Below, in pieces: positions 1 to 64,000 of a stretch of DNA of 64,000 nt. Position numbers and translations under genes: made by a program. The notes under the pieces are model-generated. The model saw only the letters and a list, made by a program, of their open reading frames with translations. It was not told the origin of the DNA and searched no databases. Positions within the stretch are counted from its first letter, which is position 1. Every line of letters begins with the position of its first letter. Source of the stretch: Symbiodinium sp. CCMP2592 (taxonomy: Eukaryota > Sar > Dinophyceae > Suessiales > Symbiodiniaceae); contig CAJNDT010002791.1 of assembly GCA_905221615.1 (NCBI GenBank), positions 372,001-436,000 on the forward strand. Reading direction: 5' to 3'.

Positions 1-639
1 GCTACTTCATCGAGAAAGTGTGCGCGATCACCCAAGCAAGGCGTGCATGCAGCTTCGCAACGTTCCACCCAAGACATGCACGCGGAAAGCCTGGAGACTC
101 CACATTGAATGGACACGGATGGCTCATGGAATGGAATGGACACTGATGGCCTTCACATGTTCGAAATCGGCAGTTGCTCGCCCCCTCGCACCGTTTGAGA
201 CGTGCTGAGCCGCTGAACGGGGTTCATCGAGAGAACGGGAGTTTGTTTGCTAATGAGGTTCGGACGTTTCATGTGCAAGCCGGCGGCTGAAGCTTTTTTG
301 ACTCGCCAATATGCGATGTGGAGGATGAATATTTTTCACTTGCGGCGGATTAATGTCATTTCAAGAGTTTGAGGCACTTGATTTGTCCGTTGACCTTGGT
401 GAACGGTGCCCCGTGATGGCGACTGCGCTCTAGGTCCAGCTGTCAGCCCACGAACATCTGCAAAGGGATTCAAGGGCACCCACAGTCACTAGCATGTACA
501 AGCACAAGTACAAACCAGGTGTAGTTACCCTTGAACAGGCTAGAATGCTACTTCGGCGACGCAGAGGCAGTGCGGCGTGCCACATCCTTCCGTGATTCCG
601 AGACTTGCTTCAGCAATAAGTAATGAGTGAGTATGATTT

Positions 640-1790
640 GCAAGTCCAGGGGCTACGACAGAAGACTAGGGAGCGGCTTCTGTGCCCGTCCAGGAGTATC
701 GCAACCTCCAGCGGGACCTGGAAGTAGATGCCGAAAATATCTTGCAAACACCTATCTCTTTGGGCCTGCCGCTGTCTCAAAGACTTGCCTTGGTGACAAT
801 GTACTGCGTATTTATTCGAAACAATGCAGAGGTCCACCTCAATCCAAGAAGTGGAAGAAGGTTTCCGTTTCCTCCATCTGATTCCCAGGCAGGGCCAGCA
901 GTTCTAGTTGGTGGTTCGCGATGCGAACACCGGCAGGTCAACTCGTCCTCAGCTTGCGGCCTGCACAGAGGTTGTGGAAACGGTGCAGCTCGAGGCTTGA
1001 ACTCAAGTGTATCGGTACAACGGTTTACAACGAGACCTTTGCAAATGTCCCCAGGTATCCTAAGCAAATGAACCGTGCATACTGACAGGATCAATCTGTT
1101 GCAGATGCAGAAGGTGATCACAGACGCTTGGGGAATGCAACTCCGGCGATTGGGCTTTCTTCTCACATTGCGCGTCCTGACACCTCCAAGATGTTGACAT
1201 TCAGACCGGCGCTGGACGTTGCCAGTGTTCGGAAGAGGCAGCTGGAAGCAGGTCAGGAGCGTGAAGACAAAGCTCAGCTGCCGGTGATGATTCCAAAGTG
1301 TCTCCAAGACCTGCTGGCCGTGCTTCCTTCCAGGCTGTGAAAGCTTGCTTTCGAAAAAGCTTGTGAGAGGTCTTGTGAGAGAGAACTGAGAAACTCCAAC
1401 CCATTGACATGTGTGAGAACCCAGAGGCCACTGAAAGGAGCAAAGCCTGATGTGGACTACCTTCTCACAGTCCTACAGACGGTGTCGATTCCTCCAGTTC
1501 CTGTGGCCTTGCTGAACAGAAGGCTCATGACCAGCACCAGGTCGAGTGCTTGTGAGCATTAAGGTGAAGGAGCTGGATACATTCCGGTACGATAGTCTGC
1601 GACTTCTGAAGACAGAAGAGGACGTGAAGTGGGCTCTGCAAGGCAGCAGATGCCCAGTGCCCGGTTGATTGTTCCAGGACACTCGCAGGTTCGTGAAAGA
1701 TGAGGATGATGGGAACGGCTTCTTCAGTTCCCGAAGTACACTTTACCGAGAACGGCTGCACGCAAAGCGCACGCTGATCTGCAAGTGTGT
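640..1790 (+). CDS. Unrecognised spliced gene, 3' part interrupted by repeats
   Basis: Several short open stretches on the + strand read like protein, but in different frames, as expected for exons. These are about 680-850 (includes EYRNLQRDLEVDAENILQ), 1100-1190 (QKVITDAWGMQLRRLGFLL), 1200-1340 (SVRKRQLEAGQEREDKAQ), 1441-1530 (KPDVDYLLTVLQTVSIPP) and 1552-1665 (VKELDTFRYDSLRLLKTEED). The residues are mostly helical with charged heptad-like stretches. I recognise no domain, no start codon is certain and no exon edge was proved. Just after the last stretch the sequence turns into GT/TA microsatellite and satellite repeats, so the gene either ends there or is broken by repeat insertion. Chance open frames remain possible; the evidence is only protein-like composition on one strand. 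Confidence 0.35.
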
Positions 1791-1905
1791 ATGTGTATGT
1801 GTCTATGTCTATATATATATGCATATACATGTGTGTGTGTACATACACACACACATGCCTATATATATATATATATATATATATGGTACCCCCCCCCCCA
1901 TGTAC
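1784..1905. repeat. GT/TA microsatellite ending in a (TA)n-C-tract module
   Basis: Alternating GT/CA and TA dinucleotides run from about 1784 to 1884 and end in GGTACC, a run of C and then ATGTACCCACGC. The same (TA)n, short linker, C-run, ATG order recurs at 4291-4335, 35231-35284 and 37391-37455. Confidence 0.85.
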
Positions 1906-2035
1906 CCACGCCTTTCCTCTAAATCCCAGTTTTCGGAAGGCGTGGGTCCGCGGGATCCCCTTCGTCCCCAAGCCTTTCTCCTAAATCTCAGGTTCAGGAT
2001 GGCGTGGGAGTTTGGGATTGGGGGCAGCGCCTGCA
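1906..2035. repeat. Two diverged ~62-bp tandem units with hairpin
   Basis: A unit beginning CGCCTTTCCTCTAAATCC and ending GGCGTGGG is followed by a diverged second copy (GCCTTTCTCCTAAATCTC ... GGCGTGGGA). Within the first unit CCCACGCCTTTCC and GGAAGGCGTGGG can pair as a hairpin. Confidence 0.6.
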
Positions 2036-2069
2036 GATTGTACTTTATTATTTCATGTCATTGGCGGGT

Positions 2070-2660
2070 TCCCTCCAAAATAGCCCCGAATCATCCGAAT
2101 CATCTCCGAATCATTTTGATTCGGTCCCGGCGCTGGATCCAAGATCCAAGATTGCCCAGAGGTCTTGCGCGGGCAATCTTGGATCCGACCCTCATCCGAA
2201 TCATCCGAATCATTTCCGAATCATTTTGATTCGGGCCCGGGCCCGGATCCAAGATTCAAGATTCAAGATTGCTCAGGGGTCTTGCCAAGCAATCTTGGAT
2301 CCGACCCTTCATCCGAATCATCCGAATCATTTCCGAATCATTTTGATTCGGCCCCGGCGCTGGATCCAAGATCCAAGATTCAAGATTGCCCAGGGGTCTT
2401 GCCTGAGCATCTTGGATCCGACACTCACCCATTGGATCCAAGATTCCTTGGCAAGACCCCTGGGCAATCTTGAATCTTGGATCTTGGATCCGGGCCCGCG
2501 CCCGAATCAAAATGATTCGGAAATGATTCGGATGATTCGGATGAAGGGTCGGTTCCAAGATTCCTTGGCAAGACCCCTGGGCAATCTTGAATCTTGAATC
2601 TTGGATCCGGGCCCGAATCAAAATGATTCGGAAATGATTCGGATGATTCGGTTTCCCTCC
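2070..2660. repeat. Nested palindromic satellite, three units forward and two inverted
   Basis: A unit of about 110-117 bp contains the palindrome CCGAATCATTTTGATTCGG followed by a longer hairpin whose arms carry GGATCCAAGATTCAAGATTG and its complement. The palindrome centre falls near 2117, 2227 and 2344 in one orientation and near 2509 and 2619 in the other, with a switch around 2430. Because units lie in both orientations, both strands show similar long open frames, which are repeat artefacts and not genes. Confidence 0.85.
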
Positions 2661-4290
2661 TTACTCGGCGTGTGTATTGTCATGGTAGTTATAACATCTG
2701 GTTTGTCATGAAGTATGCCAGTCATTATTTAGTCAATACTGTGTTTGTTGCTTCAGGAGATGTAAGTCCAGCACGATTCTGAGTATCGTTTTTATCATTT
2801 ACACGTTGACGTAATCCTCCATGATCTAGCCCATTGTGCAGTGATCTGTTCAATCAACTTCATCGTCATTGCAGTTATCGTACCGTCAACACCAAAATGA
2901 ACATCTTATGTTCCAGACTTATTTCCCGGCTCCCCTTCGCCTTCTATTGGCATGTTGGTTATATGCAAGGTCTGGTCTTTTGTGAAGTATGCCAGTCATT
3001 TACGTTACCATACAGCTGTGACTGCCGTGATTCATGCCGTCATTTCGGTTTTACTGTTTGGACATCTAGACTAGCACAGCAATTCCATTCCAGCGGCGTC
3101 GTACAACTAGGAAAACTGAAGTTCATGTTGATAGAACTGTTAATACGCTTTTGACATGTGCAAAAATGTTGATGAAATTTAGTCGGCCTAACCGGCCTAA
3201 CCACTAGTTTTATAGCTTGACGGATTGGCCGGATTCATTTGTTGGGCACACATATGACATATGTGCTCTTGCGATGTGATTACATATGTTGCTGCATGTT
3301 TCGTGAACATCTTCATGAAATCAATCCTTTCATGCTGTATAAGACTAGGCATGAATCTCTGCCTGAAGACGGTACTGTGATAAGACCACTTAATTTATCG
3401 TCTTCGTCCGTTACCGTGTACGGAACTAGACGTATCGTCTACTCTTGTCTAGGACTGAAGCCTTGACTCAGGGAAATTTAGTGTTATATGGAAAATGTAT
3501 TGGCATCGCTTACACTTTTCTAAAGGTACATGTATAACGTGTGTTGCTTCATGCTTGGATGGGGTGTCTCTAGGTGGTGCACCTTCACGTTTGTACGTCT
3601 TTAACTGGTGCTTACAGTAAAGAGCACTACCCAGTACAGTCACTGCAAAACTCTGACATGCAGGAGTCTTTATTGGTCATCATGCATTAGGTGCGAAACA
3701 TGTAAACGACTCTGTAAGAACACACAAGCTCCAGCTCGATAGGATGGACATGATTCAGATGATGCATAGGCTAAAGATTACCGAGCTCAGAATAAACATG
3801 TAAACCTTACAGTTCATATCAATACAAGACAGCGACAACAACAAATTTATCTAGTCAGTACCAATTGCAATATAGCTTAACATTTACTTTTACTGGTCGG
3901 GCTAGTATGAAGCAGGGTGAACAGTAGCCACGGGACTAGCGTACCTAGGAAAGTTTGTTTTTCAGACAAACTAATACAGGGGGAAATAAAGAGTGTTAGC
4001 TGGGTTACGTACCTAGGAAAGCTTTTATTCAGACATGGTAAGACAGGCGGAAATAAAGAGTGTTAGCTGGGTTGGTATTACTGAAGCAATCAGAACGGTG
4101 GGTATAACCATAGTAGTAAAGACACTGGTCACAGGAAGAGCATCATTGGTAAATGTAACAGTGAAACTACACTTGGTGCTGGCATAGAAGAAAATATTAG
4201 TACTTTCGTGTACTTTGCATACAACCAAGAACAGTGGAGATTGGAAAGGTTTGTATTGCCACGACGACGATCCCGCACAATTCAAGCGCA
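2661..4290. other. AT-richer stretch without a recognisable gene
   Basis: I see only short unconvincing open frames. Locally repeated phrases occur: TGCCAGTCATTTA-like at about 2716 and 2990, and TACCTAGGAAAG at about 3941 and 4010 followed by similar text (GGCGGAAATAAAGAGTGTTAGCTGGGTT at 3978 and 4046 in related form). The latter indicates a local duplication of about 70 bp. Confidence 0.5.
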
Positions 4291-4357
4291 AAGCGTGGGT
4301 ACATGAGGGGGGGGTAGCATATATATATATATACATGTATGCAGGTATGTATATATG

Positions 4358-4391
<34 letters not shown>

Positions 4392-4530
4392 TATATATAT
4401 ATATATATATACTTGTCACCTGCAATGCAGTCGCCTGACTCGCCACGCGGGAGCCAAATACATATGTAGGTATGTATGTATGCATGCATGTATGTATATG
4501 TATATACAGGTGTATGTAGATATATGTGTG
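4291..4530. repeat. (TATG)n/(TA)n microsatellites with reversed C-tract module
   Basis: Reading the - strand, 4335-4291 gives (TA)n, GCTACC, a C-run, then CATGTACCCACGC, matching the module at 1861-1915. The + strand continues with TATG and TA repeats to about 4410 and again at 4465-4525. Confidence 0.85.
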
Positions 4531-5865
4531 CATGTACACGTGTGTCTGTGTTGTTTGTGGAAACGCTTGACTCCGTGATGGACACAATTAGCGCCCAGGC
4601 CAGAAAGTCTTGGTCGAGCAACACGCGAAGCCAGATTCCTGAGATGTGCCCAAAGAGCAAAGACCTGCACATTCGGGTCGGAGGGCAGATGTCGCAGCCT
4701 TCAAAAAGCAGTACTTGCACACGTGCAGCCCCGGAGCATAAAGACAACAGTGAGCTTGCGATAGGGATGGAAATGATTAGGTCGATAACGACACAACCGA
4801 AGTACTGTAAGGTTCCCAGGTCATGCTACGCAACGAGTGCCAAGTCTCGTTCGACGGAAGGGTGCTGCATGTTAGCATTGAGGTTTAGATCTGTGACCTG
4901 CAGAGTTGTCGGCCAAAGGCTGTGCGTGTTAAAGCTTGCCAGTTCCGGTGACTGCCGGAAAAGCGTCGTGAAAATCATCGTCCGATGCAGAGACTACCTG
5001 AGCGTTTTGATTTGATGCATGAGTCTTCCGGCACTTTGCTGTAAGCATATGCTGCAGCATTCCACGATGCCGCGCTGCCTCGTTCGCCTTGGTTCAGAAT
5101 CTCGGACCTAGGTTTGGCCAGACAGCGGGGAGGCGGAGGCCGCTGCTGGAGGCGATGAAAGATGCACTTCGACGTGGTCTGCGGTGTCGCGGAAACTGTG
5201 CGACGGACAGGCAGTAGATACTAGCATTCATGTGTTTAAACCCATTCAATCCAATTGCCGGCTGTGACATTGACACGCGTACTCTATGCAATCGTATACA
5301 GTCCCTGGGATGTTCCAGGGCATGAACTTGGTCGGAGGAGTGGAATGGAACAGGGCAACCCAGCACTTTCTTGAACTCCAAAAAGTTTGGCAGTATTCTG
5401 CATTATCGCGGGATTGGACAGAGTTTGCTACCCCGCTGCTACAACCACTGTGTTGGTAAAGTGTTGATGGGAGCAGTCTGCCGCGAGTATGTACGGGAGA
5501 AGAATGGGTCACATATGGTAGGGACAAAGCATGTCAGTTCCTTGAAAGCTGCCGTGAGAAAGCCAGACTTGTCCAGAATCCTTATGTGGAATCATGCGGT
5601 GCGTCATATTACCTGTCCACGTGCCGCCCGGCATGTGACCGACTGACTTATGGACAGCATGTTGACATGTGTCTTCTTGGCTTCGTGCCTGGCAGGCCAG
5701 CCCCGTTTCGTCGGATGCTCAGTCGCAATCCACAGCTCAGCTATTGAAGTCCTTGCCCAGGCCCCAATGCTTGTTCCGATGTCAGCTCCCATGCTTCTGA
5801 GGCAGGATGGACAGAGCACCATCATGGAGGAAAACAGTGCCGTGGAATGTATGAGTTCTGCATAA
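4531..5865. other. No recognisable gene
   Basis: Open frames exist on both strands, for example around 4560-5015 and 5371-5646, but none shows a motif or clearly protein-like composition. It may contain introns or a 5' untranslated region of the next gene. Confidence 0.4.
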
Positions 5866-6718
5866 GTTGAAGTCGGGGACCTATATGTTGCACCAGGTGC
5901 AGTTGGCAGTGCCAGAACGCTTGACTGGCTGGACGTCCGCTCGAAAAAGCCGTTTGCGCCTGAACTAATGGCGTCCCTGGACCAGCCTTATGACAAGGAG
6001 CATTGGTTGAGGGGGGCTGTGGGCTACAATGCTGTTCTTATGTCCGGAAATGACGATCGCTTTCGAACCTGTGCCTCTGGTAGAGCTTTCTCTTGGCTCC
6101 AGTTCTGCAGAAGCCTTTCTTTGCTTCATGGGGGAGAGGCGCATTTTCCACATCCTGCCATTCTTGGATGGTGTAGAGCTGGCAGCGGCAGAGGCAGCGA
6201 GCCATGCAGCGAAAGGATTTGTTTTGAGGCGGCAGCTCTGGGAAGCCTTGTGCCAAGCCTACATCTCGGAAGTCCTGCAGAATCAAGATGGCGAGATTGT
6301 TCCGTGGCCAGAGCGACAAACGGACAGCGACGGCAAGCAGTATTTCAGAGAGGTTTTCGATATCGCCGACATGGTGCGAAACGGCGAAGTCAACCACTGT
6401 GAGACATGTGGCACGTGGTACTCTTCTGCCTCTGGTCTTGACTGCGAAGGCTGCGACGGGCATTGGTGTGATGACTGCGCCGAACGCGGTCCTTCTCGCT
6501 TGCCATGTCCAGAATGTCCCGATTTCAGCAAGACGCATTGTTGGCAATGTTTTGCCGAGGGCAAGATAGAGCGTTGCGAGTGTGCGGACACGGACAGCTG
6601 GCACTCCTGTTGTGGTCGTCACACTTTTAGATGTGAACGGTGCGATGTGAGGTTGTGCCGCGGATGCAGCTCGTGGCATGACTGCAAAGGTGGTAGCGGC
6701 AGCGAAGACGACGAATAA
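5866..6718 (+). CDS. Cysteine-rich zinc-binding protein of unknown function
   Basis: The main open frame runs 6029-6718 (229 codons from its first possible start). Its second half is a string of paired cysteines, starting at C124 (CETCG) and continuing with CEGC, CDDC, CPEC, CWQC, CEC, CC, CERC and CRGC. A final HDC precedes an acidic GSEDDE tail. This spacing suits tandem treble-clef zinc modules of the RING/LIM/ZZ type, but no one family fits, so catalysis as a ubiquitin ligase is not claimed. The N-terminal half is helical. A second protein-like frame, open from 5866 to about 6080 (includes ARTLDWLDVRSKKPFAPEL), may be an upstream exon joined by an intron near 6030-6090. The opposite strand has a 257-codon open frame, which I take as a shadow because the ordered Cys pairs lie on the + strand. 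Confidence 0.6.
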
Positions 6719-6799
6719 AGCTAAGACGACACGAGTGCTGGAAATTTTGGAGCCTTTGTCGCGACAGAGAAATGGCACTGGTTCCCTCCTTTGATCCCT

Positions 6800-8221
6800 G
6801 AGCGTTGACATTTGCTAGTCGACTTGTATATGTTGCAGGCTTAGCAGTGCATCCAAGATGTGTGCTGAGCCAGTGTTGTCGAATGTCCGTCCACGTGAAG
6901 GTAAAGCACCTGCCATTGGTCGCTGGGCTAACATACAAGATGCCGGTACAGCAATTGATGTTTACTGTGCACTCACAGTGTCAGGAGCAGAAGCGACTTC
7001 GGCGTCTTCTGGATGAGGCAAGACAAGAGGGGCGAACACCGGACGATTCTTTGCTGCTTGACATCATTGCTCCATTCTTGATTTCTACTTCACGCTGTCT
7101 TGACCAGCTTCTTGACTGTAGCTTCTGAGGCTTCAGCGCTGTGGAAGGCACGGTCTTCTCAATGAGGCTGGGCGAAGAAGCCGTCACAAGTCGTTTCAAA
7201 CCTTTGAGTTGGAAGTTCACCCGTCGCAGGTCCTGGATTTGCTGGATGAGAACAGAGGCTAGCCCCTGTGCAGTGAATGCAGACACCTGCAGCCTGGAAG
7301 CCCTGTGTCTGACATTTAGCCATGAAGGGGCTGAAGCAAGGAGAACACGTGTTTTGTCTGACCTCTCCTTCCATTTGTTGGCAGGCGTCGCAGTGGAGGC
7401 TGCGATCGCGGCTTGTTGGGGCCACGAGCACTTTGTGTTGCTGAGGAGATACGTTCAAGCATGACCTGTCCCGCTGCTGAGGCGTTCCCACTGGACGATG
7501 GCAACAGGCTGCACACCTCATTTCCCCTCTATGTACAGCGTCCAGCAGTCCATGTTGTGAACAGCTTGTGGGCTTTGATCGCATGTCGTGAAGGCTCTAT
7601 CCTTTATCACCAGTCTTCAAAAAGAGGGTCTGGAGATCAGCCAGAAGGTGCGGTCCAGCCACAACGGTGCAACCTGATGTGTGCATTTCCTGTTGTCGAA
7701 GCACTGGGATGTCGCGAGAGCAGGTGTTCACACCGTCTCCTCTGAGATAAGGTTGAGCCAGCAAACGCTCCACATAACAGCACGAATCAAAGCACACACA
7801 AGCCAAGACGCTTCCCCCCGAGCTTTAGCAGACTCGCTTCTGTCGCCGAAGCCATGTCTTTCTTCGTCAGACGAGTGGAGCATGTCTTTTCAGAAGGACT
7901 GAAGAACTTCCAGCAAGGTTCTCCGCACGGCGGGCCTTGCAGCTGTGCTCCTCAACTCGGTAAGTCTATGGCGACACCCAAGGTTGCAAAACGAACGCAA
8001 GCATAAATCATGCGGTTCTGCGAAGCATAAATCATGCGGTTCTGCGAACGGTACTGGGGACGATGTTCGTTTCATCGTCGCCCCACCATTTCCTCACCAG
8101 TGCCCTGCAGGAGCTGATGGACATGCCATTGTTGCGCCTGAGGCTACAGAGCTGCTTTGGCTCGTCGGCCGCGTGTCGTCGTCTGGTGTGTTCGTCTGGA
8201 GTGTGATGAGCTGTTCGAGAC
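6800..8221. other. Ambiguous region, possible small exons on either strand
   Basis: On the + strand, 6955-7128 reads EQKRLRRLLDEARQEGRTPD. On the - strand, about 7286-6981 reads as a coiled-coil-like piece (IQQIQDLRRVNFQLKGLKRL), and about 7440-7290 has paired cysteines (HCDACQQ, CSPC, CIHC). The - strand pieces could be a small finger plus coiled-coil gene lying against the main direction, or chance. Later parts may include upstream exons of the protease gene that follows. Confidence 0.25.
8001..8048 (+). repeat. Perfect 24-bp tandem duplication
   Basis: The unit GCATAAATCATGCGGTTCTG plus CGAA occurs twice back to back. Confidence 0.9.
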
Positions 8222-9970
8222 TTGGTGCCGGAAGTAGCATCTGCCAGGTCTTCCCCTGCATTAAGTAGTATTTTACCTTTCGCTTGCCTTGCCGATGTCA
8301 GGAAGGATCCTGGAGAATCGTTCAAGCAGGCGATCGCAGTACTGCCACATGGGCTGGAAATTCTGGGAGTGCTCTGCGCTGCTTCGGCAAAGCCAGAGTG
8401 GCCTTTCGAGATCGCCAGCATCGCCAGCTCGCAGCACGCTCGTGGATTGCTTTTGCTGGCAACCCGAGCAGAGGACGGCCAGTTGAAAGCTTGGGATATG
8501 CAGCGAGGCGTAGAACGAAGCCACTGGAGAGTTTCGGAGCCATCGGAGATCTGTGTGTACTCTTCGCTAAGCATTGTCCTACCCAAGATTCAGGCTGACG
8601 CCACTATGCTCCTAACCTCACTGGAATCTGACCTCTCAGCGATACGCTTTCGCTTCCCCGGAACACAGCTGGTGCCATCATTGGCCGACTTGACCGACAA
8701 AGCGAATGTTCCGTACAGTGCACCTGAATCTGGGCTCGTAGCAGTGGAAGTCTTGTCTGAGGCTCTGGGAAGCGAAGGGCACTCCAACTTTGCGGAGTTC
8801 CAGTGCCAGGGGCAAGCTGAGCACCGCGTGGACTTTGCTGCCTATGTTTCTCCGAATTCGCTGCAAGTTGTTGCCCAGTCGCTTGTTGAAGCTGCCAAGC
8901 TTCAGTTGCGGCAGTTGATCCGGGAGGTTTCGCAAGACCACCTTGCGAACGGCACAAGTTTCGCAGTCTGCTGCTACCAGCTCGACAAACATGTTGTCTG
9001 TTTAAGAGGCACAGAAGTTCAGAGCACCCGGCGTGAACTGCACCGGCTGCTACGCCTTCCTGCGGCGCCACTGCTGGTTCCCAGCGCAGCGCTGCCGCTT
9101 GCCGGCCAGGCGAAATCGTCAAGAAGTGTTTGCAACTGTCTCTTTGAGTGCTCGCAGTGCTCTTGTACAGGCTCCGGTGATGGCCACTGGGAAGCCGAGG
9201 AATCCGCACAGCAGTTGCGGTTCAAAGCCGACCTGGTGGAGAGGCTCAGCCTCTACCCAAGCCGCTTTCGTCAAAGGCATATATGAGTACCACCACTACA
9301 TGCAGGATTTAGCTTCATTTTTTCACTTTGTGCACTCTTTGTAGATACAGATTAGTCAATGTCAATGATTGTCGGGGCAACAGCTTGTGTTGTCGTTGGC
9401 ATCCAGCGCTTGAAGGACAACTTTGATGACAGTGGCTGGGGCTGTGCGTATCGTTCTTTACAGACTTGTGTCAGCTGGTACCGGCTGCAGCACTACAGCT
9501 GTGCTTCAGTTCCGAGCATCCCTGACATCCAACACCTGTTGAAACAAATAGATGAGGCGCATCGAGAGCTTGAAGTGGGTAGCAAGAAATGGATAGGCAC
9601 TGTGGAGGGCATGTACCTTTTGCAGGAGTACCTGCAGGTTGATTGTAAGATGATGTATTGCCAAGATGCCACGGACATGGCGAGCCAGGCACAGCAAATG
9701 CTTCATCACCTGGAAACGGAGGGCACGCCAATCATGATGGGTGCTGGTATGTATGCCTACACGATTGTTGGGCTCTGCTTTGATTCTGCCACTGGGGACA
9801 CAGCATACCTCGTTGTCGATCCTCACTACCCAGGGCAGGACGACATCAAGCCCATCCTCCAGAAGGGCTGGGTTGGCTGGAAGAACCTCGATTTCTTTGA
9901 GAAAAGCACTGAAGGAAGCTTCATTAACTGCTGCTTACCCCTGGTGCCCCGTGGTGCGGAGCATTTGTAA
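8222..9970 (+). CDS. UFSP2: UFM1-specific protease 2-like cysteine protease (peptidase C78)
   Basis: UFSP2-type proteases mature the ubiquitin-like modifier UFM1 and remove it from targets, in animals at the ER. Three exons can be joined in frame: up to 9109, 9171-9305 and 9416-9970. The first intron is 61 bp with a GC donor and the second is 110 bp with a GA donor; both end in AG. The joined product carries the family signature YEYHHYMQ immediately followed by DNFDDSGWGCAYRSLQT, whose Cys in GWGCAYRS is the expected nucleophile. Later come VGSKKWIG, EGTPIMMG and VVDPHYPG, with the Asp and His of DPHY as expected catalytic partners. A typical GWVGWK and NCCLPLVP end precedes the stop. The N-terminal part matches only the loose pre-domain of the family. 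The frame at 8222 opens without an ATG, so the true start is probably in an upstream exon. Confidence 0.9.
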
Positions 9971-11308
9971 TCCTCTGTCAGCACTTGCTCAGTCGGAGAG
10001 TTTTCCCCTGTTGGGTGAGTGGCTAGCGCAAGGCAAAAAGGACGGCATTGTCGACGGCTCTAAAGTACGTGCTTGCAAGACCTGTGCCTTGAATTGACCC
10101 CAGACTGGCCAAAACTCGGCAGAACGTTGTCGTGAGGCACTTTATCATTCTATTCGTGCCTGTTCTCGAGGGGTCTCCGGCTTAGTGCCGCCCAGTATTT
10201 CTGGACTGCAGTCCTTGACATGTTTCAGAAGAGGGGCCAGCCACGAGGCTTGGCGAAGTGGGCTGAAGCTCCTTGGCATTGGAGGCCAAAGCTCCTTTCG
10301 CGTAGGGCGTGGGCGATACCCAGCCGCTAATCCTCCAGTTCGTCGTTTCTGCCAGTGCCAATGAGCCTCTTCGCTTCACTGTTTTCTTCGCCTCTCAAGG
10401 GAAAGGCCTCTCGAATGATATAACAGTCGCGATCGCATCTTGATCTGTGGCTATCCACCCTCCTCCGCCCCGTAGCGCCATCTACTTGCAATTCCAAGCA
10501 TTTGCATGCGATATTTGCGATGTTGCTGCCGCATAACTTTTTACGGAGTTTGTGATTGTTCACATGTTTTTCGTAGCCAGTTGCCGAGTGAACTTCTTCC
10601 CTTCCGGTTCTGCATTGGAGATGCTGCCAATTCTTGCACTCTGAGAACCACAAAGATGATGACTGATCCAGATTCAAAGCAAGCTCTGGCAGCAACAGAA
10701 CTCTTACGCAGACCTCACCGCCACAACCAAAGCAATCTAGTCATGGAGTATACCGAAAACCCTGGGCTGGCCGATGTTCTCGACATGTTGTGAATTCTCG
10801 ACATGCCTCCCATGGTCTGGTATCCGCAGCCTTTCTCGGTGCAAGCGTAGTGCATACAGTTGCAGTGCTGAATGACGTCTGATGGCATCGCTGCCTGTCA
10901 CAAACCGAATCATCGAGCTTCCTGGTTGCATGTTTCACCACCTGGTAGTAGTTTGACAACACCTGAACATCCGTGAGACGTAGCCCCTGCATAGTCCTCA
11001 CCACGAGTCTCATCATTGGGTTGTTTGCCGTTCAATCTGGTCCCTGTGGCGTAGTTTGGGTGACCGGCAGGCGCAACTTTCAAGGACGTGGACTGGCTCA
11101 GACACTCATGAAGCCCCATCGTTCCTGCTGCACCAATAACGCTGACAGACGAGTAAGCTCGGGGGTTCGGGATCTTTGGACAGAACTGGAGGAGTCGGTA
11201 GCTGTGGCTTTTCAGGTGTCGGTGTTGACTGACATCACGTCCGTTGACGAGATCTAATATCACGGGCATTGTGCCAAGAAGTAGTTGGTGCACACAACGT
11301 GTTTTCAG
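9971..11308. other. Intergenic or intronic, nothing recognised
   Basis: Short open frames occur on both strands, none with a motif. It may hold the 3' end of the UFM1 protease gene and upstream exons of the EF-hand/adenylate-kinase gene. Confidence 0.4.
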
Positions 11309-12745
11309 TTGATGAGTATGACAGTGACAGGTTCGCCAACATACTTGTACAGTTTTGGGTCAGGCTATTCCGGCGGTACGACGCTGACGGGACTGGAGAA
11401 GTTGACAAAGACAAGCTCGTAAAGGCTGGGTGGGTATTCTTGCAGGCTTCAGGCTCAATACCAGGCCGATGCTTCTGTGGGCAAGGTCCTCGAACTGCTG
11501 GACGTTTGCACAACGATTGCGCAGAAGGCTGTAGACTCCTGTGAGAAGACAGCTGGCAAGGCACCTTTGCTGCAGGGCATCACTGGGGCTGTCACAAGGC
11601 CGTGCAAATTGTGCGGAATCTGCGCAGTACAGCTGCAGCACGCAAGGTTCGCTATCAGGACTTCTTCGACTGGGTAATGCACCCAGCTGCCCCACCAGCA
11701 TCAGTGCGCACGGCTGCCTGGTCGACATTAAGGCATGTCGACACTGACTCCGCGCATTCACCATGTTTCTAGTGCTGGTGTCTTTCTGAGATCGTCGTGC
11801 TTTCGGGGCCACCTGCAAGCGGGAAGAGCACGGTGTCGGCAAAGCTTGCTCCCTCGTTTGCAGCGAGCCACAGGTAACTAGCTCTTCCCTTGAGAGTCAT
11901 CTGCAAACCCAAGCTTCAAGGTGCTCAGGTTGGGCTCGGAAGGCAATACTTTTGCTTTGAGTGCAGTGATTTCCAGGAGCGAGGAAGCCAGGCCGACGAC
12001 AGGATGCAACTTCTATCTGCAGCAATGCAAGACGGCATCTGAGGCAGAACACCTCGGCATCCCCAAGCTCACAATACGTGATTTATTGCCGCTCAGCACA
12101 TGTCGTGTTTAGAGCGCGTGCATAGCAGGATTGTCTGACTGTGGTACTCGTTTTGCTGTCCTATGCTGTGGAAGCGTGCGCAGACACATTGCAAAAGGGG
12201 GCTGGTCTGCAGGCGAGCGGCGATAGCTTTGGGTTCGGCTTTAGGGCGCCAAGTGGAAGGCAGGCAGGGTGCTTTCGCCACCATCTGCAGGTATTCCATG
12301 TTCGAGGTGATGGTTGCAGCAGAGTAGCCAGTTCGGTTTTAGACGTCCCTGGAATATTTACATTGTCTAACCGGCAGGCATCATCAAAAGAGGCGGGGTG
12401 GTGCCAGATCCATTGCTAATGCAACTGATCCAGGGCCGCGTCCGTTGCCGAGACTGTAGCTCAGCAGGATTAGGCAAAAGACTTGCGAAAGTGCCGCCAC
12501 TTCCCGTGACTCTGCAGCTGATCAACTTAGGCAACTTGGGCTATGTTCTCGACGGCTTCCCTGAGACTTATAGCCAAGCTAAGCTTCTGGATGCCTTATT
12601 CGCAGACTCGGGGGATGCAGTGATGGCCCCTGGGCGGCTGAGATGAGACCCACCTCATTCGATTGTGCAGCTCTGCATAGTTGAGGCTGCCATCATCTTG
12701 GATGTTGATGCGGACAAGCTGCATGCCCGAAGAGCAGGGTCGGGA
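11309..12745 (+). CDS. EF-hand plus adenylate kinase 7-like protein, multi-exon
   Basis: Exon pieces in order, same strand: 11309-11430 with an EF-hand loop (RRYDADGTGEVDKDKL), 11477-11560 (VGKVLELLDVCTTIAQKAVD), and 11650-11750 with a weak second EF-hand half (VRYQDFFDWVM). Then 11788-11873 has a Walker A motif, EIVVLSGPPASGKST, closed by a GT donor. Next, 12398-12450 reads VVPDPLLMQLIQGRVRCRDC, about 12532-12595 reads NLGYVLDGFPETYSQAK, and 12683-12745 reads EAAIILDVDADKL. The last four are the successive landmarks of nucleoside monophosphate kinases, closest to the AK7/AK8 flagellar group, which interconvert ATP, ADP and AMP. The EF loop ends in Lys instead of the usual Glu at position 12, so calcium binding may be weak. 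That the EF-hands and kinase belong to one gene is inferred from spacing and strand. Confidence 0.65.
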
Positions 12746-13081
12746 GCCCACCCTCCGAGAAGTCGCTGCAGATGATCTGTGAAGTGAGACGTACCAGCTG
12801 TGAGGTGTTGGTATCACAGGGCATCCGGACGTTCCTACCACACCGCTTGGATGCCACCTCGAAGTTTAGTGCCAGGCCCACCGGTGCGATATCTGATTTC
12901 TCTTCTTGCCCTGGCTATGCACGAGCAGCGCATCTTCTTTTTTGCGACAGGCGAAGATCCATGTGAAGCGAACATGCTGGATGACGTTACAGGACGCTGC
13001 ACCTTCGGAATGCATTGCATGTAATGGGTGCTTCGAGAGTGTGGGTTGCAGATGACTGCTACATAGGACCGACGCATTGCA

Positions 13082-13671
13082 ATGTGCCGTCTGGCCCCAG
13101 GAGAGCCGCTGACAGCTGAAGGATCGGGCCTTGACGAACAGGAGCTGGCGCAACGGGGGCAGGACAGGATTCAATTCCACTTGTTTCTGGCTGTGCACAC
13201 GAGATGTTCAGAACTGCAGGAAGTGGCAGAAATGTCGCTGCATTACGGCAACCGCGTGCGGCGGGTATTGGCCAATGGAGCACCAGATGAAGTATGGAAG
13301 GCTTTGCAGGCGCTACATTCTCTCTGGCCATTGATTGCCACACCACTGCCAGAATTACTTCATGCACGCAGTGTGATGATGGCCGTGTAAACGGTAAACG
13401 TCCTGATAAGACCCTGAGAAGCCGTCACCGCCGCCACTATCACCACTTGCCTTTGCCAATGCCAACGATTCCACGAAAACTGATGACGAAGCAACTTGCT
13501 TTGGAAGGGATGGCAGTTGATGGCACCTGTCCTGCAGGGCGTCTTGAGCCACTTCAAGCCACAGCTTTCCTGAGAAGTTTCTTGCTTCGCACCTTGAATT
13601 ATGAAGAATCGCCAAATTCATCTCCGGTGGAGTCGCCAGTCTCCTCGATAGGTGGAGGACTAGCGGACTAG
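13082..13671 (+). CDS. Unrecognised + strand exons, possibly the 3' part of the kinase gene
   Basis: Two protein-like frames follow the kinase exons: 13082-13390 (includes CSELQEVAEMSLHYGNRV and DEVWKALQALHSLWPLI) and about 13440-13671 (includes RKLMTKQLALEGMAVDGT), which ends in a Ser/Pro/Gly-rich tail and a stop at 13669-13671. No domain was recognised. They lie on the same strand 340 bp after the last kinase landmark, so they may encode its C-terminal region. A 249-codon open frame on the other strand has no motif. Confidence 0.35.
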
Positions 13672-14120
13672 CTTTTGAGAGAATGTTTCCGCGTGGCTCG
13701 AAGAGCCTCAGCCTCCAGGCTTGTATATCAACCCGCAAGGAGCCCTGCGACCCTAACAAAGGGCCTGGTCTGCCCAGCGAGTCCCCTGCAGCTTGAGTAA
13801 GGTAATTCGGTCTTGAAACGCGTATGGACTGACGCAAGATGCTGCGACTTGGATTAACACAACCGCAGCCCTTCAGCAGCAGCGAAGCAGGCATCTGCAA
13901 TGGCTGCTGGACTAGTGCTTCTGTTGCCGGCCCATGAGAGAGCCATTTCTCAATGTGCCCGAGCACACAAGCACTGTTGGTCATCGCAGTCGTGGGTCGC
14001 AGCATGCGGGTTGTCTGACCAATGTCCCCTCCAGTTCCGCGATGCCCGCGAAGCCGTCCGTGCCTCAGTTCAGGTTGGCTGGAAAAACAGAGGCAGACTA
14101 GCATGCAGTATCATCAAGAT
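13672..14120. other. Nothing recognised
   Basis: This stretch between the + strand stop at 13671 and the repeat tract has no convincing coding signal. Confidence 0.4.
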
Positions 14121-14360
14121 GCCATCTCTCTCTCTCTGTCTGTCTGTCTTGGCTTGAGAACGTCAGTCATTCAATTTCAGTCAACCAATCAGTCAATCAC
14201 ACAGTCAATGACTCAGTGAATCAATCAGTGATTCGCTCAGTTAATCACTGAGAGTCAGTCAACCTCTAAGTCAATCAATCAGTCAATCGCTCAGCCAATC
14301 GCTCAGTCAATTGCTCGGTCAATCAACCAGTCAATTAATCAGAGAATCACTCATTCTGTC
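14121..14360. repeat. TCTC/GTCT microsatellite and degenerate GTCAATCA repeats
   Basis: (TC)n and (TGTC)n at 14127-14150 lead into about 200 bp of degenerate AGTCAATCA-type tetranucleotide/octanucleotide repeats. Confidence 0.8.
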
Positions 14361-15474
14361 ACTCCAGCACACGATGGTTTCGTCAATCCTTTGTGCACTC
14401 GCAGCGGACTCAGGCGGGTCGTGAGCCGATGTGCAATCATGAGGTGCAGATCTGGACACTGGTAAAACTACTGTCTGTCCGTCTGCCTTTCTGACCCTCT
14501 ACCGCTTTCTGGCGGTGTCCGTGTCATCATTTTTCTTTGCCATAGCATGAGTTTTTTTGTTGGTATCCCCGTCCTGTGTCTGACTGGCATCTGCAGTGAG
14601 GAATCTTGCCGCGATGTTTTGCTTGCGTCATCGCAGTCGCCTTCACCATGCTCCAATGCTGCGGAGCCTTAGCTGCAACAGTCGGGGCTGTTCTTTCTGC
14701 ATCTTGCACCAGTATACGGACATTCGGATGAGTTTGTGGGCATTCTGGTGATGCAACGGCAATCTTTTCAAGGCACGGGCTTCGTTTCACCGTCGCTTCC
14801 ACTGCGTGGTCGGCCACCATCAACTCAGCACAAAGCAGAGAAGACGGAGACAACAGAGTTGAGCCCTTCGTGGGAAGCTCGCTGGGTCCAAGTCTCACTT
14901 TTTGAAAACTTGCCAAATCCTAGTTGCAGAAGTGGTTGTAGGATGCCGGCAATGCAAGCGAATATGCTTGTGACACTGAGGTTCGGCCTGTTTATACAGT
15001 TACCTCGGTGGCAGCACTTTGGTCTGCTAGACGTTCCTGCATGGATGCTGTAGCACGCTGCGCAACGGTGCTTGTGACCCTGCTCGACTTCGCTCCGACT
15101 GCAGCCAGTCAGATTGCGGAGCAATGCATGGGCTTTTAAACTTGGGACCATTGGCTTGAAGGCAGTCTCTCTTTGCTTGTGAGCCAGTGCCGGGAATTCC
15201 AGAATTCCAGGAGTCCGCCGCGGCCTGGAAAATCAATCCCACCGCCAGACGCTGGGCTGTCCTGGTGCGGCTGAAGGACGGGGCCCGCCTGCGGGTTCAG
15301 GTACGACATGCAAGCCGCATGCTGTCAGGTGCTGGGTGAGCTATGCGGGCTAGTCCTGGTTTGCAACGGCAGGCCAAGGGTTTCGAATCAACCCGATCAC
15401 GATGTTTGATGATGTTGGACAGAAGTGTGGGAGATCTGCCTTCTAGGTGGCCGGCATGCTATGGTGCTTCTGTG
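14361..15474. other. Mostly unassigned, one possible short + exon
   Basis: The stretch 15185-15301 reads like an exon on the + strand (AAAWKINPTARRWAVLVRLK) and ends at CAG|GTACGA, a good canonical donor. It may be an untranslated-side or N-terminal exon of the oxygenase gene downstream, or belong to another gene. Nothing else was recognised. Confidence 0.3.
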
Positions 15475-18400
15475 ATGATTCTTTCGCACGTGCTCTTTTG
15501 GCTGTGCGGCGCTGCTTCTGCACGAGTGGATGCTGCTGGGAAGCCTGCCCCGGTACCAACACCAGAGTCTTGGCTGCCGATTGTCCCCAAAACTTAAACA
15601 ATGATAGCATGTTGGGGATGACCCGCTCTAGAAAACATCTCCAGCAGTTGCCAGCCTCTCGGTGTGCCTCTGAGTGCATGCACGCGTGTTTCAGTTTTTG
15701 GTCTGTGCTTGTCTCCATGTCCATGTTTCAGTGCCTCCCTCTGTCTGCCTGCCTCTGTCTGCACTCCCTCTATCTACATACATTCGCGTGCATGTGTTTG
15801 CCGGGCTTTGTGGGGTGGGGGCTGTGGTGGACCACCTGGCCACCTGGCCGCTACCAGTAGAAGAATGAGACCCGGGGCCTGTGACAAAAGTAGATCTGGA
15901 CAGCAGAAGCACGGTGAGCTTTCCGGGAAGTTGCCATCAAGGTTCGATCTTGCTGTTTTCCGAGCCTACTTCTTGTGCCAGTCCATTGGAGGTTTCTCGA
16001 ATGATTCTCACTGCAGATGTGGCCGTCCTGGCGGCTGCAGTCGCAGGCTGCGCCGCACCTGGTGCCTGGGGCTGTGCCGGTACTGCTACTTACGCCGGCG
16101 CAGCGACATGTCACAACAGTATCTATCTTGCACATGTTCTCTGCAATTTGGTGAGAAGCTGCCCCTACACCGGCGATTAGGTCACTTTCGTCGCATGCGA
16201 GAAACTCGTGAAGGCTGCGAAGCAGCGTCCCACAAGATCCGGATCCAGCAAGACTGCCCGCAAAGCTGCAAGAGATTCTGCGACAGCAGGGAGCTGGGAT
16301 GAGTTTTCCTGGCGCTGCTTGAATGAAATCGACGGGTGCCTTCAAACATCTTGGTGAGACTTTTCTGATGTGGGATTCATGCATTTCGGCGTCACTGAGG
16401 CAACAACTGGTACCCGGTAGCTTTTGCAGATATCACTGCCAAGACCTGAGCCACAGCCACATGAAAGGAGTGCTCAGCATTAGGTATGGACAGGCTTGGC
16501 TACAAGTACGGCTGTCTCATCCGAGGACAAAAAACGACCGCATCGTATTGAGCTTTTTGGAGAGGGCCTGGTCCTGTGGTCTCTCGGCCCCAGATGCAAC
16601 AAGCTTTCCAACAAGTGTGGCAGGTCTGTAGTGGAAGCGGATGCCAACTCGAACGGTTCATTTGGATGCGCAGATGCCGCTTCATTTCTCGAGGTGGGAC
16701 ACGGGTACTACGGCCTGGCATGTGGCCATGGATAGGTGCCCTCACCGTCTGGCGCCACTCTCTGAGGGACGGGTGGATGAGAGTGGCCACATTGATGCCA
16801 TGACGAAATACTTTCGGATGACAGAAAGGTAGGATGGGTGCCGGGGAGGGGGTGGGGGCAGGCATGTTAGGTTATCGTCTGATGGCGTCGTGACACAAAG
16901 TCTGCTCGGATACGCTGAAGGTGTGTTGTAAACGGCTGGCTGCGACTTGCGAGCATCCCAGGAGTGCCCGTATCATGGCTGGACATTCGATGGGCGAACT
17001 GGGACATGCCACAAGATTCCGCAGGCACGAGTTTGATACTGTGAGATGGTGGCTGGCAAATGGACAGCCGGACTTAGTTTCAGAGCTGATCACACTGAGG
17101 CAACAAGCTTCGACGAAGATCTTGGGAGCCGCTGCAGTGTGACAGTTTTTCGCACATCCGAGCGGCAAGGTCTGATTTGGGTATGGGGGCAGCCCGGAGC
17201 AAGCATCGAGGAGGCTGACGAGTCGCTGATCCCTATCTGTGATGCGATGGAAAGCAGTGAGTTCGAGTGGATAGATGTTTCCAGGGACATGCCGTACTCT
17301 GCAGACATTCTGCTGGAGAACCTGTTGGACTCCAGCCACGTGCCCTTCACCCATCACAAAACAGTTTCAAAAAGAGAGAATGCGCAGCCTTTGCCGCTGC
17401 AAATCACCGAGCGGATATCTGCATCAGGCTTTCGAGGAGCCTTCAAGAAAGACACACCTGTTGGCAAGCAAGGGACCGATGCTATCAACAACGGCAGAAG
17501 GACGGCGCGTTCCACGATGTTTAAGGCGCCAACATACATGCACCATCGCATCCGCACCTCAGACTCCAAAGGTAACCTGGATAATGGGCGGCTCGACTGG
17601 GATTTGGCTCGAATTGACCCTGAGCTTCTCTGTGCGCGCGAGGGAAGAATGTGCTGAGTTGGCAGGTTTGAGACCTGGACGGTGGCCTATGCAACCCCTT
17701 CCGGACCGATGCGCTGCTTTGTGGCTGCAGTGTGTCAGCTTGGCCAAGAGCTGCAGTGTAGTTGCAGTGTGCTAGGGCTGCTTGGAGCCTCTAGACTACA
17801 GCTCTCAACGTGGCCAGGACCTGGAAGGAGTCGCCTCTTTGCTCGGTTTCCCTTCCGCTTTCCGGCCCCAAAGTTTGGGCCGAACTTGCCACGACTTCTT
17901 GTGAGGTCTGCATCTCAACAGATTGGAAGCCTGAACATGCCCGGCGTTCCAAGTTCCGAGTTGCAGGCACCTGCCGGACTGGCTAAATCACTTGGGACAG
18001 CTCCGAGTGCTGGACGACGACAACATCTTCTTGCCGATTCAGGAGCGTCAGGCCGCCTGCTTCCACTCTGTTCGCATCAACCGGCCCCACAGGTGCACCC
18101 AAAGACCCAAACGCTTGATCCTTGCCGACAGCTCTTGGATTTTGCACGCAGGTGCAGGATGCAGGCGGTTGGCTTCTCGGCCAAGTCAGAACCACAAGAT
18201 CTCCGCTGCACCGCGTTTTCCAAATCATGCCATGATCAGCAAACATGTTTCCAGGAGGACGTACATTATGCCAACCAGCGCCGACACCTTCGTAACAGCG
18301 TTTCGAACCTGGTTCGACCGGGCTGGGCCGCCGCCGCATGCTCCGTCAGCTGTGGATGAGTATCGGAGCCGCCAACCCACGAGGGCTGAGCTTCTTGACA

Positions 18401-18775
18401 GTCGCCGAATGCAGGGAGCAAGATGTGCGTAGTTCGTTTGCTTTGAAGGCACAGATAATCAGATAATGCCGCTCAACCCCCGGCAGCAGCTCAGGAGAGG
18501 CACAGCACACCGCACATTGTGCCAGCTGCACCGGCGCTGTGCGGAACTCAAGAAAGGCTGTCAGCCTTTGCCGGGTCCTACTTTTCTTCGCAGCTGCTGC
18601 TGCACCCACACTATATTCAAGGCTTGCAAACGAAGATCAACCATGTTCATTCTGGGTACTAGTACTATACCTGGAGGATACAAGAGCGTGGATCTCAAGC
18701 TCACGCCCTACAGGCACTCTTGGCGCGGGCTCATGCTACTGACGCTGGCAAGTTGCGCGGTGGGGAAGGCTTGGC
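15475..18775 (+). CDS. Rieske oxygenase of the pheophorbide a oxygenase/TIC55/PTC52 family
   Basis: The family uses a Rieske 2Fe-2S centre and a mononuclear iron to oxidise chlorophyll-type substrates in plastids. A candidate start at 15475 gives a hydrophobic leader (MILSHVLFWLCGAASA), fitting signal-peptide-led plastid import. Frame-consistent exons are 15475-15582, 16526-16578 (RPHRIELFGEGLVLW), 16694-16793 (MDRCPHRLAPLSEGRV), 16962-17024 (ECPYHGWTFDGRTG) and 17100-17571. The CPHR and CPYHGW pairs ligate the cluster, and ENLLDSSHVPFTHH supplies the iron-site residues. Later landmarks are WLNHLGQLRVLDDDNIFLP (17983-18040), MPTSADTFVTAFRTWFDR (18267-18320) and HCASC near 18515, followed by a hydrophobic segment; this CxxC tail is typical of the PAO/TIC55/PTC52 branch. 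Intron donors are GT, GT, GA and GC. The 3' end is uncertain. The substrate cannot be told from sequence. Confidence 0.88.
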
Positions 18776-19784
18776 AGCTCTCTTGGAGCATCCAAGCCCG
18801 GCTGACTAGCCATTCGGTCGCAACAGACTTGCTTTTAAAGGAGAGCCTTGAGGAGAGCTGTCCAACTGAGGTGGGATGCATGACTACCCCCCGCCCCGGA
18901 ATCAGTTCGGAAGGCAGTCTGCGGCAGATCGTGTCTGCACTACTTACAGTAAGATACGGCCTGTGACCTGGCAATGGTACGAGGTGCAGTTGAAAGACAT
19001 TTCCTCATGACCCAACAGTTTCTTGTTGCTCAGCATCTTTCGATCCATTCGACTAATGCAGAAGGCCGGACATGAGTTGATCAGGATCAGTACAGAGCTG
19101 AAGAATTTGTCATTCGCGGCAACCTAAATCCCTTCACTGCTGAGTGGGGCTGTGGATTCACGGCTGATGCGCAGGCGTGGGCAAAATCGTGAACTCCGCA
19201 CAGTGGAGCAGGGAAGACGGTTCTGAGTTGCAGCATCAGGTCAAAGTGCCTCTAGCCGGTCGTTTGTTTCAAGGATTCAGGCAAGAGTTCAAGATAGAGC
19301 TCTTCCTGATCGCATTGCGGAGTTGCCCTGTTGGCAACTTCACTTGCACGGAAGATAATTAATTATGTTTCCTTCGCCGGCGCCTGCGTGTCACCTGTGC
19401 CAAATAGAAGCATCGGCAGACAAGCTTCGATGTGATCGAAAGCAAGCAAAGCTACAGCAACAGACATCTTCCGAGTTGCAAGGGGGTGGCAATATGCCGG
19501 TGCCTCCGATAAACCGATCCATTCTAATTAGCGGTTGCGACAGCTTCATTGTGCACGTTCTCTTGATCAGATTTGATTGCTTTGCATGGTCGGTTGATAC
19601 TTGCATCAGGCGAGGTGGCGCTCGAGCCCGACTCGCGATTGTACGCAGCAGCAATGGCAGCGCCGGCTCCTGATGTTCGTGGATCTTGGTGTCGGCTTTT
19701 GGAGATGGCCTTGGAGTTCAGATCGTCGTTGCTGCCATCTCAGCAGCCATTTTACATAGGCTGACACGTGCCTCGACCTTCGCC
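18776..19784. other. Interval between the two plastid-enzyme genes
   Basis: It may contain the end of the oxygenase gene: 18717-18790 encodes a hydrophobic stretch (GLMLLTLASCAVGKAWQL), possibly a second membrane segment. No separate gene was recognised. Confidence 0.4.
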
Positions 19785-22700
19785 ATGGCCGCCTTGTCAC
19801 CCGTTGCTTCACCCGGGCCAGCGGTTCGACCAGTGCGGTCGCCAGAGGTTCCGAGAGCAAGGGCCAGCACAAGTCCGCTCACCAGCTGCAGTAGCTGCAG
19901 CTTGGGAGTTCTTCTCGGAGCTGTCGCGGCCTCCGGTGCCTCGGGTCGCTCAAGCAGACCCCAACGGGTGAGAACCGTCCGAGCGGCATCCGTGGTGGCG
20001 GAGGTTGGGACGCAGGCAGGGGACAAGCCAGTCGAAGGCAAGAAGTTGAAGGTCATCATTGCTGGCGGTGGGGTTGGTGGCCTTACTTGTGCTCTGGCCA
20101 TGCTGAAGAAGGGCTGGGATGTTCGAGTCTATGAAAAGACTGGGAAGTTCGCCCGGTTTGGTGGACCGATTCAGTTTGCTAGCAATGCAACTTCCACTTT
20201 GAAGGCAATTGACGAGCGCCTCTTTGATCGGGTGATGCAAAAGTTCACCTTCACAGCCACACGCCGATGTGGCATCAAAGATGGTTTGCGTTCCAATGGA
20301 GACTTCCGCATGACAGATGTATTGAATCCTTCATACTTCGTAGACAAAGACGTGCCTGCAGATTGGTTCATCTCCTTCCCCCTGAAAGAGTGTGCCGACT
20401 TCTTCAACCTGCCCTACACTGGCGTCATCAACAGACCGGACTTGCAGGATATCCTTCTGGATGAGTGCAAGGATGTGAAGGAGGATTTCATTGTCAACGG
20501 GGTTTCTGTACAGAGTTATGATACTTGGCCATAGCGCTTAGACTCTGTACCGGTTGCACGGATTGTAGGCCCACCCACAGCAAGACTCACGTTCAGTTGC
20601 CGGGTCCTCGCAATGCTTCGGCTAAGGAGAATCACGACAAGGGTGTCACCGTCCACCTGTCTGACGACACAACAGAGGAAGCCGATGTTTTGGTTGGTGC
20701 TGACGGAATCTGGTCTGCAGTCCGGGCGGAGATGTACAAAGAAGGTGCCATCAAAGCTCGATCGAAGGACAAATTTGCTGTGAGCATGTTGCAGCTTGCC
20801 CGCTTTGCAGCAGGGGGTAAGCACGCTGAACGCGGTCCGCTGTCCAGGACGGCAACTCGATCCAAGGCTGCCGATATTCCGGATACACGGTCTTTGCTGG
20901 CGAGACAGTGCTGGAGGCTCTCGCATCAGACTGCGGGCTTGCTGTGTGCTCGCCCCTCTACGTCCGTTTGCTTCCTGTAAGGTGCCCGACTACTACGAAT
21001 GTGGCTACAAGGTCTACATAGGCCCACAGAGGCCTGGAAGGATGCAGCAGCTTCGTCATGCGCATGCTTCAGTGTCCTTGGTCAAAGAGCAAGTCTTATC
21101 AATTCCGACTCCGTTGACTTGCCTTCTTGTTTGGCTCTTGCAGGAGTGAGTGAGTCTAGGGTATTCGATGTGTCGTTTGCGATATACAGAGGGCCCCACT
21201 CTCTGTTAACACTGTCTTCAGAACGATTCCTTGTCTCACAGCTATTCCGCACGCCCACGGGCAAACACAGCAGAGAAAACGCACAAAATCACGCCTCCCA
21301 GCACTGGCCAAACAGCACGACTTCGTTGCACCCATGCATGTGTCACTGTGATTGTACCGGCTATGGCAAGACATACTTTGTTCAAGTCAATCTTTTGGAC
21401 GGGAACTGCTTAGAGGCTTAGAGGGGCTTGCAGTTCTCAGTGGCACCTCAGCTGCTTCGGCTGTCATAGTCGTTTTCCACTGGCAGATACTTCGTGACCT
21501 CCGACGTTGGTGAGGGTCGCATCCAGTGGTACGCATTCCTTGCTCTGCCCCCTGGGACTCGAAAGGCTCGGTTGCAGCGTGATTGAGCGTGCTGCAGATG
21601 CCGGCAGACCATGTTTATATCTCCTTGCGTTGCGACCACTTCAGACCGAATGCTGTGGAGGCTGGTGACACCTGGGCAGGCGACACCGGGGATGCCAAAG
21701 AAGGTGCCGATGTCATTTCTTACCTCAAGTCCTTGCACGAAGGCCGGGACATAGCAAGTTCAGTGATCTATGTCGTTATTGTGTCGGATGTCTGCAACCA
21801 TTCGTTTCGGCGAGGGATATGTCTTAACATTTTTATTTGCAATAAAGTGCTCGTATCTGCAGACTGCAACTGTCAAGAGCTGCTTTCACCGATATGGAAC
21901 AGATCTGCTGTTCCAGCGGCCAAAACCTGCTTTCGGATAACCTCCCTCATCCCAGCAGCATTCGCTCGCACCTGCGCAGGGCACTTGGAAAGTACTGTCA
22001 GCCACAGCGCTCCCTTTCTCTTTCGCTTTCGCTTTCGAGATGCAGACTGGAGCGTTTCCCCCCATAATCCCATGCTGAAACAAGCGATGCAGAGCCTCAA
22101 AGGCTGGAGCGAGGAAGTCTTCTACGTCCTGGACAATACCCCGGCGGAGTCAGTGGAACAGCGACTTGCTTGTACCTTCAAACGCATGTGTGACTTGATG
22201 TTTCTTTGTTCATGTTCAAGGTGGAGGCTTGGCATATACAAGTCTGTGCAAAAAAAGGCTTGGCATGGCTTTGCTAAGCCCGGTGCGGGTTGCCAAATCA
22301 TGTGCTTGATGAACAGCGGACCTTCTGAAAGCTTCTGAAAGCCTGTCAAAAACGGGCAATCGAGGATGGAGCCCGAGGAAATCCGAGGAAGAACATGCGA
22401 ACCTTGCATGAGTCTCAAGAGTCGACAAGTGCAGCGGTGGGCGAAGTCTTTGTTGGCAACATCTCCCTCGGGTCAGACGAAACATAGCTAGCTTGGAGCT
22501 GCATGTATGAACTCGGCCTATGCCAACCACCTTTCTGGAAGGACTTTGGATGCTGCTGTTGAGCGGGACTGGGAGACACTTAGCAGACGGTCGGAAGCAA
22601 TTGCCTGTGGCACTGCAGCGGCGACGGCACGGAGATGAATCGGAGTTGAGTTTGGAACCGGGTTGGAATGTGTGTAAGCTATTGTTCAAAAGCAGGCACG

Positions 22701-24157
22701 GACCACAAGTACTGGTAGCATCTTTCAAGATGCAGACGCGCGGCAAGGTCTTTGGCCGTATGACAGCATCTAGCATCGCCCCCGAAGCATAGCAAGCATA
22801 CCAAGATATACCAAGTGCGTTGGAGGAAAACGGCACAAACAGGCCTCCATCCACGTAAGATAATCTGTGGCAGATTGTGGCAGTATCGGATTGCCAGGCC
22901 TCTTGCCAATACGTCACACTAATGCAGCTGCACGTAGTAGACGTAGCCGATGTGAGGCGAGATCTGTACGATCGCTGGCCGGAGTTCTTTCGCTCTTGGG
23001 CAGATGGCACCTTCGATCCATGAGATACCCCTTTGCCGTTTTTTCTGTGGCCACGTTCGCCTTCGGCCTGAGGCAATGTGGTGCTGCTGGGTGATGCAGT
23101 GCACCCCATGATGCCGAAGCTTGTCACGTATCGGCCGTTGCATGCGGGTACTTATGCTCGATCTTCTGGTTCTTCGTCGCGCCAAGAGCACAGGAATTTG
23201 GGCCAGGGTGGTTGCCAAGCGATCGAGGCAGGCTGAAAGCTAGTCGCCACGAACCCATGAAGTCAAGAGACTTAAGCTGTAGCAGCTGCGAAGCGGGCAA
23301 GTTTGCAGTTGACTTGGAGTACCTGCGGGGACAGGCTGTGAGCACTGCATGTGCATGCCTGCAGTTCAAGTCAGTGCGAAGCTGCATGGCTAGAGTTGTT
23401 GGAGAATTCACGTTCTTCCCCGTGATCAAATTGACAGGATGCGTATGAGCTCGTGCGAATCCTCGACGGGTCGAAGACCTACTCTCAGGATTTTGATCCC
23501 AAGGCTGGATCCCTTCCACACGCGACACGTCGGCTTCCTTGTACAGTATCGTTGGCGCAGGTGACGGCAGATGCCCTGCAGCGATTCTATCGCAACCGGA
23601 TGCCGCGGGTTGCGGGCATCTCTCTGCTGTCAGGGTTGGCATCTGATTTGATCATCAATGCCAGGGTCTGAGCGACCACCAACGAAAGCTTGCGGCATGC
23701 CATACTAAGTACACTTCTTGAGGTAGATGGAATTGGTACCATCGCTCCCGCTAACCGTTCCTGATGCAGGCATTCGGCACGCCGTGGTCCCCACACGACG
23801 AAGCTATGGTTGCATTCAACCTCACTTGCTCCGTGCCTTTCTAGACCGCCCCGCCAGGGTGGTCGCAGTCTTGAGATCAAGCTTATCATGTTCAATTGCC
23901 TTTCTGTCTCCAGCTACTGCACTTGCCTGGCTGCCTGAGTGCATGTGCGATACGGAGCAACTAACTGACCTGGAGCTTCCCAATTTGGAAGCCATGCGAC
24001 CGTCAACGTGGTGGAACGTGTTTTTTTTGCGCTGTAGCTGTGCTCGCTTGTTCTCGAAGAAGCTGACAGAGCCAAGGACAAGGGCACGGACTGGAGGTCC
24101 TACTTGACTTTGGCCTGGAAGCCCTTGTTGCAGTTTGTGTTCTTCCCGCTCCAGTGA
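19785..24157 (+). CDS. ZEP: Zeaxanthin epoxidase, multi-exon, plastid-targeted
   Basis: This FAD monooxygenase epoxidises zeaxanthin-type carotenoids in the xanthophyll cycle. The first in-frame ATG (19785) begins a Ser/Arg/Ala-rich leader with a hydrophobic core (CSLGVLLGAVAA), then KVIIAGGGVGGLTCALAML, the dinucleotide-binding motif. Exon landmarks follow in order: VTVHLSDDTTEEADVLVGAD (from 20627), SGYTVFAGETV (about 20880), DYYECGYKVYIGPQR (20985), GRIQWYAFLALPPGTRKA (21512), GADVISYLKSLHEG (21700), RDLYDRWPEFFRSWADG (22953), GNVVLLGDAVHPMMP, NLGQGGCQAIE, DAYELVRILD, LQRFYRNRMPR (23577) and a final DWRSYLTLAWKPLLQFVFF ending at a stop at 24155-24157. The GDAVHPMMPNLGQGG motif is the second FAD-contact motif. 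At least eleven introns are needed. Three have inferred edges: 20520-20626 and 23116-23193 (GA donors) and 23228-23437 (GC donor). No frame-breaking damage was seen in recognised exons. Confidence 0.93.
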
Positions 24158-27100
24158 CTCGATTTCCTAGAAGTAATAGGCTTGACCACTACTTGGGTCA
24201 ACGATGTGGCTCGCAGAGCAATCTGTGCCTTTAGTCGAAAAAATTCGATGCGTTCGATCTAGCAGATATGAAGTCATGTGTTTGAGAGAGCGGTTTAAAC
24301 TGTACAAAGTAGACGCGCAAAGTGACACGCTATCGGATCCATCGCTGGCGCTGGCTACGCTCATTGGCACAGGGAGCGATGAGCAGACGGTGACGTAGTT
24401 TCCAGCTGTCAAGAGACAGAGAAATGCGCAAAGAGTGAGAACTCAGAAGCAGAACGATGCACTCCCAAAAGGAAACTCAGTATGTACGTGTCCAGAAATA
24501 TCGACACTGAGGGCCGCGCAGGGCCAAACAAATTCGTTTTCTGCAGACAGCCTGGACCTTTGTCCTCGGCCTCCTCGGTCTCCTCCGGCCGGGCTCCTGG
24601 AGAGGGCCACGCGTGATACAAAGTCGCCCCAGTGGCCTCGTTTCTCGTTTGGCGAACTGGTCGATCGAACAGAGCAGTGTTGCTGTCGCACTCGTCGTCG
24701 CCATTTTGGCGAGTCGCGGGCGGACGCGCGCGGACGCGAAAGAGTCTCGGCAAGGCGATCCGTGCTGGGGCAATGACCAGAACGGACTCCGATCTCACCT
24801 GTGTGCTCTCGATGCCAGTTTTCTTCAACAGTTTTAGTCCCATCCACTTCGCCGCAAAGCACCGACAAAGACTCCATCTTTCTGACATACATCTCGTCAT
24901 ACAATGCAGGGTTCCGTGACACGACATTGACTTCGTCTTCCGTTAGTGAGGGAGACGGTGAGCAGCATCGGGGTAACGATCTCCGACACTCAGGTTTCTC
25001 TTCCTCTACTCCAACCACCCGTCTGGGGGAATGGGAGACTTGCCGCAGCGCTTGGTGGACGAGTGGGAAAAACGTCACAGAGAAAAAGCGGAGGCTTTGG
25101 GAGCTGAAATGTTGCACATTGCAGCGATAGTCATCTTGCATCAGTCGCAGGCCGCCTTTGCAGCCAAAAGGAGCGGGAAAGCATCCAGCAGCGGACCATC
25201 ATTCTTTGCCAAGGTGAACCAGGTAGAGGAGGAAAAGGCAGCGCAGCGTCGCGTCATCGCGTCTAGATGTGCTTAAGCTTGCCGATTCTGAACTCAAGTG
25301 TAGTGTCTGCTGCATTTTGGGTCGAAACTTGCTTGCTTGTCCGCTGAACCTGTTCAGGTGCCAGTATATGACGCATGATGTGAAACAGACAGCGGCTCGC
25401 AAAGCTTGGGAGTAATCTGTCGGGCGTGTCTGTGCAAAGGCAGGCTGCACCCCAGCAAAATGTTCGGGTTCACATGCACGTTCGTCTGCCGCATGGCAAT
25501 GTGCATGAAAGAGAACCGTGGCCCCGAAGAAGCGGGGGCGTCAGTTCTTGTAGGGGTTCCCATCAGTACATGCACAGATGGTGAACGTACCATCTCAGTG
25601 CAGCTTAACCCAAAAGCGGCATGATATGCGTTGCAATGGCCTGGCCGACAACGAGACGCAGTGGTACCAGACCGAGGATGTACTACTCACATTGTGGATT
25701 GCCTGGCTTCGTCGTCGGCAGGATCAGAATGACTTCCCAGTCATCAGGTTTTTAAGACGAGTCGGCAGGCCCATTTGACGATTAAAAGGCCGGCTGCATT
25801 TTGGGCACTTCATTGGCCATGTTGTTGAACTCCTTGTGATAGAGTGAGTGTCAATGTGAATTCTTCAGTCTCGACCTGCTCGCCAACAGCATAAAGTTTT
25901 GCTGCCATTGTTCCATGTTCTTATTCCACGATTGTAAGTCAAGGTGCCGCTGGGAAGCGCGACAGAGATCGGCAGCAGCTGCAGATGCCATTCTGCTGTG
26001 ACTAGGTTCAACTGGTCCAGAGCGAACTCTGCTAGCTTTGTCTCGTTGCACTTCAGAACCTTGAGGTATGATGAGTTTATGTCTCTGCCCAATGCTGCAG
26101 CAGGCGGAGTGTGTGCTATCACTGTGTGTTTTAAGCTTGAATTCCCTTCGGAAGTGTTGCCGCCATTCTGGCACATATATCGGCTTTTCATGAGCGGCTC
26201 TGATTTACAGAACCTGGATATCGTTCCGTCAGGACCTCAGCTGATCCGTGAGGCGGCTCAAGCCTGCGAGGCCGACACGTTCCACCTTGCCCTTGGATGC
26301 CTTGGCTGCTTCAACATATGAATTGGAGGGGACGGCCAGGGCGGCCAGGTTTGCTGCTGTAGCCTCGATGTCTTTGGTAATTACGGCAAGGGAAGTCCCC
26401 TTTGCTTGAGCAAGCTGTGCTTAAGTGAGCATTTTCCAAGCAAGAAACTCCCACCAAAGTTCCTGGAACGCTTGCCTCGGAAAACAGCCTTCCACCGCGG
26501 GGACTCTCACGTGACATACCTGCCTTCTGCCTTTTCGAATTCGGGGCTGTTCTGGCTCTGTTTTGGCCTGGATAAGATGCTGTTTTGGGGGACAGCAGGA
26601 TGGGCGGGCCGATTATTGTTCGGCATTGCTGCAAGCAGCAACTTCACCAGACTCCGGTGGCATGATGCCAGTGAAAACTGTTCTCTCGAAGATGTTCATG
26701 CAGTCGGTTTGTTTTGCAAACTCTGAGAGAATCCACAGAACGACTGCCCGACCCAGCGCGGAGCTGACGTTTGCCGAAATGGACGCGAGAAGCTTCGAAT
26801 GGGCTTTGTGGCTTTCGGCACAGGAAATTTCGCGGCAGTTTGGTGGAAGTTTCCCGTTCTCCATGTTAACTTGGTCGGCAACTTTCACGCGCGGAGACGA
26901 AACTACGCAACTTTTCTGGCTTCTTTCGTCCATTGGAAGGCCGCTGTGGACATGAAGCCTGGCTCGTCGCTCCAGCCCGTTTCGTCGCCCTATGCAGTGC
27001 TATCAAAGGGTTGAGAGGGAACCCGTGGAGCACAGTTTTGGACCAATGATCATGTGCATTGAATGTTGTGTAGCATGCAAGTATGTGTGGTGACATGCAG

Positions 27101-28790
27101 AAGCGACAGCACGTCGCAACGTTGTCAGCGCGACGTAGCTTAAGTTTTTTCACTCTGTATCCATGGGCCCCGTCAGCCTGTTTCCTCGACAAACGGTGTA
27201 ATGCTGCGTATACAGTGCTATATCCCAACAGCGACAATCAAGCGTCGGGGCACGGTTATGGATCGAAGTCCGGTTGAATGAAGGGCAGCTTTCGCGGCAT
27301 CGATGTCGTTATTAATTCCCCTTCAGCTTTTTCGCGGACTCTGTGTTTACAACATGAGCGTTTGCAACACAAGCACACCCGTCTAATGAAAATCCACAAC
27401 AACACTATCTGCTAGGACGGAGGATTGTGGACTCGGGCATTGTCGCTGCTGGAGATTGCGTGTCGCGCCAAGAGCTAGCAGCTAGAGCATGATCATGATC
27501 CTGGTCCGGTGCCTGCGCCAGTCCTGTGGAGCCTCCATGAGAAAGATCAAGACCTGTCAGTCAGCATTTGCGGCCCGAGCACGTGCGCGGCGAATCTGCG
27601 CACATGGCATCGGTGTGCGATGTTTGCGTCGCAACGCCCCGACCAGGCCGCTCCCGAGGCTTGAGAACCGTGAGTCTGCGGTGACAAGTTTTCCCTCCTC
27701 TCGGTGCGATTCTTGTGCTTCTTCCCGTTGGTATCAATCCCATCCATGGTGCATGAAGGTGAGGCGCGTGAAACGTCTGAAACACTTTATGGAGCCTTTG
27801 ACAGGTGCTCTTCCTTCTTGATGGAAGTGGGCTGAGCCACAAGACCGGTGGCACGGAGGGAGGGCACTGTGGCGACGACATGGCTTGGAGCCTCAGCTTT
27901 CTAGTTTTGCTTGTTTAATGTTTCACACCGTGGTAAGGGCCCAAGGCTTGGCAGGCATTGATGCTCCTTGGGCTGGAAAGTTGCAGGAGCCAAATAATGA
28001 ATGAGTCTATGAGTCGTGGGTGTAGAGTAGAGGGCCATGACCCGATTTCGAATTTCGTGATGCTTCTTCGGGCCGTGTCGCATCAGTGTCGCACGAAGCT
28101 TTGCGGAGAATCCCATTCTAATCTCAACTATTTGCAGCATCCGTTTCAAGGGGGCTTTCTGTAAAGTCTCCATTTTGTAGGACGTGCGACAAGTTAGGAC
28201 AGCAATGCACTGGCGAAGCAGCGGGCAGGTCCAACAGCCCTCATAAGCGAACTCTACATAAGCTCAATGCAGTGCACGAGGAGAGCATGTTTCAAGCGTG
28301 ACCGGCGAACTTAGGAAGCGGTGTAGGGCTCAAGCTCCTCAGCAAAAGTGCCTCTGGCACCCACCAGTCAGGACGACCCCGATTCATCATCTGGACATGC
28401 CCGCCAGCGACTTACCCGGCAGAACCGGTGCATGTCTCAACGACACTGGGTAGCTGAAACCAACGCGGTGGGGTGCCTTCGAGGAGAAGCTCATCTCGTG
28501 CTGCCGCCAAGTCCGTGAGCTCGTCCCAGCAACGCCGGCTGTACGATCGGACGGGCATGACTTCTTCGTTCAGGCAGTTGATTTGGAAAGTGATGTGTGA
28601 GTGTGTGAATATTTATCTCAAGGCAGCTCGCGTAGCAGCGTTTTAGTTTAGTCTGGCTTTTAGCGGGGAAGCCTTTCGGCTCACACGAATTGCCTGGTTT
28701 GTCGGGGGGCAGGGGCTAAACTGACACGTTCATAGCCGACTTCTGTAGCAAAATCAATAAAGCTGAGCCGCTATAGAACTCATCCGCGGC
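24158..28790. other. Long interval with no recognised gene
   Basis: Two protein-like pieces stand out. On the - strand, about 24990-24620 includes LTEDEVNVVSRNPALYDEMY; on the + strand, 25031-25276 includes RLVDEWEKRHREKAEALGAE and stays open to a stop after 81 codons. Neither has a known domain and they point away from each other. Further + strand open frames (25944-26321, 26563-26955, 27489-27821) look like chance. The rest is unassigned. Confidence 0.35.
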
Positions 28791-29165
28791 TGCCTCCTAC
28801 TACTACAACCAACAACTACTCCTGCTGCTACTACCGATACCGCTCCCGCTACCGCCACCGCCACCGGTACTGCTACTGCTACTTCTTCTCGTAGTAGCAC
28901 TAGTACCAGTACTAGCACTAGTACTAGTATCGGCACCGGCACCGGCACCCGCACCCGCACCCGCAGCAGCACCAGCACCAGTAACAGTTCCAGTACCAGT
29001 GGAGCAGTAGTAGTAGCAGTAGCAGTAGCAGTGGCAGTAGTACTAGTAGCAGCAGTAGCAGTAGCAGTAGCAGTAGCAGTAGCAGTAGCAGTAGCAGTAG
29101 CAGTAGCAGTAGCAGTAGCAGTAGCAGTAGCAGTAGCAGTAGGAGTAGAGTAGGAGTAGGAGTAG

Positions 29166-29220
<55 letters not shown>

Positions 29221-29236
29221 CGTAGTAGTAGCAGTA

Positions 29237-29268
<32 letters not shown>

Positions 29269-29269
29269 A

Positions 29270-29314
<45 letters not shown>

Positions 29315-29316
29315 GC
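28791..29316. repeat. TAG/GTA trinucleotide and hexanucleotide microsatellite tract
   Basis: The tract moves from mixed ACTACTAC/CCGCTACCG text through AGTACTAGTACC and GCAGTA repeats into nearly pure (TAG)n by 29150-29310. Long poly-Leu, poly-Thr/Ala and poly-Tyr open frames on the - strand are products of the repeat. Confidence 0.9.
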
Positions 29317-32300
29317 ACACCGACACTGGGCACTAACCAAGGCGTAGTGCTCGTGCGCAGGGTCAGTGGTCCCTGGGGCTCCAAGCCCATACGCCCTGCA
29401 AGCAAGCAAGCAAGCAAGACGCGTATTTGCTGTAATGTATGTGAACTTGTGTCGTGCACGCAGTCCGAATCGAGGCAAGCCGTGTTCGAGTTTTCGTGGA
29501 CATTCACGGTGCACCGGGCCGAATTAGACAACTTTGCGGTCCATGACGTGTCTGACCAGAAAATATGTGAGAGTGCATGGGCGGCCAAAGCAGCACCGAA
29601 TGTGTGGTTCATCAGGATTCTGCCGCCTGCAAGCCAGTTCCAACGACGATGCGTCGCTGCCTCCTTCCTGGGCTCATTGTTTCAACTGCAGACAGCACTT
29701 GGCATGTTTTGGATCTTTTTGGATTCTGCAAAATACACCTCCAGCGAGCTGGTGCAAGTTGTCAGGTGCGGCACATGCGAGGTTGACCGACTCGGGCTAG
29801 GGCTTGCCATGCTGTCGGGACAGTCCAACTCAATGTACGTTTCTCCACCCAACCTGCGCATGTTGCAGGTCCACTCAGGTCCTTCAACTAGTCCCAAGTT
29901 TTGTCTGGAATGAATTCGTGGCTTGGTTCTGACATGTTCTGACCATCACACTGGCATGAAGTTTTCTGCAGTAATACGCAAAATATGCAGGGGCATGGCA
30001 TCATCATCACCATCATCATCATCATCATTCTAGTCAAGTGCCAGGTTTAAATAAAGTTGCGTCGTCTCTGAATGCCGGTATGTCCGGTGGCTCGACTGGC
30101 TCTGAGACAGGCCTGCTGCAGATTGGCACATGGGACACCAAGCGCGAATGCATTGCACTCCATGGACACTCTAGGTACAGTGCGTGCCACCCGGCTGTCG
30201 GGTTGCAGACTTTCTGTTGGAATTTGGCCGCAAGCGTGCTGGCAACGGCGGGGATGTGAATCTCAAGCTGCACAGTGAGCATCAGCGAGCCAGCTTTGAG
30301 AAGCTGCATTCAGTCAATGTGAGCCAGCTGCATGTGTGACAAAGGAGTGTCGTGTCCAATGCTGCGGATGTGGTGGAGAGCTGCCAGACTTCGGAGCCAA
30401 AGTTGCGTTCTTTGGCTTATAGAAAAACCTCAGAGATTTGGGTCTTTGTGACTGTAACCATCGCCACCGGCCATGTCGACATGCACCTGCCATTTCTGAA
30501 GGCCCCGCGTGCAGTCCTTGTACTCGTATGGTTGAGAGGCGATCAGAAGCCTTAGATTTTCGACCGTCAGGGCTCTTCGCAATCCGAGGACAGCTGCATT
30601 TCATGATTGTCGATGGTGACCTGGTGATGCCCGGCCTTCGGAGTCAGCGGAGCCTACGATGTGAGCAGGAGAGAGGGCGTCGAGTCGAGTGTAGGTCTGG
30701 TTCTGGTGATGCTTCTCGGATTTTCTCATACGGCCCACTGCAACAGTCGCCGCTAGCAGCTAACCCAAAGCATACGTTTTCGGTGTGGTTGTGGATGCGG
30801 ATGGGCCAGCCCGTTGCGCTCTGATGCTTTCCCTTCTTGTAGAGCATCTTGTGGCTGGCTAGCGCCTCGTGTTACTGAGTGGTCAAGCTATGATGAGACC
30901 TTGGCATGGAAGAGCAAATCCTAAGAAATGCAAGCATAGATCAGATGTAGCGAGCCTTCGATGCGGCCCCAACACATCACTTCTCCATAGTCGTCCCCGT
31001 CGGTTCCACCGCAGACATGTGGCGCATACTTTTGCACCAGGAGTGGCGACGATGTGTTCATGAGCCCGCAGACCGAAAAGGCCGAATGGTAGGGCAAGTG
31101 GCTCACGTTTTGCATTGGCAGCGAGCTTCTTCCCTCAAGAAATCTCCAAAAGTTGTGTTTGCAGTTGCTGAGAGTGCCATGCGCTGCCACGTTTTCAGGA
31201 CGCAAGCGCAGCCGCTCACCACGCCGAGTAGACATGGGAGGATACTTGATGAGGTTTCAGATACTTGAAGCGAAAGAGTCAGTTTCGGGGTTTTGAGCTG
31301 AGGTCCCGGTCAGGCTGGAGACGTTGAAGCCAGTGATACTCTGCGCGATTCCCAGCTCGATGGCGAGCTTTTGGAGGCAGTCTGAGGGAACTCTGACCAA
31401 CTGCTGACCACGATTGTTTTCGGGCTTCGGCTTTGCAAGGTTTGCTTCTGGGGGATTCCACGGTTCAATAATAATTGTGGCAGAGTGCGCCGCACTGGAT
31501 GTGATGCTTGGCTCCTGGTCTCGCCTTTTGCGTCGTTTGCGGTGAAAGTTGCTCTGAAGCGATGGTGTGACGTTTGCAGCTTCTGTCGCAGTTTGAGAGT
31601 TCTATTTGCTTTGCTCGGCGAACTGGTCCTTGTCACGAAAGCCACATGAAGTATCGGGCCTGAGCTGCTCCGATTGAGGGGGCCACGAGTTAAGTAGAAG
31701 CAGAACCGCTAAGGGTTAACCGGCCAGCCATCCACACCCTTGATATTCTGCGGAAGTGGCGACCACCGCAGCAGGGGCAGCAAATCAAAGCATAACTCAT
31801 TGCGATGACATGCGTACTTGGAATTTGCAAGAAGTGTCTCTCCGGCGCAGTGGTCTTCTCTGGTCGATCCATCTGATGCTTGGCATTCTTCCTCCTGATC
31901 CAGCCTGTGTGGGAAGTCCCGGAACCGTTGCGTTTGCTCAGCCGTCGCATGTGGGACATTGCCCTGTGCATGAGGATCCGAGCTTCCTCCACGATCGGGA
32001 TGGCCCGCACGCCGCACGCAATCGGTATGTACATGTTGAGCTTCATAGTGATACTTGCAGGGGCTAAAGGGAATGCAGGAGCTTGTCTTTTCGGCTGAGG
32101 CTCGCTGGGGGCCACAAAACCTAAGGCCTGCTGCGCGCGCGTGACACGGGTGGCATAGGTTTTGCGTGGCGTCGTCGTGACTCGTTGAGAGCTTCAAAAG
32201 ACCTTTTTAAGGCTTCTCGCCCGCTTGATCTCCTAAATTGTTTACGGATGGTTTGGTAGCTTTCTGTTAGTTTTTTGAGCAAGCTACGAACAAGGTTGTG

Positions 32301-34245
32301 GGTGGCTGTTTGTGCGAACAGGGAAACGAAGACCGGGAGAGGGCACCTCATGTGTTCGCCGCAATCACCAAACGCCGAGGGGCTTTGTCCCGTTTCTCGC
32401 CTTTGGCACCTTCATGTCGCGGTGGTAGTAGCCGAACCATATGATGATGCCCTATGCTTGAGGAAGGAACATCATAGAGACCATCATAGAGACGGGTGAT
32501 GTGGCAAGGGGATTGAAACGATGAAGAGAGGGATAGAAAGGTAATGTTCGCGCCCCTCGCACCCCACCAAGAGGAAATTGACTTCTGTTGGTTGGCTGTG
32601 GAGCATGAATGCATGAACTTGGCCAAGCAGGAGCCATTGGGGGCGCTCGGAGACACGCAGATCGACGGTTTCCAGGACACCGTCGCCACCCAGCGATGCG
32701 TTACGTTTGTTATCGCCTGAGTAGCTTCGGTCGTGCATGACTTGCTGTGTTGCTTGTACAGGGTATAGCCGGTATAGCCAAGCCAAGCATACGAACGTAT
32801 CGTATGTGTTTGGACCAGCCATGGCCAGCCAGTCGTACGGCCTGACCGCTCCAGAGACGAAGCTTTGCATTACCTGGTGAGTTCGTATTACTGGGTTAAG
32901 ATCCAGGCCCTGAGTATTTTATGGACAGTGTGACAGTTCTTGCTGACGTCCAGCAGAATCATCAGGAGTAGGCTATGAACAACGGTTTTAGACGCGCAGA
33001 GCTATGCAACAAGTTAGAATCAGAGATGGAGGTCAGTGAACTACTTTGACTGCCTGCTTACTCATGACTTTCCCACAAAATTAAGTGCAGTGCTTGAGTT
33101 GCACTCGTCTGGTTCCAGATTTGGGTTGGACCTAGTTTAAGTTGTTTATTCGATGCAGGACCTCGAGGATGCACGACCGTCTGCTTTTCCCATCGGAGGC
33201 CGAAGCGACTAGACAGCATGTTGAAGTCGAAGCCACAAGATTTGAGGCTTGGTGCCGAAGCTGACCATGCCTCGTTGCTTGGACTTGCCTATTTTCAGCA
33301 CGGCGTGTGCATCATGAGTTCACGGGCATCTGTCCATCAAGAAGTAGGAGCGAAGAGGATTCGGAAATAGGCGATCAAGATTGGGAACCCGATTCGACTC
33401 AATGCTAGCATCTGCGGCTGTGTGCGAGAAAAGCACTTGCTTTGATTGATTTACTGGCCCTGTTCCGAGTTGACATGGCTGTCTGCTACGCGGATACCCA
33501 GGCACAAAGTGAATGTGTGAAGTCCATGTTCCATGTGTTTCTTGTTCTGTACAGACAGCCTGTACTGAAGTTAAATCCTGTGCGTACGTCGAGTAATTGT
33601 CAACGCTTCGCTTCGTCCGCAGCGGCCCCGCCGCAAGTGCAGATGGCCGACGAATTGCTCGGCTTTTGTTTCTTCAACCACGAAGCCGTCACTTGAAAGA
33701 GGCCGTTAACCGACGGAAGGGGGCGAGGGCGCAGCGGGAGGGGGGAGAGCGCAGACTCCTGGCTCAGCTGGTTACAAGGAGCCGAAATCCAAAGAAGGAC
33801 ACAAGGGTGTAGAGGAAGGGGGGGTGGAGGGGTGGGTCATTGGAGGGGATTCAGAGGGGGGGAAACATGGGGTCCTTGTGGGAAACTCTGACCGCTCCGG
33901 CCGGGCCCGCTGCTTTGGTCGAATCATGGCCGGAGGTTGTCGAGGACTTGTCGCAGGAGCTGGTGGAGAAGCCAAAGGCGGCTTCTGCTGACGCATCGCC
34001 ACACTCTGCCGCTGGTGGCTCAGGAAAGTAAAACACGGCCGCGTGATAGAACGCGTTTCCATCTCCACACTGCCTTCAGGCACGGACTCCGCCCTGCGAG
34101 CTCTCGGCGGTACCTGGCATGGCTTCAGCGCAGGATGTTAGAGTAGATCCTTCAAGTCGGTTGCTTCGCTAAGCTCGACATGCAGTGCAACATGCAGGCG
34201 TTCTGGTGGGGTTTCACAAGAGGGCCCATTTTTTGAAGGATTTGT
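29317..34245. other. Long interval with no recognised gene
   Basis: It contains (CAAG)n at 29399-29418, a (CAT)n tract at 29999-30030 and many short open frames on both strands without motifs. A short + strand frame at 33840-34031 (WPEVVEDLSQELVEKPKAAS) is the only piece with mildly protein-like composition. Confidence 0.4.
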
Positions 34246-34640
34246 TTGTTTCATTATGTTTTTCTGTGTCCTGGTGATGTTCTATGCTTTCTACGCTTTT
34301 CTACTGTTTTCCCGTTCTATCTGCTGCTTTTGCTTGCTTGTAGTTTTCTGCTTGTCTGTGCTTTTGCTTTTCAGCTTTTCTGTTCCTCCGCTTATCTGCT
34401 TTTCCGCTGCTCTTTCTGCCTTCTGCCTGTGTTTGCCTCTCGTTTTCTGCTTGTTGTTGCTGCTGCTTTTGCTTTTCTGCTTTCCGGCTGCTGCTCTGCT
34501 CTTACTCTTCGCTGTTATGCTCCTCCTTTTTCTGCTTGCCGGCTTCACTTTTATTTTTCTCACCCTCATCCTTCAGGTCTCGTCCTGCTCCGCTTTTCCC
34601 CTGTCCGCCCTTCTGGTTCTTTCTACTCCGAAACACAATG
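34246..34640. repeat. One-strand pyrimidine-rich tract
   Basis: About 400 bp of the + strand consist largely of T and C in degenerate TTTTCTGCTT-like repeats, with strong strand asymmetry. The long Phe/Leu/Cys open frames here reflect composition. Confidence 0.75.
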
Positions 34641-34704
34641 AGTTTTGAGGCGCACGGTAACAACGACCTACTTCTACGACTATGATTAATTTTGCCAGTG
34701 TTAT

Positions 34705-34815
34705 TACTACTACTACACCTTCTACACCTACTGCAGCTACTCTACCTATTAACTACTTGCTACTTACTACTTATACCACCACCACCACCACCACCACCAC
34801 CACCACCACTACTAC
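34705..34815. repeat. TAC/ACC trinucleotide microsatellite
   Basis: Degenerate (TAC)n passes into pure (ACC)n at about 34780-34808. Confidence 0.9.
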
Positions 34816-34929
34816 TCCTACACAGAGCCCATATGGACCATTTCAGAACCCGTGATACAGACATGTTTGCAAATCCAGGGCCCCACCCAATTGCTTCTTT
34901 TTGGGCCAACCTCTGCCTCAAGGGCCCGG

Positions 34930-35119
34930 GCTGAATCGGGGACGTGTTTAAGATATATGGTGAGCCGGAATTGCCGAATGCGGGGGCATGTTTAAGATAT
35001 ATGCCAAATGAGGCGGCCAGAAAAAGATATATGATGAACCGGAGTCGCCAAAAGAGGGCGCGTGCGTAAGATTTTTGACGAACCGGGAATCGCCAAATGA
35101 GGGGGCGCGTACATACATG

Positions 35120-35154
<35 letters not shown>

Positions 35155-35290
35155 GTGTATACATATTTTTTCTTTTGTTTATATGTATTTATCACGAACC
35201 GGATTTGCCAAAGAAGTGGGCGTGTTGAAGACATATATATATATATATATATATATGCTCACCCCCCCCCCCCCATGACAGACCGTCGTG
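34930..35290. repeat. Diverged ~50-bp tandem repeats with (TA)n and C-tract module
   Basis: Four diverged copies of a unit resembling GAACCGGAATCGCCAAATGA plus GGGGGCGCGTGTTTAAGATATATG lie at about 34965, 35035, 35080 and 35195. (TA)n separates them at 35115-35155, and (TA)n followed by GCTCACC, a C-run and ATGACAGACC ends the block at 35231-35284. Confidence 0.75.
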
Positions 35291-35459
35291 GGGAAGGGGA
35301 AGGGTGGCGTGCGTCCCCAGGCAGGATCTGTCAACGGATAGGCGACAGACACTTCTCCCAAACTCAATTCCAAAATGTTCTTTTAGATGGTTTGCAATTT
35401 TTGGAAATTTCTTCACACGCATGCAGCGCTCCTAGTCCCAATCTTAATCTCAATTCTGC

Positions 35460-36640
35460 TCTTCGTACCACTATTACTGTTTGTAGATCTGAATTCTTGT
35501 ATCAGTGTTAGGATTAGTATTAGTTTTGTGGTAGTATTGATATTGGGATGTTTAGTATGAGTAATAGTATTCGAATTAGTATTACTCTTAGTATTAGCAT
35601 TAAGTATGTGTATTGATGTTAATAGTAGTAGTCGTCGTACTAGCAATAGTTGTCGCACAGCAGTAGTAGTGGTAGCATTAGTATTGGTATTTGTATTAGT
35701 ATTAGAATGAGTATTAGTATTAGTATTAGTGACTAGTATGAGTATCAGTATTAGTTTTAGTATTAAGTATGTGTAGTAGTAGTAGTAGTAGTAGTAGTAG
35801 TCGTAGTAGTAGCAGTAGTAGTAGCAGCAGTAGTGGTGACATTAGTATTGGTATGAGTATGAGTATTAGAATTAGTAGCTAGTATTAGTACTAGTATTAG
35901 TGTTAGGATTAATATGTATTGTTCTTGGTTCTATTCTTAGTACTGCTGTCATTGTTTGTAGTAGTCCTAATCCTGGTATCAGTGTTCATATGAGTAATAG
36001 TTTTGTGGTAGTATTGATATTAGGATGGGTATTGCTTTAGTACTAGTATTGGTATTGGTATTTAGTATTAGTATTAGCATCAGTATTAGTATTAGTATTG
36101 AATAAAAGTATACATATCAATAATAGTAAATATGAACTCGTGATTATGTTCGTGCTGGTGTTAGTGCCAGTGTCGATGTCAATGTCAGTAATAGTACTCG
36201 TGTTAGTATTAGTATCAGTCTGAATGCTGGTTTTAGTATCTGTTTATTATTCACAGAAGTGCTGGTATTAGTATCAGTAATAGAAATAGTTTTGATATGT
36301 GAATATACTGATTGATTCGTACATTTTGAGCTTAATATAATAATACAGTAATGTATTCGAACAATAGTATATTTGCAGAGTTGAGGATTGCGCGAATATA
36401 TAAGTACGTTGGTGCATGAGTACATTAGTATATTGGTGTATCATGATATTCGTATGTTAACGTAGTAGTATATTAGTATATTATTATAGTGGTCTACTAC
36501 TACATTTACTATATTCGTATTTTCCCTAATAGCTTATAGGTATATCAATATGTTGGCATAATGTTGGAAACTGGGTATATGACAAATTAAATACGAATAT
36601 ACTACGTTAGTACACGAATGCATTGATATATTTGCTTTTC
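35460..36640. repeat. Degenerate TATTAG/GTATTA repeat field
   Basis: More than 1 kb is made of drifting ATTAGTATTAGT-like hexanucleotides with short (TAG)n islands, for example 35776-35830. It reads as an old, mutated microsatellite. Confidence 0.8.
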
Positions 36641-36818
36641 AGATAGTGGTATGTATATCTGCGGACATTAGTATACGCAGGTGTCTGTTAGTATTGGCAT
36701 TAATATCAATATGAATATGACTATTGGTAGGCGTAGGAGTATTAATGTTAATAATAGAATTAGTAATGTGCATATTCGTAATAAAAGCATTAATATAAAT
36801 GTCAACGTTAGTGTTAAA

Positions 36819-37190
36819 AGCACTACACAGTAATCTTACTTGAGTCATATATAGAGCAGATTCCAACATTTCCAAAATTTCCAAAATTTCTAAAATTTCC
36901 AAAATTTCCAAAAAGTCCGCCCTTATGTTTTGGAAAAATCCTGTCGACTAGGTCGGGAAATTTTGGAAATTTTGGAAATTTTGGAAATTTTGGAAATTTT
37001 GGAAATTTTGGAAATTTTGGAAATTTTGGAAATTTTGGAAATTTTGGAAATTTTAGAAATTTTGGAAATTTTGGAAATTTTGGAAATTTTGGAAATCTGG
37101 AAAGTTAGGGGAGAATTTTGAATTTTGGAAATTTTGGAAATGCTGGAATCTGCTCTATATATGACTCAAGTAAGATTACTGTGTAGTGCT
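36819..37190. mobile_element. Foldback (MITE-like) element with 9-bp satellite core
   Basis: The left end begins AGCACTACACAGTAATCTTA and continues CTTGAGTCATATATAGAGCA; the right end, read on the - strand from 37190, gives the same sequence. The arms match for about 60 bp with one difference (GATTCCAACATTT against GATTCCAGCATTT) and then continue as TTTCCAAAA repeats. Between them lie about 16 direct copies of GGAAATTTT (36957-37100). No target-site duplication was visible at the arm ends. Confidence 0.75.
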
Positions 37191-37390
37191 TACTATGTAG
37201 TGTGTCAGCACAACCCTCATCCATACACGTGTGCTCTGTAATTCCTTTCTTGGTAGGACACCCGCGCGCCTTATCGTGCTGCTTTCTGGTCTCAGTCTTT
37301 TGGTGGTTCCAGGGATACGTTCGGAGGGCTCAAACTCGATACTCCGGAAAAAGCACGAACACGCCGGTGGGAGCGATGTTTTAAAGGGGA

Positions 37391-37414
37391 TGGTCTGTCA
37401 TGGGGGGGGGGTGA

Positions 37415-37456
<42 letters not shown>

Positions 37457-37460
37457 TCAT
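37391..37460. repeat. Reversed C-tract/(TA)n module with hairpin
   Basis: GGTCTGTCATG, a G-run and TGACC are followed by (TA)n and GGTCATG. TGACCATATAT pairs with ATATATGGTCA. The - strand reading matches the module at 35231-35284 including GACAGACC. Confidence 0.85.
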
Positions 37461-37539
37461 GCGCTCCGCAGCCCCCTCCCCCCCTCCCCCCCAAAGGTCA
37501 ATGGTCCGGATATAGGGTGGGCCCCCCGCTCCCCTGTGG

Positions 37540-37925
37540 TGTGGGGTGTGGGGTTCCTCTTCCCCCGGTGGGGTGGTTGTGGGGTTTGGGGTTTAGCTTA
37601 AGCTTTTGAGTGTTGGGTTTACGGCTACAAGGTATAAGGATTCGAGTCGACAAGGGCTTAGGGAGGATTTGCGGTGTATGCTCCGCTTTAGGCTTAGAGC
37701 CTGCAGTTAGGTGGGGTTTAGGGTTGGGCAGGGGTTGGGTGTAGTTTTAAGTACAAGTTAAGGCTGCTCAAAACAAGGGCGCGCGCTGCGTTATAGGGTT
37801 TACGGCTTGCTTGCGAAGGGCTTGCGCGTGAGCCCTGGCCGCCAGCACCACCCCGCCATCCAGTGGCAGCTCCGCACACGCCAGCCCCCCCCCCCCCGTG
37901 GCCGGCTTAAATAGGGTTTATTTGG
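37540..37925 (+). repeat. Degenerate telomere-like GGGTTTAG motifs
   Basis: Scattered GGGGTTTGGGGTTTAG (near 37575), GTGGGGTTTAGGGTTGGG (near 37710), TATAGGGTTTACGG (near 37793) and AATAGGGTTTA (near 37910) resemble the TTTAGGG telomere unit but are not in a regular array. Confidence 0.45.
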
Positions 37926-38205
37926 AAGCTGTCACTCGGGTTTTGGAGTAGTCACAGGCTCTCCAAGGAAGCCCCAGCCCCGGCTCCAGTCCTGGCCCCA
38001 GGCTCGGCCCCAGTCCCGACACCAGTCTCACAGGGAGGGGCGCAAATTCGTGGATGACTTTGTAATCTTCACTACAACCTGCGTATAATACATGGATAGG
38101 CAACTCGCTTCCAGACGACCCATGTATCCGACTTGGCCGGTGAGAGAGCACTATTCCATGCATCATGTCGGCTCACACGAAAAAAAACCACCCGGAATAC
38201 GAAAC

Positions 38206-38625
38206 CTACAGAGGGGCGGCCCAGACAAGCGTACAAAAGTGTGGCAGGCGCAGCCAAAGAGTGTGCTTCGACCTTTCCCAGCGATCATGTGGCAGGAGAA
38301 AAACCAAACACGAATTCGTGTCCAGTTGTTTTGGACGTCCTAGGGGACCATCAGTGCTATCATCATCGATATCAACATCGTTATCACCATCGCAGTCACT
38401 ATCGATAGCGCCATCATTTTGACCATTCTCGTCATCATCGTTATCATCAGCGTCAGCAATCTGCTGAGCAGTCGACTTTTTGTGCGCAAGGAAAAGCCGG
38501 CCTGAATTTATTCTGTGGACCTGGGCGGCTAAGCTAGTATTGCAGCAGAATGCGAGAACACTAGTGGGGCCGATGACTTTCAAGGTCGCGGCCAGTTTGG
38601 CGAGGTTTGTGAATGGAAAGTGCAA
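38206..38625 (-). CDS. Unrecognised 139-codon ORF with acidic repeat, downstream of the transposase
   Basis: The frame starts with ATG and reads FTNLAKLAATLKVIGPTSVL near its start. An Asp-rich stretch (ADADDNDDDENGQNDG) follows that is encoded by an ATC/GAT microsatellite. It lies 180 bp beyond the transposase stop on the same strand and could be a last, alternative exon of that gene or an independent small ORF. No domain was seen. ATC/GAT microsatellites at 38350-38460 and 38660-38735 weaken the case. Confidence 0.3.
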   Translation of the reverse strand: MHFPFTNLAKLAATLKVIGPTSVLAFCCNTSLAAQVHRINSGRLFLAHKKSTAQQIADADDNDDDENGQNDGAIDSDCDGDNDVDIDDDSTDGPLGRPKQLDTNSCLVFLLPHDRWERSKHTLWLRLPHFCTLVWAAPL

Positions 38626-38808
38626 AAGGTCTCGGCACAGTCACCTTTACCAGATTGCCATGTCGTCATCATTGCTATTGTGAGTACTATCATCATCGTC
38701 ATCATCATCGTTATCATCATCGCCATCTCCCAGTGAAAGATATCACATCGGAAGAAGCCAGTCGCGGATGTTTTCGTAGCCTTTCATGCAGAAGTCCGCG
38801 GTGCACGA

Positions 38809-41800
38809 CTACACCTCCTTGGACCGGCGACCGGGGCGAATCACCGGACTGAGGTTCCTCAGTCGAAACGGTGTTCGCCGGGTTGGCTTGCTTCGCGGCA
38901 AGCGCGGAGCCTTCGGCTTGCTGCTGGAAGCACGAGCCTCGGGCAAGGAAGCAGTCGCTTTGTCTCGAAGTGCGACACGGACACGTCGTCCTTGCTTCAA
39001 AACATGCAGAGCAGCTCTTGCCGGCGTGGCACCGGGAGCCTTAAGCTGCCGACACCACGTCCGCCAGGCAGCTTGCGGTAGCATGAAACGAACATTAGCT
39101 TTCATTGCCCGTGATGCTATCTCGGACTGATCTGCTTGCCTCTGGAGAGGCCTGTACAAGGCCTGATTGTGCGTGAACAGTTTCACAAAGTGAAACAAAT
39201 TCAGCTTCATCCCGAAAGTGGATTTGTGCAAAGCCGCCTCGGGGTGATTAGCAGACACAGGAAGCATGCCCTGCGTCGGAAAGGCACATGTTCGTTGCAG
39301 CCGAGCAGCAGTCTCTCGGAACCAATGATTGATCTCGTGATGGAGACTTTCATTGGATGTGGTGCCGCTTGGTAGGAGCGTTAGTTCACCTGGATGTACG
39401 GCATGTCGGTGGCGAGTATCGTTGAACAACCACTGGACCTTGACTGCGGACGCCACGTTGATGATGAGGCGATGCAGCGAAGCACCAGAGTAAGTAGTTT
39501 TACTGACCTCGTCAGCGAACAGCGACAGATGGGCCACGCATGCTTCGAGGAAGTCAATCTCCGTCAGCCACGGCGTGTCTGGATTCAACTTCTCCAGCAA
39601 GTTGTGCGCCTGAGCGTGTGACATGTCCGGTTTCTCCAGTCGGAGTCGCATGCAGCGAACGTCCACACTGGCAGGTGGCAGCGACTGCCCAGTGTAGAAC
39701 GGTCCCCAGGCTGCTGCTGTGCGGGCCGCATCTCGCTTGCGGAACTTGTCCATGATGACGGCGAGCCACCGACTGCCATGAGTTTTCTTGTTACTCATGT
39801 TCTGCTGGTACACCATGATAATATGCATGGCGTCCAGGGCAATGCTCTCCAGATGGGGCAACACTTGTCTGAGGACGCGGAACATCTCCGGTGACGGATT
39901 ATCAGAAGCCACATGCTGCACCTGGGTCCTCTGCTGAAGAGAAAGCTCGTTTGCCAAGGCATCGGCGATGACACTAGCCTTCTCGGAGCGAACCATGGCA
40001 ACCAAAAGAGCGGCGCCAGTTCGACCTCGGCAGGTCAAGGTGCGATACGCAGCCTCGGCTTCTGGAATGGCAGCATCATCCCGCAGTGATTGCGAGGAGT
40101 GGAAATTTGCCTGGCCGATGATTTTGAGATTCACCTTGAAGGTCGCATCAATGCTGAGGTAGCGAAACTCATTATGGTCACGACACTCTTGAAGCAGGGC
40201 ATCACGGTACTTCAGGACAGGCGGGGCATTCATCAAGTCCTCGAATACGTTGATCCAGAATGAATTCGTTGACCGCGGAAGCAAAGAGGAGAGTTCACCA
40301 TCGTGGCGCTTGCAGCACCGCAGAAAGGAGCAACAGATTTTATGCAGCGAGCCGTTCGCTGCTGCTGCGGCTTCCAAAAATGCACACGCAAAGGCATGCG
40401 TGTAGTAAAGGTTGCCGACGCGTCTCAAGTCATGCCTCTTTTTGATGGTATGCAAGGCCATGATGATGGGACCGTCCTTGTCAAACACGTACCTCACGAA
40501 GCTGTCGATCTCGACGACCTTCGTGGGCACGGGAGGTTTGACATCCAAGCGCATGACAGCTGCGGCTCTGCTAAGAAAGTACGGCTGCATCTCCTTCCCC
40601 TTGATCGCGTCCTGGTCATACATCGACACGGCAATTCTCAGTTGCTTGGTGCCGGAGGGGCAGTAGCGCTTGGCTGTCGTGTGTTGGGAGGTGAGATGCT
40701 GCCGCAGGTGTGCGCGCTTGCTAAAACGGCGCCACGGGCAGCACGGACATGTGGTTGTGGAGAAGGTCGTGCTGGCCTGGCAGTTGACATTGTCCAGAGC
40801 TTCCTCAATCTCGCGCTTCATGAAATTCAGCAGCTCGCCACCGACATCGACTTCCCCTTCGTTCCGAGGGCCCTGTCCTTGCACCGCGTCTGCTTGTGCC
40901 GCAGGTCGCTTCTTGGACGTCCCCCCAGAAGACGACCCTGCAAGCAGGTCGAGAAAGCCGGACGTGCCATCATCTAGTTCTGGCGACTTTGAGACTGCGT
41001 CGAAGCAAAAAGTCTCCTTCAGCCCGTGGAAGGCTTCCAGTAGGTCCATCAGATCGAACATGGAGCCTTCGAAGACGCGGCCACCGCGCATAAGCCCGAT
41101 CATGTTATTAGGGAGCATCTTGACACCCATGCAGATGGAGGACTCCGGAAGTTCGAGATGAAGAAGGAAGTCGGAGGCAGCCTCAGTCGTGAAAGCGGAT
41201 CGCGGCACCAGGTGGAGGTCGCCGCAGCCATTCCAGTCGGAGTACTGCCGAAGGTGACGAGTCTCGGCTTTGGTGTTGGCCGGAGACTCCTCCCGCAGAC
41301 GCAGAATGATTTGCTTCACGTCCGCACCCAAGAAAACCATTGCGGCAGGAATAGAATTGGAAACAGCCGTCAAGGTTTCTTCATACATGCGCAATTGGGA
41401 GCTGACCTGACTTGGCTTCAATCTGCTGTCCAGCAGCGTATCCAAAGATGGAACGGTCTTGTCCTTCAGCACAACCTTGAAGTTCGTATTCTTTAGCACA
41501 GTCTCTTCAAGAAGAAAAACCATGTTTTTGCCGGTAGTTTCTTCCAGTGACTGCACCAAGGATCTTGCCACGAGAATGCCGTCGAAGTGACACGAAACAT
41601 GTTCTGCGGCCTCGCCTTGCCGAACGAAACAAGTCATCGACTGGAGGATTAGGTCTTCGGCGGCAGTCCACCAGAGGGCGAATATGCTTGCTTCTGGCCA
41701 CTGAGTCCTGGAACCGCGACGCAACTGCAGGTAGTGACTTTGCAGTTGCGAGCAAGCGAGCCAGCGCAGACGGCGGCTTTCAGTCGAAAGTGCTGTCAAA

Positions 41801-43189
41801 AATGCCAGGCCTTGCTTTGGGATGTCCTTGAAGTTCGACGGCATCGCTCCATTGGCGACCTCCGTGAGAATCTTCTTGCCGACCGATTCGGTGCACTTCA
41901 GCTGATCACTGCAAACACGGCTGCGATTCGTGGCAATGGCACGCCATGAGGGAATTTCCAGGCCTGTCGGCTGTACCATGTCGCATAGTTGGACGACGAT
42001 GTTGAACATGGCTGAGGCGATGTCGTAGTCAGCTGTCTGAGGGCAGCAGATGGCTCGTGTGAGTCGAGACATACTCTGAGCACCGACTTCTGTGACATAT
42101 CGGCGGCAGCGGATGTCCCGGGGATAGAAGTACTGACGCTGTACTTTCACATATAGATTCTCGTCTGTTGAATCCGCCTCCTGAGCCGCCTCCAGCACCT
42201 CCCGATGCAAGGATGTCTGTCTGTCTAATGCCTGGATAAGGTCCTCCCAGATGCTGGAATCGGCAGCATCGACGTCTGCGTTTCGCTTGGGAGCTCCTTT
42301 CTTTTTGTTGGGCTGCTGCGCCGCATCTTTCTTCTTGTAATTCTCAGCGAGCGTCCTGATGTTCAAACTTCGCGAGGAGTCTGCTGCCAGGCGAGAGCGA
42401 ACGCCGGACACATGGTATGCCTCTATGAAGGTCATCTCTGTGTCATGAACCAGAGACACCACCGCGTCAAGTGACTTCTCGCAGAAGTAGACCGGCAGGT
42501 AAAGAGTCGTCTGGCCAACCTTAGGCAGAACTGTAGGTGCAGCTACAAGTCGGCCGCTCGCCAGCATCTTGTCGATCACCTGCTGGGCATCACAGCGGTT
42601 GAAATTGAAGACGAACTTGGCCTTGGCACTTTTCAGCTGTGCAGCGGTGAACCAGTCTTTACGCTCTGCGACCAGCCAGTCCCGCAATTGACTAACGGAT
42701 TCCTCTTGCTCCGCTTTGTGCTTGGCGACGGTGGCCTGGACGGCGGCTGCCTGCACCTCCGCAGCCTTGACCTCTGCAGAAGGCTCTGCGACAGCAGACG
42801 CGGCTGCTTTCTTGGAAAGGGCGTCCAAGACCTCACGCACAGGGTCGGCATCCGGAGTTTCATTTGGCGTTAAGCCACAGCTGCGCCGGACGGTCGCCAG
42901 CGTCAAGCCGCAGTCCCCGCCACGGACAACGTACTTCTCCAGGACATCGCGGCATTGCTCCGCTGTCCGATTCCTGGCATAGTTCCACACGCACCGCAGT
43001 GTTACCAGGCAAGCCGGGTTGTCCCGTAGGAAATCTTTGAGTGTGGGGTCCCGGGGGAAAATTCCGTGCGACGCCGCCAGCTCCTCTCTTCCTGCGATGC
43101 GAGCAGGATCGACGAAGCTGCTTTTGTAGGCACAGACCGCTGTTCTTCTGAGAATAGAGTTGATGGTCTCATCGGTGACACCGCCGAAC
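38809..43189 (-). CDS. C2H2 finger plus DDE transposase exon, with helicase C-terminus, copy A
   Basis: The exon opens right after an intron acceptor (GCGAG|G) and first encodes the C-terminal part of the helicase (FGGVTDETINSILRR, then GIFPRDPTLKDFLRDNPACL), running without a break into the transposase. The longest start-to-stop frame begins only at a GTG at 42990 (1,393 codons), which is internal. In that numbering a basic/winged-helix-like region covers about 110-190. A C2H2 finger (CPCCPWRRFSKRAHLRQHL plus TSQH) sits at 747-769. The DDE-type core has D948 (LSIDATFK), D1030 (VASDNPS), a further D1053 with His (ALDAMHI) and E1214 (TTSNESLHHEIN). Spacing and the D-x2-H element recall the MULE/ISL3-like transposase class. 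A basic tail ends the protein. It is intact in this copy. Confidence 0.75.
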
Positions 43190-43292
43190 CTCGCCGGATC
43201 AGATAGAAGACAACGAAAGAGTTACACAAACCTCATGCTACAACTGCAACGTAAACACTCCGAATCAATATCATGTATATTTGACGAGCAAC

Positions 43293-45152
43293 TTTGGTGC
43301 TGTGTTGAGTTCGAAGCGTTTCCAGCCGCGCAACTCGACCAATGCCGTGTGGATGGCATAAGGCAAACGTTCCGGCACTTTGTCGGCAGAGATATGTTTC
43401 TTGTATATGTCCTCTCTCATGGAGCGCCGACTGCCTTGCACACTTTCCTGCCCCGTGACAACGATCTTGCCAACAATGTTCGCCGCCTGTTTCCGCATCT
43501 CCTGTCCAGCTAGAATCTAGTAGGCTGATGTATCCTAGTGTTATGCAACGGTCTACACAACCGACTTCCGTTTTCCGTAAGAATACCAGCAGTTGTTCAC
43601 TCACTGGCCTCGTCCACAAAGTAGATGTTCATGTCCAGGCAAGTGTGGTACTCTCCGAGGATCGCCTCCAAATGTGCCGTCTGTAGGCTCTGTCCGACTC
43701 CACCGGAACCGATGCCCCAGAATGCACGGTCTACATTTTCGCCACGCAGAGCTAGTACGAAGGAAGCCATGAAGACCTGGAATGCTTCCGCGTTGGCCCA
43801 GTATGTGGTCTTCCAGAAGAGCTCGACTCGTTTCTTGACATCCTCTGCAACGGGATCCAGCATTCTGTGTGGCAGGTAGACGTACATGTTGTTGCGTGGT
43901 GTCTTGCGAACTGGATGCAAGCCGTCTGCGGTGAATGCGAAGGCTGCATCGGTCGTGCAGAAACCTCCCGCTGGCTTGACGTCCTGAGAACACCACGCGA
44001 TGTAGTACTTGATGATGCTGTCATTGAGGAGAGAAGTCTGCCTCAGAGTTCGGACTGAGAAACTTTTAGAAGCTGCAAAATAAGATTACGAGTCTGCATC
44101 CAGTAATGCTTATTTACTGAAGTGTTTCGGAAACAAGCAGCAATTTGACGTACAGCTTGCCGATGGTGTTGGCCATGGCCACTGTCCAATGGACCTTGTC
44201 ATCGCCCGGATCTTGAACGTCGTCGACCTCCCCCGGATTGCTTCCTTTGGACTTCGGGGGCATACGGCAGATGGCAGCCTTCTCGCACGCAGTCAGAAGG
44301 ATGTCGGATTGGAGCGAGTGTCTCTCCAATAGTTCTTGGGAAGCCTTTAAAATTCCATCGTGATCCCGGAAGACATTCCCGTGAAAGGACGCATAAAGGC
44401 CCTCCAGCTGGACGAGAAACTTCTTGCATCGTGCCAGTGTGCCCTCGGGAATGACGCCCTTGTAGGCGTTCCAGTGCCCGTGCTCCGAATAGAAGAAGCA
44501 CTGCCCACCATGGGCTCGGACGTGTCTCCCAGACCCCTCAACAAGCTCGAGAAACAAAACTTCCTCTCGCCGACTGACATCGAGGAGTCGTAAGCGATGT
44601 ACGGCCAGTGCTCCTTGGACCACGTGTCTGAAGGTGGAGGACCACGAAGAACTGGGGCCATAGTCTGCAATAGTGCGTTCCAGCTCACTCACTTCACGAA
44701 GAATGCAGCCTTCGGTAGCCGGAATGTCAGACGCCGCTGACTCAGCAGGAACGGAGGAGATGTCAAAATCCGTCTGCATGATTTGACTCAAGGTGCTCTC
44801 CAAAGCGTCCGTCCCAGCGGGCTCTTCGGCTTCCATGAGCCCAGCCCCACCGGCATCCGGAGCTCTGGCATCGGCGCTGTCCGCTGTTCTCTGTCGCTTT
44901 GGACCTGGCTCGGCCGCGCCGTCTGCCTCTGCGGGCGCAGGTAGATCTGCATAAGTGTCCATCTCCTGTTCCAGCATTTGTGAGAATGACGGGTTTTGGG
45001 AGTCTGGAGGCTGGCTGCCGCCGCGAAGATCTTCCCGAGTCGAGGAAGTCAGCCGCACACAAGACCTCAGATCATCTCGCCGCCAAGACATGAGTCTGTC
45101 AGCCCGATTTCTGAGAATAGAGTTGATGGTCTCATCGGTGACACCGCCGAAC
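43293..45152 (-). CDS. D5-like superfamily 3 primase-helicase domain, complete copy, copy A
   Basis: Three exons (45152-44118, 44062-43609, 43501-43293) encode the domain. The first carries an N-terminal Pro/Glu-rich linker and a region with GSGRHVRAHGGQCFFYSEHG. The second has TLRQTSLLNDSIIKYYIAWC, then the P-loop-like GIGSGGVGQS and the Walker B-like IYFVDE. The third has IVVTGQE, YKKHISADKVPERLPYA and GWKRFELN, followed after the last intron by FGGVTDETINSILRR in the transposase exon. This order is that of D5-type viral and mobile-element helicases. The expected Walker A lysine is Gln (GVGQS). The first exon also contains the downstream junction of an internal tandem duplication: NSILRN passes straight into RADRLMSWRRDD. 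The exons stay in frame throughout. Confidence 0.65.
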
Positions 45153-45255
45153 CTCGCCGGATCAGATAGAAGACAACGAAAGAGTTACACAAACCTCATG
45201 CTACAACTGCAACGTAAACACTCCGAGTCAATATCATGTATATTTGACGAGCAAC

Positions 45256-45464
45256 TTTGGTGCTGTGTTGAGTTCGAAGCGTTTCCAGCCGCGCAACTCG
45301 ACCAATGCCGTCTGGATGGCATAAGGCAAACGTTCCGGCACTTTGTTGGCAGAAATATGTTTCTTGTATATGTCCTCTCTCCTGGAGCGCCGACTGCCTT
45401 GCACACTTTCCTGCCCCGTGACAACGATCTTGTCAACAAGGTTCGCCGCCTGTTTCCGCATCTC
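45256..45464 (-). CDS. Helicase C-terminal exon of the shortened duplicate, copy A
   Basis: This is the counterpart of 43501-43293 with the same IVVTGQE and GWKRFELN landmarks and a few changes (KHISANKVPERLPYAIQTAL against KHISADKVPERLPYAIHTAL). It is flanked by the same intron borders and can splice in frame between 45572 and 45152. It probably adds a second, N-terminally truncated helicase unit to the product. Confidence 0.55.
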
Positions 45465-45571
45465 CTGTCCAGCTAGAACCTAGTAGGCTGATGTATCCTA
45501 GTGTTATGCAACGGTCTACACAACCGACTTCCGTTTTCCTTAAGAATACCAGCAGTTGTTCACTCACTGGC

Positions 45572-48500
45572 CTCGTCCACAAAGTAGATGTTCATGTCCA
45601 GGCAAGCGTGGTACTCTCCGAGGATCGCCTCCAAATGTGCCGTCTGTAGGCTCTGTCCGACTCCGCCGGAACCGATGCCCCAGAATGCACGGTCTACATT
45701 TTCGCCACGCGGAGCTAGTACGAAGGAAGCCATGAAGACCTGGACTGCTTCCGCGTTGGCCCAGTATGTGGTCTTCCAGAAGAGCTCGACTCGTTTCCTG
45801 ACATCCTCTGCAACGGGATCCAGCATTCTGCGTGGCAGGTAGACGTACATGTTGTTGCGTGCCACTTCACGAAGAATGCAGCCTTCGGTAGCCGGAACGT
45901 CAGACGCCGCTGACTCAGCAGGAACGGAGGGGATATCAAAATCCGTCTGCATGATCTGACTGAAGGTGCTCTCCAAAGCGTCCGTCCCAGCGGGCTCTTC
46001 GGCTTCCATGAGCCTAGCCCCACCGGCGTCCAGAGCTCTGACATCGGCGCCGTCCGCTGTTTTCTGTCGCTCTGGACCTGGCTCGGCCACGCCGTCTGCC
46101 TCTGCGGGCGCAGGTAGATCTGCATAAGTGTCCATCTCCTGTTCCATCATTTGTGACAATGACGGGTTTTGGGAGTCTGGAGGCTGGCTGCCGCCGCGAA
46201 GATCTTCCCGAGTCGAGGAAGTCAGCCGCACACAAGACCTCAGATCATCTCGCCGCCAAGACATGAGTCTGTCAACCCGATCCGAGAGGATGGGTACGGG
46301 AATGACCAAGGACTCAAACCCGTTGTCTGGGTGAAGACACACAATTCGCAGGTCCGTTGCAGCTACATCGTAGTATTGTCGAAGGATCCAAGCGTAGATG
46401 TTGAGCTGAATGCGGTAGTGCCAGACCACGGAGTCCTCTGTGTCCTCGAGTGGAAAGTGCAGTTTGCGACCAAAGCTGCAATCCTTGGACGCCAGCTGCT
46501 TCGTCCGCTTCCAGTCCAGAAGACAGATCTCCGAGCCACGCTTCGCCACAGCGTCGATGGAGCCGGCCAGATCCTCAGCCTCCGCGTAGATGGTCCACTC
46601 CGTTCGATAAATGGTCCATCCCTCTGAGGTGAAGGCACGCAGAAACTTCAGAAAAGTGCACATCTCTGTTGACTGCAAGGGTACACTGCCGCCATTCAGC
46701 AAGCACTCGCAAAGAGCATGTGTCCAGGTTCCCTGCGACGCGGCCTTCCTGCGATTGTTGTCCCACATGCCCAGAATCTGCGTGTCTGTCAAAGTAACGA
46801 TCTCCGCTAGATGACGATACCCAGGATGTGTCCACACGAGGTTCCGAAGTCGGCAGCAGATGGCTTCGACATCCACGTCGGAGGATTCCACTAGATGAGA
46901 CAGCACCGCGTCCGCGGGTCCCTCCGCTCGCAAGGCTCGTCGAAGTTCCGAGACAGCGTTCGTAGACAGATAGTCGGCACGTGGCCAATTGCGACCGCCG
47001 CGCATGGCTCGCACGGCTTCCACAGCGTTGAAGCTCCGGGCAAGCTTGTGAATAAGACCCGTCACAGACATAGAAACCTTCCGGCCCCGCCAGGTGTATG
47101 TGTGATCCGCCTCGCGAAACTCCAAATGCGTGTCCCGCGGGTGCGTGTGCACAATGGCCAAAATATCCAGAATTTCCAGTCCTTCAAGACGTTCCACATT
47201 GAAAGAAGACGGACTTGCTGCGCAAATAGAGCGGGGACCAGTCCACTGCCTTAGACTTATCGGCAGGAAAGTGTCCAGCCCGAAGTCAAGCAAGGAGCCG
47301 GTGCCGGTCGGCCGGTCCATGTGTGTTGCCACTGAGAAGAAAACACTGTCACCCAGCTGGCCACGCGCTTCCTGGACTCGCTGCATCAAATGGACATCTG
47401 ATACAGCCTCCTGAGCTTCCATGGCCTGTTGCTCATTGGAGAAGATCATTGAGAGCCTGTCTTCGACATCGACCAGACGATGGCAGAGTTGTTCGAATCT
47501 GAGCTCATCTCCTTGGAAACACAGATACTGTTTGCGCAGTGCCTGTAGACGGCGTTTCTCGATCTGCAAGCGGACGGCCGAGGTCACCTGCACCGAAGTC
47601 CCACCGAGACGGTCTTCGAGATAGTATTCGGGAGCACATGCCAGACAGAGATCTGCGTTCGCGATTCCATGGTTCTGACAGAACCAATATTCGCACTCAC
47701 TGCAGCAGGCCAGGCTTTCACAGGCACAGTACGCACATCCCGGATATCCGAACGACGTCATGTACTTGAATGGGAGAGCTTCGACTTGAAAGCTTTCTAT
47801 CTGAGCACTGGAAGGTGTAATGCAGACTGCGGCACTTCTTACCCAAGGCTCGATGCTCTGCTCCGCAGTCAGAAGGATGGTCGCGATGTCATGACCGTCC
47901 ACAGCGAACTCCAGGAAGTTGCTGTCCCAGTGAAATGCGAAGGTGTGCCCTGAGTTCCTTCCCTCCTTCAGATGCTGCGGCATGGGGATGGCAACCCGTT
48001 CGCCATTGGCCAGGCGGAATTGCATCTCCCCTGTTGCAGTAAAGGGTCTCCGAAGCACCATGCACGTGCTGCTTTCTGGGGTACTACGGAAGTTTGAGCG
48101 TCGCAATGCCAAGACCAGAAAGTTCGTATCCCATGGCAGCCGCACACGCATGGAACTTCGATGACAGGTTTGGTGCTCCGACTTCCAGTACACGATGCGT
48201 GTGGAGCTCTGCGGGCTTCCCATAGGAGCGACCAGGCTCGGCATGTGTTCTCCTTGTCCGTGTAGCCAGAGTTTCGTCCCGAGAGACGACAGAGCATGAA
48301 GTACGGAAGGAGAGCAGGAGACTGTCCTGATGCCTTCTTCCCACGCTTGCAAAAGGTTACCAAAGAAGGCAGATTGGCAGAAACTAGCACGAAGCCGCAC
48401 TTTCAATTCCAGATCCACGTCATGCCAAAAGCGGCCTTGCTGAACGCACTCCCTGAGTTGCGTGCTGCAGCTAGCCAGACACAGAAAGTCCTGGAGGCTT

Positions 48501-49878
48501 CCGAGGAATGACACCGGCGGAGGAGACACGCTCAACCAGTCTGTCGTTCCACCACGCAGGTCCAGCGCTGACAGAAAGGCTTTAGTGCCGAGCTCCGTCG
48601 GCAGAAAGCAGCTGTTGCTCGGGTTGTGATGATCGTCTGCCGAATTCTCTTCGCCGAACATGGACACCGTCACATGCGCCCATTGCTCCACATCGCAGTC
48701 CTGCAGGGATAGCATCCCATGACGGTGTCCGTCGAGGAAAACTTCCAGCCTGTGATTGTACCACTGTACCTGCAACAGGCGGTCGGCCGTGCACTGTGGG
48801 ATGCTAGTGAGGAATTTATCGCTCGGGCGACCAAGGCGACTGTGCCCCAATTCAGTCATCACAGTTTCGGCAAAGGGCGCCCCCATGTCACACCAACAGC
48901 GATCCCCGATGGGGGAGCAGCCTCCAATTGAAACCACAACACGCCGTGGCTGGTCGGTGCTGCTTAGGCGGAAGTAGACCAGCGATAGTACGGGCTGCAG
49001 CATGCTCCACTTCCGGATGAGTGAGCCGCAGACCTTCTTCGCCGTGACGTGCACTGGCCATTCCACAGCCACGATGCGAGAACCGCCGATTGCGGCGGCC
49101 AGCAAGGACTTCCGATCCCCCAGCCAGTTCCTGTCCACGGCAGCCGCAGGCAGGACGCCCGCGTGTCTATCGAGCCAGACGTCCGAAGACGTAACCAGGT
49201 CGCGTGTCTCGCGGCAGGCACGCTCGAAGTGCACGGCCGTGCGAAGATCTCCTAGTCTGCAAACGAGCTCTTTCGAGAGATGCACGGGAAGACCTTGCAA
49301 GCTCCCACCAGATAAGTCCGATCCGCCGCCCAAGCTGTCCTGAATGACGAAGACTCCGGTGCACTCGGTCGGATCAATGACCCAGACAGCCATCTCGTTG
49401 CAGTAGACAAGCGGGGAGTGTGTGCGGTGCGTGCACGCTTTCTTCCATGCGTGTCGCTTATTACTTTGGTTGACTTCCAGCACACCTTCTTTCTTCCTCA
49501 GGGCGACGAAGTGCTCTCCGATGGTCAACACAAACTGGCCATCTGCGACCGCCGAGATCTGCCTCCATGTTGTGCGAGCGACTGCTTTCCTTACAATGCA
49601 TTTGCATGGACTACGCCTGCTTACAGGTGCGTGAACGAGCTGCACAACATCTGTCTGTCCAGCGGCCCGAACGGCTCCAGAAAGGTGCTGCCGTCTCGGA
49701 TCGCCCAGAAAGGGCCGTCGCTCGCATACTCCAGCTTGTAGCCGTGGGCACGCAACGTGTCGATGAGGCACACGTCCTTGAACTTCTCTTCCCCGCCTGG
49801 TCGGCAGGTGGGACACGACTGCTCTCTTGAGTTTCTCGTCTTTTTGTGTAACAAGGGAAAGCTTCTGCCGAGTGACAC
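45572..49878 (-). CDS. PD-(D/E)XK nuclease with F-box-like and jelly-roll-like modules, fused to a truncated helicase, copy A
   Basis: Exon 1 (49878-49625; KFKDVCLIDTLRAHGYKLEY) is joined by a 62-bp GT-AG intron to a 3,991-nt exon from 49562. Residue numbers use the uninterrupted frame from 49936. An F-box-like segment (ELVCRLGDLRTAVHFERACR) is followed by a jelly-roll-like module (LEVFLDGHRHG). A second pair is FLGSLQDFLCLASCSTQLRE and LEFAVDGHD. A Cys/His-rich finger lies at about 731-769 (CAYCACESLACCSECEYWFC). The nuclease core has H1073 (GTWTHAL), D1128 (LAGSIDAV), D1141-x-K1143 (LLDWKRTK) and Q1177 (QLNIYAW), the RecB/Cas4-like arrangement. The exon ends in the shortened helicase unit with GSGGVGQS and FVDE. 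The F-box and jelly-roll labels are pattern-based; the nuclease is firmer. Confidence 0.7.
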
Positions 49879-49936
49879 GTCGACGGAGCGTCGTATCGGT
49901 GCGACTTCTTCCTCGTGACCATACCTCTAGTTTCAT

Positions 49937-50430
49937 GGACGAAGCCAGAATTCTATGCCTGTTTTTTTTTCAGATAAGATTCTCGATCGATGCTTGGCTC
50001 GTCGCCAGCGCAGTGCCAGCACATTTCGTGTCAGAGACTTCGGACATGAGTCCTCCTGCCATGCAAGATTTGTTGGATGCATGCTTGCTTGATGCTTGCA
50101 GACTGCACATGCAGCACGTGTTCATGCTGCCTCCGCTGCCAAAAGCTGGGCACTGCTTGGGCGTACCTCGTCGACAGGTGCAGACAAACATTCGGCTTGG
50201 AAACTCAGTTACTGACATAAGCAACAAGGACATGAGAATCCTGCGCTCCGCTATCATGTTTGGCCTGCTTCTGGCAGCATCCAATGCTCGTCCCTCGGCC
50301 AGTGACTGACACGATATCAGACGGAGAAACAGGAGTCAAACGGCAGCCACTGCGGCAGAGAAGCAGTTGTAGGTGCGCTCCCCCTGATGCTTCCTTGTCA
50401 CGAAGCGGTTCCCTAATCCAGAATTAGATG
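49937..50430. other. Upstream of the giant gene, nothing recognised
   Basis: A 160-codon + strand open frame here has no motif. The upstream exon(s), start codon or promoter of the - strand gene may lie in this stretch but cannot be identified. Confidence 0.35.
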
Positions 50431-51520
50431 AAGGTTCGAAATACAACACGACTATGCCACCACTGTTTCTCTGCTGCTTACATCCTTGCAGAGGCAGTGA
50501 CGTCTGCTCAGCAGAAATGTCACCGGCCGGATCAGCGGCCATGTTCCTTAGTCAACAATTGGCCTTACAGCCGGCGTGAGGTACAACCGTGTCTCCAATC
50601 TTCGCCTACTGCCTGAACGTTTTCAAAAGCAGTCGCGACTGCTCAGCCGCGACGTCCTCGGTCGGATCAGCGGCCAACTTCCTTAGTCAGCGCGGCGTGC
50701 AGCTTGTGGCATGACTGTGTCCCCGACGTGTGTCTACTGTCTGCATCTTTGCAAAAGCAGCGACGATGTGTTCGCAGTAATATCATCGGCTGGACACCCA
50801 GCCTTGCTCCTCGGTCAAAATTTGGACTTGCAGTCGGCGTGCGGTATAACCGCGTCTCCAATCTTCGCCTACTGCCTGCACGTTTTCAAAACCAGTCACG
50901 ACTGCTCAGCCGCGACGTCCTCGGTTGGATCAGCGGCCGGCTTCCTTGGTCAGCGCGGCGTGCAGCTTGTGGCATGACCCTGTCCCTGACGTGTGTCTAC
51001 TGTCTACATCTTTGCAAGAGCAGTGACGATGGGCTCGCAGTAACATCATCGGCTGGACACCCAGCCTTGCTCCTTGGTCAAGATTTGGATTTGCAGCCGG
51101 CATGTAGAACAACTGGGGTGCTAGTATTCACATATTGTCCGCATAATTGCGAAGATAGTGACGTCTGCTCATCGGCCAAGTCCTTGGCCAGATCAGTGGC
51201 CTGCTCCCTTAGTTAGCAAGTGGATCTGCAGCCGTCGTGCAGCACGGCGCACAGCCGCGTCTCCCGTCATCCTCTACTGACTGCATCTTTGCGGAGGCAG
51301 TGACGACTGCTCAGCTTCAACATCCTCCGCCGGGCCAGCGACCTCGTTCCTTGGCCAGGAATTCGAGCTTCTCCCAACATGCACCCCAACTACGTCTCCA
51401 AACTTTGCATATTGTCTGCATCTTATGTGCAAAGGCAGGGACGACTGGTCAACAGCAATGTCCTCGGCCGGACTTGCGGCCTTGGACCTGCAGACTGTTC
51501 GAGTGGGTCTGACAGTACGA
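50430..51520. repeat. Diverged ~134-bp tandem array with ~262-bp higher order
   Basis: The anchor CAGTGACG(A/T)CTGCTCAGC or its variants recurs near 50504, 50639, 50766, 50902, 51028, 51165, 51307 and 51445, so spacing is 126-142 bp. Units alternate: 50639 resembles 50902 and 50766 resembles 51028, giving a dimer of about 262 bp. Other shared phrases are CTCGGCCGGATCAGCGGCC and GGACTTGCAGTCGGCGTGC. Unit length is not a multiple of three and the open frames are not conserved, so it is not a repeated protein. Confidence 0.85.
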
Positions 51521-53465
51521 AGACGTCACGCTTCCAAGTCTCAAGCCTGCTTGTAAAAACCGGGGTTGCACAGTCTGCACGGCAGTTCGTGTCGTTCTGC
51601 CTTTGCACGGGTGCTGACTTCACCAGAAGCATTGCCTTTCGTTACTCACATGTGCAAATGTGCCCAGAACACCGAACAGATCGTCCTTCCATCTTCCTAC
51701 TGCACCGGTAGCTCCCAGTTAGCGATCCCCCCGATCACTGTACGTATCACTGTCACACCCAAGGTCCCAGCTTGGTTTTTCGCCACTTGCCGCAACCGTC
51801 CAACATCCCTGCAGCATGTCTTCATGTTTCCCGCATTGCGAGAACGCACGCTCTACCCGTTCTACGTGCCTGTGGTAACACCAGTGACAAGTCTCTCACG
51901 CTCGCTCTCCTGCTGTAAAGTCAAGCAGCACACGGCCGGCTTCTTGGCTGACGGCTGTCCTCGGTAGCAGAACTAAGTCTTTTCCTTGGCGGGCCGCATT
52001 TCTGCTGCTGTCCAAACTACCCCATCATCGGAGGATCAAGATATGCATGGCAGTCCTCCTGCATCGACGGCAGTTGGCGGCATTTTCGTCCGCACCCTGG
52101 TCGAGATCCGGATTACCATGTTTTCGATAAACATGCATTGCCACCGATTGACTTGTAGAGGCATGTCACAAGCACGAGCTTCCTACAGAAGGCCTGACGA
52201 CACGCCAGCCTTGATCGATGAGGCCTCGTCGACCATGGCTTCACATGTTCTCGCAGGCGACTGTGCTCCTACTGATTAACTTGAAGGAAGAGGCGATAAT
52301 CTTCCTCCGGTTCCACCGGAGTTCCGAGAAACCTGAGCTTGTCGTGTTCGGTTCAGTTTCGACCCGTGCTCTCACACGCAGCCCCGATGGCGATTGTTGG
52401 AGGATCAAGAGACTCCAAGTCCTCATCCGCAAACCAAGGGAACTGGGAGAAGCGAGCCATGATCCTTACTCAGCACCCCTATCAATCCAATCCATCCTTC
52501 CCTTGCGCCACGTTCATTTTGTCTTGTGCTCAGCTACAGACTGCTGGGATTCGGAAGAATGCAGTTGATCGGATAGCACCTGGGTACGCAGAACTTGCCA
52601 TTCGCGACATTTGCTCAGTTACGACATTCACGTGGACTACAACACCGATATCATGTACTGTGACATGTCGCTCTGACCTGCAGATAAGCCGCAACAAAGT
52701 TGCGGAAAGTCGAAGGCTCGCGGAGTTTCGAGCCATACATCACGGCAGAAGCTGACGCTTACGTTTCGCGTGGCAGTCTAGCTGTCGTAGATCGGTGATG
52801 CAACGGGAGCATGTCGACTGTTTCTGCATCTCCTCTAGTCATATCGGCAGCACGCTGAGCCTCGGGCCTCTTCATTGCGGAAGGCGTCTAGACTTTCCCC
52901 TGCAGGTATGCTGTCGCGATCGGATGCGACACGCACAGCCGACCCCAATCCACTATGTTCTTCGTCAAAGAGCACGCCATCTTACAGGTCCCGTAGAGAC
53001 AAACTGTTTTTTTTAAAGCGCAGGGATCTGTGTAGGTCTCGTCTGCTCCGACCGTTACAAAGCGCTGCGGGGGTTTGCGGCTTGGTGTATTAACTACAGA
53101 AACCCAATGTGCTCTATCTCTGGCAACGAAAGAGACAGACTGTATGTTTATATATTAGACGTATGAGACCCACGATATTCTTAGGCCCCTCCTGGATCCA
53201 GCGTGACCGACCCTATTCGTCGGGTCGGATATGCTCGCTGCTGGGTTTTGTCGTTCTTCTCTAGAGAGCCTGTCTGACCCCGGCTGATTTGGGCTACATG
53301 TCGAGCCGTCCAAGCTCGGGATTTACGTAGGCAAATGGCGAAAGAACCTGACCTCCCTGCCCCATAAGCCCGCCGAATGTAAGCCATGTAATTTTTGAAG
53401 GGATTCCTTCGGGGTTCCTTCCTGTACATATGTACAGATGATACTACTCCTAAGGACCCCGTACC
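51521..53465. other. No recognised gene
   Basis: Short open frames on both strands without motifs. The interval joins the tandem array to the - strand ORF that follows. Confidence 0.4.
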
Positions 53466-54422
53466 CTAGTTGCGGTCTCGGGCTATCGCCATGCAGTTGG
53501 TGTTTGCTATGCTTACATGCATGCGCTTCACTGCTACACGACAGCACCACCCGATCGGCCTGCCACTCCATCTCCGGGCCGGTTCACCTGCCACAAGGCT
53601 CTTGTGAGCTCTGGTCCACACTTGCAGAACGTGCTCCGTTCGCCAATCCAAGCAGACGCTCCTTTTATAGATGCCCTCGCATCTAGGACTTACGGGAGTA
53701 CGGCGCCCAGGCACACACGCCGACGCTGGGTCGGTGCGACTTCGTCGCGTTTTGAAACCCCGCCGTAGCTGCTCGCAGGCCTCGCAGTGTCGCGGGTCTT
53801 CCTTAGGAAACCCCGGATACAGCTGGCCGCTCGCATCAGGCTTACCCTTATGATTAGGAGCGGGCTCGCCAGGAGGGATGAAAGGTCTGCGTTCGCGGAC
53901 TTTTCCTCCCTTCGGCTTGCCCTCTGCACTTTCTGTCTTAGCCGCCTTCGGCGGGCCAGAAGCTCGTCTCCCAGTACCGGGGTTGGGGGTAGGTGGGGGT
54001 GGGCTGGATTTGGGGGGCGGTGCCTTGGCCACCTCCTTCCCACCTCCTCGCGACTCACCCGAGACCTTCGCCTTGCTGCTTCCGTCCGGTGCCTTGTCTT
54101 CCTTCTCGTCCTCACTTGAGCTTCCAGGCAGCACAGGAGAACCAGACGAGAAAGAAGACGACCGACTTTCCTCCATCTCGTCTAACTCCTGCTCCTTCTT
54201 CTTTATGGAGACCCGGAGACTCCGCAGTTTTTTATGATCTTCACGGATGGCACCTTTCTTCTGCAGATACTTAGCCTTCAGGACCCCCAGGCCAAGGCGA
54301 ACCGATGAGCCAGTCGAAGGCATTGCGAGCAAGGAAATTTCGGATGGCAGGCAAGAGCTCAGGTTCTCGAGCCGACCCAAATTGCGTTGTTCCGTCGCTC
54401 CGCTACCAATGACATCGAGCAC
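53466..54422 (-). CDS. Unrecognised 318-codon ORF with coiled coil and Pro/Ser/Lys-rich linker
   Basis: The likeliest start is the ATG near 54323 (MPSTGSSVRLGLGVLKAKYL), as what precedes it reads poorly. A short coiled coil follows (SLRVSIKKKEQELDEMEESR), then an acidic Ser-rich patch, a long Lys/Pro/Gly-rich disordered part and a small CxxC piece (DPRHCEACEQLRRGFK). The last 100 residues look less protein-like and may be readthrough past a splice site. It lies on the same strand as the giant element gene. The layout (coiled coil, basic linker, Cys pair) would suit a retroelement ORF1 or a chromatin protein, but I recognise no family. Confidence 0.4.
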   Translation of the reverse strand: MLDVIGSGATEQRNLGRLENLSSCLPSEISLLAMPSTGSSVRLGLGVLKAKYLQKKGAIREDHKKLRSLRVSIKKKEQELDEMEESRSSSFSSGSPVLPGSSSEDEKEDKAPDGSSKAKVSGESRGGGKEVAKAPPPKSSPPPPTPNPGTGRRASGPPKAAKTESAEGKPKGGKVRERRPFIPPGEPAPNHKGKPDASGQLYPGFPKEDPRHCEACEQLRRGFKTRRSRTDPASACVPGRRTPVSPRCEGIYKRSVCLDWRTEHVLQVWTRAHKSLVAGEPARRWSGRPIGWCCRVAVKRMHVSIANTNCMAIARDRN

Positions 54423-54682
54423 GAATGCAGCAGCACGACTAACAACTCATGCATGCAAGCGTCCTCGCCTTCGCGATTGCGACGAAAACGATCGCAGAGT
54501 CGGCGGCGTATCCTGACGGCAGTGCCGGACATGTGTTTCGAAGCGCTTGTTCGGAGAATCTTTGGTTCATAACTCAGTGTGCAGCATCGCATGAGTGTTG
54601 TAGCATGTTGCATATAACAAGTCGCGACAAGGCTGTTACAGATAACAAAGCCCCCGTCAGTGCTATACAATATTATGCTGAA

Positions 54683-54955
54683 GGGTGAGATGCAGATGAT
54701 GAAGATGATGAAGATGATGAAGATGATGAAGATGAAAAAGATGATGAAGATGAAAAAGATGATGAAGATGAAAAAGATGATGAAGATGAAGAAGATGATG
54801 AAGATGAAGAAGATGATGAAGATGAAGAAGATGATGAAGATGATGAAGATGAAGAAGATGATGGAGATGAAGAAGATGATGAAGATGAAGAAGATGAAGA
54901 AGATGATGAAGATGATGAAGATGATGAAGATGATGAAGATGATAAAGATGATTTA
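54683..54955. repeat. GATGAA/GATGAAGAA microsatellite
   Basis: About 270 bp of GATGAAGAT-type repeats encode nothing meaningful; the Lys/Met open frame here is an artefact. Confidence 0.95.
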
Positions 54956-55719
54956 AATAATTTAGATCCTGAAGGGGAGGGGTCCCCGGGGGTCCAGGGC
55001 CCCGGGAATTAAATAATTTAAATAATTTAAATCCGGAGCCCTTCCCCAGGATTTAAATTATTTAAATTATGTAAATCCTGGGGCCCGGGGCCCCCGGGAA
55101 CCCCCCGGCCAGGATTTAGATTATTTAAATTATTTAAATTATTTAAATGGGGCCGGGAATTAAATAATTTAAATAATTTAAATCCTGAAGGGGAGGGGTC
55201 CCCGGGGGTCCAGGGCCCCGGGAATTAAATAATTTAAATAATTTAAATCCGGAGCCCTTCCCCAGATTTAAATTATTTAAATTATTTAAATCCTGGGGCC
55301 CGGGGCCCCCGGGAACCCCCCCGGCCAGGATTTAAATTATTTAACTTATTTAAATTATTTAAATTATTTAAATGGGGCCGGGAATTAAATAATTTAAATA
55401 ATTTAAATAATTTAAATAATTTAAATAATTTAAATCCTGAAGGTGAGGGGTCCCCGGGGGTCCAGGGCCCCGGGAATTAAATAATTTAAATAATTTAAAT
55501 CCGGAGCCCTTCCCCAGGATTTAAATTATTTAAATTATTTAAATCCTGGGGCCCGGGGCCCCCGGGAACCCCCCCGGCCAGGATTTAAATTATTTAAATT
55601 ATTTAAATTATTTAAATGGGGCCGGGAATTAAATAATTTAAATAATTTAAAAAATTTAAATAATTTAAATCCTGAAGGGGAGGGGTCCCCGGGGGTCCAG
55701 GGCCCCGGGAATTAAATTA
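54956..55719. repeat. Satellite alternating pure AT and pure GC blocks
   Basis: Units of about 216, 252 and 235 bp (CCTGAAG at 54968, 55184, 55436 and 55671) alternate TTTAAATAATTTAAAT palindromes with GC-only blocks such as GGGGCCCGGGGCCCCCGGGA. The assembly gap falls inside the fourth unit. Confidence 0.95.
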
Positions 55720-55819
55720 NNNNNNNNNNNNNNNNNNNNNNNNNNNNNNNNNNNNNNNNNNNNNNNNNNNNNNNNNNNNNNNNNNNNNNNNNNNNNNNNN
55801 NNNNNNNNNNNNNNNNNNN
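55720..55819. other. Assembly gap of 100 N
   Basis: Exactly 100 N, probably a placeholder of unknown true length. An open frame drawn across it into the satellite has no meaning. Confidence 0.99.
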
Positions 55820-57592
55820 TTCAATCTGCTGTCCAGCAGCGTATCCAAAGATGGAACGGTCTTGTCCTTCAGCACAACCTTGAAGTTCGTATTCTTTAGC
55901 ACAGCCTCTTCAAGAAGAAAAACCATGTTTTTGCCGGTAGTTTCTTCCAGTGACTGCACCAAGGATCTTGCCACGAGAATGCCGTCGAAGTGACACGAAA
56001 CATGTTCTGCGGCCTCGCCTTGCCGAACGAAACAAGTCATCGACTGGAGGATTAGGTCTTCGGCGGCAGTCCACCAGAGGGCGAATATGCTTGCTTCTGG
56101 CCACTGAGTCCTGGAACCGCGACGCAACTGCAGGTAGTGACTTTGCAGTTGCGAGCAAGCGAGCCAGCGCAGACGGCGGCTTTCAGTCGAAAGTGCTGTC
56201 AAAAATGCCAGGCCTTGCTTTGGGATGTCCTTGAAGTTCGACGGCATCGCTCCATTGGCGACCTCCGTGAGAATCTTCTTGCCGACCGATTCGGTGCACT
56301 TCAGCTGATCACTGCAAACACGGCTGCGATTCGTGGCAATGGCACGCCATGAGGGAATTTCCAGGCCTGTCGGCTGTACCATGTCGCATAGTTGGACGAC
56401 GATGTTGAACATGGCTGAGGCGATGTCGTAGTCAGCTGTCTGAGGGCAGCAGATGGCTCGTGTGAGTCGAGACATACTCTGAGCACCGACTTCTGTGACA
56501 TATCGGCGGCAGCGGATGTCCCGGGGATAGAAGTACTGACGCTGTACTTTCACATATAGATTCTCGTCTGTTGAATCCGCCTCCTGAGCCGCCTCCAGCA
56601 CCTCCCGATGCAAGGATGTCTGTCTGTCTAATGCCTGGATAAGGTCCTCCCAGATGCTGGAATCGGCAGCATCGACGTCTGCGTTTCGCTTGGGAGCTCC
56701 TTTCTTTTTGTTGGGCTGCTGCGCCGCATCTTTCTTCTTGTAATTCTCAGCGAGCGTCCTGATGTTCAAACTTCGCGAGGAGTCTGCTGCCAGGCGAGAG
56801 CGAACGCCGGACACATGGTATGCCTCTATGAAGGTCATCTCTGTGTCATGAACCAGAGACACCACCGCGTCAAGTGACTTCTCGCAGAAGTAGACCGGCA
56901 GGTAAAGAGTCGTCTGGCCAACCTTAGGCAGAACTGTAGGTGCAGCTACAAGTCGGCCGCTCGCCAGCATCTTGTCGATCACCTGCTGGGCATCACAGCG
57001 GTTGAAATTGAAGACGAACTTGGCCTTGGCACTTTTCAGCTGTGCAGCGGTGAACCAGTCTTTACGCTCTGCGACCAGCCAGTCCCGCAATTGACTAACG
57101 GATTCCTCTTGCTCCGCTTTGTGCTTGGCGACGGTGGCCTGGACGGCGGCTGCCTGCACCTCCGCAGCCTTGACCTCTGCAGAAGGCTCTGCGACAGCAG
57201 ACGCGGCTGCTTTCTTGGAAAGGGCGTCCAAGACCTCACGCACAGGGTCGGCATCCGGAGTTTCATTTGGCGTTAAGCCACAGCTGCGCCGGACGGTCGC
57301 CAGCGTCAAGCCGCAGTCCCCGCCACGGACAACGTACTTCTCCAGGACATCGCGGCATTGCTCCGCTGTCCGATTCCTGGCATAGTTCCACACGCACCGC
57401 AGTGTTACCAGGCAAGCCGGGTTGTCCCGTAGGAAATCTTTGAGTGTGGGGTCCCGGGGGAAAATTCCGTGCGACGCCGCCAGCTCCTCTCTTCCTGCGA
57501 TGCGAGCAGGATCGACGAAGCTGCTTTTGTAGGCACAGACCGCTGTTCTTCTGAGAATAGAGTTGATGGTCTCATCGGTGACACCGCCGAAC
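55820..57592 (-). CDS. Transposase exon, copy B, cut by the assembly gap
   Basis: Counterpart of 41417-43189: helicase C-terminus, then the first ~525 residues of the frame starting at the internal GTG (57393). The C2H2 finger and the DDE core would lie in or beyond the gap and are not seen. One amino-acid difference from copy A was noted (EEAVLKN against EETVLKN). Confidence 0.7.
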
Positions 57593-57695
57593 CTCGCCGG
57601 ATCAGATAGAAGACAACGAAAGAGTTACACAAACCTCATGCTACAACTGCAACGTAAACACTCCGAATCAATATCATGTATATTTGACGAGCAAC

Positions 57696-59555
57696 TTTGG
57701 TGCTGTGTTGAGTTCGAAGCGTTTCCAGCCGCGCAACTCGACCAATGCCGTGTGGATGGCATAAGGCAAACGTTCCGGCACTTTGTCGGCAGAGATATGT
57801 TTCTTGTATATGTCCTCTCTCATGGAGCGCCGACTGCCTTGCACACTTTCCTGCCCCGTGACAACGATCTTGCCAACAATGTTCGCCGCCTGTTTCCGCA
57901 TCTCCTGTCCAGCTAGAATCTAGTAGGCTGATGTATCCTAGTGTTATGCAACGGTCTACACAACCGACTTCCGTTTTCCGTAAGAATACCAGCAGTTGTT
58001 CACTCACTGGCCTCGTCCACAAAGTAGATGTTCATGTCCAGGCAAGTGTGGTACTCTCCGAGGATCGCCTCCAAATGTGCCGTCTGTAGGCTCTGTCCGA
58101 CTCCACCGGAACCGATGCCCCAGAATGCACGGTCTACATTTTCGCCACGCAGAGCTAGTACGAAGGAAGCCATGAAGACCTGGAATGCTTCCGCGTTGGC
58201 CCAGTATGTGGTCTTCCAGAAGAGCTCGACTCGTTTCTTGACATCCTCTGCAACGGGATCCAGCATTCTGTGTGGCAGGTAGACGTACATGTTGTTGCGT
58301 GGTGTCTTGCGAACTGGATGCAAGCCGTCTGCGGTGAATGCGAAGGCTGCATCGGTCGTGCAGAAACCTCCCGCTGGCTTGACGTCCTGAGAACACCACG
58401 CGATGTAGTACTTGATGATGCTGTCATTGAGGAGAGAAGTCTGCCTCAAAGTTCGGACTGAGAAACTTTTAGAAGCTGCAAAATAAGATTACGAGTCTGC
58501 ATCCAGTAATGCTTATTTACTGAAGTGTTTCGGAAACAAGCAGCAATTTGACGTACAGCTTGCCGATGGTGTTGGCCATGGCCACTGTCCAATGGACCTT
58601 GTCATCGCCCGGATCTTGAACGTCGTCGACCTCCCCCGGATTGCTTCCTTTGGACTTCGGGGGCATACGGCAGATGGCAGCCTTCTCGCACGCAGTCAGA
58701 AGGATGTCGGATTGGAGCGAGTGTCTCTCCAATAGTTCTTGGGAAGCCTTTAAAATTCCATCGTGATCCCGGAAGACATTCCCGTGAAAGGACGCATAAA
58801 GGCCCTCCAGCTGGACGAGAAACTTCTTGCATCGTGCCAGTGTGCCCTCGGGAATGACGCCCTTGTAGGCGTTCCAGTGCCCGTGCTCCGAATAGAAGAA
58901 GCACTGCCCACCATGGGCTCGGACGTGTCTCCCAGACCCCTCAACAAGCTCGAGAAACAAAACTTCCTCTCGCCGACTGACATCGAGGAGTCGTAAGCGA
59001 TGTACGGCCAGTGCTCCTTGGACCACGTGTCTGAAGGTGGAGGACCACGAAGAACTGGGGCCATAGTCTGCAATAGTGCGTTCCAGCTCACTCACTTCAC
59101 GAAGAATGCAGCCTTCGGTAGCCGGAATGTCAGACGCCGCTGACTCAGCAGGAACGGAGGAGATGTCAAAATCCGTCTGCATGATTTGACTCAAGGTGCT
59201 CTCCAAAGCGTCCGTCCCAGCGGGCTCTTCGGCTTCCATGAGCCCAGCCCCACCGGCATCCGGAGCTCTGGCATCGGCGCCGTCCGCTGTTCTCTGTCGC
59301 TTTGGACCTGGCTCGGCCGCGCCGTCTGCCTCTGCGGGCGCAGGTAGATCTGCATAAGTGTCCATCTCCTGTTCCAGCATTTGTGAGAATGACGGGTTTT
59401 GGGAGTCTGGAGGCTGGCTGCCGCCGCGAAGATCTTCCCGAGTCGAGGAAGTCAGCCGCACACAAGACCTCAGATCATCTCGCCGCCAAGACATGAGTCT
59501 GTCAACCCGATTTCTGAGAATAGAGTTGATGGTCTCATCGGTGACACCGCCGAAC
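57696..59555 (-). CDS. D5-like helicase domain, complete unit, copy B
   Basis: Exons 59555-58521, 58465-58012 and 57904-57696 match copy A, with the same GVGQS P-loop variant, FVDE and GWKRFELN. The change at 58449 (copy A 44046) is silent (Leu to Leu). The linker reads TADGADAR where copy A has TADSADAR. Confidence 0.65.
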
Positions 59556-59974
59556 CTCGCCGGATCAGATAGAAGACAACGAAAGAGTTACACAAACCTC
59601 ATGCTACAACTGCAACGTAAACACTCCGAGTCAATATCATGTATATTTGACGAGCAACTTTGGTGCTGTGTTGAGTTCGAAGCGTTTCCAGCCGCGCAAC
59701 TCGACCAATGCCGTCTGGATGGCATAAGGCAAACGTTCCGGCACTTTGTTGGCAGAAATATGTTTCTTGTATATGTCCTCTCTCCTGGAGCGCCGACTGC
59801 CTTGCACACTTTCCTGCCCCGTGACAACGATCTTGTCAACAATGTTCGCCGCCTGTTTCCGCATCTCCTGTCCAGCTAGAACCTAGTAGGCTGATGTATC
59901 CTAGTGTTATGCAACGGTCTACACAACCGACTTCCGTTTTCCTTAAGAATACCAGCAGTTGTTCACTCACTGGC

Positions 59975-62900
59975 CTCGTCCACAAAGTAGATGTTCATGT
60001 CCAGGCAAGCGTGGTACTCTCCGAGGATCGCCTCCAAATGTGCCGTCTGTAGGCTCTGTCCGACTCCGCCGGAACCGATGCCCCAGAATGCACGGTCTAC
60101 ATTTTCGCCACGCGGAGCTAGTACGAAGGAAGCCATGAAGACCTGGACTGCTTCCGCGTTGGCCCAGTATGTGGTCTTCCAGAAGAGCTCGACTCGTTTC
60201 CTGACATCCTCTGCAACGGGATCCAGCATTCTGCGTGGCAGGTAGACGTACATGTTGTTGCGTGCCACTTCACGAAGAATGCAGCCTTCGGTAGCCGGAA
60301 CGTCAGACGCCGCTGACTCAGCAGGAACGGAGGGGATATCAAAATCCGTCTGCATGATCTGACTGAAGGTGCTCTCCAAAGCGTCCGTCCCAGCGGGCTC
60401 TTCGGCTTCCATGAGCCTAGCCCCACCGGCGTCCAGAGCTCTGACATCGGCGCCGTCCGCTGTTTTCTGTCGCTCTGGACCTGGCTCGGCCACGCCGTCT
60501 GCCTCTGCGGGCGCAGGTAGATCTGCATAAGTGTCCATCTCCTGTTCCATCATTTGTGACAATGACGGGTTTTGGGAGTCTGGAGGCTGGCTGCCGCCGC
60601 GAAGATCTTCCCGAGTCGAGGAAGTCAGCCGCACACAAGACCTCAGATCATCTCGCCGCCAAGACATGAGTCTGTCAACCCGATCCGAGAGGATGGGTAC
60701 GGGAATGACCAAGGACTCAAACCCGTTGTCTGGGTGAAGACACACAATTCGCAGGTCCGTTGCAGCTACATCGTAGTATTGTCGAAGGATCCAAGCGTAG
60801 ATGTTGAGCTGAATGCGGTAGTGCCAGACCACGGAGTCCTCTGTGTCCTCGAGTGGAAAGTGCAGTTTGCGACCAAAGCTGCAATCCTTGGACGCCAGCT
60901 GCTTCGTCCGCTTCCAGTCCAGAAGACAGATCTCCGAGCCACGCTTCGCCACAGCGTCGATGGAGCCGGCCAGATCCTCAGCCTCCGCGTAGATGGTCCA
61001 CTCCGTTCGATAAATGGTCCATCCCTCTGAGGTGAAGGCACGCAGAAACTTCAGAAAAGTGCACATCTCTGTTGACTGCAAGGGTACACTGCCGCCATTC
61101 AGCAAGCACTCGCAAAGAGCATGTGTCCAGGTTCCCTGCGACGCGGCCTTCCTGCGATTGTTGTCCCACATGCCCAGAATCTGCGTGTCTGTCAAAGTAA
61201 CGATCTCCGCTAGATGACGATACCCAGGATGTGTCCACACGAGGTTCCGAAGTCGGCAGCAGATGGCTTCGACATCCACGTCGGAGGATTCCACTAGATG
61301 AGACAGCACCGCGTCCGCGGGTCCCTCCGCTCGCAAGGCTCGTCGAAGTTCCGAGACAGCGTTCGTAGACAGATAGTCGGCACGTGGCCAATTGCGACCG
61401 CCGCGCATGGCTCGCACGGCTTCCACAGCGTTGAAGCTCCGGGCAAGCTTGTGAATAAGACCCGTCACAGACATAGAAACCTTCCGGCCCCGCCAGGTGT
61501 ATGTGTGATCCGCCTCGCGAAACTCCAAATGCGTGTCCCGCGGGTGCGTGTGCACAATGGCCAAAATATCCAGAATTTCCAGTCCTTCAAGACGTTCCAC
61601 ATTGAAAGAAGACGGACTTGCTGCGCAAATAGAGCGGGGACCAGTCCACTGCCTTAGACTTATCGGCAGGAAAGTGTCCAGCCCGAAGTCAAGCAAGGAG
61701 CCGGTGCCGGTCGGCCGGTCCATCTGTGTTGCCACTGAGAAGAAAACACTGTCACCCAGCTGGCCACGCGCTTCCTGGACTCGCTGCATCAAATGGACAT
61801 CTGATACAGCCTCCTGAGCTTCCATGGCCTGTTGCTCATTGGAGAAGATCATTGAGAGCCTGTCTTCGACATCGACCAGACGATGGCAGAGTTGTTCGAA
61901 TCTGAGCTCATCTCCTTGGAAACACAGATACTGTTTGCGCAGTGCCTGTAGACGGCGTTTCTCGATCTGCAAGCGGACGGCCGAGGTCACCTGCACCGAA
62001 GTCCCACCGAGACGGTCTTCGAGATAGTATTCGGGAGCACATGCCAGACAGAGATCTGCGTTCGCGATTCCATGGTTCTGACAGAACCAATATTCGCACT
62101 CACTGCAGCAGGCCAGGCTTTCACAGGCACAGTACGCACATCCCGGATATCCGAACGACGTCATGTACTTGAATGGGAGAGCTTCGACTTGAAAGCTTTC
62201 TATCTGAGCACTGGAAGGTGTAATGCAGACTGCGGCACTTCTTACCCAAGGCTCGATGCTCTGCTCCGCAGTCAGAAGGATGGTCGCGATGTCATGACCG
62301 TCCACAGCGAACTCCAGGAAGTTGCTGTCCCAGTGAAATGCGAAGGTGTGCCCTGAGTTCCTTCCCTCCTTCAGATGCTGCGGCATGGGGATGGCAACCC
62401 GTTCGCCATTGGCCAGGCGGAATTGCATCTCCCCTGTTGCAGTAAAGGGTCTCCGAAGCACCATGCACGTGCTGCTTTCTGGGGTACTACGGAAGTTTGA
62501 GCGTCGCAATGCCAAGACCAGAAAGTTCGTATCCCATGGCAGCCGCACACGCATGGAACTTCGATGACAGGTTTGGTGCTCCGACTTCCAGTACACGATG
62601 CGTGTGGAGCTCTGCGGGCTTCCCATAGGAGCGACCAGGCTCGGCATGTGTTCTCCTTGTCCGTGTAGCCAGAGTTTCGTCCCGAGAGACGACAGAGCAT
62701 GAAGTACGGAAGGAGAGCAGGAGACTGTCCTGATGCCTTCTTCCCACGCTTGCAAAAGGTTACCAAAGAAGGCAGATTGGCAGAAACTAGCACGAAGCCG
62801 CACTTTCAATTCCAGATCCACGTCATGCCAAAAGCGGCCTTGCTGAACGCACTCCCTGAGTTGCGTGCTGCAGCTAGCCAGACACAGAAAGTCCTGGAGG

Positions 62901-63965
62901 CTTCCGAGGAATGACACCGGCGGAGGAGACACGCTCAACCAGTCTGTCGTTCCACCACGCAGGTCCAGCGCTGACAGAAAGGCTTTAGTGCCGAGCTCCG
63001 TCGGCAGAAAGCAGCTGTTGCTCGGGTTGTGATGATCGTCTGCCGAATTCTCTTCGCCGAACATGGACACCGTCACATGCGCCCATTGCTCCACATCGCA
63101 GTCCTGCAGGGATAGCATCCCATGACGGTGTCCGTCGAGGAAAACTTCCAGCCTGTGATTGTACCACTGTACCTGCAACAGGCGGTCGGCCGTGCACTGT
63201 GGGATGCTAGTGAGGAATTTATCGCTCGGGCGACCAAGGCGACTGTGCCCCAATTCAGTCATCACAGTTTCGGCAAAGGGCGCCCCCATGTCACACCAAC
63301 AGCGATCCCCGATGGGGGAGCAGCCTCCAATTGAAACCACAACACGCCGTGGCTGGTCGGTGCTGCTTAGGCGGAAGTAGACCAGCGATAGTACGGGCTG
63401 CAGCATGCTCCACTTCCGGATGAGTGAGCCGCAGACCTTCTTCGCCGTGACGTGCACTGGCCATTCCACAGCCACGATGCGAGAACCGCCGATTGCGGCG
63501 GCCAGCAAGGACTTCCGATCCCCCAGCCAGTTCCTGTCCACGGCAGCCGCAGGCAGGACGCCCGCGTGTCTATCGAGCCAGACGTCCGAAGACGTAACCA
63601 GGTCGCGTGTCTCGCGGCAGGCACGCTCGAAGTGCACGGCCGTGCGAAGATCTCCTAGTCTGCAAACGAGCTCTTTCGAGAGATGCACGGGAAGACCTTG
63701 CAAGCTCCCACCAGATAAGTCCGATCCGCCGCCCAAGCTGTCCTGAATGACGAAGACTCCGGTGCACTCGGTCGGATCAATGACCCAGACAGCCATCTCG
63801 TTGCAGTAGACAAGCGGGGAGTGTGTGCGGTGCGTGCACGCTTTCTTCCATGCGTGTCGCTTATTACTTTGGTTGACTTCCAGCACACCTTCTTTCTTCC
63901 TCAGGGCGACGAAGTGCTCTCCGATGGTCAACACAAACTGGCCATCTGCGACCGCCGAGATCTGC
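59975..63965 (-). CDS. PD-(D/E)XK nuclease exon with truncated helicase, copy B
   Basis: Counterpart of the 3,991-nt exon 49562-45572. All nuclease residues seen in copy A are present (GTWTHAL, LAGSIDAV, LLDWKRTK, QLNIYAW). One difference was noted (VATQMDRP against VATHMDRP). The window ends in the preceding intron, so exon 1 of this copy is not visible. The next exon downstream, 59867-59659, again carries the shortened-unit helicase C-terminus. Confidence 0.7.
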
Positions 63966-64000
63966 CTCCATGTTGTGCGAGCGACTGCTTTCCTTACAAT

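Follow-up and report, generated by a model that had tools for sequence, protein, structure and literature searches.

A probable Mutator/IS256-type DNA transposon of Symbiodinium with a predicted nuclease–helicase-like–polymerase–transposase polyprotein

We describe a giant gene in the 1.1-Gb genome of Symbiodinium sp. CCMP2592 that appears to belong to an autonomous DNA transposon of ∼18.9 kb with terminal inverted repeats (TIRs), encoding one polyprotein and moving by copy-out into poly-G/poly-C tracts; we assign this reading as a whole a probability of roughly 0.55. There is strong evidence for the identity of the element; in our reading it joins a TIR transposon of the Mutator/IS256 type to replication functions of a virus-like kind, and we infer that it moves replicatively. 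All positions refer to the window, the whole analysed stretch of 64,000 nt from contig C2791 (PMC8045281 reports a hybrid assembly and lists the strain as S. tridacnidorum CCMP2592).

Gene structure

Two long open frames lie on the minus strand at 49969-45563 (1469 aa) and 43221-38812 (1470 aa, intron-free), with short exons between them. In the predicted model of the gene (38809-49878, minus strand; start codon provisional) seven exons and six introns give one reading frame that encodes 3,495 aa, measures 10,488 nt with its terminal stop and contains no internal stop. All acceptors read AG/G; the donor is GT in introns 1 (49563-49624, 62 nt), 3 (45153-45255, 103 nt) and 6 (43190-43292, 103 nt) and GC in introns 2 (45465-45571, 107 nt), 4 (44042-44141, 100 nt) and 5 (43502-43608, 107 nt), all on the minus strand. 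The first long frame, intron-free within domains, encodes the nuclease followed by the beginning of a helicase core; the second holds the helicase end, the polymerase, the zinc finger and the DDE domain, likewise with no intron inside. Introns 2, 3, 5 and 6 interrupt the helicase cores and intron 4 lies directly before the second core, so both halves of the gene belong together. Compared by eye, the annotated proteins P0001 (introns 4–6) and P0008 (introns 5 and 6) show the same splices, and intron 1 is spanned by a single alignment to the relative P0028 (29% identity, E 2e-20). The original prediction of one in-frame product joined through six introns therefore holds, but its figures (10,533 nt, ∼3,510 aa, introns of 55-107 nt) differ from those of our model, where introns measure 62-107 nt; some of its splice choices must thus have been different.

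Domains of the predicted polyprotein

The predicted order is a protease-like N-terminus, a nuclease, a D5N/SF3 helicase-like region with a duplicated core, a family-A polymerase, an OTU-like segment, a C2H2 finger and a DDE transposase, all encoded on the minus strand. Scans of single exons with Pfam, NCBIfam and PHROGs gave the nuclease as the sole clear domain. This RecB/Cas4-type PD-(D/E)XK nuclease (46270-47128; motifs GTWTH..E, GSID, LLDWK and QxxxY) matches PHROGs phrog_298, a PD-(D/E)XK exonuclease, at E 8e-20, in agreement with what had been proposed. Upstream, a conserved region at 49436-49800, which includes intron 1 and is matched by relatives, bears Cys (CLIDTL) and His (HFVAL) motifs that look protease-like by inspection.

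The helicase region reaches the P4/D5 profile TIGR01613 with a best E of 4.2e-5, and three of 12 family members match at E up to 1; the helicase exon of the window alone gives E 0.034 and 13 bits, the curated cut-off being 108.7. The Walker A lysine is replaced by Gln in all 18 aligned relatives (GGVGQS or GGTGQS in 17, GGVKQS in P0031; the query was P0001 itself) and in both helicase cores of the window (43600-43920 and 45563-45863). Judged by its motifs, this is a helicase-like lineage without the usual Walker A lysine, and the D5-like helicase expected from the original prediction is a candidate by profile that lacks this residue.

The polymerase (41449-42144; motif A DYDIASAMF, fingers GKKILTEVANGA, motif C HFDG) was missed by the profile scans of single exons and is visible only by predicted structure. 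We modelled 1,170 aa, with pLDDT <50 for the majority of the 85 N-terminal residues of the folded piece; matches to family-A structures cover 185-246 residues of chains of 539-698 residues, and the modelled fold is that of family A, of a TV-Pol-like kind. The TV-Pol family is characterised by a minimal palm/fingers polymerase related to superfamily A with conserved aspartates, an arginine hairpin and an RxxxK fingers motif; the conserved aspartates found here agree with that description, as does the fold. No Pfam match to RVE or PolB was obtained in the ORFs and family members scanned.

A segment at 40950-41376 may be OTU-like: its Cys and His are kept in distant relatives, and the Cys is Ser here. 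It is followed by a C2H2-like zinc finger (40640-40760; CPCCPWRRF..HL..QH) and by an RNase H-fold DDE core at 39300-40190, with the acidic residues in SIDATF (D), LDAMH (D) and TTSNESLHHE (E). The 1,170-aa model was too weak in the DDE part, which was therefore folded separately; this second model has an RNase H fold, and the nearest fold is that of ISCth4, an IS256-family transposase. A MULE/ISL3-like DDE transposase had been expected. The fold bears out the DDE assignment, but Pfam DDE_Tnp_ISL3 matches with a best E of just 0.011 (three of 12 family members at E up to 1), and Pfam scans of window ORFs and family members gave no MULE match. When the family profile was run against PDB sequences, a single match came back, attributable to chance (E 0.48). 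The original prediction had overlooked the internal duplication, the polymerase and the ends of the element.

Internal duplication and assembly artefact

The helicase region is duplicated on the minus strand. Duplicate A (45109-46281) consists of linker and helicase core and lacks most of D5N, while duplicate B (43146-45108) contains linker, D5N and a complete helicase core; they are 96-98% identical where both exist. Duplicate A is shorter than B by ∼790 nt through an in-frame deletion that leaves the frame open, and the predicted product has two Walker A motifs and one D5N motif. The idea that P0001 lacks the internal duplication was considered and dropped: all three copies compared by coordinate offset (on C5369, C2146 and C2746) keep the duplication-inclusive length, and the difference in P0001 probably reflects no more than a shorter gene model.

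A further repeat belongs to the assembly. A scaffold gap of 100 N (55720-55819) is followed at 55820-64000 by a second copy of 41417-49597 with 99.93% identity. We rejected a genuine tandem copy at 55.8-64 kb because this copy starts at the gap and repeats the earlier end at 99.3-99.9%. The false segmental duplication, a repeat of 41417-55717 that runs from window position 55720 to about position 442,132 of C2791, arose at the 100-N junction between two contigs that overlap, and about 14.3 kb is counted twice in the assembly.

Element boundaries

Copies on C5369, C2146 and C2746 are alike up to window position 37898 and differ beyond. At this boundary, common to C5369, C2146, C2746, C802, C5185 and C102, lies the left TIR (37898-37931, plus strand; GTGGCCGGCTTAAATAGGGTTTATTTGGAAGCTG), abutted by a C13 run at 37885-37897 that we take as the target tract; the right end abuts C13 too. 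The element fills the window from 37898 to 64000, and its right TIR lies outside at C2791:443142-443175 (71142-71175 in window numbering). The two ends are inverted repeats of 34 bp, identical at 30 of 34 positions in an ungapped count. They are 33,278 bp apart in the assembly, which includes the 14,403-bp false repeat, and subtraction gives an element of ∼18.9 kb; four other left–right pairs span 18.4-19.1 kb, consistent with this length. The suggestion of one mobile element has thereby gained defined ends. Inside the element we found 263-bp tandem repeats (50447-51484) and, just inside the right end, AT-rich palindromic tandem repeats (54948-55717 and 69343-71031) where the assembly broke. 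A low-complexity ORF of 318 aa at 53466-54422 on the minus strand, without Pfam match, is a possible second gene beside the one recognised.

Copies and relatives

The 1,470-aa C-terminal ORF is intact in at least eight copies, that of the window included; the genome search with this ORF scored 32 of 425 candidates, and copy counts are lower bounds. The remaining listed matches are partial near-identical pieces or 26-81% alike. Ten other loci were checked separately: seven keep the covered 1,407 aa at 99.5-100% identity, and L017, L018 and L019 do not. Five relatives with 58-59% identity (on C5162, C2157, C2446, C3113 and C4046) each contain two TGA and two TAG codons within the match, and one also TAA; introns could explain this, or the family may be inactive and have been amplified in trans.

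Three protein searches yielded 46 relatives, many of them partial; those that carry an organism name come from Symbiodinium, Polarella glacialis, Effrenium voratum and Durusdinium trenchii. The best match, P0001, is an unnamed product of Symbiodinium sp. CCMP2592 with 99% identity. BLASTP comparisons used one query per domain, six in all and ordered as nuclease, D5N, helicase, polymerase, finger region and DDE; the D5N and helicase queries, for domain order as for Walker A, were taken from P0001 and not from the window, and the pieces used for finger and DDE share 66 residues. All six were matched in order in five of the 46 relatives (P0003, P0022, P0028, P0029 and P0031), although the finger itself is absent in P0022 and P0031. 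Nuclease and DDE domain occur together in nine of the 46; this pairing had been predicted, and the outcome that would have counted against it, genomic copies that never combine the two, did not arise. In P0036, P0038 and P0039, Pfam accessions that we take to denote ankyrin repeats stand beside nuclease and D5N.

The pattern of the left terminus was found at 98 places and that of the right at 75, with up to three mismatches, and reversed controls gave none. These form 41 left–right pairs within 60 kb, of which nine contain a C-terminal ORF match among the matches listed and 32 have no listed match. Comparison of the first 1.5 kb of 23 left ends left just 34-77 bp in common with the window for 19 of them; those on C2434 and C3757 are 98-99.5% alike to the window and probably represent internal deletions, and those on C2424 and C231 are diverged relatives. 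Since 19 of 23 left ends share the termini and little else, non-autonomous families exist beside the autonomous element. At C4940:2528973-2546188 (L089-L091) three copies of a relative are arrayed head-to-tail, 8.6 kb apart and joined by 11-12 G only; circles, tandem replication or repeated insertion into the run flanking an earlier copy could each account for this array.

Target sites

Left flanks were collected for 30 loci out of the 98 left matches. A G or C run of at least five ends 29 of the 30 (17 C, 12 G), compared with 0.2% of window positions that follow such a run; these flanks are not all independent, as L067 and L068 have one flank in common and L044, L052, L054 and L057 share at least their last 20 bases. 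In 22 of the 41 pairs both flanks were compared: the left run is at least 4 long in 21, the right run in 19, and left and right runs are made of the same letter in 14. Mixed-base duplications of 9, 10, 11, 11 and 12 bp are present in five of the 22 (for example ACCCCCCCC and GGGGAGCCCCC), a count that uses a right boundary of C5185 shifted by 2 bp. Another 12 pairs are homopolymeric on both sides, which leaves the duplication length undefined, and the last five (C1249, C4377, C3757, C802 and C2146) show no duplication. Among 462 mismatched flank pairs, our control, seven agree over at least nine mixed bases and 170 over at least five bases of any kind. A genome-wide copy search had been suggested with the original prediction, and it yielded both the 34-bp termini and these duplications. 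The right flanks L073 and L075 (C1249 and C704), which look alike, read 19 G and then telomere-like TTTAGGG-like repeats. The left flanks L050 and L056 (C2746 and C5185) are insertions into the same repeat (ATATATGCTCTCGGGTCCCGGG, then a C run).

Discussion

A mechanism can be proposed in which the 34-bp ends would be bound and nicked by finger and transposase. From the 3′ ends so exposed, the element's own polymerase would synthesise DNA with help from the nuclease and the helicase-like domain (copy-out), and the copied element would be pasted into a poly-G/poly-C tract. The same transposase could move the non-autonomous relatives in trans, and the protease-like domains may cut the polyprotein. 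According to the accessible text of PMC7780238, ISCth4 passes through a figure-eight that is converted by replication into a circle, which is then integrated; we think that the element carries out such a replication step itself. The polymerase fold, together with ISCth4 as the nearest fold, strengthens the idea of replicative movement. The helicase, whose Walker A is altered, is the weakest point of this idea; this domain may serve as a clamp or loader, or strand displacement may be the work of the polymerase alone.

The most probable alternative is a Mutator-like element moving by cut-and-paste, in which polymerase, nuclease and helicase-like domains repair gaps at donor and target and the element is not copied. 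We hold this to be possible, if the less probable course. TIRs and duplications of 9-12 bp fit the habits of the Mutator superfamily, the degenerate Walker A points the same way, and plant MULEs are believed to cut and paste. However, such a set of domains kept in frame with a transposase across several genera would exceed the needs of gap filling, which is normally done by host enzymes. It is unlikely that the G/C runs are tails added to the ends during insertion and no target at all: their length varies and an exact duplication is absent in five of 22 pairs, but the run base agrees between the two sides in 14 pairs and the mixed-base duplications include letters outside the run. An integrated virus or polinton-like relic with an acquired transposase is more improbable still. 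PolA–SF3 helicase fusions have been reported in polinton-like viruses (PMC12721341, accessible part) and the nuclease matches phage exonuclease profiles, yet Pfam scans of 14 window ORFs gave no capsid or packaging match, and non-autonomous families with common TIRs and duplications are transposon traits. A single scan of viral contigs, based on an alignment of five proteins, returned 35 pattern matches and no viral relative, which speaks against the viral-type link drawn originally. Least credible is a fusion of unrelated neighbour genes by annotation: automatic models can err and do join neighbours (that of P0022 runs into RCC1 repeats), but in the DNA both halves are continuous ORFs, the helicase core itself is divided by introns and the domain order recurs in proteins named from several genera.

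If the copy-out reading is correct, the element might, tentatively, represent a separate class of self-replicating eukaryotic DNA transposon, with a Mutator/IS256-type copy-out transposase and a PolA-type replisome in one polyprotein, element-made circles, homing to poly-G/poly-C, protein relatives across several genera of dinoflagellates and non-autonomous families mobilised by it. The combination may deserve its own class, though fold and termini resemble Mutator/IS256 elements. The literature searches, which largely covered papers outside subscription, gave no such element among the entries listed. In the accessible texts, the nearest printed ideas are the PolA–SF3 fusions of polinton-like viruses and a forecast in a 2019 review (PMC6431247) that a nucleic-acid-primed polymerase, a primase and a suitable integrase could yield new very large elements; the element approaches this combination along a different path and within one protein. 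It makes testable whether an element's own polymerase can power copy-out transposition, it may be a source of a transposase that strongly targets homopolymers, and it occurs in a host lineage with large, poorly understood genomes.

Comparison with known systems

MULE/IS256 elements share with the element described here the TIRs and relatives with common termini that lack the gene; they may also share the DDE fold, modelled here as nearest to ISCth4, and the target duplications (9-12 bp in five of 22 pairs here, ∼8-11 bp in the Mutator superfamily). In contrast to them, the present element is fused to polymerase, helicase-like and nuclease domains, measures ∼18.9 kb, inserts at G/C runs and has no Pfam MULE match. 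Casposons share the idea of a self-synthesizing transposon, as far as their accessible descriptions go, but these are prokaryotic, with a Cas1-type integrase and PolB, whereas the present element is eukaryotic. TV-Pol and other PolA–SF3 fusions appear to resemble it in a minimal family-A palm/fingers domain beside a D5/SF3 helicase (PMC2579912 and PMC12721341, accessible parts). The helicase of TV-Pol fusions lies at the C-terminus (Iyer et al., PMC2579912, accessible part); compared with TV-Pol by description only, our element differs in a helicase placed before the polymerase and in its fused nuclease. Polintons/Mavericks, the best-known self-replicating eukaryotic transposons, likewise have their own DNA polymerase and a DDE recombinase, encoded as separate genes. 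They carry a protein-primed PolB and a retroviral-like integrase in 15-25 kb (PMC6431247, accessible part), whereas the element described here is distinguished by its PolA-type polymerase, its single polyprotein and its Mutator/IS256-type DDE domain.
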